Made by a program: the position numbers and the translations under genes
Notes under the pieces: generated by a model
The model's database searches: none
What the model saw: the letters and a program-made list of their open reading frames with translations, nothing else
What the model was told of the DNA's origin: nothing
Part shown: in pieces, positions 1-64,000 of the stretch
Position numbering within the stretch: the first letter of the stretch is position 1
Layout: every line of letters starts with the position of its first letter
Assembly (NCBI RefSeq): GCF_000007345.1
Contig: NC_003552.1
Location: 1,116,001-1,180,000, forward strand
DNA length: 64,000 nucleotides
Source of the DNA: Methanosarcina acetivorans C2A
Lineage (GTDB): Archaea > Halobacteriota > Methanosarcinia > Methanosarcinales > Methanosarcinaceae
Direction: 5' to 3'

Positions 1-606
1 CGAGGCGGCAGCAATTTCTTCCCTGTGCGTAATAACTAGTACTGAAGAGCCGTTTTCTTTGAATGTCCGGATCAGGGAAATGATTTCTTTTAAGGAGACC
101 ACGTCAATTCCGGAATCCGGCTCATCAAGGATTGCAAGTTTCGGTTTCATGGTAATGATGGAGGCAAGCTCTATTCGCTTTCTTTCGCCCCCGCTTAATG
201 CCTCGCCTACTTCTCTGTCAAGGTATTTTTCAGGTTTCAGGTCAACTTTCCTGAGGGCTTCTTTTATCTCTTCTTCCGTAATGCCGCCATTATCTCTTGC
301 CCCGATTGCAAGGTAATCCCTTACCTTCAGCCCTTCAAAGCGGGCGGGTTCCTGCCATGCAAGGGTTATGCCTTTTCTTGCGCGTTCGGTTATTGAAAGT
401 ACTGCAACATCTTCTCCGTCAAAAATGATGTCGCCTTCTTCATGCTCATAACCCTGGAGCCCCATCAGGGTGTAGGCAAGTGTACTTTTCCCTGCGCCAT
501 TTGCGCCGATGATGCTGTGGATTTCACGGTCTCCTACTTCCAGGTTGACTCCACGCAGAATTTTTTTTCCATCACGGCTCAATATCAGGTTTTTTAAGGA
601 TAGAAT
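1..606 (-). CDS. sufC: SufC-type Fe-S assembly ATPase (3' end beyond window)
   Basis: ABC-type ATPase that works with SufB/SufD in cytosolic iron-sulfur cluster assembly. The translation shows Walker A (GANGAGKST), a signature motif LSGGERKR and Walker B (LAILDEPDSGID), the SufC-like 'DEPDSGID' being characteristic. No transmembrane segment. The gene runs off the left edge, so about 200 residues are visible. The start is unusual: an in-frame TAA (609-607) lies directly before the ATT codon at 606-604, and the first residues then read I-L-S-L-K-N-L, which is where family members begin. GAGGTG lies six bases before the ATT. The next usual start, TTG at 582-580, would cut off the first beta-strand. 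It lies 21 bp downstream of cobY, same strand, so it may be cotranscribed. Function is confident, start is not. Confidence 0.85.
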   Translation of the reverse strand, partial: MLSLKNLILSRDGKKILRGVNLEVGDREIHSIIGANGAGKSTLAYTLMGLQGYEHEEGDIIFDGEDVAVLSITERARKGITLAWQEPARFEGLKVRDYLAIGARDNGGITEEEIKEALRKVDLKPEKYLDREVGEALSGGERKRIELASIITMKPKLAILDEPDSGIDVVSLKEIISLIRTFKENGSSVLVITHREEIAAAS

Positions 607-627
607 TTATGACACCTCTAGCAAATT

Positions 628-1239
628 TTAGTTTGAGCACTGCAGCAAATCCTTGCAGCGCTGCAGGTCTTTAACGGTATTTATGTTTATTGCTAGTCTG
701 GGATTATCAAGTATCAGATTAAAGTCTTCCTGTTCGTTTCGGATTTGTGAACTGTCAAGGATATTTATTCCCACAGGCACGATAAGTTTTCCATCCTTGT
801 GAAATACGGTATCCGGTTTGGTTCCTGCTCCCTTGCAGACATTGATCGGGACATAAACGGAGAGTGCCGGCTTTCCTTCTTCCCTGTATTTCTCGATTAC
901 CGAATCAATAAGCTCGGAGTTGATCAGGGGCAGGTCTGACATGATTATCATTACGGGACCCGTCGTTGCCGAAGTCTCCACTGCATGAATCATGTCCCCT
1001 ACATAGTTCCCGCCAAAGGTCCTTATTACCTGGACCTCGCCTTTGTAGCGTTCCTGAATCATGATTTCGGTCTTCGGGGTAACAGGGGAGACCGCTACGA
1101 AAACTTTGTCTATACTTTTTGTTGATCTAAGGGTATCAATCACATAGGTAATGAGTGGCTTTCCGAGCAGTTCTACGCAGGGCTTTTCCCCCATCCCAAG
1201 CCTCTGTCCGAACCCTCCTGCCATTACAATAGCGTCCAT
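628..1239 (-). CDS. cobY: Adenosylcobinamide-phosphate guanylyltransferase CobY
   Basis: 203-residue GTP:adenosylcobinamide-phosphate guanylyltransferase, the archaeal non-orthologous replacement of the bacterial CobU. It activates cobinamide phosphate with GMP before the lower-ligand nucleotide is attached. The N-terminus has the nucleotidyltransferase glycine loop ([15 protein letters not shown], residues 7-21) and a 'MSDLPLI' metal-site region near residue 100, as in MobA-like enzymes. Length matches archaeal CobY. The start codon overlaps the end of cobS by 16 bp, so translation is probably coupled in the order cobS-cobY. Confidence 0.93.
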
Positions 1240-2060
1240 TCCAGACCTCCAGTATTTAATGAAAGTTCGAGGGTAACTGCAATAATTATCAGGGCAGTTA
1301 TCCTTCCAATCTCGTTAGCCGTTCCGATTCCGTCGCCGTTCAGGCCTCCAAAGTGGGCATAACTCCTGTTAAGGAGTACGAGAGCCGAGATGCATGCTGC
1401 CAGGTAGGGAATCAGCCCTATCAGTCCGAAGGGCAGGAAGCATACAAACGCTCCGAAAATAAATCCTATCAGGAAATTTTTCCGGGTTGCTCCGTTTATT
1501 GTCATTTCCCCAAGGCCAGGATATGCCTGATTTTCCGGCCTTGGGAGCGGTTTTCCAAAAGCTGCAATTGTTAACATAGACTGCTTGGCGCTGACTTCCG
1601 CTATAAACATGGATGCGAACATAAGAAGCGGAAGATTGGAACCAAAAACATTAATGCCTTCGTCCTGGATCGATCTTATGGATCCGTAAAAGGCGAGCAG
1701 CACAAGCATGCCGAAAGCAACTCCTCCTGTCCCGAGGGTTGTGTCTTTTAAAGCCTTGATTTTTTTCTCATGGGACCCGTGGGCCATAAAGCCGTCTCCC
1801 ATATCAGTGACCCCGTCAAGGTGGTTAAAGCCTGTAAAGTAATACACGGACCCCATGATAAGAGCTGCCAGGACGGGATCCGGGAAAATCAACTGCCCTA
1901 TGTATGCAATTGCCCCTATGAGAAGCCCGAGTACGGCTCCCACGACAGGGTAGAAGTAGATCTTTTTCATGAGTTCGTCGATCCCTTCCATACTGATTCC
2001 TACAGGAATCGTGGTAAGGAAACCAAAACCCGACTTAAACGCAAGTAAATATGAATTCAT
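1224..2060 (-). CDS. cobS: Adenosylcobinamide-GDP ribazoletransferase (cobalamin-5'-phosphate synthase) CobS
   Basis: 278-residue integral membrane enzyme that joins adenosylcobinamide-GDP with alpha-ribazole (phosphate) to make cobalamin (phosphate). The family motif [17 protein letters not shown] (about residues 79-95) with its acidic metal-binding residues is present, and several hydrophobic helices follow (for example around residues 115-150 and 195-235). It sits between cobZ (17 bp upstream) and cobY (16-bp overlap), as expected for one transcription unit covering nucleotide-loop assembly. Confidence 0.94.
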
Positions 2061-2077
2061 TATTTCCCGCCTGTCTT

Positions 2078-2620
2078 TCAGTCTTTCCCCTCAAACTCTG
2101 CCATACCTCTTGAATACATATTGGAGGAGACCCCTCCGATAAGCCCTCCGATCACGTCGTCCATGAAAGGCCCCAGGTTTGCAAGGATCCCGGGTTTTAT
2201 TTTGTCATACCTGACAAACTCGAATGTCCCTTTAGAGCCGCTGATATAGTTTGCGATGCTGTTGCCGAGCACTTCGTCTGCAATTATGAAACTCAGGTCT
2301 TTTTCATAGGAACTTTTGCTGAGGTTCGGAAGGTTTCCGGCTCTGCCTTCTCTCTCCAGCAGAATTCCGGAATAAATCAGGAGACAGAGGTTCGGATCCG
2401 AAAGAGCGAATTTGAGTTCTCTTTTAAACAGGGCTTCGGCTTTTTCCCTTGTCTCAAGCCCCGGGTGAGGGACGTACATTTCGAGAGCCGTGTCCGCAAG
2501 GTCCTGGACGCTTATGCCTTCTTCAGCCAGGACATCAAGGATATCAACGGTAGCTTTTCCCTCTACTTTTTCAGGTTGCCCTTCTTTCAGGTCCTTTTCC
2601 TCAATATCGGATAACTTCAT
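2078..2620 (-). CDS. cobZ: Alpha-ribazole-5'-phosphate phosphatase CobZ (PgpA-like fold)
   Basis: About 180 residues. It belongs to the family described from Methanosarcina mazei as CobZ, which replaces the bacterial phosphatase CobC in removing the phosphate from alpha-ribazole-5'-phosphate. The C-terminal half ([24 protein letters not shown]) resembles the phosphatidylglycerophosphatase A-type motif. An upstream in-frame GTG exists at 2629, but the ATG at 2620 has GGAG eight bases before it and was preferred. Position directly ahead of cobS in the same operon supports the role. Identification rests on remembered similarity and context. Confidence 0.85.
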
Positions 2621-2908
2621 ACTGATCACTCCGGGGTTATTAAAATGTATATGGTTGGCTTTCTTAAATTATTTTGGCGGTTCATCTTTAAATGGTTAAG
2701 CTTAAATGACAAACAGGGTTTAAGCTTTTATGCCGATCAACCCGATGGGTTTTACTGCTTCCGGCATCACTTGCCGGACATATTCGGCCGTTCAGAATCC
2801 GGACTTCCACATATCCTAATTGATCGAAATTCCGTAAATTAGTGTGTCCTCATATGAGGGTAAATCAGATCACAAAGGTACATCAGGTCACAGGTAAATT
2901 CCCGTGAT

Positions 2909-3868
2909 CTAGATCACTGCCACAAAAGCAACAAGTGAAAACCCTGAGGCAATTGCTATTAATTGGGATACCCTTTTTATATCTTTTACTTCGGTTTGCG
3001 GGTAAGAGGCTCCCAGCACATAGGTGTCAGGTTTTTCTAGTTTGACTCCAAGAGCTCCTGCAGTAGCAGCCATAGGATAGCCTGAATTGGGGGACGGGGT
3101 CTTCATCCCGTCTGCGAGAGCAGTTTTTACGCTGTCGAAGGGATTGATTTTTCTCCCTTTTCTGGGGAATAAGGATACTGTAATGGCTGCAGCAAGGATA
3201 AAGATAACTGAAATCCGCGCAGGGATCCAGTTCAATACATCATCGGACTTTGCTGAAAAGTATCCGAGTTCCCTGTAAGGCTCGGTTTTATACCCTACCA
3301 TTGAGTCAAGGGTACTTATGGCTTTAAAGGCGTAGGCAGCCACAAGCCCGAATTCTCCGAAAAGGGCGTAGTAGAAAATCGGACTCAATATGCCGTCCAC
3401 ATAGTTTTCCGATACAGACTCCACAACTGCCGAAGACATCTGGTTTTTTGTCAGTTTGGAGGTGTTCCGGCTTACATAGATCGGAAGAAGTTCCCTGACT
3501 TTCTCCAGCTGGTTTTCTTCAAGATGTTTATAGATCTCTCTTGCAGGGCTCAGCAGACAGTTGATTGCAAAGGTGGCTTTCAGGAAGTAAGCTTCTATCA
3601 GGAGAGCTAAAAAACCAGGGATTCCCGGAAGGGCTGTAATATAGAGGATGGAATAACCCAGAAAAGACGCAAAGAAAACGCAGCAAAGAGCCATTGCAGT
3701 GCCGTAAAGTTTCCTGTGGGTTTTCGGGGCTGCATTTTTCAAAATATTGATTAATTTTCCTATCCAGACAACGGGATGAACAGCAGCGGGGGGTTCTCCG
3801 AAAATGATGTCTATGCCTGCGGCAAGCAGGAGTACCAGCGCAAGGTGCCCGCTGTCCGGGATGATCAT
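2909..3868 (-). CDS. cbiB: Adenosylcobinamide-phosphate synthase CbiB
   Basis: 319-residue polytopic membrane protein that attaches aminopropanol phosphate (made by CobD) to adenosylcobyric acid. The N-terminus has the family block with GEPP and HPVVWIGKLI near residues 24-40, and the middle carries the conserved EPYRELGYFSAKSDDVLNWIPAR stretch (written here by its ends: EPYRELG...NWIPAR). The start ATG overlaps the TGA stop of cobD by four bases (ATGA), a strong sign of translational coupling to the gene that makes its substrate. A ~290-bp gap separates it from cobZ; nothing distinctive was seen there. Confidence 0.94.
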   Translation of the reverse strand: MIIPDSGHLALVLLLAAGIDIIFGEPPAAVHPVVWIGKLINILKNAAPKTHRKLYGTAMALCCVFFASFLGYSILYITALPGIPGFLALLIEAYFLKATFAINCLLSPAREIYKHLEENQLEKVRELLPIYVSRNTSKLTKNQMSSAVVESVSENYVDGILSPIFYYALFGEFGLVAAYAFKAISTLDSMVGYKTEPYRELGYFSAKSDDVLNWIPARISVIFILAAAITVSLFPRKGRKINPFDSVKTALADGMKTPSPNSGYPMAATAGALGVKLEKPDTYVLGASYPQTEVKDIKRVSQLIAIASGFSLVAFVAVI

Positions 3869-5355
3869 AAGATAGGCTCCATCACTTTTTTCCAGGCTAC
3901 TTTTACAAGTTCGTCCGTGTCTCCTTCCTGCATAAGGCAGTCAAGAATCTTCTGGGCAATTTCCTTTTTATGGACAAGGTGACAGTCAACACAGCTCCAC
4001 ACTTTGCCGCCTCTTGAGCTCTGGATCCATTTTCCCCCGGTTTTCTCGTTTCCACAGGGATAAAACGGGCAGAAGCAGAAGGTGCAGTTCTGGCCTTCAA
4101 AATGGCAGGGGTAATATTCGCAGGTCTTCCTGCCTCCTATACCTTCTTCACTGGCCTTTTCTATCACGTGCTTCAGTTCGTTCTTTGCCTGTTCCCTGCC
4201 CCATTCGGTGATAACTTCCCCGAGTGCAGCAATGAGCCGGTCATTTTCTTTTTCGGTCCTGACAGCAACCCTTATGTACTTTTTACCAAGGCCGTGGAAA
4301 GAGACGCAGTCCCGGATAAGGACACCCTTGGCTGCAAGCCTTTCAGCCAGCTCACTTGAGTTAAGCATGAACTTACTTATATCGACAAAGATGAAGTTAA
4401 CATTCACTTCCCCGGCTTCAAGGCCCCTTATCCTGTCAATTTTGGCTTTGAGTGTTTCGCCTTCTTTCTGGATCATTTCCCTGGCTTTTTTCAGGTATGG
4501 GCTGTCAATCCCGCCTTCGATATTCAAAAATGCTACTCCGGTAGCATTTGCGATAGCTCCGAGGTTCCAGGACAGCCTTGCTGTATTCAGGATTTCAGCC
4601 ATAGCAGGAGATGCTATCCCGAAGCCCATCCTTATGCCGGGAATTGCAAAGGCCTTTGTAAGGGAGCGCATGACAAAAACGTAGTCATTGTCTGCAGGAA
4701 GGTCTGCAACGCTCTGTGATGGGTCTGCAAGCTCGATGAAAGCTTCGTCAACATAAAGAAGAGTTTTATGTTCTCTGCAGCGTTCGGCAAGGACTTTAAG
4801 CTCTTCTCTACTGCGGAGTTTTCCTGTGGGGTTGTTCGGGTTACAGATAAAAAGGATCTTTGCTTCTTCCAGCAGCTCATCAGAAAGTGTATTTACCTCT
4901 TCCTGCGCAGGGTATACCGGTTCTGCTCCCGCGATCCGGCACTGCATTTCATATTCTCCGAAAGTGGGCCAGGGTAAAAGGATCTTATCTCCTTTTTCGA
5001 CCACAGATTCGACTACAAGCCTAATTATTTCCGTTGAACCGTTGCCGGGAATAATATTCTGCGGTTTTACTCCCAGACATACAAACCTGGCCGCAGCTTC
5101 CCTGAACTCCAGATACCTGTTGTCAGGGTATTCCAGGAGTTTCGCACGAATCTCACTAATTATTTTGTCAAAGTTTATCCCGCTTTTCGGATAGTCAAAG
5201 GGACTACCAAGAGGGTTAAAGTTTGCACTGAAGTCGAGGATTTCGTTTTCGGGGATCCCGTACATCTCCGAAGTTGCCTGAATTAGCCCTCCATGTAAGC
5301 AGGGCTTCAGGGCCAGTAGATGCTCCCTTAAAGGTACACTTCTTTGCTCTGACAC
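3865..5355 (-). CDS. cobD: CobD: L-threonine-phosphate decarboxylase with C-terminal cysteine-rich domain
   Basis: 496 residues, longer than bacterial CobD (~360). Residues 20-385 form a PLP-dependent class I/II aminotransferase-fold decarboxylase: substrate/PLP motifs NPNNPTGKL, YVDEAFIEL and the probable PLP lysine in RSLTKAFAIPGIRMGFG. It makes (R)-1-amino-2-propanol phosphate for CbiB. Residues ~400-496 form a Cys/His-rich extension (CEYYPCHFEGQNCTFCFCPFYPC then CVDCH), a likely metal-binding module. The M. mazei enzyme with this extension has been reported to have metallocentres and threonine-kinase activity; that this copy behaves the same is inference. The annotated GTG start lacks a clear ribosome-binding site, so the exact N-terminus is uncertain. 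Confidence 0.92.
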   Translation of the reverse strand: MSEQRSVPLREHLLALKPCLHGGLIQATSEMYGIPENEILDFSANFNPLGSPFDYPKSGINFDKIISEIRAKLLEYPDNRYLEFREAAARFVCLGVKPQNIIPGNGSTEIIRLVVESVVEKGDKILLPWPTFGEYEMQCRIAGAEPVYPAQEEVNTLSDELLEEAKILFICNPNNPTGKLRSREELKVLAERCREHKTLLYVDEAFIELADPSQSVADLPADNDYVFVMRSLTKAFAIPGIRMGFGIASPAMAEILNTARLSWNLGAIANATGVAFLNIEGGIDSPYLKKAREMIQKEGETLKAKIDRIRGLEAGEVNVNFIFVDISKFMLNSSELAERLAAKGVLIRDCVSFHGLGKKYIRVAVRTEKENDRLIAALGEVITEWGREQAKNELKHVIEKASEEGIGGRKTCEYYPCHFEGQNCTFCFCPFYPCGNEKTGGKWIQSSRGGKVWSCVDCHLVHKKEIAQKILDCLMQEGDTDELVKVAWKKVMEPIL

Positions 5356-5826
5356 GTTGATCGCAAATATTTAGCGTGAATCCTGTATATTAAGTTGTTT
5401 ATTATATTAGCCGGTCCAAACTTGCCTTTATTTGCTTTGTGGTTATTTGATTGCGAAAACTCTGCCTTCTGGAATCCATTCTACTTTATTTTACTCAATA
5501 AATATATTTCTTATGATTTCCTGCCTTTCAGAATATGGTTTTTTTATCTGTCAATCTGTGTTTGTATTTTTCATTTGTGGAAGGCAAATAACGAAAAAGT
5601 AAAATAGCTTGTTTTTAACTAATCCATCCAGATAGCTGAAGAGAAGCGGAATAAATCTCTTACAACTACAGGAATACGGGCTATTTGCGAGAATTTATAT
5701 TATGTTTGTGGAATGTATAGAATGATTTTTCCTAAGATATGGCTGCGTATTCAGCAGAGTATGTCTTCAGCATATTTCCTTAATTTCAATATTTCTCTAA
5801 ATTCGATCTATCAGGTGCATTAAAAA
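5356..5826. other. Intergenic region between divergent cobD and hisS
   Basis: AT-rich 471-bp spacer holding the promoters of the corrinoid operon (minus) and hisS (plus). I found no B12-riboswitch-like structure and no convincing small gene. Runs such as TATATTAAG near 5388-5396 and TTTATATTATG near 5694-5704 could be TATA elements, but neither is certain. Confidence 0.5.
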
Positions 5827-7068
5827 ATGACAGTTAACAGGCCAAGAGGGACCCGGGACTTTTTACCCGCAGATACTGCCCGGAGAAGGTACGTGGAAAG
5901 CGTTATGCGAAATGTTGTCCGCAACTGGGGATACAGTGAAATCATTACGCCTACATTTGAACATCTGGACCTTTTTACCCTTAAGTCCGGGGAAGGCATA
6001 GTGGGGGAACTCTACAACTTCACGGACAAAGGAGGCAGGGATATGACCCTCAGGCCGGAACTTACGGCTCCTGTCATGCGGCTGTATGTAAACGAACTTC
6101 AGCCTTTTCCCAAGCCGTTGAAGTTATTCTACTTTGAAAATTGTTTCCGCTACGAGCGCCCCCAGAAAGGACGTTTCAGAGAATTCTGGCAGTTCGGAGT
6201 CGAACTCATCGGAAGCGGAAAATCCGACTCTGACGCCGAGGTTATTGCCCTTGCCGATGCCCTGTTAAAAGCTGTGGGCATTCAGGGTGACATGAAGCTC
6301 GGAAACCTTGCAGTGATCCGTACGCTTTTAAAAGGGCTTGAACCCGAGATCGTAAGTAAAGTAATGAGGCTTGTGGACAAGAAAGAGTATGCAGGTCTTG
6401 AATCCCTGCTTGAGGAAATCGGGGCAGAAGAACAGTTGAAGTCCGACCTCTTCCACCTGATACACCTTGAAGGCAAGTATATTCTCCCGAAGGTAAAAGA
6501 AATAGTCGGGAATATCCCCGAACTTGTAGGCTTTGAAAAGACTCTTAAACTTCTTGATGCGTACGGAGTCGATTACTCACTTGATTTCGGGATTGCCCGC
6601 GGGCTTGACTACTACACGGGTATGGTCTTTGAGGTTTATGCCGAGGGCCTGGGAGCTCAGAAGCAGGTCTGCGGGGGTGGCTCTTACCAGCTTATCCAGC
6701 TTTTCGGAGGTGGAGACGTGCCTTCCACGGGCTTCGGAATAGGTTTTGACAGGATTATGGAGATCTGCCCTCTCGTGCCGCCTGCATCCAAAAACCTTGT
6801 GCTGGTCTCAAAGCCCGCAACTCACATCGAAGCCGTAAAGGTTGCAAGCGAATTAAGAAATTACCTGCCTGTCCAGATAGACTTAATGGAGCGCAACTTT
6901 AAAGCCCAGTTCTCCTATGCAAACACCATTAACGCTGATTATGTGGTTATAGTCGGAGAAAAAGAACTCGAGGCAGGAAAACTGACTCTCAGGGATATGG
7001 TATCCGGAGAACAGGAACTTCTAACGCTGGAAGAGATTATTGAAAAAATTACAGGACAGCAGGATTGA
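5827..7068 (+). CDS. hisS: Histidyl-tRNA synthetase
   Basis: 413-residue class II aminoacyl-tRNA synthetase charging tRNA-His. Motif 1 region begins at RGTRDFLP (residues 6-13); motif 2 is visible as [20 protein letters not shown]; the histidine signature [13 protein letters not shown] and motif 3 ([11 protein letters not shown]) follow, and a C-terminal anticodon-binding domain covers about residues 325-413. Length is normal for the family. CAGGTG nine bases before the ATG is a plausible ribosome-binding site. The gene stands alone; an IS element begins 24 bp after its stop. Confidence 0.97.
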
Positions 7069-7092
7069 AAGTTTTCCTTTTATTCTGTTTTG

Positions 7093-8760
7093 CAGGCTGT
7101 CTCATAACCATTTTAAATTGTACAATTGGGTAATACCCATTTCAATTTTTATTTCATTTCAACAATGAGAGATAATTTTCATGGATCAACATAGAGTATT
7201 TGTTATTCTCGCTCGAATTCCCCCTTTATTCCATCCTTTACTTCCTCCTCCAACTATCATTTTCAGCATACTTTTCAGGTTTTTCCCTTCTCTTTTTATA
7301 AAGTCTGCTATTTTCTTTATATTATGTACAGTACACATCATAACAAATTCAATTCCTGTCTTCCTTTTTCCTCTCAATAGGAATTCTCTGAACCCTCTAT
7401 CCTGTTTCATCTGACCAAACACAGGTTCTACGGTAGACATTCTTTTCTGATACTTTTCTGTCCCCTTCTCTGTGTTCAGTTTATCCCTCATATCCTCCAT
7501 CAAATGTTCCCTAGGATCTCTTGTTATTGTCCTTTTTCCGCTCTTAGTACATGCATTTTTCAGCACACACTGAGAACAATAGCTACATACATAATACCTT
7601 AAATCAGGTTCACCTTTCCTCTTTTGTATTCTTGTAAAGGGGATTTCAAATGCAGCAGGACAATAATAGCAGTCTTTTTGTTCATCGTATGTAAAAAGAG
7701 ACTTCCTGAACCTCCTGGTTTTTCCTTCTTTTTCAGCTTTATAGAAATTGTCAGGAATATAAGCATCAATTCCTTCTTCCTGTAAAAATTCCAGATTCTC
7801 ATATGAGAAATAACCTGCATCTGCAAGTACTATTGTTGGTTTATATCCCAGTGTGTTTTTTACATTCTGTATCATTGGTTCTATTTGATGAAGGTCGTTT
7901 TCTTCGTTGACAACGTCTGCTGCAACGATTATTTGCTCTTTTTCATCAACAGCAACCTGACAATTGTAGGAAGGTTTCTTGCTTCCATCTTTATGCTTCA
8001 TAATTCGAGCATCGTTATCTGTGATGTTTATTTTTTTCAGCTTTTCTTCATCAAGCTTCTTCTTAGCAGCTTTTATTTTTTCCAGTCTTTTCTTCTTGTC
8101 AACAAGCTCTTCTGGAATCTGATATGGTGTTGAATCACCATAAATTTCATCTTCATGTTTATCTGTCTCAATACTCTCTTTAAGTATCTTATCTATTTCT
8201 TTTTCGAGAGCATCCGAACTCTTGCTCTGTCTTGATGAAGCATTTGCCTTAACCTTTGTTCCGTCAATTGAGATACTGGAACCAATCATATCCATTTCTT
8301 TACAAAATGTGACAACCTGGGAAAAGATTTCTTTTATAGGGCCAAGATGAGTTGAACGGAATCGACAAATCGTATGAAAATCAGGTTTTTGCATGGCTGC
8401 CAGATACATAAATGCAGTATCAGTTTGAGTCATTTGTTGCAGTTTACGTGAACTTCTAATGCCTATAAGGTAACCATAAAGTAATATTTTTAAAAGAGGT
8501 CTTGGATGATAGGCTGGGCAGCCTTCCTTAGAGTAAGTGGATTCAATAGCAGTGATATCAACGACATCTACGATGTCGTTTAGTACTCTGGCGATATGGT
8601 TTTCAGGAACAAAATCTTCCAGGTCTAACGGAAGTAAAAACTGCTGCTTTTGATCGTACTTTCGAAACATGGGAAACACTGGAATTTGTTTTGTAAAAAA
8701 GATAAAGATTACGGGTTTCTGACCCAAATGTATGATAGAGTATAGTTTTGAGACAACCTG
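7093..8760 (-). mobile_element. IS1182-family-like insertion sequence (1668 bp)
   Basis: Ends are inverted repeats: CAGGCTGTCTCATAAC at the left and, read from the right end inwards, CAGGTTGTCTCAAAAC. The element is flanked by the 4-bp direct repeat TTTG (7089-7092 and 8761-8764), interpreted as target duplication. It carries one transposase gene on the minus strand. It lies in the hisS/pilin-cluster spacer and breaks no recognisable gene. Confidence 0.85.
7186..8670 (-). CDS. IS1182-type DDE transposase
   Basis: 494 residues from the ATG at 8670 (M-F-R-K-Y-D-Q). The frame is open for another 19 residues upstream, but family members begin at MFRKYDQ. N-terminal helix-turn-helix-like part (residues ~10-100: RPLLKILLYGYLIGIRSSRKL) and a DDE catalytic core with DGTKVKA, VLADAGYFSYENL and TVEPVFGQMKQDRGFREFL, giving Asp, Asp and Glu in expected order. 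A Cys cluster (CYYCPA, CSYCSQC) lies between. The frame is intact, so the element may be active. Confidence 0.9.
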   Translation of the reverse strand: MFRKYDQKQQFLLPLDLEDFVPENHIARVLNDIVDVVDITAIESTYSKEGCPAYHPRPLLKILLYGYLIGIRSSRKLQQMTQTDTAFMYLAAMQKPDFHTICRFRSTHLGPIKEIFSQVVTFCKEMDMIGSSISIDGTKVKANASSRQSKSSDALEKEIDKILKESIETDKHEDEIYGDSTPYQIPEELVDKKKRLEKIKAAKKKLDEEKLKKINITDNDARIMKHKDGSKKPSYNCQVAVDEKEQIIVAADVVNEENDLHQIEPMIQNVKNTLGYKPTIVLADAGYFSYENLEFLQEEGIDAYIPDNFYKAEKEGKTRRFRKSLFTYDEQKDCYYCPAAFEIPFTRIQKRKGEPDLRYYVCSYCSQCVLKNACTKSGKRTITRDPREHLMEDMRDKLNTEKGTEKYQKRMSTVEPVFGQMKQDRGFREFLLRGKRKTGIEFVMMCTVHNIKKIADFIKREGKNLKSMLKMIVGGGSKGWNKGGIRARITNTLC

Positions 8761-8764
8761 TTTG

Positions 8765-9252
8765 GCTTTTTTTTTATTTTTTCCTTTCTTTTCATTTGCA
8801 ATCTAGTAGCTCCTGGTTACGTTGATCTATTGCGGAATTCCAGAGATTATTTTTCGTTTTTCTCTTCCTGCGCCACGTGGGGGATGGAACCGCCTGTCAG
8901 CCAGATGATGCTTTTCTTAACTCTGGAAGCCGTTTTTCGATTCCCTCAAACATAATTGCTTCTGCTAGCTTGCCTATCTACTCTTCAAAAAAGAAGTGGA
9001 TACCTATTTTTAGCACGTATTCCGCTCTCCTGGTTGAACTGGAAAGGAACGACATAATAACGTGAAACGTGTTATGCTATTTTTATAGTAAGATTTATAT
9101 CAGTCTTATTATACTAAATGATGACTACTGTGTATATTTATTGTCTTATGCTCTCATTTAATCCCGAGACAATCTTTTTATAGTCTGACTGCCTAAAGTT
9201 TATTGCACCGAGTTTCCAAAGTTTTCCGAAATCCGGATCGGGGGGTAGAGTT
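8765..9252. other. Intergenic region upstream of pilin-like cluster
   Basis: About 490 bp between the IS and the pilin-like genes. A 62-codon open frame at 8877-9065 has no recognisable features and was not called. TATA-like AT runs occur around 9076-9115 and 9177-9183 and are candidates for the promoter of the downstream cluster. GGGGGGT at 9240-9246 is the likely ribosome-binding site for the first gene. Confidence 0.4.
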
Positions 9253-9768
9253 ACGGCTGGGAAAGCACAGGTTTTAGCCTGTCAAATTGTAACTGATGAG
9301 TCTGCAGTATGCGGGCTTCCTTTCAGGCTTACAGTTACGGGAGTTGTCTTTGCCGTACTTCTGCTCCTTTCTGCAATCCATGTTTCTGGTTTTCTGGAGC
9401 AGGCAAGGGAACAGGAAGCCCTGGATGAAGTTTCAAAACTAACAGCGGCTGCCGAACAGCTTTCCATGCGTGGAGAAGGGAGTGCAATTGCCTTTGAAAT
9501 AAGGATACCCCAAAGGGTGTCTGTGGACTTTGGAGCTCTGCCCGGTTTGGAGAGACACTGGCCCGAGGATGCAGATAATTACTGTATAACTATAGGAGGG
9601 AAGTCAACCTTCTATCCTGCGGCTGCTTCCTTTTCGAATCCGGAGTGTGATGGACCATTTTCACTTGGTCCGGGCAGGCATATGTTGGTCCTTTCAACAA
9701 AGCTCGAACCCGAATCCGGTAGGCTTTTCGTCCTGATATCTGAAACAGGGGATGATAGAAAAACATGA
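9253..9768 (+). CDS. Pilin-like exported protein 1 (start codon non-canonical)
   Basis: About 171 residues if translation begins at ACG 9253-9255, six bases after GGGGGGT. The frame has no ATG, GTG or TTG before 9466, which would remove the only membrane segment. The peptide DESAVCGLPFRLTVTGVVFAVLLLLSAIHVSGFL-type N-terminus (residues ~16-45) is an acidic head followed by a 20-residue hydrophobic helix, as in archaeal type IV pilin-like proteins; a heptad-like stretch and a beta-rich domain follow. First of four co-oriented genes with similar architecture; its stop overlaps the next start (ATGA at 9765). The IS just upstream may have displaced original neighbours. Function beyond 'pilin-like' is unknown. 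Confidence 0.55.
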   Translation, partial: TAGKAQVLACQIVTDESAVCGLPFRLTVTGVVFAVLLLLSAIHVSGFLEQAREQEALDEVSKLTAAAEQLSMRGEGSAIAFEIRIPQRVSVDFGALPGLERHWPEDADNYCITIGGKSTFYPAAASFSNPECDGPFSLGPGRHMLVLSTKLEPESGRLFVLISETGDDRKT

Positions 9769-10397
9769 GGTCAGGAGAAATCCGCAGGGAAAAGGATCTT
9801 TTAAAGGATGATTCGGCGTGGGCTGACTTTTTAATCTCAAAGGGAGCCCTTATCCTTGCCAGTGTAATCTTCTTTGCAGCCTTTTTTCAATTGATTGCAG
9901 GGTTTAAAGATCTTGAGGCTCAAGAACAGCTTGAGTTCCTTGCCAGGGATTTCAAAGTAGTGGTGGACGAAGCTGGAGCAGAGAGTTTTGAGAGAGAGGC
10001 TTCGGAAGAGTTTTCCTATCGCTTTGATGAGAACGAAATCTTTCGGGCTTCTCCGTTTGGGAAAAATATAGAGGTTTTGGTTTCAGGAGAGTATGTTCAT
10101 TTGAAGGCAAAATATGATGAAAAAAGTTTCAGCGCTGTAAGACCCTTTGCTTTCAGGGTTCTGCCTTTCAACGAGTCCGTACTCCGGGAAAGTCTGCATA
10201 CAGAGTTCGGAGCGGAGGGATGTGAAGACTCTCCTCTTACAGCTGAACTTCAGGAAATTAAGGCTTTCCTTCAGGTCTCAGGGGCCAGGGAAGTGGTTTT
10301 GAACGCAGGTGAAAACGTCTCCATAAAGAAAGAACTTATTTATTTGAAGGATAGTGAGGGGGTCTCTGCTTTTGGTTGCGTCCTTGTTTATCAGTAA
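9765..10397 (+). CDS. Pilin-like exported protein 2
   Basis: 210 residues. Short charged N-terminus (about 27 residues, REKDLLKDDSAWADFLISKGA) followed by one hydrophobic helix (ALILASVIFFAAFFQLIAGF, residues ~31-50) and an extracellular domain with little hydrophobicity. The start ATG overlaps the previous stop by four bases, so it is translated together with gene 1. No enzymatic motif. Most likely a minor pilin or pilus-accessory protein; this is inferred from topology and gene arrangement only. Confidence 0.65.
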   Translation: MRSGEIRREKDLLKDDSAWADFLISKGALILASVIFFAAFFQLIAGFKDLEAQEQLEFLARDFKVVVDEAGAESFEREASEEFSYRFDENEIFRASPFGKNIEVLVSGEYVHLKAKYDEKSFSAVRPFAFRVLPFNESVLRESLHTEFGAEGCEDSPLTAELQEIKAFLQVSGAREVVLNAGENVSIKKELIYLKDSEGVSAFGCVLVYQ

Positions 10398-11007
10398 GGT
10401 TGTGTCCCGACTTACCGGTAATTTACAGTCAGCTGGGAGAATATTCGCAGCCGGGACAAAATTCGGGAAAAAATCCGGCGCTTCATCCAGCACTTCATCT
10501 GGTATTTCGATCCTCAGGGATGAAAGGGGAGTCCTTGAACCTCATTCCGATCTTGTAGCCACTGCTCTTGCCGTTATAGGGTTAGTGGTTCTTACAGTTC
10601 TCCTGTCAAGGGCATATATGGGGTATGAAGACAGTTCTTTTGCCCTTGAGAACTACGAAAGTGCGTCTCTTCTTGCAGGAACGGTAGCAGAAGCACCTGT
10701 CCTTCATGCCGAAAACCCGGGTACGCTTTCGGCGTCAGCCCTTGACAAGCTTTCAGGGGCCGACGGGCATGATGAGAGTATGAAATTTTTTGCAGCCTTT
10801 TCCGGAAACTATCCTTTTCTGGTCGAAGTTCGGACCGAAGACGGGCGCTGGCAGTGGTTACTCGAACCCGATATGGTGGAACCCGGTTACCTTACGGGGA
10901 AACGGGAAAAAGTTGCGGCTTCAGTGCCGGTTGTAATCGAGTTAAGCCCTGCGGAATCAGTTCCCGGAACCCTTACTGTGGTGCTGTATAAAACTTCCTG
11001 GGTGTAA
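10354..11007 (+). CDS. Pilin-like exported protein 3
   Basis: Up to 217 residues from GTG 10354, which overlaps gene 2 by 44 bp; GTG 10402, five bases after that stop, is an alternative giving 201 residues. The recognisable part begins at DERGVLEPHSDLVATALAVIGLVVLTVLLSRAY (acidic head, then a hydrophobic helix around residues 62-85 of the long form), the same layout as gene 1. Third member of the cluster. No homologue recognised by name. Confidence 0.6.
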   Translation: MRGSLLLVASLFISKVVSRLTGNLQSAGRIFAAGTKFGKKSGASSSTSSGISILRDERGVLEPHSDLVATALAVIGLVVLTVLLSRAYMGYEDSSFALENYESASLLAGTVAEAPVLHAENPGTLSASALDKLSGADGHDESMKFFAAFSGNYPFLVEVRTEDGRWQWLLEPDMVEPGYLTGKREKVAASVPVVIELSPAESVPGTLTVVLYKTSWV

Positions 11008-11043
11008 AAAAACTCAGGCCGGAGAGAGTATTGAAAACAGAAA

Positions 11044-12429
11044 GTGACAGGGTTCTGGAAAGGATCTCTGATTCAGGGGGTGAAATCTCTGAAGTCTTTG
11101 AAAGCTTCTCAAAATTCCGGAGTGCCAAACAATGTAAATAATGAAAAAGTAAAGGAAGAAGCTGTTAAGGAATTATCTGTTTATGTTACGGGGTCTTCCG
11201 TTTATATCAATGGATCTTCTAATCATGTCAAAGAATCCTCTATTAAGGAATCTTCGGCTTATTCCACAGTTTTTGATGCCCTGTTTTTGCTTGTATTAAT
11301 CTCACTTTCCGGAGTTCTTCTTATGCCTTCCCTGCAGGCCGATGAGCAGTATGTTGCAGCCGGATATGTGACTTCTTCAGAAATGGACACTTATCTGCTC
11401 GAGTCCCTGCTTTCCTGCAAACTTGAGGACTTTGAGTACGAAATCTCTCCTCTTTCGGTGCTGAATGTTTCAGTCCCCGAAAACTCGGTTGTGGAAAGTC
11501 CTGCTCACACTCTTTTCGGGAAGGAACAGAAACACAGGACTTTTGCTGACCTGACCGCCGACTACCTTGCCATCTCCCTTTCCCTGTCAAAAAACGGTTC
11601 AGCCGTTTCTCTCAATCCCCTTGCTGAGGACTATTCGGCTCAGGCTTCCGAAGCTATCGCAATTTATCTGGACAGGAAAATCGCAGGAAGGTTTTCTTAT
11701 CGGTTTGAAGCTTACTGGTATCCCGTGGAAGCTTTTCCTCTGGGGAGTGAACTTATAGTTGGGGACAAGCCTCCTGCAAATGCTATCCGGCAGAGTACAA
11801 AGCTCTCCATGCCCCTTTATGCCAGTGCACCTTCCAGGGGTTCCCTTCTTGCCTGCGTAAATGATTCCGTGCTTGAAGCTTCTCTTAACGTTTCTGAGGA
11901 AGAGGCTTCAAGAGAACTTTTCCGGGCTTTTAATGCTTCTCTTGATGCTGCAGCGCTTGAAGGGGCGGAAACGGTTGTTGGACTGATTTTCCCGTCAGAC
12001 TATTCGGGGTCTGTTTTTGGAGAAGAAGCCGATGAATCTTTTGAGACCCTGCTTTACGGGGTTTCTGAAAATGCGGGTGAAGCCAATTCCTCCTCAACGG
12101 AAGACGAATTTAATGCTTATCTCTCAACCCTTCTTGAATCCGGGTTTGCCCCTGATTCGGAGCCCTATCCCGAAAACTATTCCGAAAATGTATCCGCGGC
12201 AGAACTCTCTCTGCTTGAAGACCTGCTGGCGGACCACATCCGAACAGAGATAAGGGCAGAACTTGAAGCTGAATTTTCGGGCGAGATTAATGAGACTGTT
12301 CATTCCATAATCGAAGTTGAAGATCTCTCTGAGGCTCAGGCTCTTAGGGATGCCCGGATAGAGGAAATTTACAGACAGGTAAATCCTGGGGGGGCAAGGA
12401 TAGTCCTTTATCTCTGGAAACCGTTTTAA
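11044..12429 (+). CDS. Large pilin-like/exported protein 4
   Basis: 461 residues from GTG 11044. A long low-complexity N-terminus rich in Ser, Lys and Val precedes a hydrophobic helix (TVFDALFLLVLISLSGVLLM, residues ~77-96) and a ~360-residue extracellular domain rich in Ser, Glu and Ala. The start is doubtful: TTG 11031 in another frame has GGAGAGAG at good distance and encodes a charged 36-residue peptide before meeting TAA at 11139-11141, so the 5' part may contain a frameshift. Closes the four-gene cluster. Confidence 0.6.
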   Translation: MTGFWKGSLIQGVKSLKSLKASQNSGVPNNVNNEKVKEEAVKELSVYVTGSSVYINGSSNHVKESSIKESSAYSTVFDALFLLVLISLSGVLLMPSLQADEQYVAAGYVTSSEMDTYLLESLLSCKLEDFEYEISPLSVLNVSVPENSVVESPAHTLFGKEQKHRTFADLTADYLAISLSLSKNGSAVSLNPLAEDYSAQASEAIAIYLDRKIAGRFSYRFEAYWYPVEAFPLGSELIVGDKPPANAIRQSTKLSMPLYASAPSRGSLLACVNDSVLEASLNVSEEEASRELFRAFNASLDAAALEGAETVVGLIFPSDYSGSVFGEEADESFETLLYGVSENAGEANSSSTEDEFNAYLSTLLESGFAPDSEPYPENYSENVSAAELSLLEDLLADHIRTEIRAELEAEFSGEINETVHSIIEVEDLSEAQALRDARIEEIYRQVNPGGARIVLYLWKPF

Positions 12430-12600
12430 CAACCTGAAATCCCGGAATTCCGACACAAAGTATATATCCTATGGTGCGTTCTCTAGTCATGTTTTTACCG
12501 AAAACTTATGCTTTTGCAGGAGTTCCTGAAAAAAGCCACGCAGCAGTTTGCTGTGGCGGATTAAATCTCCCGATCGATTTGTTGGTCCGTTATAATCGGT

Positions 12601-12610
12601 AAAGATATAA
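12601..12610 (+). promoter_or_regulatory. Candidate TATA element of rps15
   Basis: AAGATATAAC about 58-67 bp before the rps15 start would place transcription initiation near 12630 and leave a leader of roughly 40 nt. The ribosome-binding site AGGAG is at 12656-12660, seven bases before the ATG. Prediction from spacing only. Confidence 0.35.
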
Positions 12611-13126
<516 letters not shown>

Positions 13127-13153
13127 TCCTGGAATTTTTGATTTAATTAATAG

Positions 13154-13173
13154 GGTTTGCCAGAAGGCAAACC
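13154..13173 (+). terminator. Hairpin after rps15
   Basis: GGTTTGCC-AGAA-GGCAAACC forms a perfect 8-bp stem with a four-base loop 28 bp after the rps15 stop, followed by ACTTTTTTAA at 13181-13190. It could end transcription of rps15. Confidence 0.6.
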
Positions 13174-13289
13174 TCTCTATACTTTTTTAATGTGTGAACC
13201 CCTTCTGTACTCTGATATGAGAGTTCAGAAAGTGTAGTCCAATGTTTTTTTGGTCATAGTCGTTTTTCATTGTTCCATTATAACTTTCG

Positions 13290-14084
13290 TTATCTACTTG
13301 CAACGTAGCCTGTGCTGCAGTCCCATGCAGGGCTCCCCGGGACGACACATCGAATTCCTGAAACCTCTCCAATGACCACAGGTAGACCGTATACCTCTTC
13401 GATTACCTGAGGGGTAATTATTTCCACCCCTCCGTGGGCATGAATTTTTCCCCCTTTCAGAAGGATAAACCGGTCTGCATATCTGAGGGCCTGGTTAAGG
13501 TCGTGCATCGTCATCACAGCCGCGATCCCGTGTTCAAGGACTATCTTCCGGATAATAGCCAGGATCTCCACCTGATTCTTCAGGTCAAGGCTGCTTGTCG
13601 GCTCGTCAAGGAGCAGGACTTTTGGCTCCTGGACAAGGGAACGGGCTACTGCTACCTTCTGAAGTTCTCCTCCGCTCATCTCATCGATATAGGACAGGCG
13701 CAGGTTTTCCATCGAGAGCAGCCTGAAGACTGAATCGACGATCTTTAGGTCCTTTTCCGTAATATTCCATTTTATATGGGGCCGCCGTCCGAGAAGGACT
13801 GCATCAAAAGCTGTCAGCCTTCCTGTCTCCACGCGCTGCGGGACATATCCGATACGTCGGGCAATCTCCATTGTCCCGAGGTCGAAAAGGTTTTCCCCGT
13901 CGATATGGACTGCTCCCTCTTTCGGATGGAGAATTCTGTTCAGGCATTTTAACAGGGTAGTCTTGCCAACGCCGTTTGGTCCCAGGATTGCGACAACTTC
14001 GCCTTCATCGATCGAAAAGGCAATCTCGTTAAGGATCTTGCGGTTATGATATAAAAACTGAAGTTCTTCTACAGAAAGGATTAT
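13290..14084 (-). CDS. ABC transporter ATP-binding protein of corrinoid/iron-chelate importer
   Basis: 264 residues if started at ATA 14084. FepC/BtuD-type ATPase with Walker A GPNGVGKTT, Q-loop YVPQR, signature SGGELQKVAVARSL, Walker B VLLLDEPTSSLD and the switch histidine in TMHDLNQAL. The frame is open upstream to a TAG but holds no ATG, GTG or TTG before 13871, which would delete Walker A. ATA 14084 overlaps the TAA stop of the permease (ATAA), exactly where an ATGA overlap is normal, and GGGGGT lies seven bases ahead. So either AUA initiation or a mutated start. Last gene of a minus-strand SBP-permease-ATPase operon. Confidence 0.85.
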   Translation of the reverse strand: MILSVEELQFLYHNRKILNEIAFSIDEGEVVAILGPNGVGKTTLLKCLNRILHPKEGAVHIDGENLFDLGTMEIARRIGYVPQRVETGRLTAFDAVLLGRRPHIKWNITEKDLKIVDSVFRLLSMENLRLSYIDEMSGGELQKVAVARSLVQEPKVLLLDEPTSSLDLKNQVEILAIIRKIVLEHGIAAVMTMHDLNQALRYADRFILLKGGKIHAHGGVEIITPQVIEEVYGLPVVIGEVSGIRCVVPGSPAWDCSTGYVASR

Positions 14085-15151
14085 CGTTGATACCCCCTAA
14101 TAAGCAGATAAATAAACGTAGGTGCCCCCATAAAAGCGGTGAGCACGGAAACCGGAAGCACGTATGGTGCTATTATAAGCCTCGCGGCTGTATCCGAAAT
14201 AAGAAGGAGTAGTCCTCCCATAACGGCAGAGCCCGGGATCAGGTACCTCTGGTCGTCCCCTATGAGCCGCCTGACCATATGTGGGCAAATTAATCCAACA
14301 AAGCCGATGACCCCTAGAAAGGCTACAATTACTGCCGATACCAGCGCTGCCACAACCATGCCTATAAGCCTTATTTTTTCCACATCGACTCCGAGTCCCT
14401 TTGCGGTCTCGTCTCCTGCATCGATAGCGTTATAGTTCCAGCGGTTGATGGCGAAAAATAAGATCGCAAGCAGGACAATTCCTGTCATAATTGCCAGTTC
14501 ATTCCAGTTTGCTCTCCCAACATCTCCAAATGTCCAGAAAACGACGGCAGCAAGCTGGGTGTCGTCAGCAAAATACTGCAAAAACATTGTTCCTGCTGTG
14601 AAGAGAGAAGAGAGTGCAACTCCGGCAAGCACCATTACTTCAGGAGAAGATCCCCGTATCCGGGAGATGATGAGGATTATCCCTGTTGCGAGGAGACAAA
14701 AGAAGAATGCAGTCATAGTTGTCAGGTAAGGGTTGTTGATCGTAACTGCATTTGCAACAGTTGACTGCATTTTTCCTGTTCCGAGGATGATCACAGAGAC
14801 GGCAGCTCCGAAAGCGCCTGCATTCGAGATCCCCAGGGTAAACGGAGAGCCCAGGGGATTGCGCAGGATCGACTGCATCACCACTCCTGTTATGGAGAGT
14901 CCGATTCCCGCAACAATTGCCGCAAGCGCCTGGGGGAGGCGGATGTTCCAGATAATAGCATCCCACTTGGTTGAGACATTTTGCCCCATCAGTGTTTTTA
15001 GTACCTCATAGGGGGGGATGGATACGGCCCCAACAGAGATAGAATATATAAACATTAAGAAGAGGAGGATGACTCCCCCCAGGATATAGATGGATTTGCG
15101 TCGTACATATCCGAGGTAGTCAGCCGGAATCTCTCCATTGTAAAGGTGCAC
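14081..15151 (-). CDS. FecCD/BtuC-type permease of corrinoid/iron-chelate importer
   Basis: 356-residue permease with about ten hydrophobic helices, of the FecCD family (type II ABC importers for B12, haem or siderophores). Conserved blocks include RLPQALAAIVAGIGLSITGVVMQ near residue 70, NPLGSPFTLGISNAGAFGA and the ATPase-contact region GVIGFVGLICPHMVRR near residue 280. It is 18 bp downstream of the binding-protein gene and overlaps the ATPase gene. Substrate cannot be told from the permease; the nearby corrinoid genes are 10 kb away and not in the same operon. Confidence 0.92.
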   Translation of the reverse strand: MHLYNGEIPADYLGYVRRKSIYILGGVILLFLMFIYSISVGAVSIPPYEVLKTLMGQNVSTKWDAIIWNIRLPQALAAIVAGIGLSITGVVMQSILRNPLGSPFTLGISNAGAFGAAVSVIILGTGKMQSTVANAVTINNPYLTTMTAFFFCLLATGIILIISRIRGSSPEVMVLAGVALSSLFTAGTMFLQYFADDTQLAAVVFWTFGDVGRANWNELAIMTGIVLLAILFFAINRWNYNAIDAGDETAKGLGVDVEKIRLIGMVVAALVSAVIVAFLGVIGFVGLICPHMVRRLIGDDQRYLIPGSAVMGGLLLLISDTAARLIIAPYVLPVSVLTAFMGAPTFIYLLIRGYQR

Positions 15152-15169
15152 TTCTTTGTACCCTCCGTT

Positions 15170-16378
15170 TTACAGAGAAAGCTGTGTGAAGCCAAGGTCA
15201 TCGTATTGCGCATTCAGCTCTGAAAATACAGGCTTTCCCACAAAGAAGGTGAATATCTCCTCAGCTTTTGTCTCCGGATCGATATCTTCAAACCGGTCCG
15301 GGTAGAGAACTTTCCCAACGTAATAGGCGTTTGAAAGTACTGACTCGTGGTTTGTACTGTAGTAATTATAGGGTACTACACCGTAGACATTTCCATTCTT
15401 CACAGCTGAAAGTCCTGCGAGTGAGGAATCTGTCTTTAGCTCGTTGATGGCTCCGCCGTCCCCAAGCTGAATTGTTCCTACGTCAACAAAGATATATTCA
15501 GGGTCCCATTCTACGAGTTTTTCTTTGGATATGTCGGCATGGTCCACCCCGATTCCGGAGGCAACATTGTTTGCATGCACCCAGAGGAATGGGGCATAAG
15601 ATGGCTCTGTGGAAATTATCCCGTGGGCTCCTGCACTGCTCACTCCGCCTACATAAACTGTCCTTTGTTCGGCTTCGGGAATGTCTGCCGTCCTGTTATC
15701 AAGGTCTTCCATTATTGCTTCAAAGTAAGAAATCACTTCTTCTGCTCTTTCTTGCTTTCCGACAACTTCTCCCATTAACCGGATAGAGCTGTAAATATCA
15801 GCTTTATCTTCCTCGCTTCTTGTAGACCCGTATGGGAAGGCGATTACAGGTATGCCTGTTTTTTCCTGGAGCTCGTCGGCATTTGCGGCAGCAGTTGCAG
15901 GGTCGTTTGAATCCGTTTTGAGGATGACCTGCGGGCCGATTGCGATGATCTTTTCAGGGTCATCATTGCCTCTGAATTCGCCTATCAGCGGATAGTCCTT
16001 CAGTTGAGGATTTGCAAGGGCGTAGGGACGACCTTCGATCTCTGACTCCCTTGTCTCTATGCTGTCAACTCCGACTATGAGGTCCTGGGCCTGAAGGTAT
16101 ACAAGGTAGCGCAGGCACCCTGCTCCTGAACAGACGACACTTTCGACGTTTGAAGGTATAGTGACTTCTCTACCGAACCCGTCCGTAATTGTGACTTCTG
16201 CCGACTCTACCGATTCATCGGTACCTGTTGTGATCCCTTCAGAATCAGCCTGAACCGTGCTTTTTGCATCTTCGGACGATGTGGTGTTGTCCGTGCATCC
16301 TGAACTTGCGATCAGGGAAACGATAAGCACTCCGATGAAAATAAGTTTCTTCAATTTAATACCTGGGGAGATTTTCAT
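15170..16378 (-). CDS. Periplasmic-type binding lipoprotein of corrinoid/iron-chelate importer
   Basis: 402 residues. N-terminal signal with a lipobox-like LIASSGC (Cys about residue 28), followed by a Ser/Thr/Asp/Glu-rich tether and a BtuF/FepB-like binding domain (FGREVTIPSNVESVVCSGAGCLRYLVYL onward; ends given only), with the usual 'GPQVIL' and 'VPYNYYSTNHE' segments. It would capture a metal chelate outside the membrane for the downstream permease. GAGG eight bases before the ATG supports the start. Ligand could be a corrinoid or an iron complex. Confidence 0.9.
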   Translation of the reverse strand: MKISPGIKLKKLIFIGVLIVSLIASSGCTDNTTSSEDAKSTVQADSEGITTGTDESVESAEVTITDGFGREVTIPSNVESVVCSGAGCLRYLVYLQAQDLIVGVDSIETRESEIEGRPYALANPQLKDYPLIGEFRGNDDPEKIIAIGPQVILKTDSNDPATAAANADELQEKTGIPVIAFPYGSTRSEEDKADIYSSIRLMGEVVGKQERAEEVISYFEAIMEDLDNRTADIPEAEQRTVYVGGVSSAGAHGIISTEPSYAPFLWVHANNVASGIGVDHADISKEKLVEWDPEYIFVDVGTIQLGDGGAINELKTDSSLAGLSAVKNGNVYGVVPYNYYSTNHESVLSNAYYVGKVLYPDRFEDIDPETKAEEIFTFFVGKPVFSELNAQYDDLGFTQLSL

Positions 16379-16535
16379 GTTACTTTCCTCTATTTTACTA
16401 GAGAATGTGTATTACATAAAGTTAACTAATTTTTTCAAATAATTCTTACAATGTCAATTATTTATTAGAATTGGTGTGATTTGTTACGATTTTGATTTTG
16501 ATTGATGGTATCCGTGCTTGTGGAAGTAGTGTTTT

Positions 16536-16605
16536 ATGGACCCATTATTATGGACCCATTATTATGGACCCATTATTATGGACCCGTTATTATGGACCCG
16601 TTATT
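16536..16605. repeat. Five tandem copies of a 14-bp unit
   Basis: Unit ATGGACCCATTATT repeated five times without interruption; the last two copies read GTTATT in place of ATTATT. It lies in the 460-bp spacer between the importer operon promoter and the 3' end of the tubulin-like gene. The rest of that spacer (16606-16842) is AT-rich with short near-repeats and no recognised gene. Confidence 0.9.
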
Positions 16606-16842
16606 ATTCATTCCCGACACTGTGATGTCTTGTAACCGTTAACTTTTTTGATAGGTTCAGAACGGAAAAACCCTGGCTTAAAGGAAGCTCCGATAGAAAT
16701 CTCGGAATAGAAAATTCAGGCTCAAAAAAGGTCGCAATCGAAAACTAGGAATAGGAAAATCGAGTTCAAAATAAGTTCAATAAAAATGTCTGAAAAACCT
16801 GAAAAACGAAAGAATAATATCAGAAGGAGAAGGACCTAAATT

Positions 16843-17958
16843 TCAGTATTCAGGCTCCATCCCTTCAATTTGCGAAAAGGCTTTTTCCATTTTAGATCCT
16901 TCTTCCACACGCTGTTTTTTTGCCTTCTCCTGATTAATCGCCTGGACAGCTACGCTGTAGAGATTTTCCATTTCACGGGCTGTCTCCAGGGTGAGTACAG
17001 ATAGGACCTGAGGGTACTCGCCACTGCGCACGATTATCCCCTTAAATACATGCCCTACGGCTCCAGATAACTTTTCGATTTCAGTAGAGATATCATCTAT
17101 GCTCAGGTATTTGCGGTCGCCTTTGATCACAATCATTGCCCTGCTCGCTTCTTCATAAACATCGGTTGAAAACAGAAGACTTGAAGGGGAAAGTGAATTC
17201 TGGATTGCTGTTTTGATAGGTATTTCCTTATCAGCCCTGAAAAAACCCATCGTTGCAAGGCCTGCTCCCCCGCTCATGACAGTCTGAAAATCCCCAAGGT
17301 CTGTTACCATCATCATCTCACTGTCGAGGGCATCAAGCAGGAAGAGTATACGTTCGGCAATCATGTCGTTAATGCCATCATAGGCTTCCTGAATGCTTCC
17401 TCCGATGTTTTTAAGGTACTGGTTATCTGCAAGGATTATTCCATCAGCTCCGTTCTGGCGGATTTCCTGAATCGAAAAGGCGGTATTTTGCAGATAAAGC
17501 GTTCCCTCTTCCCTGAAAGGGAGGACAACGAGACAATAAACAGGATAATTATATCGTTTTTTCATCTCTTTTACGAGAAGAGGGGTAAACGAAGAACCGG
17601 TCCCCCCGGAAGCCGAGGTTATCACAAATGCCATATCAAAATTGCCCCTGTCCTCAATCTGCCGCATTATTATCTCTTTTTTCTCCTCAAAAACCTGCTT
17701 TCCGACATTCCGGTTTGCACCAACCCCATGCAGGTGCTCAATATGGATTCTATCCTTCGCTTTTGTAAATTTCATCTCTTTCAGGTCATTAATTGCAGTG
17801 TTCAGTGCAAGAGTTTCGACATGGCTTTTAAATCTCTGCGTGGAATAAAACCTGGCAAGTTTGCCGCAGCTTTTCCCCCCTCCCAGTGCATGCCGGTTAA
17901 TGGAATCAAGAATCCTGTTCCCGCATTGCCCGTTTCCTATTATCAGTATATTGAGCAA
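16843..17958 (-). CDS. Tubulin/FtsZ-superfamily GTPase-like protein, uncharacterised
   Basis: 371 residues from TTG 17958 (M-L-N-I-L-I-I-G-N-G), chosen because GGAGGAG lies four bases upstream; the frame continues open to 18066 but the extra 36 residues look non-coding. Features: N-terminal nucleotide-binding strand NILIIGNGQCGNR, and the tubulin signature as SASGGTGSSFTPLL (GGTGSS instead of GGTGSG/GGGTGTG) near residue 140. The C-terminus (residues ~325-371) is charged and helical (EKAKKQRVEEGSKMEKAF). It is too divergent to call FtsZ or CetZ. It follows a signal-bearing membrane-anchored protein by 55 bp, suggesting an operon acting at the envelope. A broken second copy lies at 20004-20392. 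Confidence 0.75.
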   Translation of the reverse strand: MLNILIIGNGQCGNRILDSINRHALGGGKSCGKLARFYSTQRFKSHVETLALNTAINDLKEMKFTKAKDRIHIEHLHGVGANRNVGKQVFEEKKEIIMRQIEDRGNFDMAFVITSASGGTGSSFTPLLVKEMKKRYNYPVYCLVVLPFREEGTLYLQNTAFSIQEIRQNGADGIILADNQYLKNIGGSIQEAYDGINDMIAERILFLLDALDSEMMMVTDLGDFQTVMSGGAGLATMGFFRADKEIPIKTAIQNSLSPSSLLFSTDVYEEASRAMIVIKGDRKYLSIDDISTEIEKLSGAVGHVFKGIIVRSGEYPQVLSVLTLETAREMENLYSVAVQAINQEKAKKQRVEEGSKMEKAFSQIEGMEPEY

Positions 17959-18013
17959 AAAACTCCTCCATTTCAAGAATATTTCCACATTTTTCCTGTC
18001 TGGAGTTATCCTA

Positions 18014-19282
18014 TTAATATCGGTATTGCCTGTGTCTTCTATATATATGGACCCCAATGGCTGCAAGGATAATTATAAAAATTATGATATACAGCGGATT
18101 TTTAATGAGAAAATCGAACTTCCCTTCTTTGACATTGATACTCGGTGTGGTTGACTTATTGCTCCCTTTCAGGTTTCCGGCGTCTATGCCGTTGTTGTAT
18201 TCATAAGAAAGTTCAGAACTTACATTATAAGTACCAATTTCTTTTGCTTTTAAGGTATATGTGAACTCTTTGTCGTTATTTGGTTCCAGTGTCTCGATAT
18301 ATATTCTGGGAGTTCCGCCTACGGTTTCAATGCCATCTTCGCCTTCCACATACTCAAGGCCTTCCGGAACAAGAATATCAAGGCGGACAGCCTGCGCAGG
18401 AGCATTGCCTGTGTTTCTCAGGACGACCGTAGAGGTTATCTCTCCATTTCTTTCTATGGATGAGACATCCACATTCATTACGGTTTCAACATTTGCACTT
18501 TGCTTATTTCCTTCACTTACGTTTATAGAAGGAGTGTTAGAAGAAGATTGGTAGGTCTGGCCTGCGCTGTTAGTATAAGTAGCGGTCACGGCTTTGAGGT
18601 CGAAGGTTCCTGCCTCGGTTGCCTTTAATTTATATATGTAAACGAGAGTCTCAGGAACCGATTCTCCATAATCGATTTTGGGAACTGCACCTGAAACTTC
18701 ATACGTGGTCTCTTCAAGGACAAAGTGTTCCTGTTTCGGGTCTGTAAACAAAACGTTATTTGCAGTATCGTTTCCGGTATTCTTTGCTTTTACCGTAACG
18801 GTTATTTCCTCTCCGAGTTCGATTTTCGATTTATCTATAGACTTTGTTATTACAATCTCCGGGTCTCCTGCGAAAGTTGCTTCAGAACGCCCTTTTTCAA
18901 CAACTTCACTCACGTAGAGGTCTCCTGCGTTATAGTCTGATATGCTGATCTCAACCGTTGCTCTGGGCAATACTCCTCCAGTGTGCACGGACTTCAGGCG
19001 CATCTGGATTTTACCCCCCTCTTCAAAGTCAAACTCAACACTCTCGTTTACATCCAGCAGGCCATTTGCTACCTCTTTATCCTTTTCATACACATAATAT
19101 GAGGCTGTATTGGCTTCAGGAAAGATATCAGTGATTTCGATTATGTAATTGTTAAGCTGATATGCCTGTTCTTCCTCAATATCTCCCTCATATACTACAG
19201 TTTTTGCCGAAGCTGTACTGCCAGATATCAGCAGGACAAGAAAAGCAAACAAAACAGTTATGTAAATCCCTTTTAGTTTCAC
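18014..19282 (-). CDS. Membrane-anchored surface protein with DUF11/CARDB-like beta-sandwich repeats
   Basis: 422 residues. Signal peptide (KGIYITVLFAFLVLLISGSTASA, residues 3-26), an N-terminal domain, then two Ig-like segments with the typical NTGN (KAKNTGNDTAN and VLRNTGNAPAQ) patterns of DUF11/CARDB domains, and a C-terminal membrane helix (NPLYIIIFIIILAAIGVHIY, residues ~393-412) with a basic tail, so most of the protein is outside the cell. Start is GTG. It precedes the tubulin-like gene by 55 bp on the same strand. The pairing suggests a cell-shape or surface-organising function; that is inference. Confidence 0.75.
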   Translation of the reverse strand: MKLKGIYITVLFAFLVLLISGSTASAKTVVYEGDIEEEQAYQLNNYIIEITDIFPEANTASYYVYEKDKEVANGLLDVNESVEFDFEEGGKIQMRLKSVHTGGVLPRATVEISISDYNAGDLYVSEVVEKGRSEATFAGDPEIVITKSIDKSKIELGEEITVTVKAKNTGNDTANNVLFTDPKQEHFVLEETTYEVSGAVPKIDYGESVPETLVYIYKLKATEAGTFDLKAVTATYTNSAGQTYQSSSNTPSINVSEGNKQSANVETVMNVDVSSIERNGEITSTVVLRNTGNAPAQAVRLDILVPEGLEYVEGEDGIETVGGTPRIYIETLEPNNDKEFTYTLKAKEIGTYNVSSELSYEYNNGIDAGNLKGSNKSTTPSINVKEGKFDFLIKNPLYIIIFIIILAAIGVHIYRRHRQYRY

Positions 19283-20003
19283 TTCTGCTACCCCAAAGAC
19301 CTGATAATAAGCTTGTTTACTCCAGATTATTGCCCGAATATCTTAGAGGATGTCTTAAAATTCAAATCATTTACATATTTGGATAATAGGCATTGTTGAA
19401 TTAAAATTCAGGCCGTAAATTAATTACATCGGACTTACCCGCTAGAGGTATGAAATCAAATACATAAGACATCATAGTTAAAATGTACACTTTAGACATT
19501 TAACGGTTTAATTCTACCGTTTTTCAGTTCAAACGCGTAAGTTCCGCCCCAATTGTATAACCAAATTTAATTCTAAGACACGCTCTTAGATAAGTCGTCT
19601 TAACAGCGACCTTATTCCCTTGCCCCCAAATATCTTCTACAAAGCCGGATATATAGTTTGTGATCCTTTCTTTTTTCTTCTTTAGATGATAAAATCAAAG
19701 TTGTGCTGGCACATCCCACTGCAAGCAGCGGGGTATGTTCGCGCCCCCGCTCCAAATTCCATTAAAGGAGACAATGACCCGAAACAGTTTTGTTTGAGCA
19801 GAATTTACCAACCAAAAACAGATTTGATAAATCATATTATCATTAATGTTTACCTGGAAAGTTTTTCCATCCCCACAGCAAGCTAGAGGAGCATCTGGCT
19901 AAAGTAAAAAATTCAGGATGAACAAAGTCCGAAGAAGACGAGATGAAAATCAAAAGAAGACGAGAAAAAATCAAAAGAAGATGAGAAAAAATCAAAAGAA
20001 GGA
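19283..20003. other. Intergenic region with a tandem purine-rich repeat
   Basis: About 720 bp. At 19935-20001 a ~21-bp unit (AAGACGAGAAAAAATCAAAAG) occurs about three times. The rest shows no convincing gene; the 66-codon frame at 19686-19886 has no supporting features. The part beside 19283 should contain the promoter of the surface-protein/tubulin-like pair. Confidence 0.5.
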
Positions 20004-20392
20004 CCTGAATTTTAGTATTCAGGCTCCATCCCTTCAATCTACGAAATGGCTTTTTCCATTTCCACTCTTTCTTCCACACGCTGTTTTTTTGCCTTTTCGT
20101 AGTGGATTGCATGGACTGCCACATTATAGAGTTTTTCGAGTTCGTGGGCGGATTCCAGGGTCAGAAGTGAAAGGATTTGCGGGTATTCACCGTTGCTTAT
20201 GACTATACCCTTGAAGATATGCCCTACGTACGGATCCGGAAAGTTTTTCGATTTCAGTTGAGATTTTGTCTGTGCTCAGGTATTTGCGGTCGCCTTCAAT
20301 TATGATCATTGCCCTTCTTGCTTCTTCATAAACATTGGTCGAAAACAGAAGGCCTGAAGGAGAAAGGGCATTCTGGATTGCGGTTTTGACGA
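20004..20392 (-). pseudogene. Truncated, frameshifted copy of the tubulin-like gene
   Basis: Matches the 3' third of the gene at 16843-17220 almost base for base, including the CTCCATCCCTTCAAT ending, the ACACGCTGTTTTTTTGCCTT stretch and TCAGGTATTTGCGGTCGCCTT. Relative to the intact gene there is a 4-bp insertion (GTAC duplicated in CTACGTACGG near 20230) that shifts the frame, and everything upstream of about 20392 is missing. It is a relic of a duplication of the tubulin-like gene. Confidence 0.85.
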
Positions 20393-20514
20393 ATTGGGAA
20401 AAAGATGTTGATCAGGAAAAAGATGTTGATCAGGAAGAAGATGTGGGCCAAAAGGAAAGATTTACCCACGGAAAATGAAGATTCCGTGGAATGAATACAA
20501 TTTCAGTTTTGGTT

Positions 20515-21348
20515 TCAGTTTTCGGACCTGATTACTTCCAGACTAATATCTATCCACCTTGATTTATGGATAAGGGAACCCATTGATATTACATCCACCC
20601 CTGTTTTTGCATAACCTTCAAGGTTTGCAGGGGAAATCCCTCCGGAGGCTTCCACAAGGACTGATTTCCTGAGCCCTTTTTCTTCAAGTAAGGCGAGAGT
20701 CTCTCTGATCACCTCAGGCTGCATATTGTCAAGCATTACAATGTCTGCTCCCAGTTTTGCAGCAAGAACCGCATCTTCTGCAGACTCAACTTCAACCTCA
20801 ATTTTCCGCGTAAAGCTGCTTTTTCGAGCTGCTTTGATTGCGGTTTCTATTCCCATGAGTTTGATGTGGTTATCTTTAATCATAACCGCATCCGAAAGGT
20901 TAAATCTGTGAGTATCTCCTCCCCCTGCAGCAACAGCCAGCTTTTCGAATTTCCTTATTCCGGGGGTGGTCTTCCTCGTACACGCTACCCTTGTGCTTTC
21001 CGAGTGCTTCCTTACGGCATCCACACAGTTCCTTGTCAGGGTTGCAATCCCGCTGAGGTGCCCGAGGAAGTTAAGACTAAGGCGCTCTGCCCTGAGAATG
21101 GATATGGCTCCTCCCCTGAGCCTGAAAATTGTATCTCCTTTGCTGAGGCGGTCCCCATCTTTAAAATCGGTTTCTGCCTGAATTCCAAAATAAATAAATA
21201 TTGATGCAGCTTCGCTTATCCCGGCAACCGTACAGTCTTCTTTTGTGAAAATAATGGCTTCTGCAGGCCTGTCAGGAACAATAGTGCATGAAACATCATC
21301 ATAACCCAGGTCTTCTTCTATGAAGCTTTCTACTTCTCTGATAAGCAT
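20515..21348 (-). CDS. nadC: Quinolinate phosphoribosyltransferase (nicotinate-nucleotide pyrophosphorylase)
   Basis: 277-residue cytosolic enzyme converting quinolinate and PRPP to nicotinate mononucleotide, CO2 and PPi. Diagnostic motifs: TRKTTPGIRKFEKLAVAAGGG (start of the active-site loop, with Arg and Lys for quinolinate/PRPP), HRFNLSDAVMIKDNH, EVEVES and the C-terminal beta-barrel LVEASGGI and SMGSLIHK. Length is typical. GGGT seven bases before the ATG. The other two genes of the pathway, nadX and nadA, lie 5-7 kb away on the other strand. Confidence 0.96.
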   Translation of the reverse strand: MLIREVESFIEEDLGYDDVSCTIVPDRPAEAIIFTKEDCTVAGISEAASIFIYFGIQAETDFKDGDRLSKGDTIFRLRGGAISILRAERLSLNFLGHLSGIATLTRNCVDAVRKHSESTRVACTRKTTPGIRKFEKLAVAAGGGDTHRFNLSDAVMIKDNHIKLMGIETAIKAARKSSFTRKIEVEVESAEDAVLAAKLGADIVMLDNMQPEVIRETLALLEEKGLRKSVLVEASGGISPANLEGYAKTGVDVISMGSLIHKSRWIDISLEVIRSEN

Positions 21349-21546
21349 GATTTTTACCCTGCTATTTTATGCCTTCAGGATTTATAAGAGGTACGGGCAT
21401 TTTGGGTTTTATATCTCTTTCCAGAAGGTATTATTTTTCTAAAATAACCCATCTGCATTGGAAATAAAGGGCCTAAACCGTGCTTTAATGATGTTGCTTG
21501 TTCAAATAAGAAATGGTGTTCCGCCTTTTACAAAGTGGAAAATGGA

Positions 21547-21918
21547 TTACGGTAAATATGTTGCACAGGCATTTTCCGACTCCCAGGCTGTGACACTGGC
21601 AACCCTGATTTCAGGGTCTTTGAGCATGGCTTTAAGGGAGTTTGCGATATATACGGCAATGTTTTCCGAAGACGGCGGATTGTTGTCATCAAAGTAATCA
21701 AGTTCATTCAAAAAATTGTGATCCAGCGTTTTCGTGATTTCGGATACATTCTGCTTTAATTCCCCAAAGTCCATCATTATTCCGGCATCATTGAGTTTTT
21801 CTCCAGCCACACAAACTTCGATCTTCCAGTTGTGCCCGTGAAGGTTTTCACATTTTTTGGCTACCATCTTAAGCTGATGGGCTGCTGCAAAATGGGTAAC
21901 AACTTTTAACTCAAACAT
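21547..21918 (-). CDS. queD: 6-pyruvoyl-tetrahydropterin synthase/QueD-family protein
   Basis: 123 residues. Zinc-binding residues are visible in HFAAAHQL and CENLHGHNWK, with the catalytic Cys at the start of the latter; a conserved glutamate is in VTAWESENACATY. In archaea such proteins are either 6-carboxy-tetrahydropterin synthase (for archaeosine/queuosine-type 7-deazaguanines) or pterin enzymes; the Cys-x3-His-Gly-His pattern favours the QueD function. The gene is alone, 200 bp upstream of nadC on the same strand. Confidence 0.88.
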   Translation of the reverse strand: MFELKVVTHFAAAHQLKMVAKKCENLHGHNWKIEVCVAGEKLNDAGIMMDFGELKQNVSEITKTLDHNFLNELDYFDDNNPPSSENIAVYIANSLKAMLKDPEIRVASVTAWESENACATYLP

Positions 21919-22410
21919 AGTTACTCGACCTCCTTTGTGAATTTTAAGACACTGTTTATTAATAAATATCTTTCCAAATTTATCGGCAACAATTTTTATG
22001 TATGTTATTTATTTTTATAAACCCCTATGAAATTATGAAAAGTTCCGAGGCCTGCATAATCTAAGACTATGGCTTTGAAGTTGTAAAAACCTGGAATCTT
22101 TAAAACGAAATTCAATATGATAAGAACATTTCTTATTAAGAAAATATTCTCGGTAGCAGGTGTAAAGAGACGATAAAGAATAGAATGTTACGTTTCTTTT
22201 TTAGTATCTTTACCAACTGCGTTTTTTACCGTTAAGCTAACAGTGTATCTTCCTGCTTTTTCGGATGTGTTTCTTAGATTCTGGAATAATAGGAACTTGT
22301 ATAAATATTCATAAAAAAATTAAGAGGGTTTTTCCGAAAGGCAAGCATTAAAAAATTTATATTTCCTGTAGCTTGAGTTTCGGATCACCTTCTAAAAGGC
22401 ATTTAACCCT
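21919..22410. other. Intergenic region, no gene seen
   Basis: About 490 bp, AT-rich, between the 3' end of the large repeat protein and the queD promoter. Contains an AT-rich stretch at 21956-22020 that could hold the queD promoter. No RNA or protein gene recognised. Confidence 0.4.
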
Positions 22411-25400
22411 TTAGCTGTATACCAGTTGAAGTTTTGGCACCTGACTTTCGTTTCCGCAGTCACTGCTATAGAATGCGATATAGTTATTGCTTTCTGTATG
22501 AGCTTTTATCAGGAATCCGGTGTTTTCGTACTTGCCGCTGACATACTCTTTTACCAGCTCGGTTACGTCCAGCTCGTAGTATATGTTGTCAGGAAGGCTG
22601 CTGCCTTTGATCGTCATTGTAGCATACGGCGTGCTTCCCTGCAAAACTCCATTTCTATCGTACCAGTCCCCACCTGCATTAGTCCATGCAACATTTTTGT
22701 CCTTTTTATTCCAGCTTACATAACTTGAGTTCCAGGCAGAAGCCGGCCTGTAAATCTCAATTACAGTATCTTCAGGTCTTGTAGTTCCCGAGGGATAATA
22801 CCAGTAGAGAGAAAGAGCCGCATTATTAACTTCGACAGAACCGGTGTATTCGCTCAGGTCAAACCTTATTACGTCTCTATACCTACCAACCCCATTGATG
22901 CTACCAACATCAATAAAGGATGAACTCTGATAGACTGTGGAAGGAGAAGCTTCACGCAGACGGTTATCCATTGCATCGGTAACAGTTGCATTTACGGTCA
23001 CTACGGGTGTTTTCTTTGTTATGCTAAGCTTTGGCACCTGACTTTCGTTTCCGCAGTCACTGCTGTAGAAAGCTATATAGTTGTTATTTTCTGTGCGGGC
23101 TTTTATCAGTAATCCCGTGTTTTCATATTTTCCGCTGACATACTCTTTTACGAGATCGGTTACGTCCAGCTCGTAGTATCTGTTGTCAGGAAGGCTGCTG
23201 CCTTTGATCGTTATTGTAGCATACGGCGTGCTTCCCTGAGAAACACCATTTTTATCATACCAGTCTCCACCTTCATTAGTCCATGCAACATTTTTGTCCC
23301 TTTTATTCCAGCTTACATAACTTGAGTTCCAGGCAGAAGCCGGCCTATAAATCTCAATTACAGTATCTTCAGGTCTTGTAGTTCCCGAGGGATAATACCA
23401 GTAGAGAGAAAGGACGGCATTGCCGACCTGGGAGTTACTGTTGCATTCGCTCAGATCGAACTGCATTACATCTCTGTACCTGCCAACTCCACTGATACTG
23501 CCTACGTCAATAAATGAAGTGTCAGAATATACACTATCAGGAGACGCTTCACGCAAACGATTATCTGTTGCACCAGTAATAGTCACCAGGGATGCTTCCT
23601 TTTCAGTTACAGTAATTTTAGGTTTCTGGTTTTCATCTGTCCAGTCACTGCTGTAGAAAGCTATATAGTTGTTACTTTCTGTGCGGGCTTTTATCAGTAA
23701 TCCCGTGTTTTCATATTTTCCGCTGACATACTCTTTTACGAGATCGGTTACGTCCAGCTCGTAGTACCTGTTGTCAGGAAGGCTGCTGCCTTTGATAGTT
23801 ATTGTAGCATATGGGGTGCTGCCCTGCAAAACACCATTTCTATCGTACCAGTCTCCACCTTCATTAGTCCATGCAACATTTTTGTCCCTTTTATTCCAGC
23901 TTACATAACTTGAGTTCCAGGCAGAAGCCGGCCTATAAATCTCAATTACAGTATCTTCAGGTCTTGTAGTTCCCGAGGGATAATACCAGTAGAGGGAAAG
24001 AACCGCATTAGTAATTTGGGAGTCACTGTTGTATTCGCTTAGATCGAACTGTATTGCATCTCTGTACCTGCCAACTCCACTGATGCTGCCTACATCAATA
24101 AAGGATGAACTCTTGTAGACGGTGTCAGGAGACGCTTCACGCAAACGGTTGTCAGATACCTCTATTTCGGAAACTATCTCCTCCGAATCTTCGGGAGGTG
24201 TTACACTAACAATCCCTGTCACGGTACTGTTGCCTGCTGCATTGCTTGCAGTAAACGTCACAGTATAGTTTCCTGCTGTTGAATAGGTATGAGTTGGGTT
24301 TTGATCTGTTGCGTTCATTCCATCTCCAAAATCCCAGTTCCAGGAAGTGGGGGATCCTGTACTCTGATCAGTAAAGTTTACTGTTAGAGGTGCATATCCT
24401 GAAGTTGGAGATGCAGAAAAATTGGCAACTGGATTGGTTGGTGCAGTTATTGTCCATAGAACGGCAGTACCATTGGATCCCAATATCTGCCCATTTTCAT
24501 TGATTTCATAGGCACCGCTGCCAGATATCCCAGATAGTGTTCCAAAATCTGTCATCACACCATTTTGCCACAGGAAAGCATGTGTTTCACCGGTTTCCGT
24601 CTCGCTTTCACCCACTATCTGCCTCTTGTTATTGATTCCATAAGCACAGCTGTTGCTTCCACCAAGCGTTCCAAGATCTATCATCACACCATTTTGCCAC
24701 AAGAAAGCATGTGTTTCACCAGTATCCGTCTGGCTGACACCTACTACTTGCCCTTTATCATTGATTCCACGGGCACTACTGTAAGATCCTCCGAGTGTTC
24801 CAAGATCTGTCATCACACCATTTTGCCATAGGAAGGCACGTGAGGGACCATAACGGTCTTGACTGGTGCCTACTACCTGCCCATTTTCATTTATTCCTCT
24901 TGCATCGCTATATTCTACATCTGACGGTCCAATATCAGTCATCGTGCCATTTTGCCACAGGAAGGCGTGAACTTCAAAACCAATTCCCTCGCTGTAGCCT
25001 ATTACCTGCCCCTTGTTATTGATCCCTTCGGGCCAGCTCTCGGTTCCTCCAGGTAGTACTCCAAGATAGGTTACTACACCATTTTCCCACAGGCAAGCGT
25101 GAACAGCATTATCATCCTCTATGAATGTGAAGCCCACTATCTGCTCATTGTCATTGATCCCCTTGGGATAGCCATCACATCCGCTTGTTTCAAGATCAGT
25201 CATTACTCCATTTTGCCACAGGAAAGCGTGTTCTACACCAGTATCTGTCTGGCTAGTACCTACTACCTGCCCCTTGTTATTGATTCCTTCTGCGTTACTG
25301 TAATTCCCTCCGAGTGTCCCAAGGTCTGTTATTGTTACCACATACTCGAAAACAAGACTTCCCAGATTAGACTCATTTGTCCCGTTTACAATTTCGGAAA

Positions 25401-26001
25401 GTGTACAATTTCCTAATTGGTCCCCAATTTGGAGGGTCGTAGTATTTTCATAGTCAATGAGCCAGATCCCATCAATCTGGACAACACTTTCGGTTGCACT
25501 CTGGGTGATCTGGTTAACGTGGGCTTTCAAAACAACAACATCACTTATACCCTGTATATTGTCAAGTGTACAATTCCATGTATCGTCACCCGAACCAGTT
25601 GAGAGGATCTGGTCATCTACATATTGTCCATCTTTATAGAATTCTAGCCAAACTTTCTCACCGTCTACGTCTATCTGCTTTACCTGGAGACTGTATCCCT
25701 GACCAATGTCAAGGCTTTCACCACCCGTAAGATTATAACTGCTCTCATTATCAATAACGACCCTGGTGAGCTTGTCAACATGAGCTTCCCAGATCTGGTC
25801 GTTTTCTTCAAGCAAAGGAACATACTCCTCTCCAAATAAGTCGATTGATGGGTACTGTTCATCAGACCAGTATTGATAGTTGCTGCCCTTAACATTGCAA
25901 GTTGTTGTAGCTGCTGATGCCGTATATGAAAAAAGAATCAAAAATAAAATCAGAGCTGCTGATGCTAAATATAGCGAATTCAGCTTTTTGTTAGTTCCCA
26001 T
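22411..26001 (-). CDS. Large secreted protein: HAF repeats, PKD domain and three disaggregatase-type repeats
   Basis: 1196 residues. Signal peptide at residues ~8-31. Residues ~32-215 form an N-terminal domain of the kind found in archaeal S-layer-related proteins. Residues ~220-510 hold about eight 'HAF' extracellular repeats, each containing GINxxGQVVGxS and HAFLWQNGVMTDLGTL. A PKD domain follows (~525-605, PTSGYAPLTVNFTDQST and WNWDFGDG). The C-terminal half is three nearly identical ~165-residue units beginning DNRLREASP and containing SFIDVGS and GRYRD, as in the disaggregatase-related repeat of Methanosarcina. No C-terminal anchor is evident, so it may be released or bound to the heteropolysaccharide matrix. 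The three units are so alike in DNA that they could recombine. Confidence 0.85.
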   Translation of the reverse strand: MGTNKKLNSLYLASAALILFLILFSYTASAATTTCNVKGSNYQYWSDEQYPSIDLFGEEYVPLLEENDQIWEAHVDKLTRVVIDNESSYNLTGGESLDIGQGYSLQVKQIDVDGEKVWLEFYKDGQYVDDQILSTGSGDDTWNCTLDNIQGISDVVVLKAHVNQITQSATESVVQIDGIWLIDYENTTTLQIGDQLGNCTLSEIVNGTNESNLGSLVFEYVVTITDLGTLGGNYSNAEGINNKGQVVGTSQTDTGVEHAFLWQNGVMTDLETSGCDGYPKGINDNEQIVGFTFIEDDNAVHACLWENGVVTYLGVLPGGTESWPEGINNKGQVIGYSEGIGFEVHAFLWQNGTMTDIGPSDVEYSDARGINENGQVVGTSQDRYGPSRAFLWQNGVMTDLGTLGGSYSSARGINDKGQVVGVSQTDTGETHAFLWQNGVMIDLGTLGGSNSCAYGINNKRQIVGESETETGETHAFLWQNGVMTDFGTLSGISGSGAYEINENGQILGSNGTAVLWTITAPTNPVANFSASPTSGYAPLTVNFTDQSTGSPTSWNWDFGDGMNATDQNPTHTYSTAGNYTVTFTASNAAGNSTVTGIVSVTPPEDSEEIVSEIEVSDNRLREASPDTVYKSSSFIDVGSISGVGRYRDAIQFDLSEYNSDSQITNAVLSLYWYYPSGTTRPEDTVIEIYRPASAWNSSYVSWNKRDKNVAWTNEGGDWYDRNGVLQGSTPYATITIKGSSLPDNRYYELDVTDLVKEYVSGKYENTGLLIKARTESNNYIAFYSSDWTDENQKPKITVTEKEASLVTITGATDNRLREASPDSVYSDTSFIDVGSISGVGRYRDVMQFDLSECNSNSQVGNAVLSLYWYYPSGTTRPEDTVIEIYRPASAWNSSYVSWNKRDKNVAWTNEGGDWYDKNGVSQGSTPYATITIKGSSLPDNRYYELDVTDLVKEYVSGKYENTGLLIKARTENNNYIAFYSSDCGNESQVPKLSITKKTPVVTVNATVTDAMDNRLREASPSTVYQSSSFIDVGSINGVGRYRDVIRFDLSEYTGSVEVNNAALSLYWYYPSGTTRPEDTVIEIYRPASAWNSSYVSWNKKDKNVAWTNAGGDWYDRNGVLQGSTPYATMTIKGSSLPDNIYYELDVTELVKEYVSGKYENTGFLIKAHTESNNYIAFYSSDCGNESQVPKLQLVYS

Positions 26002-26633
26002 ATACCTATTCCCTCATCTTCCTTTTCTCTGACATTTTTAGCATATGTCAGGATTTTCAAACCCAGTATTGATTAGGTGGACAGTTGACAGAAAAAGACC
26101 GTTTTTCATGAGAAACAAGTATTCTCAATATGCACCAAAAAAACATCAATAGTCCTTATATGTATTACTTAACACAGTTTCTTATAACTTTGGATGAGCT
26201 ATTAATGCCTAAAAGCGAGTATTGAAACTTGTTTTCATAAGCTGATCCTAAAACTCAATATATTTCTCTGGATCTATTTTGCAGGTAACATAAAAAATGA
26301 CAATTGAAATTAGCAGTATGCTAGAGAGTCATACTTTGAAGTTGTGATGTCATGAGAAACACAAAGTTAAGTCAGGTTTCAGGATGGGCTCAAAGAAAGG
26401 TTCCGGGAACAGGCAAAGAAAAAAGTCAGAACGCTAAAGGATTTTAAGCAAACAATAAAAGTCGGGCAACAGAAGGTTTAAAGAGAGAGAAAAGAGTACA
26501 GTACTCCAATTCCCGGAACTCTCTGTGACGGGTATATAGAAATAATTATAATATAAGCGATTATGGCTGATTGAAAATCTCAGCTAAAATGGATAATTAA
26601 ATTGAATTTATTGATTATTCTCAGGAGCCTGGA
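26002..26633. other. Divergent promoter region
   Basis: About 630 bp between the large surface protein (minus) and nadX (plus). AT-rich with no recognised gene. AATTATAATATAAGCG near 26543-26558 is a reasonable TATA region for nadX; AGGAG at 26623-26627 is its ribosome-binding site. Confidence 0.45.
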
Positions 26634-27449
26634 ATACTGAAAATAGGAATTGTTGGTTGCGGATTTATTGGCGGACAGATTTGCAGGGCAATTGATGGAG
26701 GAGAAGTTAGTGCAGAGCTGTACGCCCTCTGCGACTCTTCGGAAAGCAAAGCCCTTGAACTTGCAGCTTCCCTGAAGACCTGCAAGCCTTCATATATGAA
26801 GATCGAAGAACTCATACGCGGTGTGGACCTTATTATAGAGAGCGCCTCCCAAAATGCTGTCAGGTTCATTGTACCTCAGGCCCTCAAGGCCGGCTGTGAC
26901 GTGATGATCCTGAGTGTAGGCGCCCTTGCCGATGAAGAACTGCGAGATACTCTTTTCGGGCTTGCAAAGGAGCATAACTGCAAGCTGTATTTTCCCTCGG
27001 GGGCAGTTGTCGGGATCGACGGGTTAAACTCGGCATCTGCGGCTGGAATCTCTTCGGTCACCCTGAGCACCAGGAAACCTCCTGCAGGGCTCATGGGCGC
27101 TCCTTATGTTGTGGAACACGGCATAGAACTTGAAAAACTCGAAAAAAAAACCGTACTTTTTGAAGGTCCTGCCTCGGAAGCCGTAAAAGCTTTCCCTGCA
27201 AACGTTAACGTGGCAGCTACGATCAGCCTTGCAGGCATTGGTTTTGAACGGACACGGGTAAAAGTCATAGCTGACCCTTCTCTTTTCAGGAACGTGCATG
27301 AAATCATCGTGGAAGGAGAATTCGGAAAATTCAGCACAAGAGTGGAAAACCTCCCTTCCCCGGAAAATCCTAAAACAAGCTATCTTGCAGCCCTTTCTGC
27401 AGTTTCTACCCTTAAAAAGATCCTGAACCCTGTCCAGATAGGGACCTGA
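26634..27449 (+). CDS. nadX: L-aspartate dehydrogenase (NAD biosynthesis), apparent ATA start
   Basis: 271 residues if started at ATA 26634, giving M-L-K-I-G-I-V-G-C-G-F-I-G-G. The dinucleotide-binding GxGxxG is at residues ~7-13 and would be lost with the first ATG in frame (26796). AGGAG at 26623-26627 is exactly six bases before ATA. The enzyme oxidises L-aspartate to iminoaspartate, replacing NadB, and supplies NadA downstream. Other family features: SASQNAVR, SVGALAD, SGAVVGIDGLNSA and the catalytic-histidine region NVNVAATISLAGIGFERT. No upstream ATG, GTG or TTG exists in frame. Confidence 0.9.
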   Translation: MLKIGIVGCGFIGGQICRAIDGGEVSAELYALCDSSESKALELAASLKTCKPSYMKIEELIRGVDLIIESASQNAVRFIVPQALKAGCDVMILSVGALADEELRDTLFGLAKEHNCKLYFPSGAVVGIDGLNSASAAGISSVTLSTRKPPAGLMGAPYVVEHGIELEKLEKKTVLFEGPASEAVKAFPANVNVAATISLAGIGFERTRVKVIADPSLFRNVHEIIVEGEFGKFSTRVENLPSPENPKTSYLAALSAVSTLKKILNPVQIGT

Positions 27450-27763
27450 ATTCCTTCAGTTCTTGAGGCTTAGCTTTTCAGGCTTGGCTCTTGAAGCTTG
27501 ACCCTTGAGGGCTGACTCTAAATTGCTTGGAATTCGGTATCCGAATTTCGTTTTTAGGATTGAAAGCAGGCGGGGTTTAAAAACATCAGGTTCACAAGCA
27601 TTATATAGTCCGGAGGAGTTAAGCACGTAAACCCTTTGGAGAAGGTGGCATGTACGCGAAAAAGTGCCTTATGGAGAGTATTTTCCTTATTGCACTCTTT
27701 TACGTCTGACATGCCTTTATAATTTCAGATTCATATTTTCCTCTCAAATATTATGGTGGTCCC
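27450..27763. other. Spacer between nadX and nadA
   Basis: 314 bp. The first part (27455-27520) has loose repeats of CTTGAGGCTTAG/CTTGAAGCTTGA type. CATTATATAGTCC at 27599-27611 and CCTTTATAATTTC at 27715-27727 are TATA-like, so nadA may have its own promoter. Confidence 0.4.
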
Positions 27764-28678
27764 ATGCAGCAAGCAGACCTTATAAAAAGGATCCAGGAAT
27801 TGAAGGTAAAACGAAACGCAGTCATTCTTTCTCACTATTACTCCCGCCCCGAAGTCCAGGATATTGCGGACTTCGTAGGGGATTCCCTTGCCCTGAGCCA
27901 GGAAGCTGTCCGCCAGGACGCGGATGTTATCGTGTTTTGCGGTGTCCATTTTATGGGAGAAAGTGCTGCAATTCTCTCCCCGAAAAAAACGGTCTTGTTA
28001 CCGGAAATCGATTCCACATGCCCTATGGCAGATATGGTGGATGTGGAAGGGCTTAAAAGACTGAAAGAAAAGCACCCTGAAGCTCCGGTCGTCTCCTATG
28101 TAAACAGTTCGGCTGCGATCAAGGCTGAGTCCTATATCTGCTGTACTTCTGCCAACGCTGTGGAAGTGGTAAACTCCCTTGACGTCGATGAGGTTATCTT
28201 TGTGCCTGACAAGAATCTGGCGGCCTACGTTGCATCCCGGACCGATAAAAAAATCATTCCCTGGGAAGGACACTGTCCCACTCACCACCAGATCCTGAGA
28301 GAAGACGTCCTGAAAATGAAGGAAAAGCATCCCCTTGCCAAATTTATTGCTCACCCAGAGTGCCGCCCTGATGTCCTTGAACTTGCAGACCACGTGGCAA
28401 GTACGCGAGGGATGATCATGTACGCGAAAAACTCTCCTGCCCGGGAGTTCATCATAGGCACTGAGTGCGGCCTCATCCACGGGCTCCACAAGGCAGCTCC
28501 CGAAAAAACCTACTACTGTATCTCTGAATTTGCCTGCTGCCCCAGCATGAAAATGGTCAATCTTGAGAAACTCCTGGCTTCCCTTGAAAAGATGCAGCAC
28601 GTCGTGACCGTTCCCGAAGAAGTGAGAGTCAGGGCAAAAGAGGCCCTTGACCGGATGCTTGCGGTAAAAGTAAAATAA
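27764..28678 (+). CDS. nadA: Quinolinate synthase
   Basis: 304-residue [4Fe-4S] enzyme condensing iminoaspartate with dihydroxyacetone phosphate to quinolinate. Residues 1-30 include the active-site [20 protein letters not shown] block. Candidate cluster cysteines lie in [17 protein letters not shown] and [13 protein letters not shown], the usual three positions. Length is typical of NadA. GGTGG four bases before the ATG. Together with nadX and nadC it completes the aspartate pathway to NAD. Confidence 0.96.
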
Positions 28679-28690
28679 GCCCTGAATTGT

Positions 28691-28705
28691 CCTGCTCGGA
28701 GCAGG
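28691..28705 (+). terminator. Small hairpin after nadA
   Basis: CCTGCT-CGG-AGCAGG, a 6-bp GC-rich stem with three-base loop 13 bp after the nadA stop. No strong T run follows, so a terminator role is only possible. The rest of the spacer to 29128 shows no gene. Confidence 0.35.
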
Positions 28706-29128
28706 AGAACGATCTTCCTGAAAACCAGAAGAATGAGAAGAAAGAAGGAAAAAAGATAAAAATAAACGATCTGTGGGGCCTGAAGGGATTAATATACTAA
28801 AGTGACAGGGAAAACCGATAACTTTCTTCTTTTGGCATGAAAGTACTTTCAATTACTTTCATTATTTGTGCCTGTTATTTGAAGAATATCATGTGTGTTT
28901 TTTGTCTTTCTTAGTTGCGGTGTCCGTCTTCAAATCCCTTTTTACCTGGTTTACAGGCCTACTCAGGCCCCAGCGGCTTGGGATCGAAAGTCTGGGAGTT
29001 TTCAGCTCTCTCCTGGTACCGGAATAGACCGACCAGTTAATGAGGGACAATCAATTTTCAGAATTATGGGAAAAATATGAAAAACAGGTGAGGAACAAAC
29101 TCTCACCTCCCTTTCATGCCAGAATACC

Positions 29129-30634
29129 TTAGATCTTTTTCTTCAAAACGGCGTATCCCACAATAAACGCAAACAGGGGCAGGGCAATTACCATGAGTGT
29201 CTTGGCCGCTTCCATCGGAGCTTTGACTATGCCGCTTTCTCCCACGCTTCCGTTCAGGTACTCATTTTCCAGGCTTTTCAGAGTTTTCTGTATTTTTCCT
29301 TCCTGATACTCTGTTATTGCAAAGGAGGAATAACCGGATGTTTTTGCTTTAAAATAGGTATAATTCTCGTCTTCACTGACTTTTTCCGTAGAGAGAGGTT
29401 TCCAGCTTTCGTTATACCACTGCAGGGTTATCAGGGATTCATTGATATTATTTTCCTTGATCCATTCCTTTTCTACCTTGAAGCCTACTGATCCATTTTT
29501 GAGAGAAGTAGGAAGTCCTTCTCCACTATCTCCTACCCATATATTCACATGTTTATATATTCTGCCGGAAGGAAGTTTTGGGACAAGTGTAGATTTGTTT
29601 TTAAGTACTTCTACAATTGTTGTTGTCCGCCTGAATGTCTTTTTTGCATCATATTCGATATACGTTATGCATGTGACGTTTTCCGGGAACTCATACTTAA
29701 TATGATAACCGCTTATCACATTCCTGGTAGCAAGCTCCTTGATTTCGATATTCTTTGCCGGTTCTGCCGAAACACCACTTCCTATGTTGCTGGAACCAGA
29801 ACTTGAACTGGACTTGGAACTGGAACCTGAACCTGAACTCCCGCTGTCATTGTTGTCCTCAGTACTCGATTCTTCAGCAGTTGTGTCTTCAGTTGTTGAA
29901 TCGTCAGTTGAATCATCGGTTGAATCATCAGTTGAATCATCGGTTGAATTATCGGTTGAATTATCGGTTGAATCATCAGTTGAATCGTCAGTTGAATCAT
30001 CAGTTGAATCATCGGTTGAATCATCAGTTGAATCGTCAGTTGAATCATCAGTTGAATCATCAGTTGAATCGTCAGTTGAATCATCAGTTGAATTATCAGT
30101 TGAATCGTCAGTTGAATCATCGGTTGAATCATCGGTTGAATCGTCAGTTGAATCATCGGTTGAATCATCAGTTGAGTCATCAGTTGAGTCATCGGTTGAA
30201 TCATCAGTTGAGTCATCGGTTGAATCATCAGTTGAGTCATCGGTTGAATCATCAGTTGAGTCATCAGTTGAGTCGTCAGTTGAGTCATCGGTTGAATCAT
30301 CAGTTGAGTCGTCAGTTGAGTCGTCAGTTGAGTCATCGGTTGAATCATCAGTTGAGTCGTCAGTTGAGTCGTCAGCAGGGTCATCTGCCGGGTCATCAGC
30401 AGGATCATCAGCAGGATCGTCTGCCGGGTCATCAGCAGGATTATCGGTTGTTCCCGAATCATCGGCTCCAGTACCCGGGTCCCCAGTACCTGAATCTCCG
30501 GAGTCTCCTGTATCCGAACTTCCACTATCTCCAGCTATTTCACCTATAGCAGATGCCATTCCGGGAGCCATTCCTGGAATTATTAGCATTACTAATAGTA
30601 CATAAATTAAATAAGTAAAAAAACCAGTTTTCAT
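29129..30634 (-). CDS. Surface protein with long Asp-Ser-Thr-Asp repeat and PGF-pre-PGF-like domain
   Basis: 501 residues from ATG 30634 (GGAGG ten bases upstream); a longer frame to 30694 lacks signal features. Signal peptide (residues ~1-28, TGFFTYLIYVLLVMLIIPG...ASA), a Gly/Ser/Asp stretch, five to six DPAD units, about forty DSTD units (three with N for D), a Ser/Gly linker, then a ~150-residue domain like the PGF-pre-PGF domain of archaeal surface proteins (ending TSGYSSFAITEYQ), and a C-terminal membrane helix (TLMVIALPLFAFIVGYAVL) with KKKI tail. The acidic repeat probably forms an extended stalk, possibly glycosylated on Ser/Thr. No PGF motif is visible at the C-terminus. Confidence 0.8.
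   Translation of the reverse strand: MKTGFFTYLIYVLLVMLIIPGMAPGMASAIGEIAGDSGSSDTGDSGDSGTGDPGTGADDSGTTDNPADDPADDPADDPADDPADDPADDSTDDSTDDSTDDSTDDSTDDSTDDSTDDSTDDSTDDSTDDSTDDSTDDSTDDSTDDSTDDSTDDSTDDSTDDSTDDSTDDSTDDSTDDSTDNSTDDSTDDSTDDSTDDSTDDSTDDSTDDSTDDSTDDSTDDSTDNSTDNSTDDSTDDSTDDSTDDSTTEDTTAEESSTEDNNDSGSSGSGSSSKSSSSSGSSNIGSGVSAEPAKNIEIKELATRNVISGYHIKYEFPENVTCITYIEYDAKKTFRRTTTIVEVLKNKSTLVPKLPSGRIYKHVNIWVGDSGEGLPTSLKNGSVGFKVEKEWIKENNINESLITLQWYNESWKPLSTEKVSEDENYTYFKAKTSGYSSFAITEYQEGKIQKTLKSLENEYLNGSVGESGIVKAPMEAAKTLMVIALPLFAFIVGYAVLKKKI
29899..30371. repeat. 12-bp minisatellite encoding DSTD
   Basis: About 40 tandem copies of a 12-bp unit (plus strand TCAGTTGAATCA with third-position and purine variants), in frame with the surface-protein gene. 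Copies differ mostly at wobble positions, grouped in patches, which suggests repeated unequal exchange or slippage. The periodicity keeps extra frames open on both strands across the array. Confidence 0.95.
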
Positions 30635-31172
30635 TTTTTTTAGGCCTCCGGCTACACAGACGTAAATAAAGGTCTCTGGTACCCAGTAAGTCAAATAGTC
30701 TCTGGTACCCGTAAGTCAAAAGGTCTCTGGTATCCAGTAAGTCATTGACAATTTATTATATTATTCATATGAACAAAATTTAGAGCCTTGTTTCAAGCGG
30801 ATCTCCCAATAAACCGCTGTCAAAAACAAGATCTCTGCCTAAGTAATCGGGTTCAAGACTTTTCTTAGTAAATCCAGAAGATTATTAATCTAGTTAGTAC
30901 TATATTCTGGCAGGAGTCCTTAAGTTTAGGAGAGCTAACGACAGAGGTCTTTTTATACTCCAGTCATCTTCCTGGGGCCGGAACCACTTCCTCCTTAATA
31001 AATCTGGTGGATTTTTTCCCAACTTTAAATTGTTTCAATCCGATAATGGAATTATACACTTCTTCAACATCTCAATCTGATAACGGGTTCAAAGCTTAAG
31101 TTTCCCTGCACAGGAGGAGTTTTTTCGTTTAAACATTCAAACCTTATCTTGATTGGTGCCATTTTGATCCGA

Positions 31173-31368
31173 TTCTTTAGATCCAATCCTTCAGATTCAA
31201 TTCTTTAGATCCAATCCTTCAGATTCAATTCTTTAGATCCAATCTTTCAGATTCAATTCTTTAGATCCAATCCTTCAGATTCAATTCTTTAGATCCAATC
31301 TTTCAGATTCAATTCTTTAGATCCAATCCTTCAGATTCAATTCTCCAGATTCAATCCCACAGATCCGA
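31173..31368. repeat. Tandem 28-bp repeat upstream of DGGGP synthase
   Basis: Six copies of a 28-bp unit starting TTCTTTAGATCCAATCC (starts at 31173, 31201, 31229, 31257, 31285, 31313) plus a degenerate seventh at 31341. Alternate copies carry CC or CT in AATCCTTCAG/AATCTTTCAG, hinting at growth by two-unit steps. It ends about 35 bp before the UbiA-family gene and so occupies its promoter or leader. The rest of 30695-31172 has no gene. Confidence 0.93.
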
Positions 31369-31402
31369 TACTTTTAATACTTTATAATGCTGCTTTCTTC
31401 TA

Positions 31403-32272
31403 ATGTCTGCCGGAATACGCACATACCTGGAACTTATGAGGTACGGAAACTGCCTGATGGCAGGTTTTGCAGCCGTAATAGGAACTTTGATAGCCTTTAA
31501 TATCCTGACTTCCGGACCTTTAAGTTCAAATTTTACGGGACCTTTCCCTTTTCTTGATGCAGGTTTTGTGTTTCTGGTAGTATTCCTGGTTTCAGGTGCA
31601 GGAAACGCTATCAATGATTATTTTGACATAAAGATAGATTCCATCAACCGTCCGGAAAGGCCCATTCCCTCCGGAAGAGTGCAGGCAAAAGAAGCCCTTT
31701 ACTTTTCTTACCTTCTGTTTGCCGCTGGAACTCTACTGGCTTTCTCAATAAATTCGATCTGCGGGTTAATCGCCCTTTTTAACTCCCTGCTCCTGATACT
31801 GTATGCAAAAACTCTTAAAGGCACCCCTCTTCTGGGAAACCTGAGCATAGGTTACCTTACCGGTTCTGTTTTTCTCTTCGGAGCTTCGGTTTTCGGGCTT
31901 GAAGGGCTTAAAACTCTTTTCGTACTTTTCCTGCTTGCAGCTCTTGCCATTACGGCCCGGGAAATCGTTAAGGATATCGAAGACATGGAAGGGGATAGGC
32001 TGGAAGACGCAGACACCCTCCCTCTCAGGATCGGGGCAAAAAAAGCAGGCTATCTTGCAGTGCTCATTGGGCTCCTTGCCGTACTTTTAAGTCCTCTCCC
32101 GTGCGTTATGTCCATCCTTGGCCTGCGCTACCTTTACCTGGTCTTGCTGGCAGATCTGGGCTTTCTTGCAGCCATTGTCCAGCTCCTTGTGAAAAATAAC
32201 CCGACAAAGTCCTCCAAGATGTTCAAAATAGCCATGTTTTTTGCGCTAATCGCTTTCATTGCCGGTGTATGA
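31403..32272 (+). CDS. Digeranylgeranylglyceryl-phosphate synthase (UbiA family)
   Basis: 289-residue membrane prenyltransferase adding the second geranylgeranyl chain to geranylgeranylglyceryl phosphate in archaeal ether-lipid synthesis. Both aspartate-rich prenyl-diphosphate motifs are visible: [17 protein letters not shown] near residue 73 and [14 protein letters not shown] near residue 190. About eight to nine hydrophobic helices. Length and the absence of extra domains fit the archaeal DGGGP synthase rather than a quinone prenyltransferase. Confidence 0.92.
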
Positions 32273-32406
32273 ACTACATAAATTCCCAGATCCTGCCCTT
32301 ATTTTCTTCTCCTTTATTTCGCAGGGTCTGTGGCTTCAACAGATGGATTAAGAGCAGGTACGGAAACAGGCAGAGAGAAACAGGTAGACAGTTTGACAGG
32401 CCCAGG

Positions 32407-33639
32407 TTAGCAGATAGGCCTCTTTCCTGCAACAAGTTCCATGGAGAAGGAATGAATATTTTCGAGTTCTTTTTCTATAACTTCTGCAGCCTCTTTTTCT
32501 ACTTCGCCTGCTGCGCCTTTTCTCATAATCAGCTGGGCAGTTGCAATCTGGGGCTGGTCAATCGGGGTTCCGATTTCACTGAGGAGCCAGACATATACCT
32601 CGGAGACATCTGGGACCTGATTGTAAATCTCGGCTGCGATCCTGTGGGAAAGGAGGTTGTAGATCTTTCCGATATGGCTTACGGGGTTTTTCCCTGCTGC
32701 AGCTTCACTGCTGACCGGGCGGTTTAAGGGAATTATCCCGTTTACGCGGTTTCCACGCCCCACCTCTCCGCAGTCCGCGTCTTCTGCGGAGGTTCCGGTA
32801 ACCGTTGTATAAATTCCTTCCATTCCCCTGCCGGGAATGTCCAGGGTGTTAAGGGAAGCAGTTGGTTTTACACACATACAGGCTTCGAATTCGGCTCTTT
32901 CTTTTTCTGCAAACCCGGCAGCAAACTCTTCTATCCGGTCATGCAGTTCTATTTTCTTTTTGAAGTAATCCTCTTCGGATTCGACAAACCTGTCTACAAG
33001 AGGAGTAGCAACCGTGAGGTGGACATCCTCTTTGTGCCTTAGCCCCATGACTTTTATGTCTTCCCCGGACTCCGGGCACTCTTTCTTGAACTCTTTTGAG
33101 TTAAGGTAGCGCTCGGTTTCGAGTACCAGCCTTTCTGTAGGGCTCAGAGGCGCATACCCTACTGCTGCGGAAGTATCGTTTGCCCCTAGAATATTTCCTC
33201 CCCTGCTGAAAATATCCGTAAGTTCTGCAGAACCCCTTTTGAGTTCCACCTGGTAAATGACGCTTTCAGGGTCCACAAAACGGAGGTTCTCTGAAAGCCA
33301 GTTCTTTGCAGTCTCGACCGCAAGCCCCGGAATATCGAGCTCAACTCCTTCGTATTCGAAGGTCGCCCTGTCCCCTATGATCAACCTCATAGGGCTTACA
33401 ACTCTTCCACCTCTGAATTTTCCTTCCACCTGGCCTGCAACAAGCATACCCTTGTCTATGTTGTGATGGAGGATGGTTCCGAAGGTCTCAAGGTATTTCT
33501 GGCTGAGATTCACGGAAATCTGTTCCATGATAGCATCACAGATATAGTCCGGATGCCCGAGCCCTTTTCTTTCAACAACCTCTACCTTCTGGCGGTAAAC
33601 TTCCGAAGCTTTTAACTCTTCTACAACAATATTTCTCAA
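32407..33639 (-). CDS. mat: S-adenosylmethionine synthetase, archaeal type
   Basis: 410 residues, the archaeal MAT family (distinct from bacterial MetK). It makes SAM from methionine and ATP. Family blocks: ERKGLGHPDYICDAIMEQ near residue 25, GGRVVSPMRLIIGDRA, SRGGNILGANDTSA, and the C-terminal GRGNRVNGIIPLNRP and GKNPVSHIGKIYN. Start is TTG 33639 with GGGGGA six bases upstream, matching the archaeal N-terminus M-R-N-I-V-V. Convergent with the UbiA-family gene. Confidence 0.96.
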   Translation of the reverse strand: MRNIVVEELKASEVYRQKVEVVERKGLGHPDYICDAIMEQISVNLSQKYLETFGTILHHNIDKGMLVAGQVEGKFRGGRVVSPMRLIIGDRATFEYEGVELDIPGLAVETAKNWLSENLRFVDPESVIYQVELKRGSAELTDIFSRGGNILGANDTSAAVGYAPLSPTERLVLETERYLNSKEFKKECPESGEDIKVMGLRHKEDVHLTVATPLVDRFVESEEDYFKKKIELHDRIEEFAAGFAEKERAEFEACMCVKPTASLNTLDIPGRGMEGIYTTVTGTSAEDADCGEVGRGNRVNGIIPLNRPVSSEAAAGKNPVSHIGKIYNLLSHRIAAEIYNQVPDVSEVYVWLLSEIGTPIDQPQIATAQLIMRKGAAGEVEKEAAEVIEKELENIHSFSMELVAGKRPIC

Positions 33640-33984
33640 ACTCTTTCCCCCGGATCGCCCTTCAGGGCGTGGCAGATACTTTATCGATCTTATTTATGTA
33701 TTTGAAGACAGCGTATGTTGTTAAAAATTCCCCTCAGTGAAGTTTGGATTTTCGGAGAGACCGGATGGGTTCTTCAGTGAAGGTAAGGTCTTCAGTAAAG
33801 ATAGGACATTCAGTGAAGATATTGGTGAACACAGACTAACGGCAGGTCAGTTTAAAAGACATGTCAGTTAAAAGACATGTCAGTTGAGAAAGCCCCTTGA
33901 AAAAAACTAAAAATCCAGGGCGGTTAGGACCTGAATCTGTCTGTGTTAAGCCCACTGCGCCTGTTACGGAGTTCTTCAGGTCTG
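33640..33984. other. Intergenic region with short direct repeats
   Basis: About 345 bp upstream of mat. Contains repeats of the type TTCAGTGAAG (33771-33820) and two to three near-copies of GTCAGTTAAAAGACAT (33847-33890). No gene recognised. Confidence 0.5.
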
Positions 33985-34728
33985 TTAAATAAATTCTGCT
34001 TCTTCCGAATGGCTTTTTTTCTTTTTATCCGCTTCCCCTTTTTCTTTTTCTCCTTCCGGAGAATGCTTCAGGTACTCTTTGATCATCATTGGAAAGGTGT
34101 TTGCGGGCACGAAACGAACTCCAAGTTGCTCTGCCCATTTTTCGATTCCGTAGTCGCTTGCAACGACAGCTGCATCAAGTTCTTTGGCAAGGATCAGGAC
34201 ATCAATATCAGGAGCACTGTCAAGAATTCCATACCTGAGAGCTGCTCTGTACTTATTCCTGAATTTGCCTATTATCCCGCCAATAACTTCCCTTTCTACC
34301 TCTTCCCTGTATTCTTTTTTCTTGTTTTGAGGATTTTCCATGAAAAGGCATTCTGTTGCTGCCTCCCATATTGCATCTTCTGCAACCCCCATTCCCCGGT
34401 TAATCCTTTCTCTCATGTAGGAGACATATTCGTGGAAGATCTGGGAGGTTACATCAACTCTATAGCGGTCAGGAGCTTTTTTCACAAGCCAGGTATCTAT
34501 CTTTGCCGTCACCTCTCTGTCACAGCCGTTGCGACTTGCAAATTCGTACATCTCCTTGTATACCGATGGATAGGGAACATAACAACTGATCCCGAACTGC
34601 AGGCGAGCGTCGGCTATAAGGTCAAGTATCGCTTTCATCCCCTCACAAAGAGATGTATAACCCATAACCTCCCGTGTCTGCAGATCCGTTAGTGCTGTGG
34701 TATCCAGCACGAATCTCTGCTTGAGCAT
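33985..34728 (-). CDS. RNA-free RNase P (HARP family; 'RNA ligase partner' PIN-like protein)
   Basis: 247 residues of the PIN-fold family first annotated as RNA-ligase partner and later recognised as homologues of Aquifex RNase P, which mature tRNA 5' ends without an RNA subunit. Seen here: N-terminal acidic motif [10 protein letters not shown] (residues ~6-15), a helical insertion ([18 protein letters not shown] onwards), and C-terminal acidic residues in [31 protein letters not shown], followed by a charged tail. Archaea with HARP usually also have RNA-based RNase P, so its role here may be secondary. Monocistronic, long leader. Confidence 0.85.
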
Positions 34729-35398
34729 TTTTTCGAGTCCTTTTATGTCTTCTTTACCCTTCTTATGTATTGATCAAGGAGCAATAAAATTCTTTGTCTT
34801 ATTATTTCTTCTTCCTGCTCTTTGCGTGTTGCCCTTTAATCTGTTATCCATAACTTTGATGCTTGTAATCCTCTTATCTATCCGTAACTACGATGCTTAT
34901 ATATCGTTCCCTTATCCATAACTATTATTTATGTTATTATTCACAGGATTTTGATCAAAATGAATAACTGTATATACTCTTAAAACCTATATTTACATAG
35001 GGAAGTTTAAACCAGAAGCTAAAAAGCGGTTTGAAACATATTTTGTATATTGTTTTCTCGGATTGTTCTTGCTTTGGGCGTAAAGTATTTCCGGGAATAC
35101 ATTTTAAAAAAAATAAATATGTTTATTCTTCTTATCGCTTTTGTTCCCGTTTGGGCTGGACTTCTCAGGCTGATATGCCGGCAGCTTATGTTATCCGGCA
35201 GGGTGAAAATTTCGATTGAAGGTGTGAAAAGTACTGAGCCGGAGTGGAAGTTCTGGAAAATATCCCGGTTCGGTATAAAATGGATAAAACAGGCTAAAAA
35301 TGGGGAATCAAATGAGTGCAAGCACGGAGAGTTTAAAACCTTTTGTAGGCTCAGCGCAGGGTTTTGTCAGGAATCCTCTTAGGAAGGGAGGCAACACA
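34729..35398. other. Intergenic region; possible small gene not called
   Basis: About 670 bp. 34840-34930 holds loose repeats (CCATAACTTTGATGCTT / CCGTAACTACGATGCTTA / CCATAACTATTATTTAT). An open frame from TTG 35050 to 35382 (110 codons, one hydrophobic helix near its start) overlaps the next gene's leader; I could not support it by motif or ribosome-binding site. GGGAGG at 35387-35392 belongs to the zinc-ribbon gene. Confidence 0.4.
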
Positions 35399-35746
35399 AT
35401 GAAAGAGTATTGCAATATCTGTGGTCGGGAATTGCTGGAAGACGTGCTGGTTGTGGACACCAGTCTTGATATGAAACCAATCCCATTCAAGGACGTTCAC
35501 GGGGATAAGTCCGATCTGATATGCATTGAATGTGCAATTGATTCGGTTGAGAACCCGCCCTTCGTATGTACCAGGTGCGGACAGCCAATAGAGTTTAATG
35601 AAAAATTCTATGTATTTAAGGAAGCAACTACAAAGCCGGGTGGTCCCAAAGTAAATTTCAAAGAAACGTGCCTCGATGACAAATACATCTGCAGCACATG
35701 TTTCGAAGAGATTATGAACCCTGAGTACGAAAAAGAGGAAGTTTGA
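35399..35746 (+). CDS. Small zinc-ribbon protein, uncharacterised
   Basis: 115 residues from ATG 35399, with GGGAGG seven bases upstream; the frame is open further upstream but lacks signal. Four CxxC knuckles: CNIC (residues 4-7), CIEC, CTRC and CSTC, enough for two zinc sites, each pairing an early and late knuckle. The spacing resembles double zinc-ribbon/LIM-like proteins. No catalytic residues. Could be a nucleic-acid-binding or protein-bridging factor; no specific function is recognised. Confidence 0.75.
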   Translation: MKEYCNICGRELLEDVLVVDTSLDMKPIPFKDVHGDKSDLICIECAIDSVENPPFVCTRCGQPIEFNEKFYVFKEATTKPGGPKVNFKETCLDDKYICSTCFEEIMNPEYEKEEV

Positions 35747-36289
35747 ACAGAAAGCCTGACAGGTAGAATTCTGTTCTCCGCTCCCCCCGAAGTTCTAATC
35801 ACGGGTAAATAACGAGGGGTAAAGAGCCGGGCTCAACTACCCTATAAATCACTGTATCCTAAAAAAGACAGAACTGATCTTCCGGTTCTGTTCCCCAGCT
35901 TTTTCTTAAGCTTTCTTCTCTTTTTTTATTTTTTTAATCGTCCCTCTGTTTCTTCATTCCATCCATTTTCCTACTCTTCTTCTCTTTTTAATTTCCTTGC
36001 TCTTCTTCTCTTTTTAATTTCCTTGCTCTTCTTCTCTTTTTTATTTCTCGTACTTTTTTCTATTTCTTTTATGATTCTGCTCCCCTCAGTCTTTGTTTAC
36101 TGCATTAATACAAATTTTTCACAATCCTGAATCTGCAGATGAATGAATTTTAATTCAATGAAGACATAAATATTGATTTAATAATAGCATAAAGTATTGT
36201 TATCGAAAAAACCATATATTTTCCAAAACCTGAGAAGGATTCTATTCCTGAATTTAATTCATTAGCTCATTATTTCAGGGGGTAATTGA
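35747..36289. other. Intergenic region with tandem 26-bp pyrimidine repeat and thioredoxin promoter
   Basis: A 26-bp unit (TCTTCTTCTCTTTTTAATTT + CCTTGC) is repeated at 35975 and 36001, with a degenerate third at 36027-36049. AAAACCATATATTTT at 36208-36222 is a good BRE/TATA match about 70 bp before the thioredoxin start. GGGGGT at 36278-36283 is its ribosome-binding site. Confidence 0.6.
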
Positions 36290-36682
36290 TTGGACGAGAA
36301 TTATGTGTTTGAAATTGAAGATGCGACTTGGGGACAGCAGGTAGAAGATTCTGAGAAGCCCGTTATTGTAATGTTTTACAGCCCTACCTGCCCGTATTGT
36401 AAAGCTATGGAACCATATTTTGCGGAGTATGCAAAGGAATACAGAGCTTCGGCCATTTTTGCCAGAATAAATATAATAGTAAATCCCTGGACTGCCGAAA
36501 GATATGGGGTCCAGGGCACGCCCACATTCAAGTTTTTCTGCCACGGAAAACCGGTATGGGAACAGGTAGGCCAGATTTACCCTTCCATCCTGGGGAACGC
36601 GATCAGGGACATGATCCAGTATGGGGAGGAATGCATAAGAAAAACCACTCCAGTAGGGCAGGACATCACGGGATATGTATAA
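36290..36682 (+). CDS. Thioredoxin-fold protein with CPYC active site
   Basis: 130 residues from TTG 36290 (GGGGGT six bases upstream). Active site SPTCPYCKAMEP near residues 31-42 and the cis-proline loop GTPTFKFF near residue 78; otherwise the normal thioredoxin order. The CPYC dipeptide is glutaredoxin/DsbA-like rather than the thioredoxin CGPC, so it may act as a disulfide reductase or isomerase of different redox potential. No signal peptide, so cytosolic. Stands alone. Confidence 0.85.
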   Translation: MDENYVFEIEDATWGQQVEDSEKPVIVMFYSPTCPYCKAMEPYFAEYAKEYRASAIFARINIIVNPWTAERYGVQGTPTFKFFCHGKPVWEQVGQIYPSILGNAIRDMIQYGEECIRKTTPVGQDITGYV

Positions 36683-36688
36683 TCCTGG

Positions 36689-37530
36689 TCAGATCGAAGG
36701 TTTCCTGTGCTCCTTTAAAGGTTTCCTATTCTCTTTTTTCCCTCTTTTTTTCCTGTATATTTCTTTTTTGACCAGCCCACACTCGTCAAAAGTGGTATGG
36801 ACAGTGTTGAAGATGCTGAAGGTCTTGCTCGTGGATGTGGCTGCATACAGGGCAACTATGATTGAAATCTGGTACTTGATTGCAAGGATTGGGCTTGCCC
36901 CCCGAGGATTTGCCCTTTCATCATCCCGGGAAGGAAGACAACCCCTGCAGTTGCAATATTGGCGAGCGTAGGCCTGAGTGCGGAGTGAAGGCATTTCCGG
37001 TATAGGGCATTAGGGCTTCATACCTGCTTGCCCCGAGAGAGGCAGTAAAGGTATCTGTTTTCATTTCTGCGGATATCCGTGTAAGATTCTTGCCCACAAT
37101 ATTTCCCCTGAGCGAGTTCCCGAGAATCAGGCTTCCTATGGGGATCAGGTGGCGGGCTTCCAACAGGTTCCCAAGGTCAAACACGAATTCGTTGAAGTAG
37201 AGCAACACGCTTAAATTCGCTATTGTAAAGGAAAGTATAACCGGTAAAAGCAGTTTTTCCATTTTGAGTTCGACGTTGCGTATGGATGTGTAGCTTGCAA
37301 CTGTAACCATTCCCAGAACCCATGCCAGGTTCAGAGCTCCATTGTTCAGCTCAAAAACATAGGTCAAAAAATGCCCGCTATCCTCAGCTGGACTGTCATG
37401 CGAGCAACTGCATTTATAGTTCTTCGGGAGATATGGAGCTTTATCCTGTAACTGATTGCCAGAGGAATCACAAGCAGTAGAAAACAGAGTATCAGGGAAG
37501 GTATCGGTATATGGGGCTTGCCATCTGAAA
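36689..37530 (-). pseudogene. fetB: Decayed FetB/YbbM-type ABC permease
   Basis: Homology to the UPF0014/FetB family is spread over three frames: an N-terminal part (VIPLAISYRIKLHISRR...RMTVQLRIAGIF), a middle part (TYVFELNNGALNLAWVLGM through SLGASRYEALMPYTG) and a C-terminal part (ASPILAIKYQISIIVALYAATSTS). Frameshifts fall near 37370 and 36985, and one junction is a stop (TGA after GIF). FetAB exports iron or is linked to metal/oxidative stress. The partner ATPase gene is broken as well. Confidence 0.85.
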
Positions 37531-37620
37531 ATTCCTCTTTTGATTTTTATACTATTCTTTTCATTCAGTTCTTTATCTCTCTTTTGGATTCAACCCATTC
37601 TTTTTCCTGTAGATGTTTTT

Positions 37621-38190
37621 TCAATCAGGTCCACTGTTTCCTATGGTCACAATCTCTACTCCGTCCCTTTTCCATTTGCGGTCGTGAGATATTATAAAGA
37701 GAGTCCACTGGTCATGTTTTAGAAAGTAGTCAGCAACCTTTTTTTGAGCCCGCATTGAGAGCCGAAGTTGCTTCGTCAAGCAGGAAAATCACTCTTTCAA
37801 GCAGCAGGGCTATCAGAACCCCTATCCTTTGCTTTTCCCCTCCGGAAAGGGTTTCAAAGTCTTATTTTTTTCCGATTCGGTCTGTAAGAACGAATCTCCT
37901 CAAGCAAGTCCTTTACAGACCCTTCTCCCAGGTCCGTATCCTGGGAAACATAGGCTACCTCTTTTCGGACCTGCCAGGCTACCTGAGGATTCAGAGTCTT
38001 TCTCATGTAATAGACCGAGCCTTCTGAAAGCTTTTCAAACCCCAGGAGTATTTTGAACAGGGTTGATTTACCGGTTTCTGATTTCCCTTTCAGCAGGATT
38101 TTTTTCCCTTTCGGAATACAGAGAGAAAAATTAGAAAGCACTTTTTTGCTTCCGAAATGTATACTGGCATTTTCATACCTTATTCACCCT
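37621..38190 (-). pseudogene. fetA: Decayed FetA/YbbL-type ABC ATPase
   Basis: N-terminal half (38190-37854) has Walker A GKSETGKST and a Q-loop region YVSQD; then the frame breaks at about 37860, and the next segment reads [35 protein letters not shown] (signature and Walker B) before another frameshift near 37740, after which ...LFIISHDRKWKRDG completes the H-loop. Upstream of the fetB remnant on the same strand, so a whole exporter operon has decayed. Confidence 0.85.
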
Positions 38191-38662
38191 GCATTTTTTT
38201 CCCCTGATTTTCCTGCTTTCTTAATATGTTTCTTGCATCCCTCCTATTCATTTCTGATATTTCCTCACAGGTTTTTGCTTTTTTCTTTCCTTTTTGTAGA
38301 AAAGTTTTCTTTCCTGCAGCCCCAATAAGAGAAAGTTTATCTATACAGAGGTGTTCTCATAAATCAATTCGTATCAACGGTTCCATATAATTCCTGCAGC
38401 GCGGATACATTTAAAATAAAATGCTACGCATGGCTTGCTGACCATAATGCGCATATCAGTCTCTTGCAGGTTCAAGTTGCAGGCATCAATTATAAGCGTC
38501 TAACTTTACAGACCTTCTCATGCCTGAATACTTATTTCAGCACATTTACGCATTAACATAATTACCTTTTAATATATACACATTTTAATATAATCACTCT
38601 TCAATATATTTATGCTTTTAATGGAGTTATGTCTTATAATCTTGTAACTATGAGGAAAAAAA
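38191..38662. other. Intergenic region with dhs promoter
   Basis: About 470 bp. AATATATACACATTTTAATATAATCAC-type AT tracts at 38570-38612 are likely to contain the TATA box of dhs. No gene recognised. Confidence 0.4.
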
Positions 38663-39616
38663 ATGGACTTTGAAGCTTCTGCTAGGGATCTTACAACTCC
38701 GGTCAAAGGGGCAAAGATAGTTCCGAATATGTCTGTGGATGAGCTTGTGAGGGAGTACGCCGGTTGTGCTTTTGGAGCAGGCAGGCTGGCTGAAGCCGTT
38801 GATATCTATTATGAGATGCTGGCTTCAGAAAAAACTACGAAGTTTTTCGGGCTTGCAGGGGCGATGACACCTGCAGGTATGAGGGGTATTATTGCAGACC
38901 TGATTCGTGATGGGCATATCGATGTGCTTGTCACAACCGGCGCCAATATGGTGCATGATACGGTCGAGGCTCTCGGCCTTCACCACTATAAAGGGTCGGA
39001 CTGTGCAAACGATATCCAGCTCAGGCATGAGTGTATCGACAGGATCTATGATGTTTACCTTCCTGACCAGCACTTTACCGACCTTGAAGAATTTTTACAG
39101 AGCGTCTATGCAGGGCTTCCGCAGGAAAAACTCTCTATCAGGCAGGTCCTTACCGAGATCGGGAAGAATTTGGACGATGACTCTTCCATCCTCAAAACCG
39201 CAGCTGAAATGGGAGTGCCGGTCTATTGCCCTGCGCTTCAGGACTCGGTTATAGGGCTTCAGGCCTGGCTCTATAAGGAAGGAAACCTTCTGCATGTGGA
39301 TGCTTTTGCGGACATGCACGAGTTCATGGAAATCTGCTATGAGGCTGAAAGTGCAGGCGCTATGCTGCTTGGAGGAGGAGTTCCAAAAAACTATATCCTG
39401 CAGTCCATGCTTGTAACTCCCAAGTCCTTTGACTACGCAATCCAGCTGACAATGGACCGTCCGGAAACCGGAGGACTTAGCGGGGCAACCCTTGACGAAG
39501 CTCAGTCCTGGGGAAAGGTTGGGGAAGATGCAAAATCAGTAACTGTGTACGCAGATGCAACAATCACTCTCCCACTTATCGTTTCCGCTGTGCGGACGCG
39601 CCTTTCAAAGAGATGA
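38663..39616 (+). CDS. dys: Deoxyhypusine synthase
   Basis: 317 residues. NAD-dependent transfer of an aminobutyl group from spermidine to a lysine of aIF5A. Family motifs: [17 protein letters not shown] near residue 60, TTGANMVHD (NAD site), a SIL-to-DSVIGLQ segment, and [11 protein letters not shown] near residue 242 with the catalytic lysine. Length is normal. Followed after four bases by pyrF on the same strand, so the two may be cotranscribed. Confidence 0.96.
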
Positions 39617-39620
39617 TTTG

Positions 39621-40286
39621 ATGGAAAGGAATACCTGTATGATCCTTGCTCTGGACGTAACCGACAGGGAAGAAGCGCTGAAAATTGCAGAAGACGTCTG
39701 GGAATTCGTGGACGCAATAAAGGTAGGCTACCCTCTCATACTTGCCACAGGGCTCGGGATTATCAGGGAACTTGCCGAGTTCGCTCCGGTAATAGCCGAT
39801 TTCAAAGTTGCCGATATCCCCAACACCAACCGCCTTATCTGCGACCAGGTCTTTGAAGCCGGAGCCGATGCAGTCATCGCACAGGGCTTTACAGGCAGGG
39901 ACAGCCTTGATGCCTGCATTGAAATCGCTTCCGAATACAGAAAGGACGTCTTCGTTGTGAGCGAAATGAGCCACCCCGGCGGTGCCGATTTCATGCAGCC
40001 GGTTGCAGAAGCAATTGCAAAAATGGCGCTTGAAGCAGGAGCTTTCGGGCTTGTCGCCCCTGCTACCCGTCCCAAAAGAGTGAAGAAAATCAGGAGAATC
40101 ATCGGGGACAAACTCACAATCATCTCCCCCGGTGTGGGTGCCCAGGGCGGAAAAGCCTCGGACGTTATTGCTGCCGGCGCAGACTGGGTGATAGTGGGTA
40201 GGAGCATCTACAAGGCAGAATCCCCAAAAGAAGCTGCCAGGCAGATTGCCGAGGAAATTCAGGCTGAGCTCCGGGGAGAATACTGA
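39621..40286 (+). CDS. pyrF: Orotidine-5'-phosphate decarboxylase
   Basis: 221 residues from ATG 39621; an upstream frame into dhs is ignored because homologues begin near MILALDV. Decarboxylates OMP to UMP. The catalytic Asp-Lys-x-x-Asp array is seen as [12 protein letters not shown], with the phosphate-binding SPGVGAQGG and VGRSIY at the end of the barrel. Four bases after the dhs stop; only a weak ribosome-binding site (AGAGATGA), consistent with coupling. Confidence 0.95.
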
Positions 40287-41350
40287 AAGGATATTTTTCT
40301 GGAAGAGGCAGCTTTTTTAAAATACACTTCTAATCTCAATTACGTGCCTGTGATGAAAAATCTGGCTGATTTCATGATGAGCCCTATGAGTTCTGAGGCA
40401 CCTGTTAAATATTTTCAATATTTAATGTAAATCTCAGTAGCAACCCTCTATATTGGAATAAAATGTAGCCCATAAGCGCTAAGAACAAACTATTTTTAAG
40501 AAGTGATGGTACTGTGTTTTGTAAAAGCAATCTGCAATGAAAACTCACCAAAAACACAGGCGATCTCAACTAGAATAAACTACACACCCACTTTCCATTA
40601 TGTTTAATTATTCTTGAGGTACTTTTTTTTGAGCTTCCCAGCCTCCTGTAGAAAGTGTTTGGAAAGGGACCTTCGAAAATGGGCTGAAGCTGCGGAGTTC
40701 AACCTTATGGGCTCTCTGCGAAGACCACGCGAAAGACTGTCGAAAGTAGGATAATACAAGCTGGAATTCTAGAGTCTACGTTTTGTCTTCGCCAGGGACA
40801 TGATTCTTTAAAATGCATGAGACATTATCAGGATTTAGCATTACCAGAAAAAGAAATCAGAGATATTAATAATCAATTGACAACGTGGAGAATTTTGAAA
40901 TGAAGTCTTAGATCTAATCAGAAATGTCTTGTGACCTAATACTTTTGTAATTGATAAATGAGCAACCGGAAAAAAATTCGATAATTGTAGATCTTCGTAA
41001 GTTGTACCAGAAAATCCCATAAGAATTAACTTGAACATTAAGCATTTGGAAGGGAAATGATAGCTGTTTGTGATATGTAATTTTCTGATTATTCATTTGA
41101 TTTTCATGTTGGGAGATAGTGTTTCGTAATTGAATGATAACTTTTTAAATCTGTGGCTCATAGAATATTAAAGATTATCTGCTATCTTATTCTCTTCCAA
41201 ATTTAACTAAATTATTACAATCAAAGCGTACTTAGATTTCACACACAATTATATATTTATATAAATTAAAATATGATCTTTTATTGTTAGTGATTGCAGG
41301 AATATAGTAAAATAAACTCATGGTCACAAAAGGGAATCCAAAAAGGGAAT
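40287..41350. other. Long spacer with a relic of a kinase 3' end
   Basis: About 1060 bp without a supported gene. 40378-40430 (from CCCTATGAGTTCTGAGG to AATCTCAG) resembles 43772-43823 at the end of the sensor-kinase gene, including its ...E-F-stop, so it seems to be the tail of a lost paralogue or a duplicated segment. AT-rich sequence before 41290 is likely the kinase promoter. Remaining sequence is not recognised. Confidence 0.5.
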
Positions 41351-43786
41351 ATGAACGCTAAAGTGGAACAAACCCCAGCAACGAATCAAAATCTTGTTCT
41401 CAGTGTAGATAATAATGGTACTATTATTCACTCAAATGAAGCGAGTGAGCCTATATTAAAAGAATGGGGTGTAAGTGTAGGAGAAAAACTACCTTCGAGT
41501 ATCGTAGATCTTGTACAAAGGGTAATCTCCCGAAATAGCCCTGAGAAAACTGAAGTTAAAGTGGGAAATAAGCTATATTTGGTTGTTTTTTCTCCCTTAC
41601 CTGAAGAACAACGCGTAAGTATCTCTGGATTCGATATAAGTGACCAGAAAGAATTCGAAAAGGGTATGGTAAGTGAAACTCGAGAGAAAGCAGAACGGGA
41701 TACCTTGGTGGAAGAATTAAGGAAGAGCGAAAAGAAGTACCGCACTCTCTTCGACACGATTGACGAAGGCTTCTGTGTGATCGAAGTGTTGTTTGATGAA
41801 GCAGACTGCCCTATTGACTACCGCTTTCTGGAAATCAACGCCTCTTTCGAGAGGCAGACAGGCATCAAGAACGCTGTTGGGCGACGGATGCGAGAGATTG
41901 CCCCCGAGCACGAAGAGCATTGGTTTCAGATCTACGGGAACGTCGCCCTAACGGGCGAGCCCGTACGCTTCGAGAATCCGGCTATTGCTCTCGGTCACTT
42001 CTACGACGTCTACGCCTTTCGCACCGGCGATCCCGATCACCGGCGGGTAGGTATCCTCTTCAACGACATCGCCAAGCGCAAGCGGGCAGAGGAGATGCTG
42101 CGGGAGAGCGCGGAGAGGCAGGCGTTCCTGCTGCAGCTCTCCGACGCCCTGCGGCCGCTCTTCGATCCTATCGAGATCCAGGCGGTGGCAACCCGCGTCC
42201 TCGGCGAGCACCTGGGCATCGCCCGCGTGGCCTACGGGGAGGTCACGGATGATGATACGTTCATCGTCTTCGAACGCAACTACGTCGCGCCTGGCGTCCC
42301 GTTGGTCACCGGTAGGTTCCGGATGGCCGACTTTGGTCCGAGCCTCCTCTCTGCGCTAAAAGAGGGGCGCACCATCGTCGTGCCGGACCTCGCATCCTCG
42401 ACCGAACTTTCGGAGGCTGAACGGTCGGGATACGCGAATCTTGGCATTGCCTCCCTGATGGGGGTGCCGCTGGTCAAGGGCGGCCGGTTTGTGGCGGAGC
42501 TCGTCGTCCATCATACTGCCCCACGACAGTGGTCTCCAGCGGAGGTAGCACTCATCGAGGAGACGGCTGAGCGTACTTGGGCGGCGGTCGAACGGGCAAA
42601 AGCCGAAGAAGCTTTGAAAGAGAGTGAAGAGCGTTTTAGAACACTTAGTGAAACATCCCCAATTGGGGTAGGTGTGAGCTCAGCAGAGAGCAAAATTATT
42701 TACACCAATCCTGCATATGATCGGATTTTAGGTTATAATCCTAGCGAGCTTATCGGTAGGAACTCCACGGATGTCTATTGGAACCCCGAAGAGAGAAAGT
42801 CATGGTGTCGTACTTTGAAAGATAAGGGAGTAGTCCGGGATTTTGAGACAAAGTTCAAGAAAAAGGATGGTACGCCAGTTTGGGTTTCCATAAATACTTC
42901 ACCTATTTCCTTTGGGGGCAGGAAAGCAGCGATGGGTACGATTCAGGATATCAGCGAGCGCAAGCAGGCCGAGGAGGCGCTACGCGAATCAGAACTAAAA
43001 TTCCGTACCTTATCAAACACTTTAGAAGAGAAAGTTAAAGAACGTACAGTTGAGCTTGAGAAAGCTTATAAGTTTTTGCAAGAAATCGATATTATTCGCA
43101 AACAGGAAATTCACCATCGCATTAAGAACAATCTTCAGGTTATTTCTTCCCTTCTCGACCTTCAGGCTGAAAAGTTTAGAGGCAAGAAGAATATTGAAGA
43201 TTCAAAAATTCTGGAAGCTTTCAAAGAAAGTCAAGACCGTGTCATTTCTATGGCTCTTATCCATGAGGAATTACACAAAAGTGGAGAAATCGATACTCTT
43301 AACTTTTCTGCATATATACACGAACTTTCTGGTAATTTATTTCTCTCCTATAGGCTTGGAAATGATGGCATAAGCCTGGATATGGATATAGAAGAAGACA
43401 TTTTCTTTGATATGGATACATCTGTTCCACTAGGTATGATCGTTAATGAACTTGTCTCCAATTCTCTAAAACATGCATTTTCTGACAGGGATAAAGGAGA
43501 AATTAGAATTAAGCTCCACAGAAAGAAAAATAGAGAATCCGATATAGAAGACTGCTGTATCGCTTTCATTCTGTCTGTTTCAGACAATGGTATAGGTATT
43601 CCAAAAGATCTTGAAATCGAAGATATTGAAAGTCTGGGGCTTCAGTTGGTAACTACTCTCATAGACCAGTTAGATGGGGAACTTGAGCTGAAAAGGGATG
43701 ATGGGACTGAGTTCATTGTTAGGTTTTCTATCACAGAAAGGGATAATCAGGCAAATTCTCCAACACAACAGTTTAATGAGTTTTGA
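41351..43786 (+). CDS. Soluble sensor histidine kinase (PAS-PAS-GAF-PAS-HisKA_2-HATPase)
   Basis: 811 residues from ATG 41351 (TTG 41294 is a longer alternative). Order: a short N-terminal PAS-like part, coiled-coil (REKAERDTLVEELRKSEKKYRTLFD), PAS (~130-255), GAF (~270-430), PAS (~440-560), coiled-coil (ELKFRTLSNTLEEKVKERTVELEKAY), HisKA_2 phosphoacceptor EIHHRIKNNLQVISSLLDLQ, and HATPase with NELVSNSLKHAF and SDNGIGIP. No membrane helix, so it is cytosolic; no receiver domain. From about 41750 to 42600 the DNA is strikingly GC-rich with different codon choice from both ends, so the PAS/GAF centre was probably acquired by recombination. The signal sensed is unknown. Confidence 0.88.
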   Translation: MNAKVEQTPATNQNLVLSVDNNGTIIHSNEASEPILKEWGVSVGEKLPSSIVDLVQRVISRNSPEKTEVKVGNKLYLVVFSPLPEEQRVSISGFDISDQKEFEKGMVSETREKAERDTLVEELRKSEKKYRTLFDTIDEGFCVIEVLFDEADCPIDYRFLEINASFERQTGIKNAVGRRMREIAPEHEEHWFQIYGNVALTGEPVRFENPAIALGHFYDVYAFRTGDPDHRRVGILFNDIAKRKRAEEMLRESAERQAFLLQLSDALRPLFDPIEIQAVATRVLGEHLGIARVAYGEVTDDDTFIVFERNYVAPGVPLVTGRFRMADFGPSLLSALKEGRTIVVPDLASSTELSEAERSGYANLGIASLMGVPLVKGGRFVAELVVHHTAPRQWSPAEVALIEETAERTWAAVERAKAEEALKESEERFRTLSETSPIGVGVSSAESKIIYTNPAYDRILGYNPSELIGRNSTDVYWNPEERKSWCRTLKDKGVVRDFETKFKKKDGTPVWVSINTSPISFGGRKAAMGTIQDISERKQAEEALRESELKFRTLSNTLEEKVKERTVELEKAYKFLQEIDIIRKQEIHHRIKNNLQVISSLLDLQAEKFRGKKNIEDSKILEAFKESQDRVISMALIHEELHKSGEIDTLNFSAYIHELSGNLFLSYRLGNDGISLDMDIEEDIFFDMDTSVPLGMIVNELVSNSLKHAFSDRDKGEIRIKLHRKKNRESDIEDCCIAFILSVSDNGIGIPKDLEIEDIESLGLQLVTTLIDQLDGELELKRDDGTEFIVRFSITERDNQANSPTQQFNEF

Positions 43787-43946
43787 GGTACCTATTAAAT
43801 ATTTTTTAAATTTAATATAAATTCCAGCTGCACACTTTCGTAGGAAGATTGAAACACTTTAACCTAATTTAGAAAATAAGAAGTAAATATATTTATAACT
43901 AAATTCAGGTCTTCAAATACCCTAATTATTTTTTGAAGTAAAATTC

Positions 43947-44209
43947 TTACTCTGTCAAGTCTACGGAAGCTAAAGAATTTTTCCAGCTACGGTTAAACGT
44001 AAAAATGCCCATCCTCCGCCAACCGGACAGAACTTCAAATACTTTTTGGTAACTGAATAATTGCCCAACAATTTTTTCTTTTCTATTTATCACATAAACT
44101 TTTTTTCCATTAGGAGTTACTGTATCTCCGTAAGAAAATATTCCTACATGTATCGTGGCAATAACAGTAAGTTATTGTGTCTATAATTGAAACAATGTTA
44201 TAAACAGAG
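43947..44209 (-). pseudogene. Remnant of YVTN-type beta-propeller surface protein
   Basis: Minus-strand frames read DGKRVYVTDSVYNIVSIIDT and, after a frameshift, TPNGKKVYVINR...VGQLFSY...EVLSGWRRMGIFTF before a TAA at 43949. These are typical of YVTN repeats (xGKxVYVxN...VSVIDT). The beginning overlaps the 3' end of the PerR-like gene in another frame. Too short and broken to be functional. Confidence 0.5.
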
Positions 44210-44659
44210 TCAGTCACATATACTCTTTTTCCGTCTACAGTTGCTGCAAATGCCAAATATGTTAAAATTCCATTCTCCAGCAGAAAAATCTACTTCATTT
44301 GACATTCGATCCACAATTTCAGAAATCATGGGGTCTGTGCAGTCATTGATGCTTTTGCATTGGAGGCAAACCAGATGCGCGTGTGGCTCCATATTGGGAT
44401 CAAATCTGGCCTGATCTTTCTCTAAATTGAATTCCTGGATCAAACCTACCTCTTTCAAGATTTGAACAGTTTTATATATTGTTGCAAGACTGACTGTTGG
44501 ATAGACCTTCTTGACCTCGCTATAAATTCTCTGAGCCGTTGGATGGGCATGATTGTGGAGAACAAATTGACCGATCGCTATTCTCTGGGGTGTAGCCTTG
44601 TATCCTTTTCCGCGCAGAGCTTTGATTATGAGTGGGTCTGAGTCCTGAAGGTTACTCAT
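44210..44659 (-). CDS. perR: PerR/Fur-family transcriptional regulator
   Basis: 149 residues. Winged-helix DNA-binding domain (residues ~10-85: GYKATPQRIAIGQFVL, YPTVSLATIYKTVQIL) and a metal-binding dimerisation domain with FDPNMEPHAHLVCLQCKSI and CSNC; the two CxxC pairs form the structural zinc site, and His/Asp in the first motif the regulatory iron/manganese site. It is divergent from katG, as PerR genes commonly are, so peroxide-responsive control of katG is the likely role. The last ~8 residues (after CSNC) run into a beta-propeller remnant, so the C-terminus may be altered. Confidence 0.88.
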   Translation of the reverse strand: MSNLQDSDPLIIKALRGKGYKATPQRIAIGQFVLHNHAHPTAQRIYSEVKKVYPTVSLATIYKTVQILKEVGLIQEFNLEKDQARFDPNMEPHAHLVCLQCKSINDCTDPMISEIVDRMSNEVDFSAGEWNFNIFGICSNCRRKKSICD

Positions 44660-44662
44660 AGT

Positions 44663-44679
44663 TTATTATTAAGTAATAA
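44663..44679. promoter_or_regulatory. Candidate PerR-box operator
   Basis: TTATTA-TTAAG-TAATAA: perfect 6-bp inverted arms with a five-base centre, close to the PerR-box style of AT palindromes, four bases upstream of the perR start. It suggests autoregulation and possibly control of the divergent katG. Confidence 0.5.
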
Positions 44680-44896
44680 TCAATCTTAAATAGATTTGTG
44701 TTATATAGTTGAATATCGAACTGGAATGAGTTCTTTGGGGAAGTAAACCATTAGACTATCAAAACAGCATGTAAGAATTTTCAAGCTCTTGGAAAGTAGA
44801 CCTAAATTAATCACTCTGGCAATCGGCACTCAAATCTCCCAAGAGGAGACAAGATTGAAGAGATTGCATACTAGAGATTTGGTCTTGAATTTTTAG

Positions 44897-47110
<2,214 letters not shown>

Positions 47111-47134
47111 TCGAGTAGAAATGTCTTCAAGGGC

Positions 47135-47288
47135 TTGAAGATCTTCAAAACAAAAGACTTTACCCAGGCTGGAGAAAGGTATCGGTCGCTTGACAAGATA
47201 GGGCAGGAACATATGATTGGTAAACTTGTGGGCGACCTGAGCCACGTCACCATTCCAGCTATTCAGAGACGTGAAAACGAAAACTCAC
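47135..47288 (+). pseudogene. C-terminal remnant of a monofunctional haem catalase
   Basis: Reads KDFTQAGERYRSLDKIGQ then EHMIGKLVGDLSHV, resembling the C-terminal helical part of KatE-type catalases (QAGxxYR...LxxNLxxDL). No catalytic part remains. Placed directly after katG, so two peroxide-removing genes were once clustered. It ends at the junction with the duplicated segment at 47289. Confidence 0.6.
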
Positions 47289-47352
47289 GGCAGGCTGATG
47301 AGACTTTGCAGCATCTGTAGATCCAGAAGGAGTTCGAGGATATATTGAAATA

Positions 47353-48950
47353 AGAGACTTTTTATTATTTTCTGGTTTTTCGTTTTCCCTCTATATCGTG
47401 CAAAACAATAAAATTTTAATTATATTGATATATTTTTTCTATTTATGGGAAAAGGAAACATTGCAATAGATAAATCAATGATAAAAACGATAGTTGACGG
47501 CAAAATAATAATTCCTTTGCCAAAAGTTTTGGTTGGAAATCGATACTATCCCATGTTCTCTATATTCTCCCCTACTCAGTGTGATAGTTGTGGAAGTAAA
47601 TTACATGTTAACTCTCATCACACTCGTTTTATTATATCACGTTACGGCACTATATCTCTCAATGTTACATACTGGCTTTGTCCCACTTGTAAGAAACATT
47701 ATCATGATCAGGTTATTGGTGTTCAGGGTTCTGCAAATTACAGTTCTGAATATTATGATACACAAATAAATGTCAGATACGATGGACGATGCAGTCTGCA
47801 CAATTCTCGGCGAATTGGGGAAACATATACAGAAGGAGTAATAAATGTCTGTGGAAGAGCTCCTTGTCCCACTTCATTGTGGTTATATGAACAGAAACTA
47901 GCAAAACTTTCAAAGCAAGAACTTTTGAACCAAGGAGTTAGCTTTGAAGAAACATTGTATGTTGATGGGAATTGGATCAAGAATGGATGGAAAAAAAAGC
48001 TTGAAGAATTTATTGGAACGAAACTCACAAAGAAAGAATGGAAAAAAATGCGATATAAATCTGTTTACGTTGTTGCTACCAAAGAGAAGGTCATTTTAGA
48101 TTTTGAAGTAACTGAGAGGTTACCAACAATTGAGGCTCTGATGCCTCTTTTTATACGAATAAAGAACCGATTTCCTGAAGATAAAATCAAAAAGATTGTT
48201 TCTGATGAGGATAAAGCGATCATTGGAGCCGTAAAAATGGTCTTTCCTGAAGTGACTCATTCTTTTTGTGTGTTTCATCAATTAAAAAACGTTAGTAAGA
48301 GGTATTATGAGGAATTCAGTTCTATTGAAGAGATTCCAGATAACGATAAGATTACCTACAATGAGATATCTCAATTGATACTTTCTGATACGGTTATCAG
48401 TGCTGTTGCGCATATTCAGAAGATACGAGAATTTAACTCTGATCTTGAACTTTCTGAAGCGTCTCATAAAGCGATTTCTTATGCCGAAGAGATTTTCAGC
48501 AAGAATGTGAGCTTCTTGAAAAAAGGTTTTACACCTGAGACAGATAATACAATGGAACAGATATTTTCTTTGATATGTGATATAGTAGACAAAGCGAGGT
48601 CATTCAAAACCAATAATGGACTAACTAATTTTTGTTACAATCTATTTACTTTTTTCAACAAACGGTGTTTCAGCACTGGAAAATGGAAAGGTTTCTCACC
48701 TTTAATGAGAGCAAGATTCCAATATGGATAATGCTAGAATTGGAGAATAATTAGTTCTTAAACTTGATGGCTTATAGCTGTAGCTGTCGGAAATTCCCAC
48801 AAAAATAGTTCCACAATTTGGAAAATTTTGGTGGATGCTTGTGTGAATGAATCAACATTTTTAAATGAGTGAATTGATTTGCTCAAATTGGGATAAAATT
48901 TTGTGGTTGTCTTGAGATTGAAGAAAAACCAGAAAAAATTAAAAAGACTC
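47353..48950 (+). mobile_element. Insertion sequence with 28-bp inverted repeats and 8-bp target duplication (1598 bp)
   Basis: Terminal inverted repeats start GAGACTTTTTATTATTTT and (from right end) GAGTCTTTTTAATTTTTT, 25 of 28 positions alike. Target duplication TGAAATAA at 47345-47352 and 48951-48958; the uninterrupted copy near 63245 has the site once. Family is probably ISH6-like given the 8-bp duplication and the transposase type, not certain. Confidence 0.92.
47445..48731 (+). CDS. Transposase, ISH6/IS256-MULE-like
   Basis: 428 residues. N-terminal zinc-finger-like part (CDSCGSKLHVNSHH and CPTCKKHYH), then a DDE core: YVDGNWIKNGW, IVSDEDKAIIGAVKMVFPE and the downstream SFCVFHQLKNVSKRYYEEF helix typical of IS256/MULE transposases. 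The frame is intact inside a full element, so it may still be mobile. Confidence 0.85.
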   Translation: MGKGNIAIDKSMIKTIVDGKIIIPLPKVLVGNRYYPMFSIFSPTQCDSCGSKLHVNSHHTRFIISRYGTISLNVTYWLCPTCKKHYHDQVIGVQGSANYSSEYYDTQINVRYDGRCSLHNSRRIGETYTEGVINVCGRAPCPTSLWLYEQKLAKLSKQELLNQGVSFEETLYVDGNWIKNGWKKKLEEFIGTKLTKKEWKKMRYKSVYVVATKEKVILDFEVTERLPTIEALMPLFIRIKNRFPEDKIKKIVSDEDKAIIGAVKMVFPEVTHSFCVFHQLKNVSKRYYEEFSSIEEIPDNDKITYNEISQLILSDTVISAVAHIQKIREFNSDLELSEASHKAISYAEEIFSKNVSFLKKGFTPETDNTMEQIFSLICDIVDKARSFKTNNGLTNFCYNLFTFFNKRCFSTGKWKGFSPLMRARFQYG

Positions 48951-49168
48951 TGAAATAAAGAAGGCTATCCTCGAATTCTCTATTTTTTATCGCGGAATTG
49001 TCCATTGATTGCACTCACTTTGGCTTCTGGGTTGCCTGATTGTTATGCTAGATTACTATTTCCGCAAGTTAACAATCTCTATGAATCAACGACCCCACTC
49101 TTGTTTTCCCGTCAGATGTCTCATAAATCCCTGGAATTGATCAAAAAACTACAGAGGCACTTTAACTC

Positions 49169-49495
49169 ATGGGAATAAGCAAAGTTGAAGAGCTTGCGAA
49201 CTGCGATATCCAGAGGCTTACTGAAAGGTTCGGGAAAATGGGTCTCCGGTTGAAACAGGCGGCACATGGTCTGGATTTCAGTGAAATTGAGGAAAGTGGG
49301 GAAGCTATAAAATCAATTATCTGGAGCAGTACTTTTAAGGAGAACACAAACGATCCAATAAAAATAGCGGGGTATTTAGAGATGCTTGCTGAGAGCGTGC
49401 ACAAATCTCTCTTTAAGCATCGATTATATTTTTTAAGATCTCCGGCCCCCCTCCTTCCCAAAAATTCGGTAATTTTCGGAGGCTGGAAATGTTAA
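49169..49495 (+). pseudogene. Internal fragment of DinB (DNA polymerase IV)
   Basis: Residues GISKVEELANCDIQRLTERF and GLRLKQAAHGLDFSEIEE match the thumb/little-finger boundary of Y-family polymerases of Methanosarcina; homology ends near VHKSLFKHRLYF (about 49430), after which the frame continues into unrelated sequence. N-terminal catalytic palm is missing. The missing C-terminus is found at 61303-61545 on the other strand. Not functional. Confidence 0.8.
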
Positions 49496-49604
49496 GGAAG
49501 GTATGCACTCCATCTGGAGTGAATCATTAGCTGAAGAACTTGATCTGAGTCAGAGTATCCAGTATGTATTATTATAGAACCTAATATTATAGAATGTAAT
49601 ATTA

Positions 49605-49637
49605 TATCACTATAATCGATTAATATCACTATAATCG
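49605..49637 (+). promoter_or_regulatory. Direct repeat in frh promoter region
   Basis: TATCACTATAATCG occurs at 49605-49618 and 49624-49637 (19-bp period), ahead of which TATTATAGAA is repeated twice. The closeness to frhA (55 bp) suggests overlapping promoter/operator elements for the operon. Confidence 0.45.
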
Positions 49638-49691
49638 TAACTCTGGAAGGGGGAAATCCAAGAGTACAGAATCGAAAGCGAGGGGATGCCA

Positions 49692-51062
49692 TTGACGAAA
49701 GTTGTAGAGATCTCTCCAACCACTAGACATGAAGGCCACTCCAAGCTCACCCTGAAGGTGAATGATCAGGGTATCGTCGAGCGAGGAGACTGGCTCTCTA
49801 TCACCCCGGTAAGGGGTATTGAGAAACTCGCCATAGGTAAGACGATGGAACAGGTTCCGAAGATTGCATCTCGGGTCTGTGGTATCTGTCCCATCCCCCA
49901 CACCCTGGCAAGCATCGAGGCTATGGAGGCCTCTATCGGCTGCGAGATCCCCACGGACGTAAAGCTCCTGCGGGTCATTCTCCATGCCGCGAACCGCCTC
50001 CACAGCCACGCCCTGCACAATATCCTGATCCTTCCGGACTTTTACATCCCCGGGACGGAGACGAAGATCAACCCGTTTTCCAAGGAGCAGCCTTTAAGGA
50101 GCGTTGCGGTGAGAATTTTCCGCATTCGTGAGATTGCACAGACCATTATAGCCGTCGCAGGCGGCGAGGCGATCCACCCCTCCAACCCGAGGGTCGGCGG
50201 GATGTACCGCAACGTGAGCCCCCGGGCAAAGCAGAAGATGGCCGACCTGGCAAAGGAAGGCCTCGTCCTTGCCCACGAACAGATGGAGTTCATGCTCGAG
50301 GTCATCAGGAACATGCAGAATAGGGGGTTCACCGATGTCGCGGGCAAGGAGATCCCGATTCCCAGAAATCTAGGGTACCACAACCAGGGGGTTATGGCCA
50401 CAGCCCCTATGTACGGCTCATCCAGTCTGGACGAGAAGCCCATGTGGGACTTTGCCCGGTGGAAAGATACCCGACCATGGGATTGGTACATGGGTGAGGT
50501 TACCATCGATCTTGAGGATCCGAGCTACCCGATAGGCGGCACCACGAAGGTCGGCACTAAAGCCAATCCCCGGATGGAGGCCTGCAACACCGTTCCGACC
50601 TACGACGGCCAGCCGGTTGAGGTCGGTCCGAGAGCAAGACTCGCTACTTTCAAGAACTTCACCGAGAAGGGCACCTTCGCCCAGCACATCGCCAGGCAGC
50701 TGGAGTACCCCAACTGCTTCTACACCATCCTCAAGTGCCTTGACAATCTGGATACTTCGGGAAAGGTCCTCGCCGACCACATCCCTCAGGGAGACGGGTC
50801 CATGGGCTGGGCTGCAAACGAGGCCCCGCGCGGGACCGATGTCCACATCGCACGGGTGAAGGACGGGCGGGTGCTGTGGTATGAGATGCTTGTACCCACA
50901 ACCTGGAACCTCCCGACCTGTAGCCGCGCTCTGACGGGAGCGCCCTGGCAGATCGCCGAGATGGTTGTCCGGGCCTATGACCCGTGCGTTGCGTGCGCAA
51001 CCCACATGATCGTAACGGACGAGGAGAACAGGATAGTTGCCAAGAAGCTCCTCCAGTGGTGA
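49692..51062 (+). CDS. frhA: Coenzyme F420-reducing hydrogenase alpha subunit (NiFe)
   Basis: 456 residues from TTG 49692 (GAGGGG six bases upstream; ATG 49686 touches that site). Large NiFe subunit: RVCGICPIPHTLAS near residue 60 and DPCVACATHM near the C-terminus supply the four Ni-Fe cysteines; the tail after the His is the peptide removed by the FrhD-type protease. It oxidises H2 and passes electrons to the Fe-S subunit. First gene of frhADGB. The operon is visibly more GC-rich than its surroundings. Confidence 0.97.
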   Translation: MTKVVEISPTTRHEGHSKLTLKVNDQGIVERGDWLSITPVRGIEKLAIGKTMEQVPKIASRVCGICPIPHTLASIEAMEASIGCEIPTDVKLLRVILHAANRLHSHALHNILILPDFYIPGTETKINPFSKEQPLRSVAVRIFRIREIAQTIIAVAGGEAIHPSNPRVGGMYRNVSPRAKQKMADLAKEGLVLAHEQMEFMLEVIRNMQNRGFTDVAGKEIPIPRNLGYHNQGVMATAPMYGSSSLDEKPMWDFARWKDTRPWDWYMGEVTIDLEDPSYPIGGTTKVGTKANPRMEACNTVPTYDGQPVEVGPRARLATFKNFTEKGTFAQHIARQLEYPNCFYTILKCLDNLDTSGKVLADHIPQGDGSMGWAANEAPRGTDVHIARVKDGRVLWYEMLVPTTWNLPTCSRALTGAPWQIAEMVVRAYDPCVACATHMIVTDEENRIVAKKLLQW

Positions 51063-51068
51063 AGGGAA

Positions 51069-51548
51069 ATGGATTCGCTGTACTCCGAGATCGTGGTGGC
51101 AGGCTGTGGCACCCCGCTCTATGCGGACGATGGGTTCGGACCCGCAGTCGTGGAGAGTCTCAAGGGACTTGAGCTTCCCGAGAACGTCACGGTCGTTGAC
51201 GCAGGGCTCGGAGGTCCCCATTTTGTCTTTACCCTCCTCAATCCCGAGTCCACGAAGACTCTTATCATCGTGGACATTGCGGACTTCGGAGGGGAACCCG
51301 GCGAACTCAGGTGGCTTGCCGTTGACGAGCTCCCCGTCGGGAGCTACCGGGACGCCCACTCCTGGGATCTGGCCGAGCCACTCCAGTACATTAAGGATGA
51401 TATCCGGATCCGGGTCCTTGCATGCCAGAAGAAGTACGTTTCTACCCCTGAGATGGTCATCGGGATTACAGATGAGGTGCAGAGAGCCATTCCGGACGCT
51501 GTATCCGAGATACTGAAGGAAATCGGGATGAATTATGGAACTGCTTAA
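51069..51548 (+). CDS. frhD: F420 hydrogenase maturation protease
   Basis: 159 residues. HycI/HybD-like endopeptidase that cleaves the C-terminal extension of FrhA after nickel insertion. The metal-binding motif GCGTPLYADDGFGP (Asp near residue 17) and a DIADFGGEPGE stretch correspond to the nickel-sensing acidic residues. Six bases after frhA, with AAGGGA as ribosome-binding site. The presence of D rather than E between A and G distinguishes this from the freAEGB type. Confidence 0.93.
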   Translation: MDSLYSEIVVAGCGTPLYADDGFGPAVVESLKGLELPENVTVVDAGLGGPHFVFTLLNPESTKTLIIVDIADFGGEPGELRWLAVDELPVGSYRDAHSWDLAEPLQYIKDDIRIRVLACQKKYVSTPEMVIGITDEVQRAIPDAVSEILKEIGMNYGTA

Positions 51549-51579
51549 GAAGGTGGAAGCTACAAAGGAGGCGAAACCA

Positions 51580-52341
51580 GTGGCAAACAAGATCAAGCTC
51601 GGGCATGTACACTTTAGCGGCTGTACCGGCTGCCTTGTGTCCGTGGCCGATATCTACCAGGGACTTCTCAAAATCCTGGACGACTACGCCGACCTCGTCT
51701 ACGCCCTCACGCTTGTCGACGTCCGACATATCCCGGAGATGGACGTGGCGCTTGTCGAGGGGTCGGTCTGCATCCAGGACCGTGAATCGGTGGAGGATAT
51801 CAAGGAGACGCGGAAGAAGTCCAGGATCGTGGTGGCTCTCGGCTCCTGTGCGACCTACGGGAACATCACCCGGTTCTGCCGCGGAGGGCAGCACAACCAG
51901 CCCCAGCATGAGTCCTTCCTCCCTATCGGGGATCTCATCGACGTGGATGTCTACATCCCCGGATGCCCTCCAAGCCCGGAGCTAATAAGGAACGTCACTG
52001 TCATGGCGTACCTGTTCCTGGAAGGGAATGAGGAACAGAAGGCCCTTGCAGGCAGGTACTTAAAGCCCCTCATGGCCCTTGCGAAGCGTGGCACAACCGG
52101 ATGCTTCTGCGACCTGATGAACGACGTGATCAACCAGGGCCTCTGCATAGGCTGTGGCACCTGCGCTGCATCCTGTCCCGTGCGGGCGATCACCCACGAG
52201 TTCGGGAAGCCGCAGGGTGACCTTAACCTCTGCGTCAAGTGCGGGTCCTGCTATGGCGCCTGCCCGAGGTCGTTTTTCAACTTCGACGTGATTCCTGAAT
52301 TCGAGAGCATCAGCGAGCTAATCGCAGACGCGCTTAGGTGA
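51580..52341 (+). CDS. frhG: F420 hydrogenase gamma subunit (Fe-S electron transfer)
   Basis: 253 residues from GTG 51580, eight bases after AAGGAGG; an ATG at 51535 overlaps frhD and adds 15 residues. Small-subunit part with GHVHFSGCTGC and CPPSPE cysteines for the proximal cluster, followed by two ferredoxin-type [4Fe-4S] motifs (CIGCGTCAASCP and CVKCGSCYGACP). It conducts electrons from FrhA to FrhB. Confidence 0.96.
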   Translation: MANKIKLGHVHFSGCTGCLVSVADIYQGLLKILDDYADLVYALTLVDVRHIPEMDVALVEGSVCIQDRESVEDIKETRKKSRIVVALGSCATYGNITRFCRGGQHNQPQHESFLPIGDLIDVDVYIPGCPPSPELIRNVTVMAYLFLEGNEEQKALAGRYLKPLMALAKRGTTGCFCDLMNDVINQGLCIGCGTCAASCPVRAITHEFGKPQGDLNLCVKCGSCYGACPRSFFNFDVIPEFESISELIADALR

Positions 52342-52351
52342 GGTGAGAAAG

Positions 52352-53227
52352 ATGGTTTCGGATCCGTATCTCGGAAAATACACAACCTGCATCTCGGCAC
52401 GGAGCACGGACAGGGAGATCCTGAAGAAGGCACAGGACGGCGGCATCGCCACCACTCTCATGGTCTATGCCCTCGAAGAGGGGATAATCGACGGGGTCAT
52501 TGTGGCAGGTGAGGGCGACCTGCCCTGGAAGCCCAGGCCATTCGTCGCGATGAGCCGCAAGGATATCCTCAAGGCACAGAAGGCTAAGTACAACATCAGC
52601 CCCCAGATCTCCTGGATCAAAGAGGCGACCCGGTCCTTCGGCCTCGACAAGGTCGGGGTCACCGGCGTCTGCTGCCAGATACAGGCTGTCAGGAAGGCCC
52701 AGCTATATCCTATCAACATGCGGGATGTCCCCGGCAAGATCGCGTTCGTAGTAGGGCTCTTCTGCATGGAGAACTTCCTGTACGATTCCATACAGGCCAT
52801 TGTCGAGGACCACACGAACCAGAGCCTCAGCTCCGTAAAGAAGATGAGGATCGGGAAGGGTAAGTTCCAGGTCTACACCGAGCGTGGGAACGTAGCCACC
52901 GCGCCGCTCCAAGCGACCCATAAATACGGGCAGCCCGGCTGCTACGTCTGCCTCGATTATGTCTCAAACCTCGGCGACATCTCAACCGGCTCGGTCGGAA
53001 GCCCCGACGGCTGGTCCACGGTCTTCGTCCGCACCAGGGTGGGGAATGACATCTGGTCCAAAGCAGTCGACGCAGGCCTTTTTGAGACTAAGCCCATCGA
53101 GGAGGTCAAACCCGGCCTGGAGCTCGTCATGAAGCTTGCGAAGATAAAGCTCGACGGGAACCGGAAGACACTCGAGGAACGCAGGAATTTCGGTGTTAAT
53201 AAGGCGTTAAGGGATCCTTACGCCTGA
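52352..53227 (+). CDS. frhB: F420 hydrogenase beta subunit (F420/FAD binding)
   Basis: 291 residues from ATG 52352 with GAGGTGA upstream (GTG 52343 would lie inside it). FrhB/FdhB family: the KAQDGGIATTLMVYAL motif near residue 25, GVTGVCCQIQA and PGCYVCLDYVSNLGDISTG for the FAD and [4Fe-4S] sites. This is the site of F420 reduction. Last gene; followed by a T-rich tract (TATCTTTTTTTC at 53231-53242) that may terminate transcription. Confidence 0.96.
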   Translation: MVSDPYLGKYTTCISARSTDREILKKAQDGGIATTLMVYALEEGIIDGVIVAGEGDLPWKPRPFVAMSRKDILKAQKAKYNISPQISWIKEATRSFGLDKVGVTGVCCQIQAVRKAQLYPINMRDVPGKIAFVVGLFCMENFLYDSIQAIVEDHTNQSLSSVKKMRIGKGKFQVYTERGNVATAPLQATHKYGQPGCYVCLDYVSNLGDISTGSVGSPDGWSTVFVRTRVGNDIWSKAVDAGLFETKPIEEVKPGLELVMKLAKIKLDGNRKTLEERRNFGVNKALRDPYA

Positions 53228-53484
53228 ATTTATCTTTTTTTCGTCATAGAAATTATTCGGCGTTATTGCACCAAAAAAAGAGATGGGAGGTTCTCATCCT
53301 CAAATTCTGATTTCCAACTCTGTAACTTATCTATCGAGCTATAGCGGCTGAGAGATGCCGAATCTATGGGAGTGGAGTCTCTTCAAATATTGTACTTGGG
53401 AATTAAAGAATAGAATTTCAGTGTCAATAATTCCTATGCAACACAAACTCATAATCATACCTAAAAAGTACTAGGAACCATTTT

Positions 53485-54885
53485 TCACATATAAAAATAA
53501 TAATGTGAATCAAGTTCTGAGAATTTTTGTGCCTCAGTTTCACTCATTACTTGACCAACTTTCCTTGAGACTGATATAGTAACAGGCATTCTTGAGTACA
53601 CAAAAGTATTGTTCCAGTCTAATTTAGTAAATGATAATATTTCCTTGCATACTTGAACCAATGAAGTGTCTAAATTGAAAGGCCTTATCTCCAAGGCTCT
53701 TGGAATTGAAAAACCAGGATAAGTGTTTAAAGAAGGGACAAAGCCTGTTGAAAATAAGAAACCCGATGTATCATCTTCAAGTGACAGTAATGTTCCTCTC
53801 AAAATAGGATATCGGCCTTGGGTGAATAGTTTTAAACTTGACTCTAGTATCGTAATAAAATCCTTTTGAGGAACATTTTTTGTGGCTTCACGAAAGCCTT
53901 CTAACTCATCATTCCAGAAGTTAGAACTTTTATGAACTACGACCCTGTTTGGATTTTGTCGTCTTATTGATCTGTAATGTTCCAAAACGTAATTCATTAA
54001 ATTGTAGGCGTCATCTTTAGATAAATGGGGACTTTTAGGATGCTTCATATTAGTCCAATTAAAAGAGTCTCCTCTTAATACAAAACTTTCTCCTGTATCT
54101 AAAAAAATTTGAGCTAAGCTAGCCCTTCTAGTTTCTTTACCCTTCTCATTAAAAAAAGAAATACCAACATAGCATGTGTTTTCCTCTAAGTGCGTAAGTT
54201 TCCAAGGATGTCCTTTTTGGCATTTGTATAACATACCAACTACAAGATTCCAAGCAACTATGCATCTCTCTTGTGTTCCGTCTAACAAAAGTGTTTCTGG
54301 TCTAACGATTTGAGATGGGATCTTTTGTTGCATGGCCAGTAGCTTAATTCTATTGCGAAAATCATCAATCCCAACTTTAATCAAAGGTTTATCTGTTTCT
54401 GAGCATTCACAAATAGTATAAAATTCTTGTGGAAAACTGATTAAAATTATGTCAGGAGGAGTTTCTTTTTCATAAATTAGTTTTAATTTTCTTTTTATTA
54501 GGTTCAAAGCCGCTTCTGAAGAAGAATTTGCTGCTTGTAGTTTATCTAAATCAGTAGGCTCTATTATTGATTCCCATTCTGGATTAAAAACAAACCTGAA
54601 TTTTAACTTTGAATTCGAATTCAAACCTGGAAATGGTATTTTCCAAGGTTTTATTTCTCCTAAAGGTAATATTTTATACTGAAGGGTTTCAAATAACTCC
54701 TTTGTCAGAGCAATAGATTTGGAAGAACCAATAATTCCTACTTTAAATTCTCTAAAATCATTATTTTTACTACCTGAGAAGCGGGGACCATATTTTGTTA
54801 GCCCAATGCACGGATTTAAAGATGTTCCTCCACTATTAAACAACAGCTTTGGCTCTTTAATGTAATCTACTTTAAACCCTTTCAT
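53485..54885 (-). CDS. Short prokaryotic Argonaute (MID-PIWI, catalytically inactive)
   Basis: 466 residues, no N or PAZ domain. MID about 145-232 (PDIILISFPQEFY; FRNRIKLLAMQQKIPSQIVR; AWNLVVGMLYKCQKGHPWKL) and PIWI ~235-466 (CYVGISFFNE; NRVVVHKSSNFWNDE; YPILRGTLL; TYPGFSIPRALEIRPF), ending HYYFYM as in short pAgos, whose C-terminal carboxylate helps bind the guide 5' end. The first catalytic Asp of PIWI is replaced (Gly241-Ile-Ser243), so it should bind guide and target without cutting. One base downstream of the nuclease-APAZ gene: a two-gene operon of the SPARDA type. Expected role: guide-directed sensing of invading DNA. Confidence 0.9.
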   Translation of the reverse strand: MKGFKVDYIKEPKLLFNSGGTSLNPCIGLTKYGPRFSGSKNNDFREFKVGIIGSSKSIALTKELFETLQYKILPLGEIKPWKIPFPGLNSNSKLKFRFVFNPEWESIIEPTDLDKLQAANSSSEAALNLIKRKLKLIYEKETPPDIILISFPQEFYTICECSETDKPLIKVGIDDFRNRIKLLAMQQKIPSQIVRPETLLLDGTQERCIVAWNLVVGMLYKCQKGHPWKLTHLEENTCYVGISFFNEKGKETRRASLAQIFLDTGESFVLRGDSFNWTNMKHPKSPHLSKDDAYNLMNYVLEHYRSIRRQNPNRVVVHKSSNFWNDELEGFREATKNVPQKDFITILESSLKLFTQGRYPILRGTLLSLEDDTSGFLFSTGFVPSLNTYPGFSIPRALEIRPFNLDTSLVQVCKEILSFTKLDWNNTFVYSRMPVTISVSRKVGQVMSETEAQKFSELDSHYYFYM

Positions 54886-54886
54886 T

Positions 54887-56284
54887 TCATTCCTCGAAAT
54901 AATCAGTCAACTTTGGATAATAATTGTCTTCGTAGTCAAAATTCTCATCGAATATTTCTCCACTCTCCACTTTGCAGGGCATCTCAAATATCATTCTCTC
55001 AAAAGTAAATTGATTTTTATAATTAAACTGGTTAAAATCAAGTATATTTGAATTGGAAATCTGTAAACCTATAGCCTTCAATAAAAAGTACATTTTACTT
55101 TTCTCAGGATCATTAAACGCTTTTGTGGGAGGGAACTTATAATTCAGCCTTTTTGCGTGTTCACCAGTTATTATATTTTTCCCGTCAGTACTAAATAATC
55201 TATAGTTGTCAAATAGTACAAAAAAATGTCCATTAAGTACCATCGTCCTGAATTTCAAAGCCCTATGAACAATGAAATTTATGGAGCCGTCTTCTTTGAA
55301 ATAAATTCTTGATAAGTACCTTAACTTTTCATTTTCAACTTTAATTTTTGATATTGCACAATCAAAGTCTGTATGTGGTTTATACAAACTTTTTCCAAAG
55401 AGACGAAAACCTTGCTCTGAAGCTTTTTGAATTATTTGAGTTCGAATCAGTTGGGATATCAAGCTATTCTTATCGGTAGACTCAAGCCCTATGTCACAAA
55501 AGTTAATTTTCCGGTAAGAGTTAATTTCACAATAGTCTGACAACAAATTTTCGGGAATTTCTCTAATTGAATATAAAATTCCTTTGAATGGAACATGAAA
55601 TTTCGAGGAATTATTTCCCCAATATGAGTTTAAATCAACTTGAGACTTCAGCTCTGCTAAACAAATAGATTCTGGGAATGATTTCACTAAATAGCAGTTA
55701 CTATCCAACTTCTCGGGTTGAAAGACTAAATTCTCAGTTTCTTCTAAGTAGTCTGCTCCAGAATCATAAACATTATCTTCTCTAATTTGCTCGATTTTTT
55801 GGAATAATTTAACATAACTCGCTTGATAGACTTTTGTGGAATTGATAAATTTTATAAAGGATCCATAATTTGAATCTTGTAATTCTGTGACCCTTTTAAT
55901 CTTATCGTAAAAATGGCGCAGTTCTTCCTCAGATTGAATTGACAAATCGAATATTTTTTTCCATTTGTTTATATTAGCTACCTCTCTAACAAATATAAAC
56001 AGATTGAATTCTTCTTTTAAACTGCTCATGAAATATTTAGCGAATTCCTTTAGAAAATCTGTATCGCTTAAACTCAGTTTTGTCTCTTTGACTTCTACAA
56101 CTGTTCTTTTATATCCATCAAGTTTTGGATTTCTAAATACTTTATCTGAGAAAATACCCTCAATATTTGAGTCGTGTTCCAAGTGATAACCTTGCAAGTT
56201 TAGGAATTCGATTATTTTCTTCCCATATTCTTTACTATTTTGTGTTGTAGCTTCGCGCTCTCCTTCCAAATTTATAAACGGCAT
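54887..56284 (-). CDS. Nuclease-APAZ partner of short Argonaute (DREN-APAZ-like)
   Basis: 465 residues. N-terminal ~150 residues look like a PD-(D/E)xK nuclease: after a helix, PKLDGYKRTVVEVKETKL provides Asp56, Glu64 and Lys66 in the right order. The remainder has APAZ-like segments (FHVPFKGILYSIREIP; YKPHTDFDCAISKIKVEN; RALKFRTMVLNGHFFVLFDNY; LNYKFPPTKAF), which occupies the place of the N/L1 domains of long Argonautes and binds the pAgo partner. GGGAG four bases before the ATG; TATA-like GTAATATAATTATAA at 56331-56345. By analogy with SPARDA, target recognition would unleash collateral nucleic-acid degradation. It lacks TIR or Sir2 signatures. Confidence 0.85.
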   Translation of the reverse strand: MPFINLEGEREATTQNSKEYGKKIIEFLNLQGYHLEHDSNIEGIFSDKVFRNPKLDGYKRTVVEVKETKLSLSDTDFLKEFAKYFMSSLKEEFNLFIFVREVANINKWKKIFDLSIQSEEELRHFYDKIKRVTELQDSNYGSFIKFINSTKVYQASYVKLFQKIEQIREDNVYDSGADYLEETENLVFQPEKLDSNCYLVKSFPESICLAELKSQVDLNSYWGNNSSKFHVPFKGILYSIREIPENLLSDYCEINSYRKINFCDIGLESTDKNSLISQLIRTQIIQKASEQGFRLFGKSLYKPHTDFDCAISKIKVENEKLRYLSRIYFKEDGSINFIVHRALKFRTMVLNGHFFVLFDNYRLFSTDGKNIITGEHAKRLNYKFPPTKAFNDPEKSKMYFLLKAIGLQISNSNILDFNQFNYKNQFTFERMIFEMPCKVESGEIFDENFDYEDNYYPKLTDYFEE

Positions 56285-56800
56285 TCTGCTCCCTTCATAA
56301 CTTTTTAGGAGAAATCATTGAGTTAATTAGGTAATATAATTATAATCATGAAATGTAAGCACTTCACTAACATCAAAAATTCATAATATTATAAAGACAA
56401 CTCTAATATTTATAATGGTAGTAATTGTATTCGAAAACATTTTTGCTAACAAAAAGTAATGTTTTGCTATCGTAGGCGCAGCGTCAAGATGTAAAAGGTA
56501 AAGTTATAATCATAAGGTTCCTTGGTGCTTATTAACCTAATTATGAGGATAAATACTGCTAATATTGTACCATCTGTAACGCGTTTTATGAATCTACTGA
56601 TTCTACTTCGCTTTTTTTGCCCGTTTCCGCCCGATATCTTCTCCTTTCGCGAGCATGCGGGCGTGGAGGGAAGTTTTAAGATGAGTCTAAAAAAGCTTAT
56701 TTTAAGCAGATTGTTAAAGCTGAGAAAGTAAAAGCATGAGTAACTTTATCAGTTTTTCAATTGTCATAATATAAATGCTATAATTGCTATAGTAACTATT
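56285..56800. other. Intergenic region with promoter of the Argonaute operon and a dispersed repeat
   Basis: Contains the minus-strand promoter next to 56284, then AT-rich DNA, and the first ~70-bp dispersed repeat at 56611-56681. No gene is supported; a 69-codon frame at 56522-56731 covers the repeat. Confidence 0.5.
56611..56681. repeat. Dispersed ~70-bp intergenic repeat, copy 1
   Basis: Core GATATCTTCTCCTTTCG then AGCATGCGGGCGTGGAGGGAAGTTT, preceded by CTTTTTTTGCC. Two more copies lie at 57491-57561 (closest) and 58841-58915 (diverged). The GC-rich GCATGCGGGCGTGGAGGG block is conserved best. Could be a small non-coding element or a mobile miniature sequence. Confidence 0.8.
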
Positions 56801-56995
56801 ATGTCAGAAACTACAACTATACAGATATCTAAAGACACCCGTGATGAGTTAAAAGCCATTGGGAAAATGGGGGATGACTACAATACAGTTATACGAAAAT
56901 TGATCCATGAACACAACTGCAATAAACTTATAGAAGAAGGCGATAGGCTCATAAGAGAACATCGTGATGAGTTCGTGAGCATCGATGAGCTTTAA
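56801..56995 (+). CDS. Antitoxin of RelBE-type module
   Basis: 64 residues. Small acidic/basic protein with a beginning TTTIQISKDTRDELKAIGKMG that fits a ribbon-helix-helix DNA-binding fold, and a C-terminal helical part (IREHRDEFVSIDEL) to neutralise the toxin. Overlaps the toxin start by 11 bases, so the pair is coupled. Confidence 0.8.
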   Translation: MSETTTIQISKDTRDELKAIGKMGDDYNTVIRKLIHEHNCNKLIEEGDRLIREHRDEFVSIDEL

Positions 56996-57254
56996 AGTTC
57001 TGATCCACCCTAAGGTCTTCGAAAAGGTTCCTGTAGATCGTAGGGATCAAATAAAAGATGCCCTTCAAGAACTAAAAGACCCCTTGCCAGGGGGAAACAA
57101 AAAAGAAGTAAAAGGAAGTCACAAAACTGTCTATCGGCTTCGTATAGGCGATTTTCGTATTTTATACGAAATTGATTTTGAACGAAGCGAGGTTCTTGTT
57201 TTTAATATAATAACGGCTGAACAGGCGCATAAGAAGTACAACCGTTTTAAATAA
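56985..57254 (+). CDS. RelE/ParE-family toxin
   Basis: 89 residues. Typical RelE layout: VLIHPKVFEKVPVDRRDQIKDALQELK helix pair, then VYRLRIGDFRILYEIDFERSEVLVFNI strands with basic Arg/Tyr residues of the RNA-cleaving surface, ending HKKYNRFK. Likely ribosome-dependent mRNA interferase. Intact module with the upstream antitoxin. Confidence 0.88.
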   Translation: MSFKVLIHPKVFEKVPVDRRDQIKDALQELKDPLPGGNKKEVKGSHKTVYRLRIGDFRILYEIDFERSEVLVFNIITAEQAHKKYNRFK

Positions 57255-57490
57255 TCCCTAAACGTTTTTTTCTCACGATTGAAAAGAGGCAGAAAAGTGT
57301 GAGAGTCAGAACGTCGAAGACATAATAAAGATACATCCGAAGAGGCGAGGGCTCACTTCATCCTCATCATGTGCACTCTTCTTGGGATCCTGGCTGTTTT
57401 CTCCTCTTCGGGCTACTGGGTTACTCTCTTCCTCTCTCCCTCTCTTCCTCTCTTCCTGGACTATATGAACCTCTCATGGCTTCTCCTTAT

Positions 57491-57561
57491 CTTTTTTTGC
57501 CAGCATCTGCCCGATATCTTCTCCTTTCGTTAGCATACGGGCGTGGAGGGAAGTTTCAGAT
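57491..57561. repeat. Dispersed ~70-bp intergenic repeat, copy 2
   Basis: Nearly identical to 56611-56681 through GATATCTTCTCCTTTCG and GGGCGTGGAGGGAAGTTT. Sits in the 420-bp gap between the RelBE-type and VapBC-type modules; the remainder of that gap (57255-57490, 57562-57681) has no supported gene. Confidence 0.8.
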
Positions 57562-57681
57562 TAATTGAATTTACTCAAATCAAGCTTGAAAACGCTATTG
57601 GAAATATGTCTTAGTAAATCGGAGGAAAATTTAAGCTTCCGGTTAAATAAGGTTATACGGAATTAAGACTAATTGATATTT

Positions 57682-57885
57682 ATGGGATCAACAGCAGAAA
57701 TCGAGAAGAGACTTATCGAACTCGATAAGGAAATTCATTCCATCCTCAACATGGTTAGAAAAAAAGAAGGAAAAAGCTCAAAGGAAATTGTAGAATCGGC
57801 CTGTGGGGCATGGGGTTACGATGTAGAGAGTGAAGAGTTTGTTGACCAGCTGAGGAAATCTTCACGTCTGGATTGGGTAGAATGA
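57682..57885 (+). CDS. VapB-like antitoxin
   Basis: 67 residues from ATG 57682 (TTG 57673 is an alternative). Helical N-terminus (EIEKRLIELDKEIHSILNMV) and a C-terminal segment (WGYDVESEEFVDQLRKSSRLDWVE) that may wrap around the toxin. The stop overlaps the toxin start (ATGA at 57882). Confidence 0.7.
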   Translation: MGSTAEIEKRLIELDKEIHSILNMVRKKEGKSSKEIVESACGAWGYDVESEEFVDQLRKSSRLDWVE

Positions 57886-58300
57886 AATTTTTTGTAGACA
57901 CATCGATATTTGTTGACTGTCTTCGAAAAGAGGTCATTCCGTCTTCCAAAAGCTTTCTGGAACGTATCGGAGATGAATATTCAGGTTATACGTCATCAAT
58001 TACCGTCGCCGAACTGAGTGTTGGCGCTCACCTTTCAAGATCCCAGGATGCCCTTGAAAAAACACTTGAACTACTTAATATTGTAGAAGTAATAGATCTT
58101 GATTCGAGAATAGCAATAGATGCAGGGAAAATTTATGCTGATCTCATCAGAAGCGGAAAGAGAATTGAGTTGAATGACTGCCTGATTGCAGCAACAGCCC
58201 TTTCTCTAGGCATAAATAGAGAATAGTAACCAGAAACAAAAAACATTTCATTCGAATAGAAGATATTGAAGCAGTAACTCCTGAAGAGACTTGGATTTAA
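57882..58300 (+). pseudogene. VapC-type PIN toxin, frameshifted near the C-terminus
   Basis: Begins MKFFVDTSIFVDCLRKE with the first PIN acidic residues; ITVAELSVGAHL and IELNDCLIAATALSLGIN supply the others. After GIN the frame stops at 58226 because one A is missing in AGAGAATAGTAACC; reading one base on continues IVTRNKKHFIRIEDIEAVTPEETWI to TAA at 58298-58300, the usual VapC ending. The truncated protein lacks the last ~25 residues including the conserved TRN region, so the toxin is probably off. Confidence 0.8.
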
Positions 58301-58377
58301 TCTTGATCCAACCAATTGAAAACTTGATTTCAAAACCCCTACTATTTTCTATTCTTCGATTTTCTTTCGAGTTCATG

Positions 58378-58413
58378 CTAAACAATACCGAATACAACTG
58401 GTAATTTAGACAT
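58378..58413 (-). pseudogene. HicA toxin remnant (start only)
   Basis: ATG at 58413 overlaps the hicB stop and reads MSKLPVVFGIV-stop; HicA proteins typically begin with such a KLPV-SG motif. The rest of the toxin is not recognisable downstream. Confidence 0.5.
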
Positions 58414-58621
58414 TGGAGACTTCCACGAGGGTCAGGTAAGGTTTGGATACTTGTTGCGAAAGGTCTTCAGTCCCAAAGCTCTCAATGTACAGCTCTATAG
58501 CTTCTTTAATATTTTCTTCGGTTTCTTCAAGGGTTTCACCCTGAGAAGTCACATTGAGTTCAGGACATCTTGCAATAAAAAAGTCATCTTCTTTTGTTAT
58601 AGCTACGAGAAATTGTCTCAT
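58406..58621 (-). CDS. HicB-family antitoxin (orphan)
   Basis: 71 residues. HicB fold: FLVAITKEDDFFIARCPELNVTSQGETLEETEENIKEAIELYIE, a partial RNase-H-like domain without nuclease residues, with no separate DNA-binding domain. Its HicA partner is reduced to a start remnant immediately downstream, so it is an orphan antitoxin. Confidence 0.85.
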   Translation of the reverse strand: MRQFLVAITKEDDFFIARCPELNVTSQGETLEETEENIKEAIELYIESFGTEDLSQQVSKPYLTLVEVSNV

Positions 58622-58840
58622 GGTCTACTCCAAGTCTGGTTTTCACATGTTTTTCTTCAAATATTTGTTGCGATTCTATTTTATATTGGCGTAGAAACTG
58701 TCCAGTCAGGTAGTGTGCTTAGTTTACAAAACTTGCTTTATACCATTAATTTTAGAGAGATTGAAACTCAATTTATTTTTGTGTGTAGGTTTTACCATAA
58801 AATCTGTGCATATTCATGGTTGAGTTTTTAGGTTCTGTCC

Positions 58841-58915
58841 TTCTTTTTTGACAGTGGGACCGTCCGGTATCTGCTCACTTCGTGGGCATGCGGGCGTGGG
58901 GGGACGTTTTAAAAT
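58841..58915. repeat. Dispersed ~70-bp intergenic repeat, copy 3 (diverged)
   Basis: Keeps CTTTTTTTGAC, GGTATCTGCTCACTTCG, GGGCATGCGGGCGTGGGGGGA and CGTTTTAAAATGA. Lies in the gap 58622-59152, which otherwise has no supported gene. Confidence 0.7.
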
Positions 58916-59320
58916 GAATTTTTAAAAAAAATTGAAAACTCTTTCATAATCAACAAGGTGCTGCTTGATCCCTACACCTAAAACTCTCCTATTTTTCACC
59001 GTTGAAATTATTAGCGTTATCTACACGAACATGGGGTGGAGTAGAGTTCATCCCGGGATGATGAATCTTAAAGCAAAATAATTTTAGGATTGAACAATCT
59101 GTCTCTTGTAATAAATTATTGAGAATGATGGCTTAAAAGTTATGAAAGAATAATGAACAGTAATTTGGAGAGAGATAAGACGAAAAAAAACATATGGTTC
59201 GTGATTGCCTCGTTGAGTTATATTATAGCAATTGGTTTTATTATTGCATATTTTATCGGTGGATACTTTCCCTATATAGTTATAGCTGTGATGTGGGCGT
59301 GTATAGGAAGTCTGGATATA

Positions 59321-60594
59321 CAGTACTTCTCTAATTTTCATTTCCTCATAAACGAGGCTGTTCGATACCTTTATATGTGATAAAATCTGCCTCCGTATGT
59401 CTTTTCCGCCATATAAATCTGGATATGCCCCTAAAATTGAATTAAAGGCAAAAGAATGTATTGATGCCGTATTAAGACCTCTCAATGACCATGTAACCAT
59501 AAAGATCAATGGTTCCCTTACAAGTGAAGACGTTTTTCGTACTGTTGTAAGTATGGCAGTCAACAGGAATTCTGTTCATTCAGTCTCAACACAGTATCAG
59601 GATGTTGCTTGTGAAACCTCTCTTCGATACCACCTTAAGAAACTGGATATGGATGAACTGATCAAATCGAATGAAAAGATTCTCCTTCAAGAACTAATAG
59701 AAACCCTAAAAACAGGTAAAAGCTACGAATTCGCTGTCGATTATACCAATGATCCCTATTACGGGAAAAAAGATTCATCTAACGAGAAATATGTAATAGG
59801 TGGACAGGCTAAAAAGTCAACAAACTCATTTTACTCGTATGTCTCCCTTTATATCATTAACAAAACTGAGAGGTTTACCTTATCAGTTCTTCCTGTCGAA
59901 AAGAAAAAGACAAAGGTTGAATATCTCTCCCATTTCATTGATCTCATCAAAAGACTGGACTTTAAAATTAAAATTCTCTGCCTGGATAGAGAGTTTTGTA
60001 CTATTGACGTTTTTAAATTTTTGCAAAGTAAGCAGATTCCACACATCGTTCCGGTTATTAAAAAAGGAGAGCGGATGAAGAAACTACTTAAGGGAAATAA
60101 GGCGCGTAATGAACAATATGTTATGGGGAACTCTAAGAAAAATATTCTTTTGGACATTGTAATTGACGTCAAGTATCTGAAAGGCAAAAGAGGAAAAAAG
60201 GGACGTAAGAACCTTGGTTTTGTGGTTTTTGGAGTCAAATGGTCTCCAAGAAAGGTCAGTACGGTTTACAGAAGAAGATTTGCTATTGAATCGTCGTACA
60301 GGATGAGAAATGTAGTTAAACCAAAGACCTCATCCAAAAACGCCAGTATCAGGTACTTTTATGCACTGATATCTTTCCTGTTAAAAAACGTATGGCTATT
60401 TCTTCAGAAAAAGCATTTTACGATTGTCAAAAGAGGCCCTCAGGTAATAGATGAGGACAAGTTCAGATTTAGAATGTTTGTAGTTCTAATTGAGGAATGG
60501 TTGAAAAGAAAGTTGAGAGTTAGGTTAATGGTGGAGTGTTTGAGGTAAATGAAGGTGAGTGAAAGGTGGAGGAGAGATTTTTAGCGAAGTACTG
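59321..60594 (+). mobile_element. ISH3-family-like insertion sequence (1274 bp)
   Basis: Inverted ends CAGTACTTCTCTAA (left) and CAGTACTTCGCTAA (right, reversed), flanked by 5-bp duplication ATATA (59316-59320 and 60595-60599). Carries one transposase. The 5-bp duplication and transposase type agree with ISH3. Confidence 0.88.
59397..60548 (+). CDS. ISH3-type transposase
   Basis: 383 residues. DDE core visible: YEFAVDYTNDPYYGKKD, KILCLDREFCTIDVFKFLQ and RRRFAIESSYRMRN (Glu), with the arginine-rich Y-R/R-R/E motif typical of IS4-like superfamily members. Frame complete. Confidence 0.88.
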   Translation: MSFPPYKSGYAPKIELKAKECIDAVLRPLNDHVTIKINGSLTSEDVFRTVVSMAVNRNSVHSVSTQYQDVACETSLRYHLKKLDMDELIKSNEKILLQELIETLKTGKSYEFAVDYTNDPYYGKKDSSNEKYVIGGQAKKSTNSFYSYVSLYIINKTERFTLSVLPVEKKKTKVEYLSHFIDLIKRLDFKIKILCLDREFCTIDVFKFLQSKQIPHIVPVIKKGERMKKLLKGNKARNEQYVMGNSKKNILLDIVIDVKYLKGKRGKKGRKNLGFVVFGVKWSPRKVSTVYRRRFAIESSYRMRNVVKPKTSSKNASIRYFYALISFLLKNVWLFLQKKHFTIVKRGPQVIDEDKFRFRMFVVLIEEWLKRKLRVRLMVECLR

Positions 60595-60689
60595 ATATAG
60601 TACTTGGTATACTTAGCAGGAGAAAAGAAAAATGAACGATGAAAGCGAGACAGGACTAAATAGTCGCTCCAGGGCAGTGTAGCTTTGGT

Positions 60690-60735
60690 TGAAACTCCAT
60701 AGATGCTGCGACTTCAGTCGTGGGAGCTGTCGCTT
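60690..60735 (+). other. Possible IS200/IS605-type end hairpin
   Basis: ATGCTGCGACTTCAGTCGTG contains the hairpin CGACT-TC-AGTCG followed by GGGAGCTGTCGC. This layout is seen at right ends of IS605/TnpB elements in methanogens. No tnpA or tnpB is present nearby, so it would be a relic. Confidence 0.3.
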
Positions 60736-61302
60736 CTGAAGCATTCCTGGATAAAATCCATATTGACATTACTTTCGGATAATAGCCCAGCAATCAACCC
60801 TTGAGATTTGAATGAGATTGAGATATTCAAATAAGAAATTTGGGAACTGGATAGATATTTATTACCTGCAAGCTCATTTTAATACTCTTTAAGGCTCTTT
60901 TTATAATATATTTAAAATAATGTCCATGGATAGTTAGAATATCACCCGTTTGTAAGGCGGGATCATTTACTCTTTCCTATCCCTCGCCGTCAGGCGGAAT
61001 GCTAGTTTTTTCTAATACTAGCAAAAACACTAAAGTTTGCCACGGCGCCAGCTAATTTTCAAAGCTAATTAGCAAAAGCTTAATGCTATATTATATTTAC
61101 AACTTATTATAATTATCGTAGTCGTAAATACGAAAATCAGTATAGAACTATAAATCAGTATAGAACTATAAATCAGTATAGAACTATAAATCAGTATAGA
61201 ACTATAATCAGTATAGAACTATAATACGAACGCATAACGATGAGGCGCTGAGCAAGGATATATCCCTTACAGTAGGTTTTAATCTTTCTAATGAAAACGC
61301 AT
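60736..61302. other. AT-rich intergenic region with hairpins
   Basis: Contains GCTAGT...ACTAGC (61001-61023) and CTAATT...AATTAG (61052-61070) inverted repeats and the tandem repeat at 61136-61223. No gene recognised. Confidence 0.45.
61136..61223. repeat. Five tandem copies of an 18-bp unit
   Basis: Unit ATCAGTATAGAACTATAA at 61136, 61154, 61172, 61190 (17 bp) and 61207 (17 bp). Just outside the 3' end of the dinB remnant. Confidence 0.9.
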
Positions 61303-61545
61303 TTATGCAAAATCCGTAATCAGCGTCTGCCCCTTATTCCTTTCCCTTAGTCTTGAAACCCCTACATCCACAAGCCTTATTTTTTGACTTCCGATAAACT
61401 CAGAAAGTAGCTGCATATCTGTCCTCCTAATTACGAAGATATCTGAAGTCCAGACCGGGATAGTCTTTGAGCGTGTATGTAGAGAAATCATTATAACGAA
61501 CTTTTATTTTACAGCTTTAGGGAGAGCTTTCATATATCCGTGTAT
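61303..61545 (-). pseudogene. C-terminal fragment of DinB (DNA polymerase IV)
   Basis: HTRSKTIPVWTSDIFVIRRT, LLSEFIGSQKIRLVDVGV and SRLRERNKGQTLITDF match the C-terminal part of Methanosarcina DinB little finger. An in-frame TAA upstream (in KAVK-stop-KF) and loss of the N-terminal part show it is dead. It is the missing end of the fragment at 49169 but lies on the opposite strand 12 kb away. Confidence 0.8.
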
Positions 61546-61596
61546 GACAGAATAAACAAATGTTTTTGCAATAAAAATTTAATTTCAAGACCCCCT

Positions 61597-62037
61597 CTAA
61601 GCTGGTTTACGATAACAGTTTATTATTAATATACTCAGAGTTATGAATAAATACGGAAAGATAGATTCAAATATAGATACAATACTTGCATTCTTAATAA
61701 TAAAAATAGTATGGGTAAACCAGAAAGTATTACACCACGATTCGGCATAGACATTGTAAAACCATGAACTGTTATACATATTATACAGATTATAAAAAAA
61801 TAGCGGGATAAATAAAGCAAAAAACAATTTTAAGTAACTCGATTTACTCATACGGTGTCTTTCTTTTCTTGTCATCCTACAGTATAAATATAAAATAAAT
61901 AATACAAATAATGCTACAATAACAATGTAAACAACCGGTATCCCGTATAATGCTACAGTATGACTCGTTGTTACAGCATGACTCGTAACTTCTATTTCTC
62001 CTGTACCAGAACCAATGATTGCACTTTCATTGTCCAC
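61597..62037 (-). CDS. Membrane protein with about four helices, unknown
   Basis: 146 residues. N-terminus rich in Ser/Thr, then helices near residues 31-51, 69-86, 102-116 and 123-141. Single cysteines but no motif. AT-rich and lies between two dinB tail fragments, so it belongs to the accessory region. No function recognised; could be a small immunity or exclusion protein, unproven. Confidence 0.5.
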   Translation of the reverse strand: MDNESAIIGSGTGEIEVTSHAVTTSHTVALYGIPVVYIVIVALFVLFILYLYCRMTRKERHRMSKSSYLKLFFALFIPLFFYNLYNMYNSSWFYNVYAESWCNTFWFTHTIFIIKNASIVSIFESIFPYLFITLSILIINCYRKPA

Positions 62038-62135
62038 GCTTCCTTATATGTTTTGAAAAGTTAAAAGATTTTTTGTTTCACCCAGCACCCTTAGACTTGA
62101 TAAACCTTATTTTATCTCCAGTGGAAAAGTGAGAT

Positions 62136-62205
62136 TTAGAAATCCGTAATCATCGTCTGTCTCTGATCCCTCTCCCTCAGTCTTGAAACCGTCAGTTGAG
62201 CTGAT
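62136..62205 (-). pseudogene. Second DinB C-terminal tail fragment
   Basis: Minus-strand frame reads VSRLRERDQRQTMITDF-stop, the same ending as the fragment at 61303 but with different base changes, so it is an independent paralogue or duplicate tail. About 20 residues only. Confidence 0.65.
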
Positions 62206-62388
62206 AGCTATCGAATATGTTCGCAGCAGTAACCATCTTATTGCCTGGTTGAGGATCTAATCAATCCTATTACATGCTCTTTTATTGGAGACAGTACGAA
62301 TCGGAAAACAATAGAAATCATCAAAGAGACGAATAGTCAGACTAAACATCAAGTACTGCATTATAAGAGGTAATGGGGGATTATGATA

Positions 62389-63108
62389 ATGGCAGCCAAT
62401 GAAAAAGAAATGAGGATTAAGATAGTCAAAGACGGACCGTATCGGGTTACAGGTGGAGTGCCGCTTTTGGAACAGGTAATTGTTACCGATGACGCCGGCC
62501 ACACCAGGGAATTAATTGATATAAAGGAATACCCCCGGCGGGAATCCTATATTTTATGCCGCTGTGGCTCATCCGAAAACAAGCCCTTCTGTGATGGGAC
62601 CCACAGCAAGATCGGTTTTGACGGTAGCGAAACAGCCAGCAGAAAGCCTTACATGGAAAAAGCGGAAACGGTTGAAGGTCCTGATCTAAAGCTCACCGAT
62701 GCCCCCGAGCTCTGTGATCATTCCCGTTTCTGCCAGCGGTCTGGCGGAATAAGGGATCTTATACAAAAATCAGATGACCCGGAAGCCAGACAAACCGCCA
62801 TAGAGGAAGCCATGATCTGCCCGTCGGGACGGCTGGTCCTGTGGGACAAGAAGACAGGCAAACCCTTTGAAAAAGAATTTGAACCATCTATTGTACTGGT
62901 TCACGACAAACAAAAAAATTGTGAAGGCCCCCTCTGGGTTCGAGGTGGTATCCCCATTGAATCTGCAGATGGCAGCATGTACGAATCCCGAAACAGAGTT
63001 ACCCTCTGCCGCTGCGGGAAGTCAGAGAACAAGCCCTACTGTGACGGCAGCCACTGGATGAACAGTCAGCAGAAGCTCGAGTTCAGGAAGAAGTGGGGCC
63101 TGGAATGA
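62389..63108 (+). CDS. Protein with two CDGSH iron-sulfur domains
   Basis: About 239 residues (start ATG 62389, eight bases after GGGGGA; ATG 62383 is close to that site). N-terminal CDGSH motif CRCGSSENKPFCDGTHSKIG near residue 65 and C-terminal CRCGKSENKPYCDGSHWM near residue 220, each able to hold a [2Fe-2S] cluster with three Cys and one His. The middle CDHSRFCQRSGGIRDLI and ICPSGRLVLW resemble the divergent 4Fe-4S/'Fer4_19' part of bacterial multi-CDGSH proteins. Redox or iron-related role. Somewhat more GC-balanced than flanks, so perhaps acquired. Confidence 0.85.
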   Translation: MAANEKEMRIKIVKDGPYRVTGGVPLLEQVIVTDDAGHTRELIDIKEYPRRESYILCRCGSSENKPFCDGTHSKIGFDGSETASRKPYMEKAETVEGPDLKLTDAPELCDHSRFCQRSGGIRDLIQKSDDPEARQTAIEEAMICPSGRLVLWDKKTGKPFEKEFEPSIVLVHDKQKNCEGPLWVRGGIPIESADGSMYESRNRVTLCRCGKSENKPYCDGSHWMNSQQKLEFRKKWGLE

Positions 63109-63122
63109 GTGAGTTCCTTGAT

Positions 63123-63313
63123 TCATAGAGATTCTTAACTTGTTGAAATAGTAGTCTCGCGTAACATTCAGGCAATCCAGAAGCCAATATGAAAGCAATC
63201 AATGGGCTATTCCGCGATAAAAAATAGAGAATTCGAGGGTATCCTTCTTTATTTCAATATATCCTCGAACTCCTTCTGGATCTACAAATGCTGCCAAAGT
63301 CTCATCAGCCTGC
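63123..63313 (-). repeat. Duplicated ~190-bp segment, right copy
   Basis: Intact, inverted relative to 47289-49087. It includes the uninterrupted TGAAATAA target of the left IS. Downstream of FYRG-I-A-H-stop a second frame (LIAFILASGLPECYARLLF) is conserved in both copies with mostly silent changes, suggesting it too once coded. Confidence 0.85.
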
Positions 63314-63354
63314 AGCAAGCTCAGAGGAATATTTTCGTTTGCCAGCAGGCGCAT
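63199..63354 (-). pseudogene. DUF5615-like PIN toxin start fused to duplicated segment
   Basis: ATG 63354 reads MRLLANENIPLSL, the usual beginning of DUF5615 PIN-like proteins, then switches at 63313 into the duplicated segment (LQADETLAAFVDPEGVRGYIE...). Only the first ~14 codons of the toxin remain, so this chimera is unlikely to be active. Confidence 0.6.
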
Positions 63355-63362
63355 CAGTCTAC

Positions 63363-63605
63363 TTACTGATAAATCTCTACAAGAGAAACCCTTTCTGTCC
63401 TGAGTAAATCGCTCGCATACATCAGACATGCTTGAGTATCATTATGGGCCAGGCCGGGATAGTTCCGGAGGATCTCCGACTCAGTCCTCATGAGCTAGCA
63501 GGTCGATAATAAACTCTACTGCAAGGCGTGTACCTTTGATAATATGCTTGCCTGTAAGGACTGCGGGGTCGATAACATATGTTTTCTCCAGTTCATAGAT
63601 CTCTA
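63363..63605 (-). pseudogene. DUF433-family antitoxin, frameshifted
   Basis: YVIDPAVLTGKHIIKGTRLAVEFI then a stop after LLAHED (63481-63483); shifting by one base continues SEILRNYPGLAHNDTQACLM to TAA at 63363. One extra A in GACTGAGTCGG would explain it (expected ...D-W-S-E-I-L). DUF433 and DUF5615 genes normally pair as a toxin-antitoxin module; both are broken here. No clear ATG. Confidence 0.75.
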
Positions 63606-63873
63606 CAATGCTTTTTTTATACACAAATTGATTCAGTTAAGATTCTGCCAGGCAGTGTGCCAATTTTCTGTAAAATTCCAAATTTTAAGAGGTTTTTGAG
63701 TCAAGAATTCGAAATCAATAGATTAGTTTCACGTACAGTATCCAAAAATTTGACATTGAATTTACAGCAAATTCGCGACACCGCCAAAATAACAGAAAGT
63801 GGGTTAATGACTCTATGAATACTTTTTTAAGGCAGAATTTTAATTTGAGAACCTCTTAGAGGTGAAGTAGATT

Positions 63874-64000
63874 ATGGAAAAAGAAAATGATGAAAATATA
63901 ACTAAGAAATTAAGTCTAAAAAAGGTGCTATTCAATAGTTTATTTGTTTCTTTATCAATTTTAGTATTAGGATTTGTTATAAATTATAAATATGCAGTAG
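63874..64000 (+). CDS. Membrane protein, 5' part only
   Basis: Begins MEKENDENITKKLSLKKVLF and enters a hydrophobic helix (SLFVSLSILVLGFVINY). GAGGTGA eight bases before the ATG is a strong ribosome-binding site. Runs off the right edge; family not recognised. The gap 63606-63873 has no supported gene. Confidence 0.6.
   Translation, partial: MEKENDENITKKLSLKKVLFNSLFVSLSILVLGFVINYKYAV

Follow-up and report, generated by a model that had tools for sequence, protein, structure and literature searches.

What is encoded by the two adjacent genes on the minus strand of this part of the Methanosarcina acetivorans chromosome, and do they constitute a SPARDA operon, as a preliminary description made from the sequence proposed? 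Positions given here refer to the window, the whole 64,000-nucleotide stretch of DNA that was analysed. The open reading frame list places the operon's first gene, for a 465-residue nuclease-APAZ effector, at 54,887–56,284 (minus strand), and the gene for a 466-residue short prokaryotic Argonaute (pAgo, MID-PIWI) at 53,485–54,885 (minus strand). As first described, both reading frames are intact and a single nucleotide separates them (junction TGA-A-ATG); the effector comes first in transcription, and its first ATG is preceded by a purine-rich, Shine-Dalgarno-like stretch (AAGGGAGCAGAATG). A promoter scan returned counts equal to the shuffle mean, using a sigma-70-type consensus that is uninformative for an archaeal host. 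The effector matches the PADLOC profile Aga_REase_Archaea (PDLC02417; E=4.1e-170, residues 28-462, profile positions 1-415 of 416), as do 18 of the 19 aligned family members, and the pAgo matches PADLOC pAgo_I (PDLC02376; E=2e-139, residues 4-466), both at E values that chance could not plausibly produce. These matches identify the pair as a two-gene archaeal Argonaute-based system, composed of a catalytically dead short pAgo and a putative nuclease-APAZ partner. The existence of the family was already known from the Aga_REase_Archaea profile, which defines it in silico; the M. acetivorans pair belongs to the same Aga_REase_Archaea and pAgo_I family and shows no sequence difference from it. 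What is new here is the assignment of D47 to the active site, the affinity of the nuclease and the phylogenetic separation of the family. The papers searched contain no experiment on any member of the archaeal REase-APAZ clade, and the literature search found no paper on the M. acetivorans pair, which is weak evidence of absence, as subscription papers lay mostly outside the search.

The Argonaute is a short pAgo, as had been proposed: its best solved relatives in a sequence search of the PDB are the pAgos of SPARHA (208 bits), SPARDA (about 170 bits) and SPARTA (about 138 bits), all of them short pAgos and none a long active Argonaute. Ser243 occupies the first DEDX position, in agreement with the earlier reading, and is invariant in 12 of 12 aligned pAgos. 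Ser320 appears to replace the third catalytic aspartate, judging from an alignment by eye of H318-K-S320 with the usual RDG motif, and from these residues the PIWI catalytic tetrad is read as lost. The residues that hold the 5' end of the guide are retained. NbaAgo contacts the guide 5'-phosphate through R183, K187 and K240 (PMC12205087); residue mapping aligns these with R177, K181 and K221, and N232 with N213, and K181, K221 and N213 do not vary among the 12 aligned pAgos. The HK/RK-type 5'-phosphate motif of the MID domain (PMC6299218) is thus present as R177/K181 in the M. acetivorans protein and as H/K in several relatives. Other features of NbaAgo are not kept: the side chains that contact the guide 2'-OH groups, S447 and N451, align with N426 and Y430, and most filament-interface residues are not conserved, so that both a filament mode and an RNA guide become less certain. 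An RNA guide is nonetheless likely by kinship, although it cannot be read from the pAgo residues. Comparison with the Methanolobus pAgo (dN 0.18, dS 2.37, the latter near saturation) shows that the protein is under purifying selection. The pAgo match is unique in the host genome (a single contig of 5,751,492 bp), and the protein appears to be the sole Argonaute of M. acetivorans; the Pfam Piwi model found no further pAgo in the genome, a weak check because the model also misses the M. acetivorans pAgo at the threshold used.

The C-terminal part of the effector (residues about 187-446; 54,947–55,726, minus strand) is an APAZ domain, as the preliminary description had supposed, and this is clear both by profile and by predicted fold. 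Using hhalign, it matches five effector-APAZ classes: DUF4365-APAZ (E=7e-15), Schlafen-APAZ (E=9e-20), TIR-APAZ (E=1e-17), SMEK-APAZ (E=1e-14) and HNH-APAZ (E=1e-7). A sequence search of the PDB with the single effector protein found no match, and a search with the family profile matched the APAZ domains of SPARHA and SPARDA. In the AlphaFold2 model of the effector (pLDDT 78), the APAZ domain superimposes with VIA on that of SPARDA 9qbl with a Z score of 17.4 and an rmsd of 3.9 over 245 residues; SPARDA chains are the closest by fold (Z 17-18), followed by SPARHA (15.3), SPARTA (about 14) and SPARSA (about 11). Pfam detects no TIR or SIR2 domain in the effector and the fold predicted for its N-terminal domain is of the PD-(D/E)xK kind, both in keeping with the nuclease type that had been suggested. 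SPARTA and SPARSA thus share the APAZ fold and the dead short pAgo with the archaeal pair, but carry TIR or SIR2 NADase effectors instead.

The N-terminal domain (residues 1-179, or about 1-178; 55,748–56,284, minus strand) was modelled alone with AlphaFold2 (pLDDT 83, pTM 0.79). The predicted order of elements is a1 (17-30), b1 (34-38), b2 (48-51, after D47), b3 (60-70, containing E64 and K66), a2 (75-90) and b4 (93-102), a PD-(D/E)xK topology that places D47 at b2 and E64 and K66 in b3. Seven residues are invariant across 18 aligned effectors: E11, Y20, D47, E64, K66, W108 and F112. Of the catalytic set first put forward, Asp56, Glu64 and Lys66, the last two are therefore conserved. D56 is present in M. 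acetivorans but gives way to arginine or other residues outside its closest relatives, and we reject it as the catalytic aspartate; D47 is the conserved acidic residue. On the strength of conservation and the predicted fold, we assign the active site to D47-E64-K66. Pfam assigns no nuclease domain to this protein, its only match being a subthreshold one to DUF4806.

The same domain bears on whether the pair is a true SPARDA. In that case the effector nuclease would be a DREN (DUF4365) domain that has diverged, and it would be switched on by the filament-tetramer route of SPARDA. The nuclease of NbaSPARDA carries D41 in its second strand and Q60-x-K62 in its third (PMC12205087), at the same strands as D47 and E64-x-K66 here; the order of helix, aspartate strand and (E/Q)xK strand is shared, and the spacing from D to E is 17 residues as against 19 in NbaSPARDA. 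Together with the closeness of the APAZ fold to SPARDA chains, this speaks for a DREN origin. However, the SPARDA site is D-QxK and the archaeal site D-ExK, and the DUF4365 Pfam model, a sequence-level test that readily detects the domain in a protein of a neighbouring clade (L084), matches 0 of 18 family members. Alignment of the effector nuclease domain with the DUF4365 domain by hhalign gives a Prob of 0.1%, and DREN identity is rejected by sequence. The isolated nuclease domain also resembles other enzymes best: the top VIA matches are LmuA of Lamassu (Z 9.5), HerA-DUF (9.3), Cap4 (8.5; rmsd 3.5 over 142 residues), Hachiman (8.2) and Avs3 (7.3), all from the Cap4/LmuA/DUF4297/HamA group, although these Z scores are only modestly above background and sequence identity is 6-13%. 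Foldseek gives a best E of 0.004, and PADLOC SAVED_PDDEXK produces a weak single match (E=0.002 over 46 residues). No SPARDA chain occurs among the 50 best VIA matches for the isolated domain, which leaves room for a SPARDA fold. Since the top matches are all one kind of defence nuclease, a possible affinity to the Cap4/LmuA/DUF4297/HamA nucleases is a lead from the predicted structure. DUF4297 has been described as Cap4-like and activated by complex assembly (PMC12198126). The effectors of this group, found in CBASS, Lamassu, HerA-DUF4297, Hachiman and Avs3, work without an APAZ or Argonaute partner, unlike the archaeal pair, and the likeness is one of predicted fold. We tentatively propose, as a possibility of somewhat less than even weight, that the archaeal short-Argonaute branch took up a Cap4/LmuA-type DNase, also present in CBASS, Lamassu, HerA-DUF4297, Hachiman and Avs systems, and not a DREN nuclease. 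If so, effector modules would have been exchanged among guide-sensing, cyclic-nucleotide-sensing and SMC-type immune systems.

The phylogeny of the pAgo sets the pair further apart from SPARDA. In a midpoint-rooted tree, whose sample was drawn with motifs of the REase-partnered clade and in which L033 and L100 are long branches, all 19 REase-partnered pAgos fall in one clade (support 100/99). When the pAgos of Nba- and EaeSPARDA and AcaSPARHA and a SPARTA fragment were added, the same 19 were recovered together (99/99), apart from a bacterial clade (96/98) that contains the SPARDA, SMEK and HNH systems. Because the pAgo belongs to its own strongly supported clade with a REase-APAZ partner, we conclude that the pair is a separate archaeal system, albeit probably SPARDA-like in its working. 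It shares with SPARDA (Nba, Xau, Eae, Tmu) the two-gene layout, the dead short pAgo, the APAZ domain and an N-terminal nuclease of PD-(D/E)xK type, and to this extent the original SPARDA-like reading holds; it differs in that the DREN/DUF4365 nuclease is not detectable in the archaeal effector, in the clade of its pAgo and in being mostly archaeal, and a strict SPARDA assignment is, on this evidence, unlikely. SPARHA, an HNH-APAZ protein with a short pAgo from Acidithiobacillus caldus (9om4), supplies the best solved pAgo relative by sequence, but its nuclease is HNH and not PD-(D/E)xK, and its pAgo groups with SPARDA in the tree.

Members of the REase-partnered clade occur in methanogens, haloarchaea, DPANN archaea and ANME-1; outside these groups, they were seen in a single CPR bacterium (L023) and on a single IMG/VR contig (L100). 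The view that such systems are known mainly from bacteria thus holds for those with DREN nucleases and fails for the REase-APAZ family, whose mostly archaeal distribution also qualifies a 2018 survey in which APAZ proteins were almost only bacterial (PMC6299218). The viral contig, which is putative (IMGVR_UViG_3300037843_001625), carries a complete pair, with genes for a TIR-like protein and a putative methyltransferase nearby, as identified by eye. A genome-wide scan yielded 80 pAgo loci, nearly all preceded by a gene in the same orientation whose product has the size of an APAZ partner. At the clade's loci the REase-APAZ gene lies directly upstream of the pAgo gene with a spacing of about -14 to +14 nt; at L035 the upstream reading frame runs off the contig. 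At least seven N-terminal partner types are seen (REase, Schlafen/AlbA_2, TIR, HNH, SMEK, DUF4365 and an unnamed type from Bathyarchaeota), with representatives of five confirmed by Pfam and the other labels assigned by eye from N-terminal sequence. One pAgo-APAZ chassis therefore carries at least seven effector types, and the type appears from these sequences to follow pAgo phylogeny closely.

Within its phylum the family is sparse, being present in 16 of 393 sampled genomes; the Methanosarcina species in this sample other than M. acetivorans all lack it. The M. acetivorans pAgo pairs with that of Methanolobus and then with that of a nanoarchaeal MAG, so that transfer of the pair among archaea is likely. 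Further signs of horizontal transfer are the low GC content of the operon, its absence from the other sampled Methanosarcina and the haloarchaeal copies, which are often plasmid-borne and labelled hypothetical. In a separate draw, a pAgo sequence adjoined the effector in 16 of 16 family genomes, with genes broken or shortened in 3, and the system seems to decay often. The effector is split in one relative (G266), in two pieces beside a shortened pAgo match in another (G345, L130, C1:353000-361000), and the pAgo match is short in a third (G181, L008). Such losses might suggest that the M. acetivorans operon is itself a non-functional remnant, but both of its genes are intact, every conserved residue is kept and the pAgo is under purifying selection relative to Methanolobus, leaving only a very slim chance of this. 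In G266, a relative from the Methanolobus genus group, about 7.6 kb separate the halves of the REase-APAZ gene (L129, C1:685000-700000, positions 2478-10086); the insert holds a PstS-PstC-PstA-PstB-like phosphate transport set flanked by two near-identical DDE transposase genes, apparently a composite transposon in an immune effector, and its transposase resembles one encoded at 59,397–60,548 of the window.

The operon occupies a variable site, as had been suspected. G395, a related Methanosarcina and the closest relative with a sequenced genome that the search turned up, shares the neighbouring frh operon (49,623–53,313) at 89% conservation, and the low-GC region that follows, at 53,314–57,492, has no aligned counterpart there; GC content is 32% in the operon and 43% in the window. 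At the same spot behind frhB, the relative encodes a NACHT-HEAT STAND protein of 1081 residues (L123:9476-12721, downstream of frhB), together with an IS transposase and an HsdR-N fragment. Because that genome holds other defence and mobile genes where M. acetivorans has its low-GC operon, the spot looks like a turnover site of such genes and may serve the genus Methanosarcina as a defence hotspot. Two of the toxin-antitoxin neighbours first reported, the genes for a ParE-like and a PIN-domain toxin, pass the Pfam cut-offs, and a HicB-like gene falls just below. Repeats of 70-76 bp that are 80-87% alike (56,601–56,676, 57,481–57,556 and 58,860–58,929) flank the two toxin genes and may be what is left of an insertion or recombination element. 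Transposase genes flank the operon region on both sides, which could mean that the pair acts on endogenous elements such as insertion sequences, regulating or silencing them, instead of providing immunity. Defence genes, however, typically show the patchy distribution, carriage on plasmids and frequent decay seen for this system, and we hold a regulatory or silencing role to be very improbable.

We consider it probable that the pair is a guide-loaded immune system that is triggered by DNA, activated by assembly and cuts DNA indiscriminately. The nuclease-APAZ protein would join the dead pAgo in a heterodimer, with APAZ supplying the missing N-like lobe, and the complex would load a short guide that bears a 5'-phosphate and is most likely RNA. 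Pairing of the guide with complementary DNA of a plasmid, virus or transposon would cause complexes to assemble, bringing several PD-(D/E)xK domains together; the clustered domains would switch on as a metal-dependent nuclease (D47, E64, K66) and cut DNA indiscriminately, and the cell would be killed or arrested, or the invader cleared. In this scheme, SPARDA and SPARTA relatives are the source for the heterodimer, the chemistry of the guide, DNA as the trigger, activation through assembly, collateral cutting and the role in defence. Alternatively, the nuclease could cut the recognised target itself without collateral DNA destruction. The domain does resemble restriction-type PD-(D/E)xK folds, and Makarova proposed in 2009 that the associated nucleases attack the target that a guide-loaded pAgo recognises (PMC2743648), yet both TmuRE-Ago (PMC10810196) and NbaSPARDA (PMC12205087) cut DNA non-specifically once activated, and we judge such guided restriction decidedly unlikely. 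For the favoured assembly-driven mechanism, the latter study leaves undecided how general the target-induced filament is. The nuclease-type short-Argonaute systems that we found with experimental study are bacterial. M. acetivorans is a genetically tractable methanogen. As the host is tractable and this is apparently its sole Argonaute, one can test in an archaeal cell where the guides come from, what the trigger is and whether the outcome is death or clearance.

Two other partner types were seen among the archaeal loci. At the Bathyarchaeota pAgo loci L037:4703-5983 and L051:959-2233, the partner is of APAZ size; Pfam gave no match for that of L037, and the N-terminal sequence (SSGHELDVF...YVEIIWS) looks like another PD-(D/E)xK nuclease. 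A Schlafen AlbA_2-APAZ protein is encoded upstream of short pAgos at ten loci (L036, L038, L039, L042, L046, L052, L060, L065, L069 and L079) from Methanoperedens, ANME-1, Woese-, Micr-, Nano- and Thaumarchaeota. No Schlafen-named profile occurs among the PADLOC matches of the AlbA_2-APAZ protein, and the AlbA_2 domain (Pfam PF04326) was detected with E values down to 9e-11 in three proteins tested; these partners possibly represent an undescribed class of short-pAgo effector.
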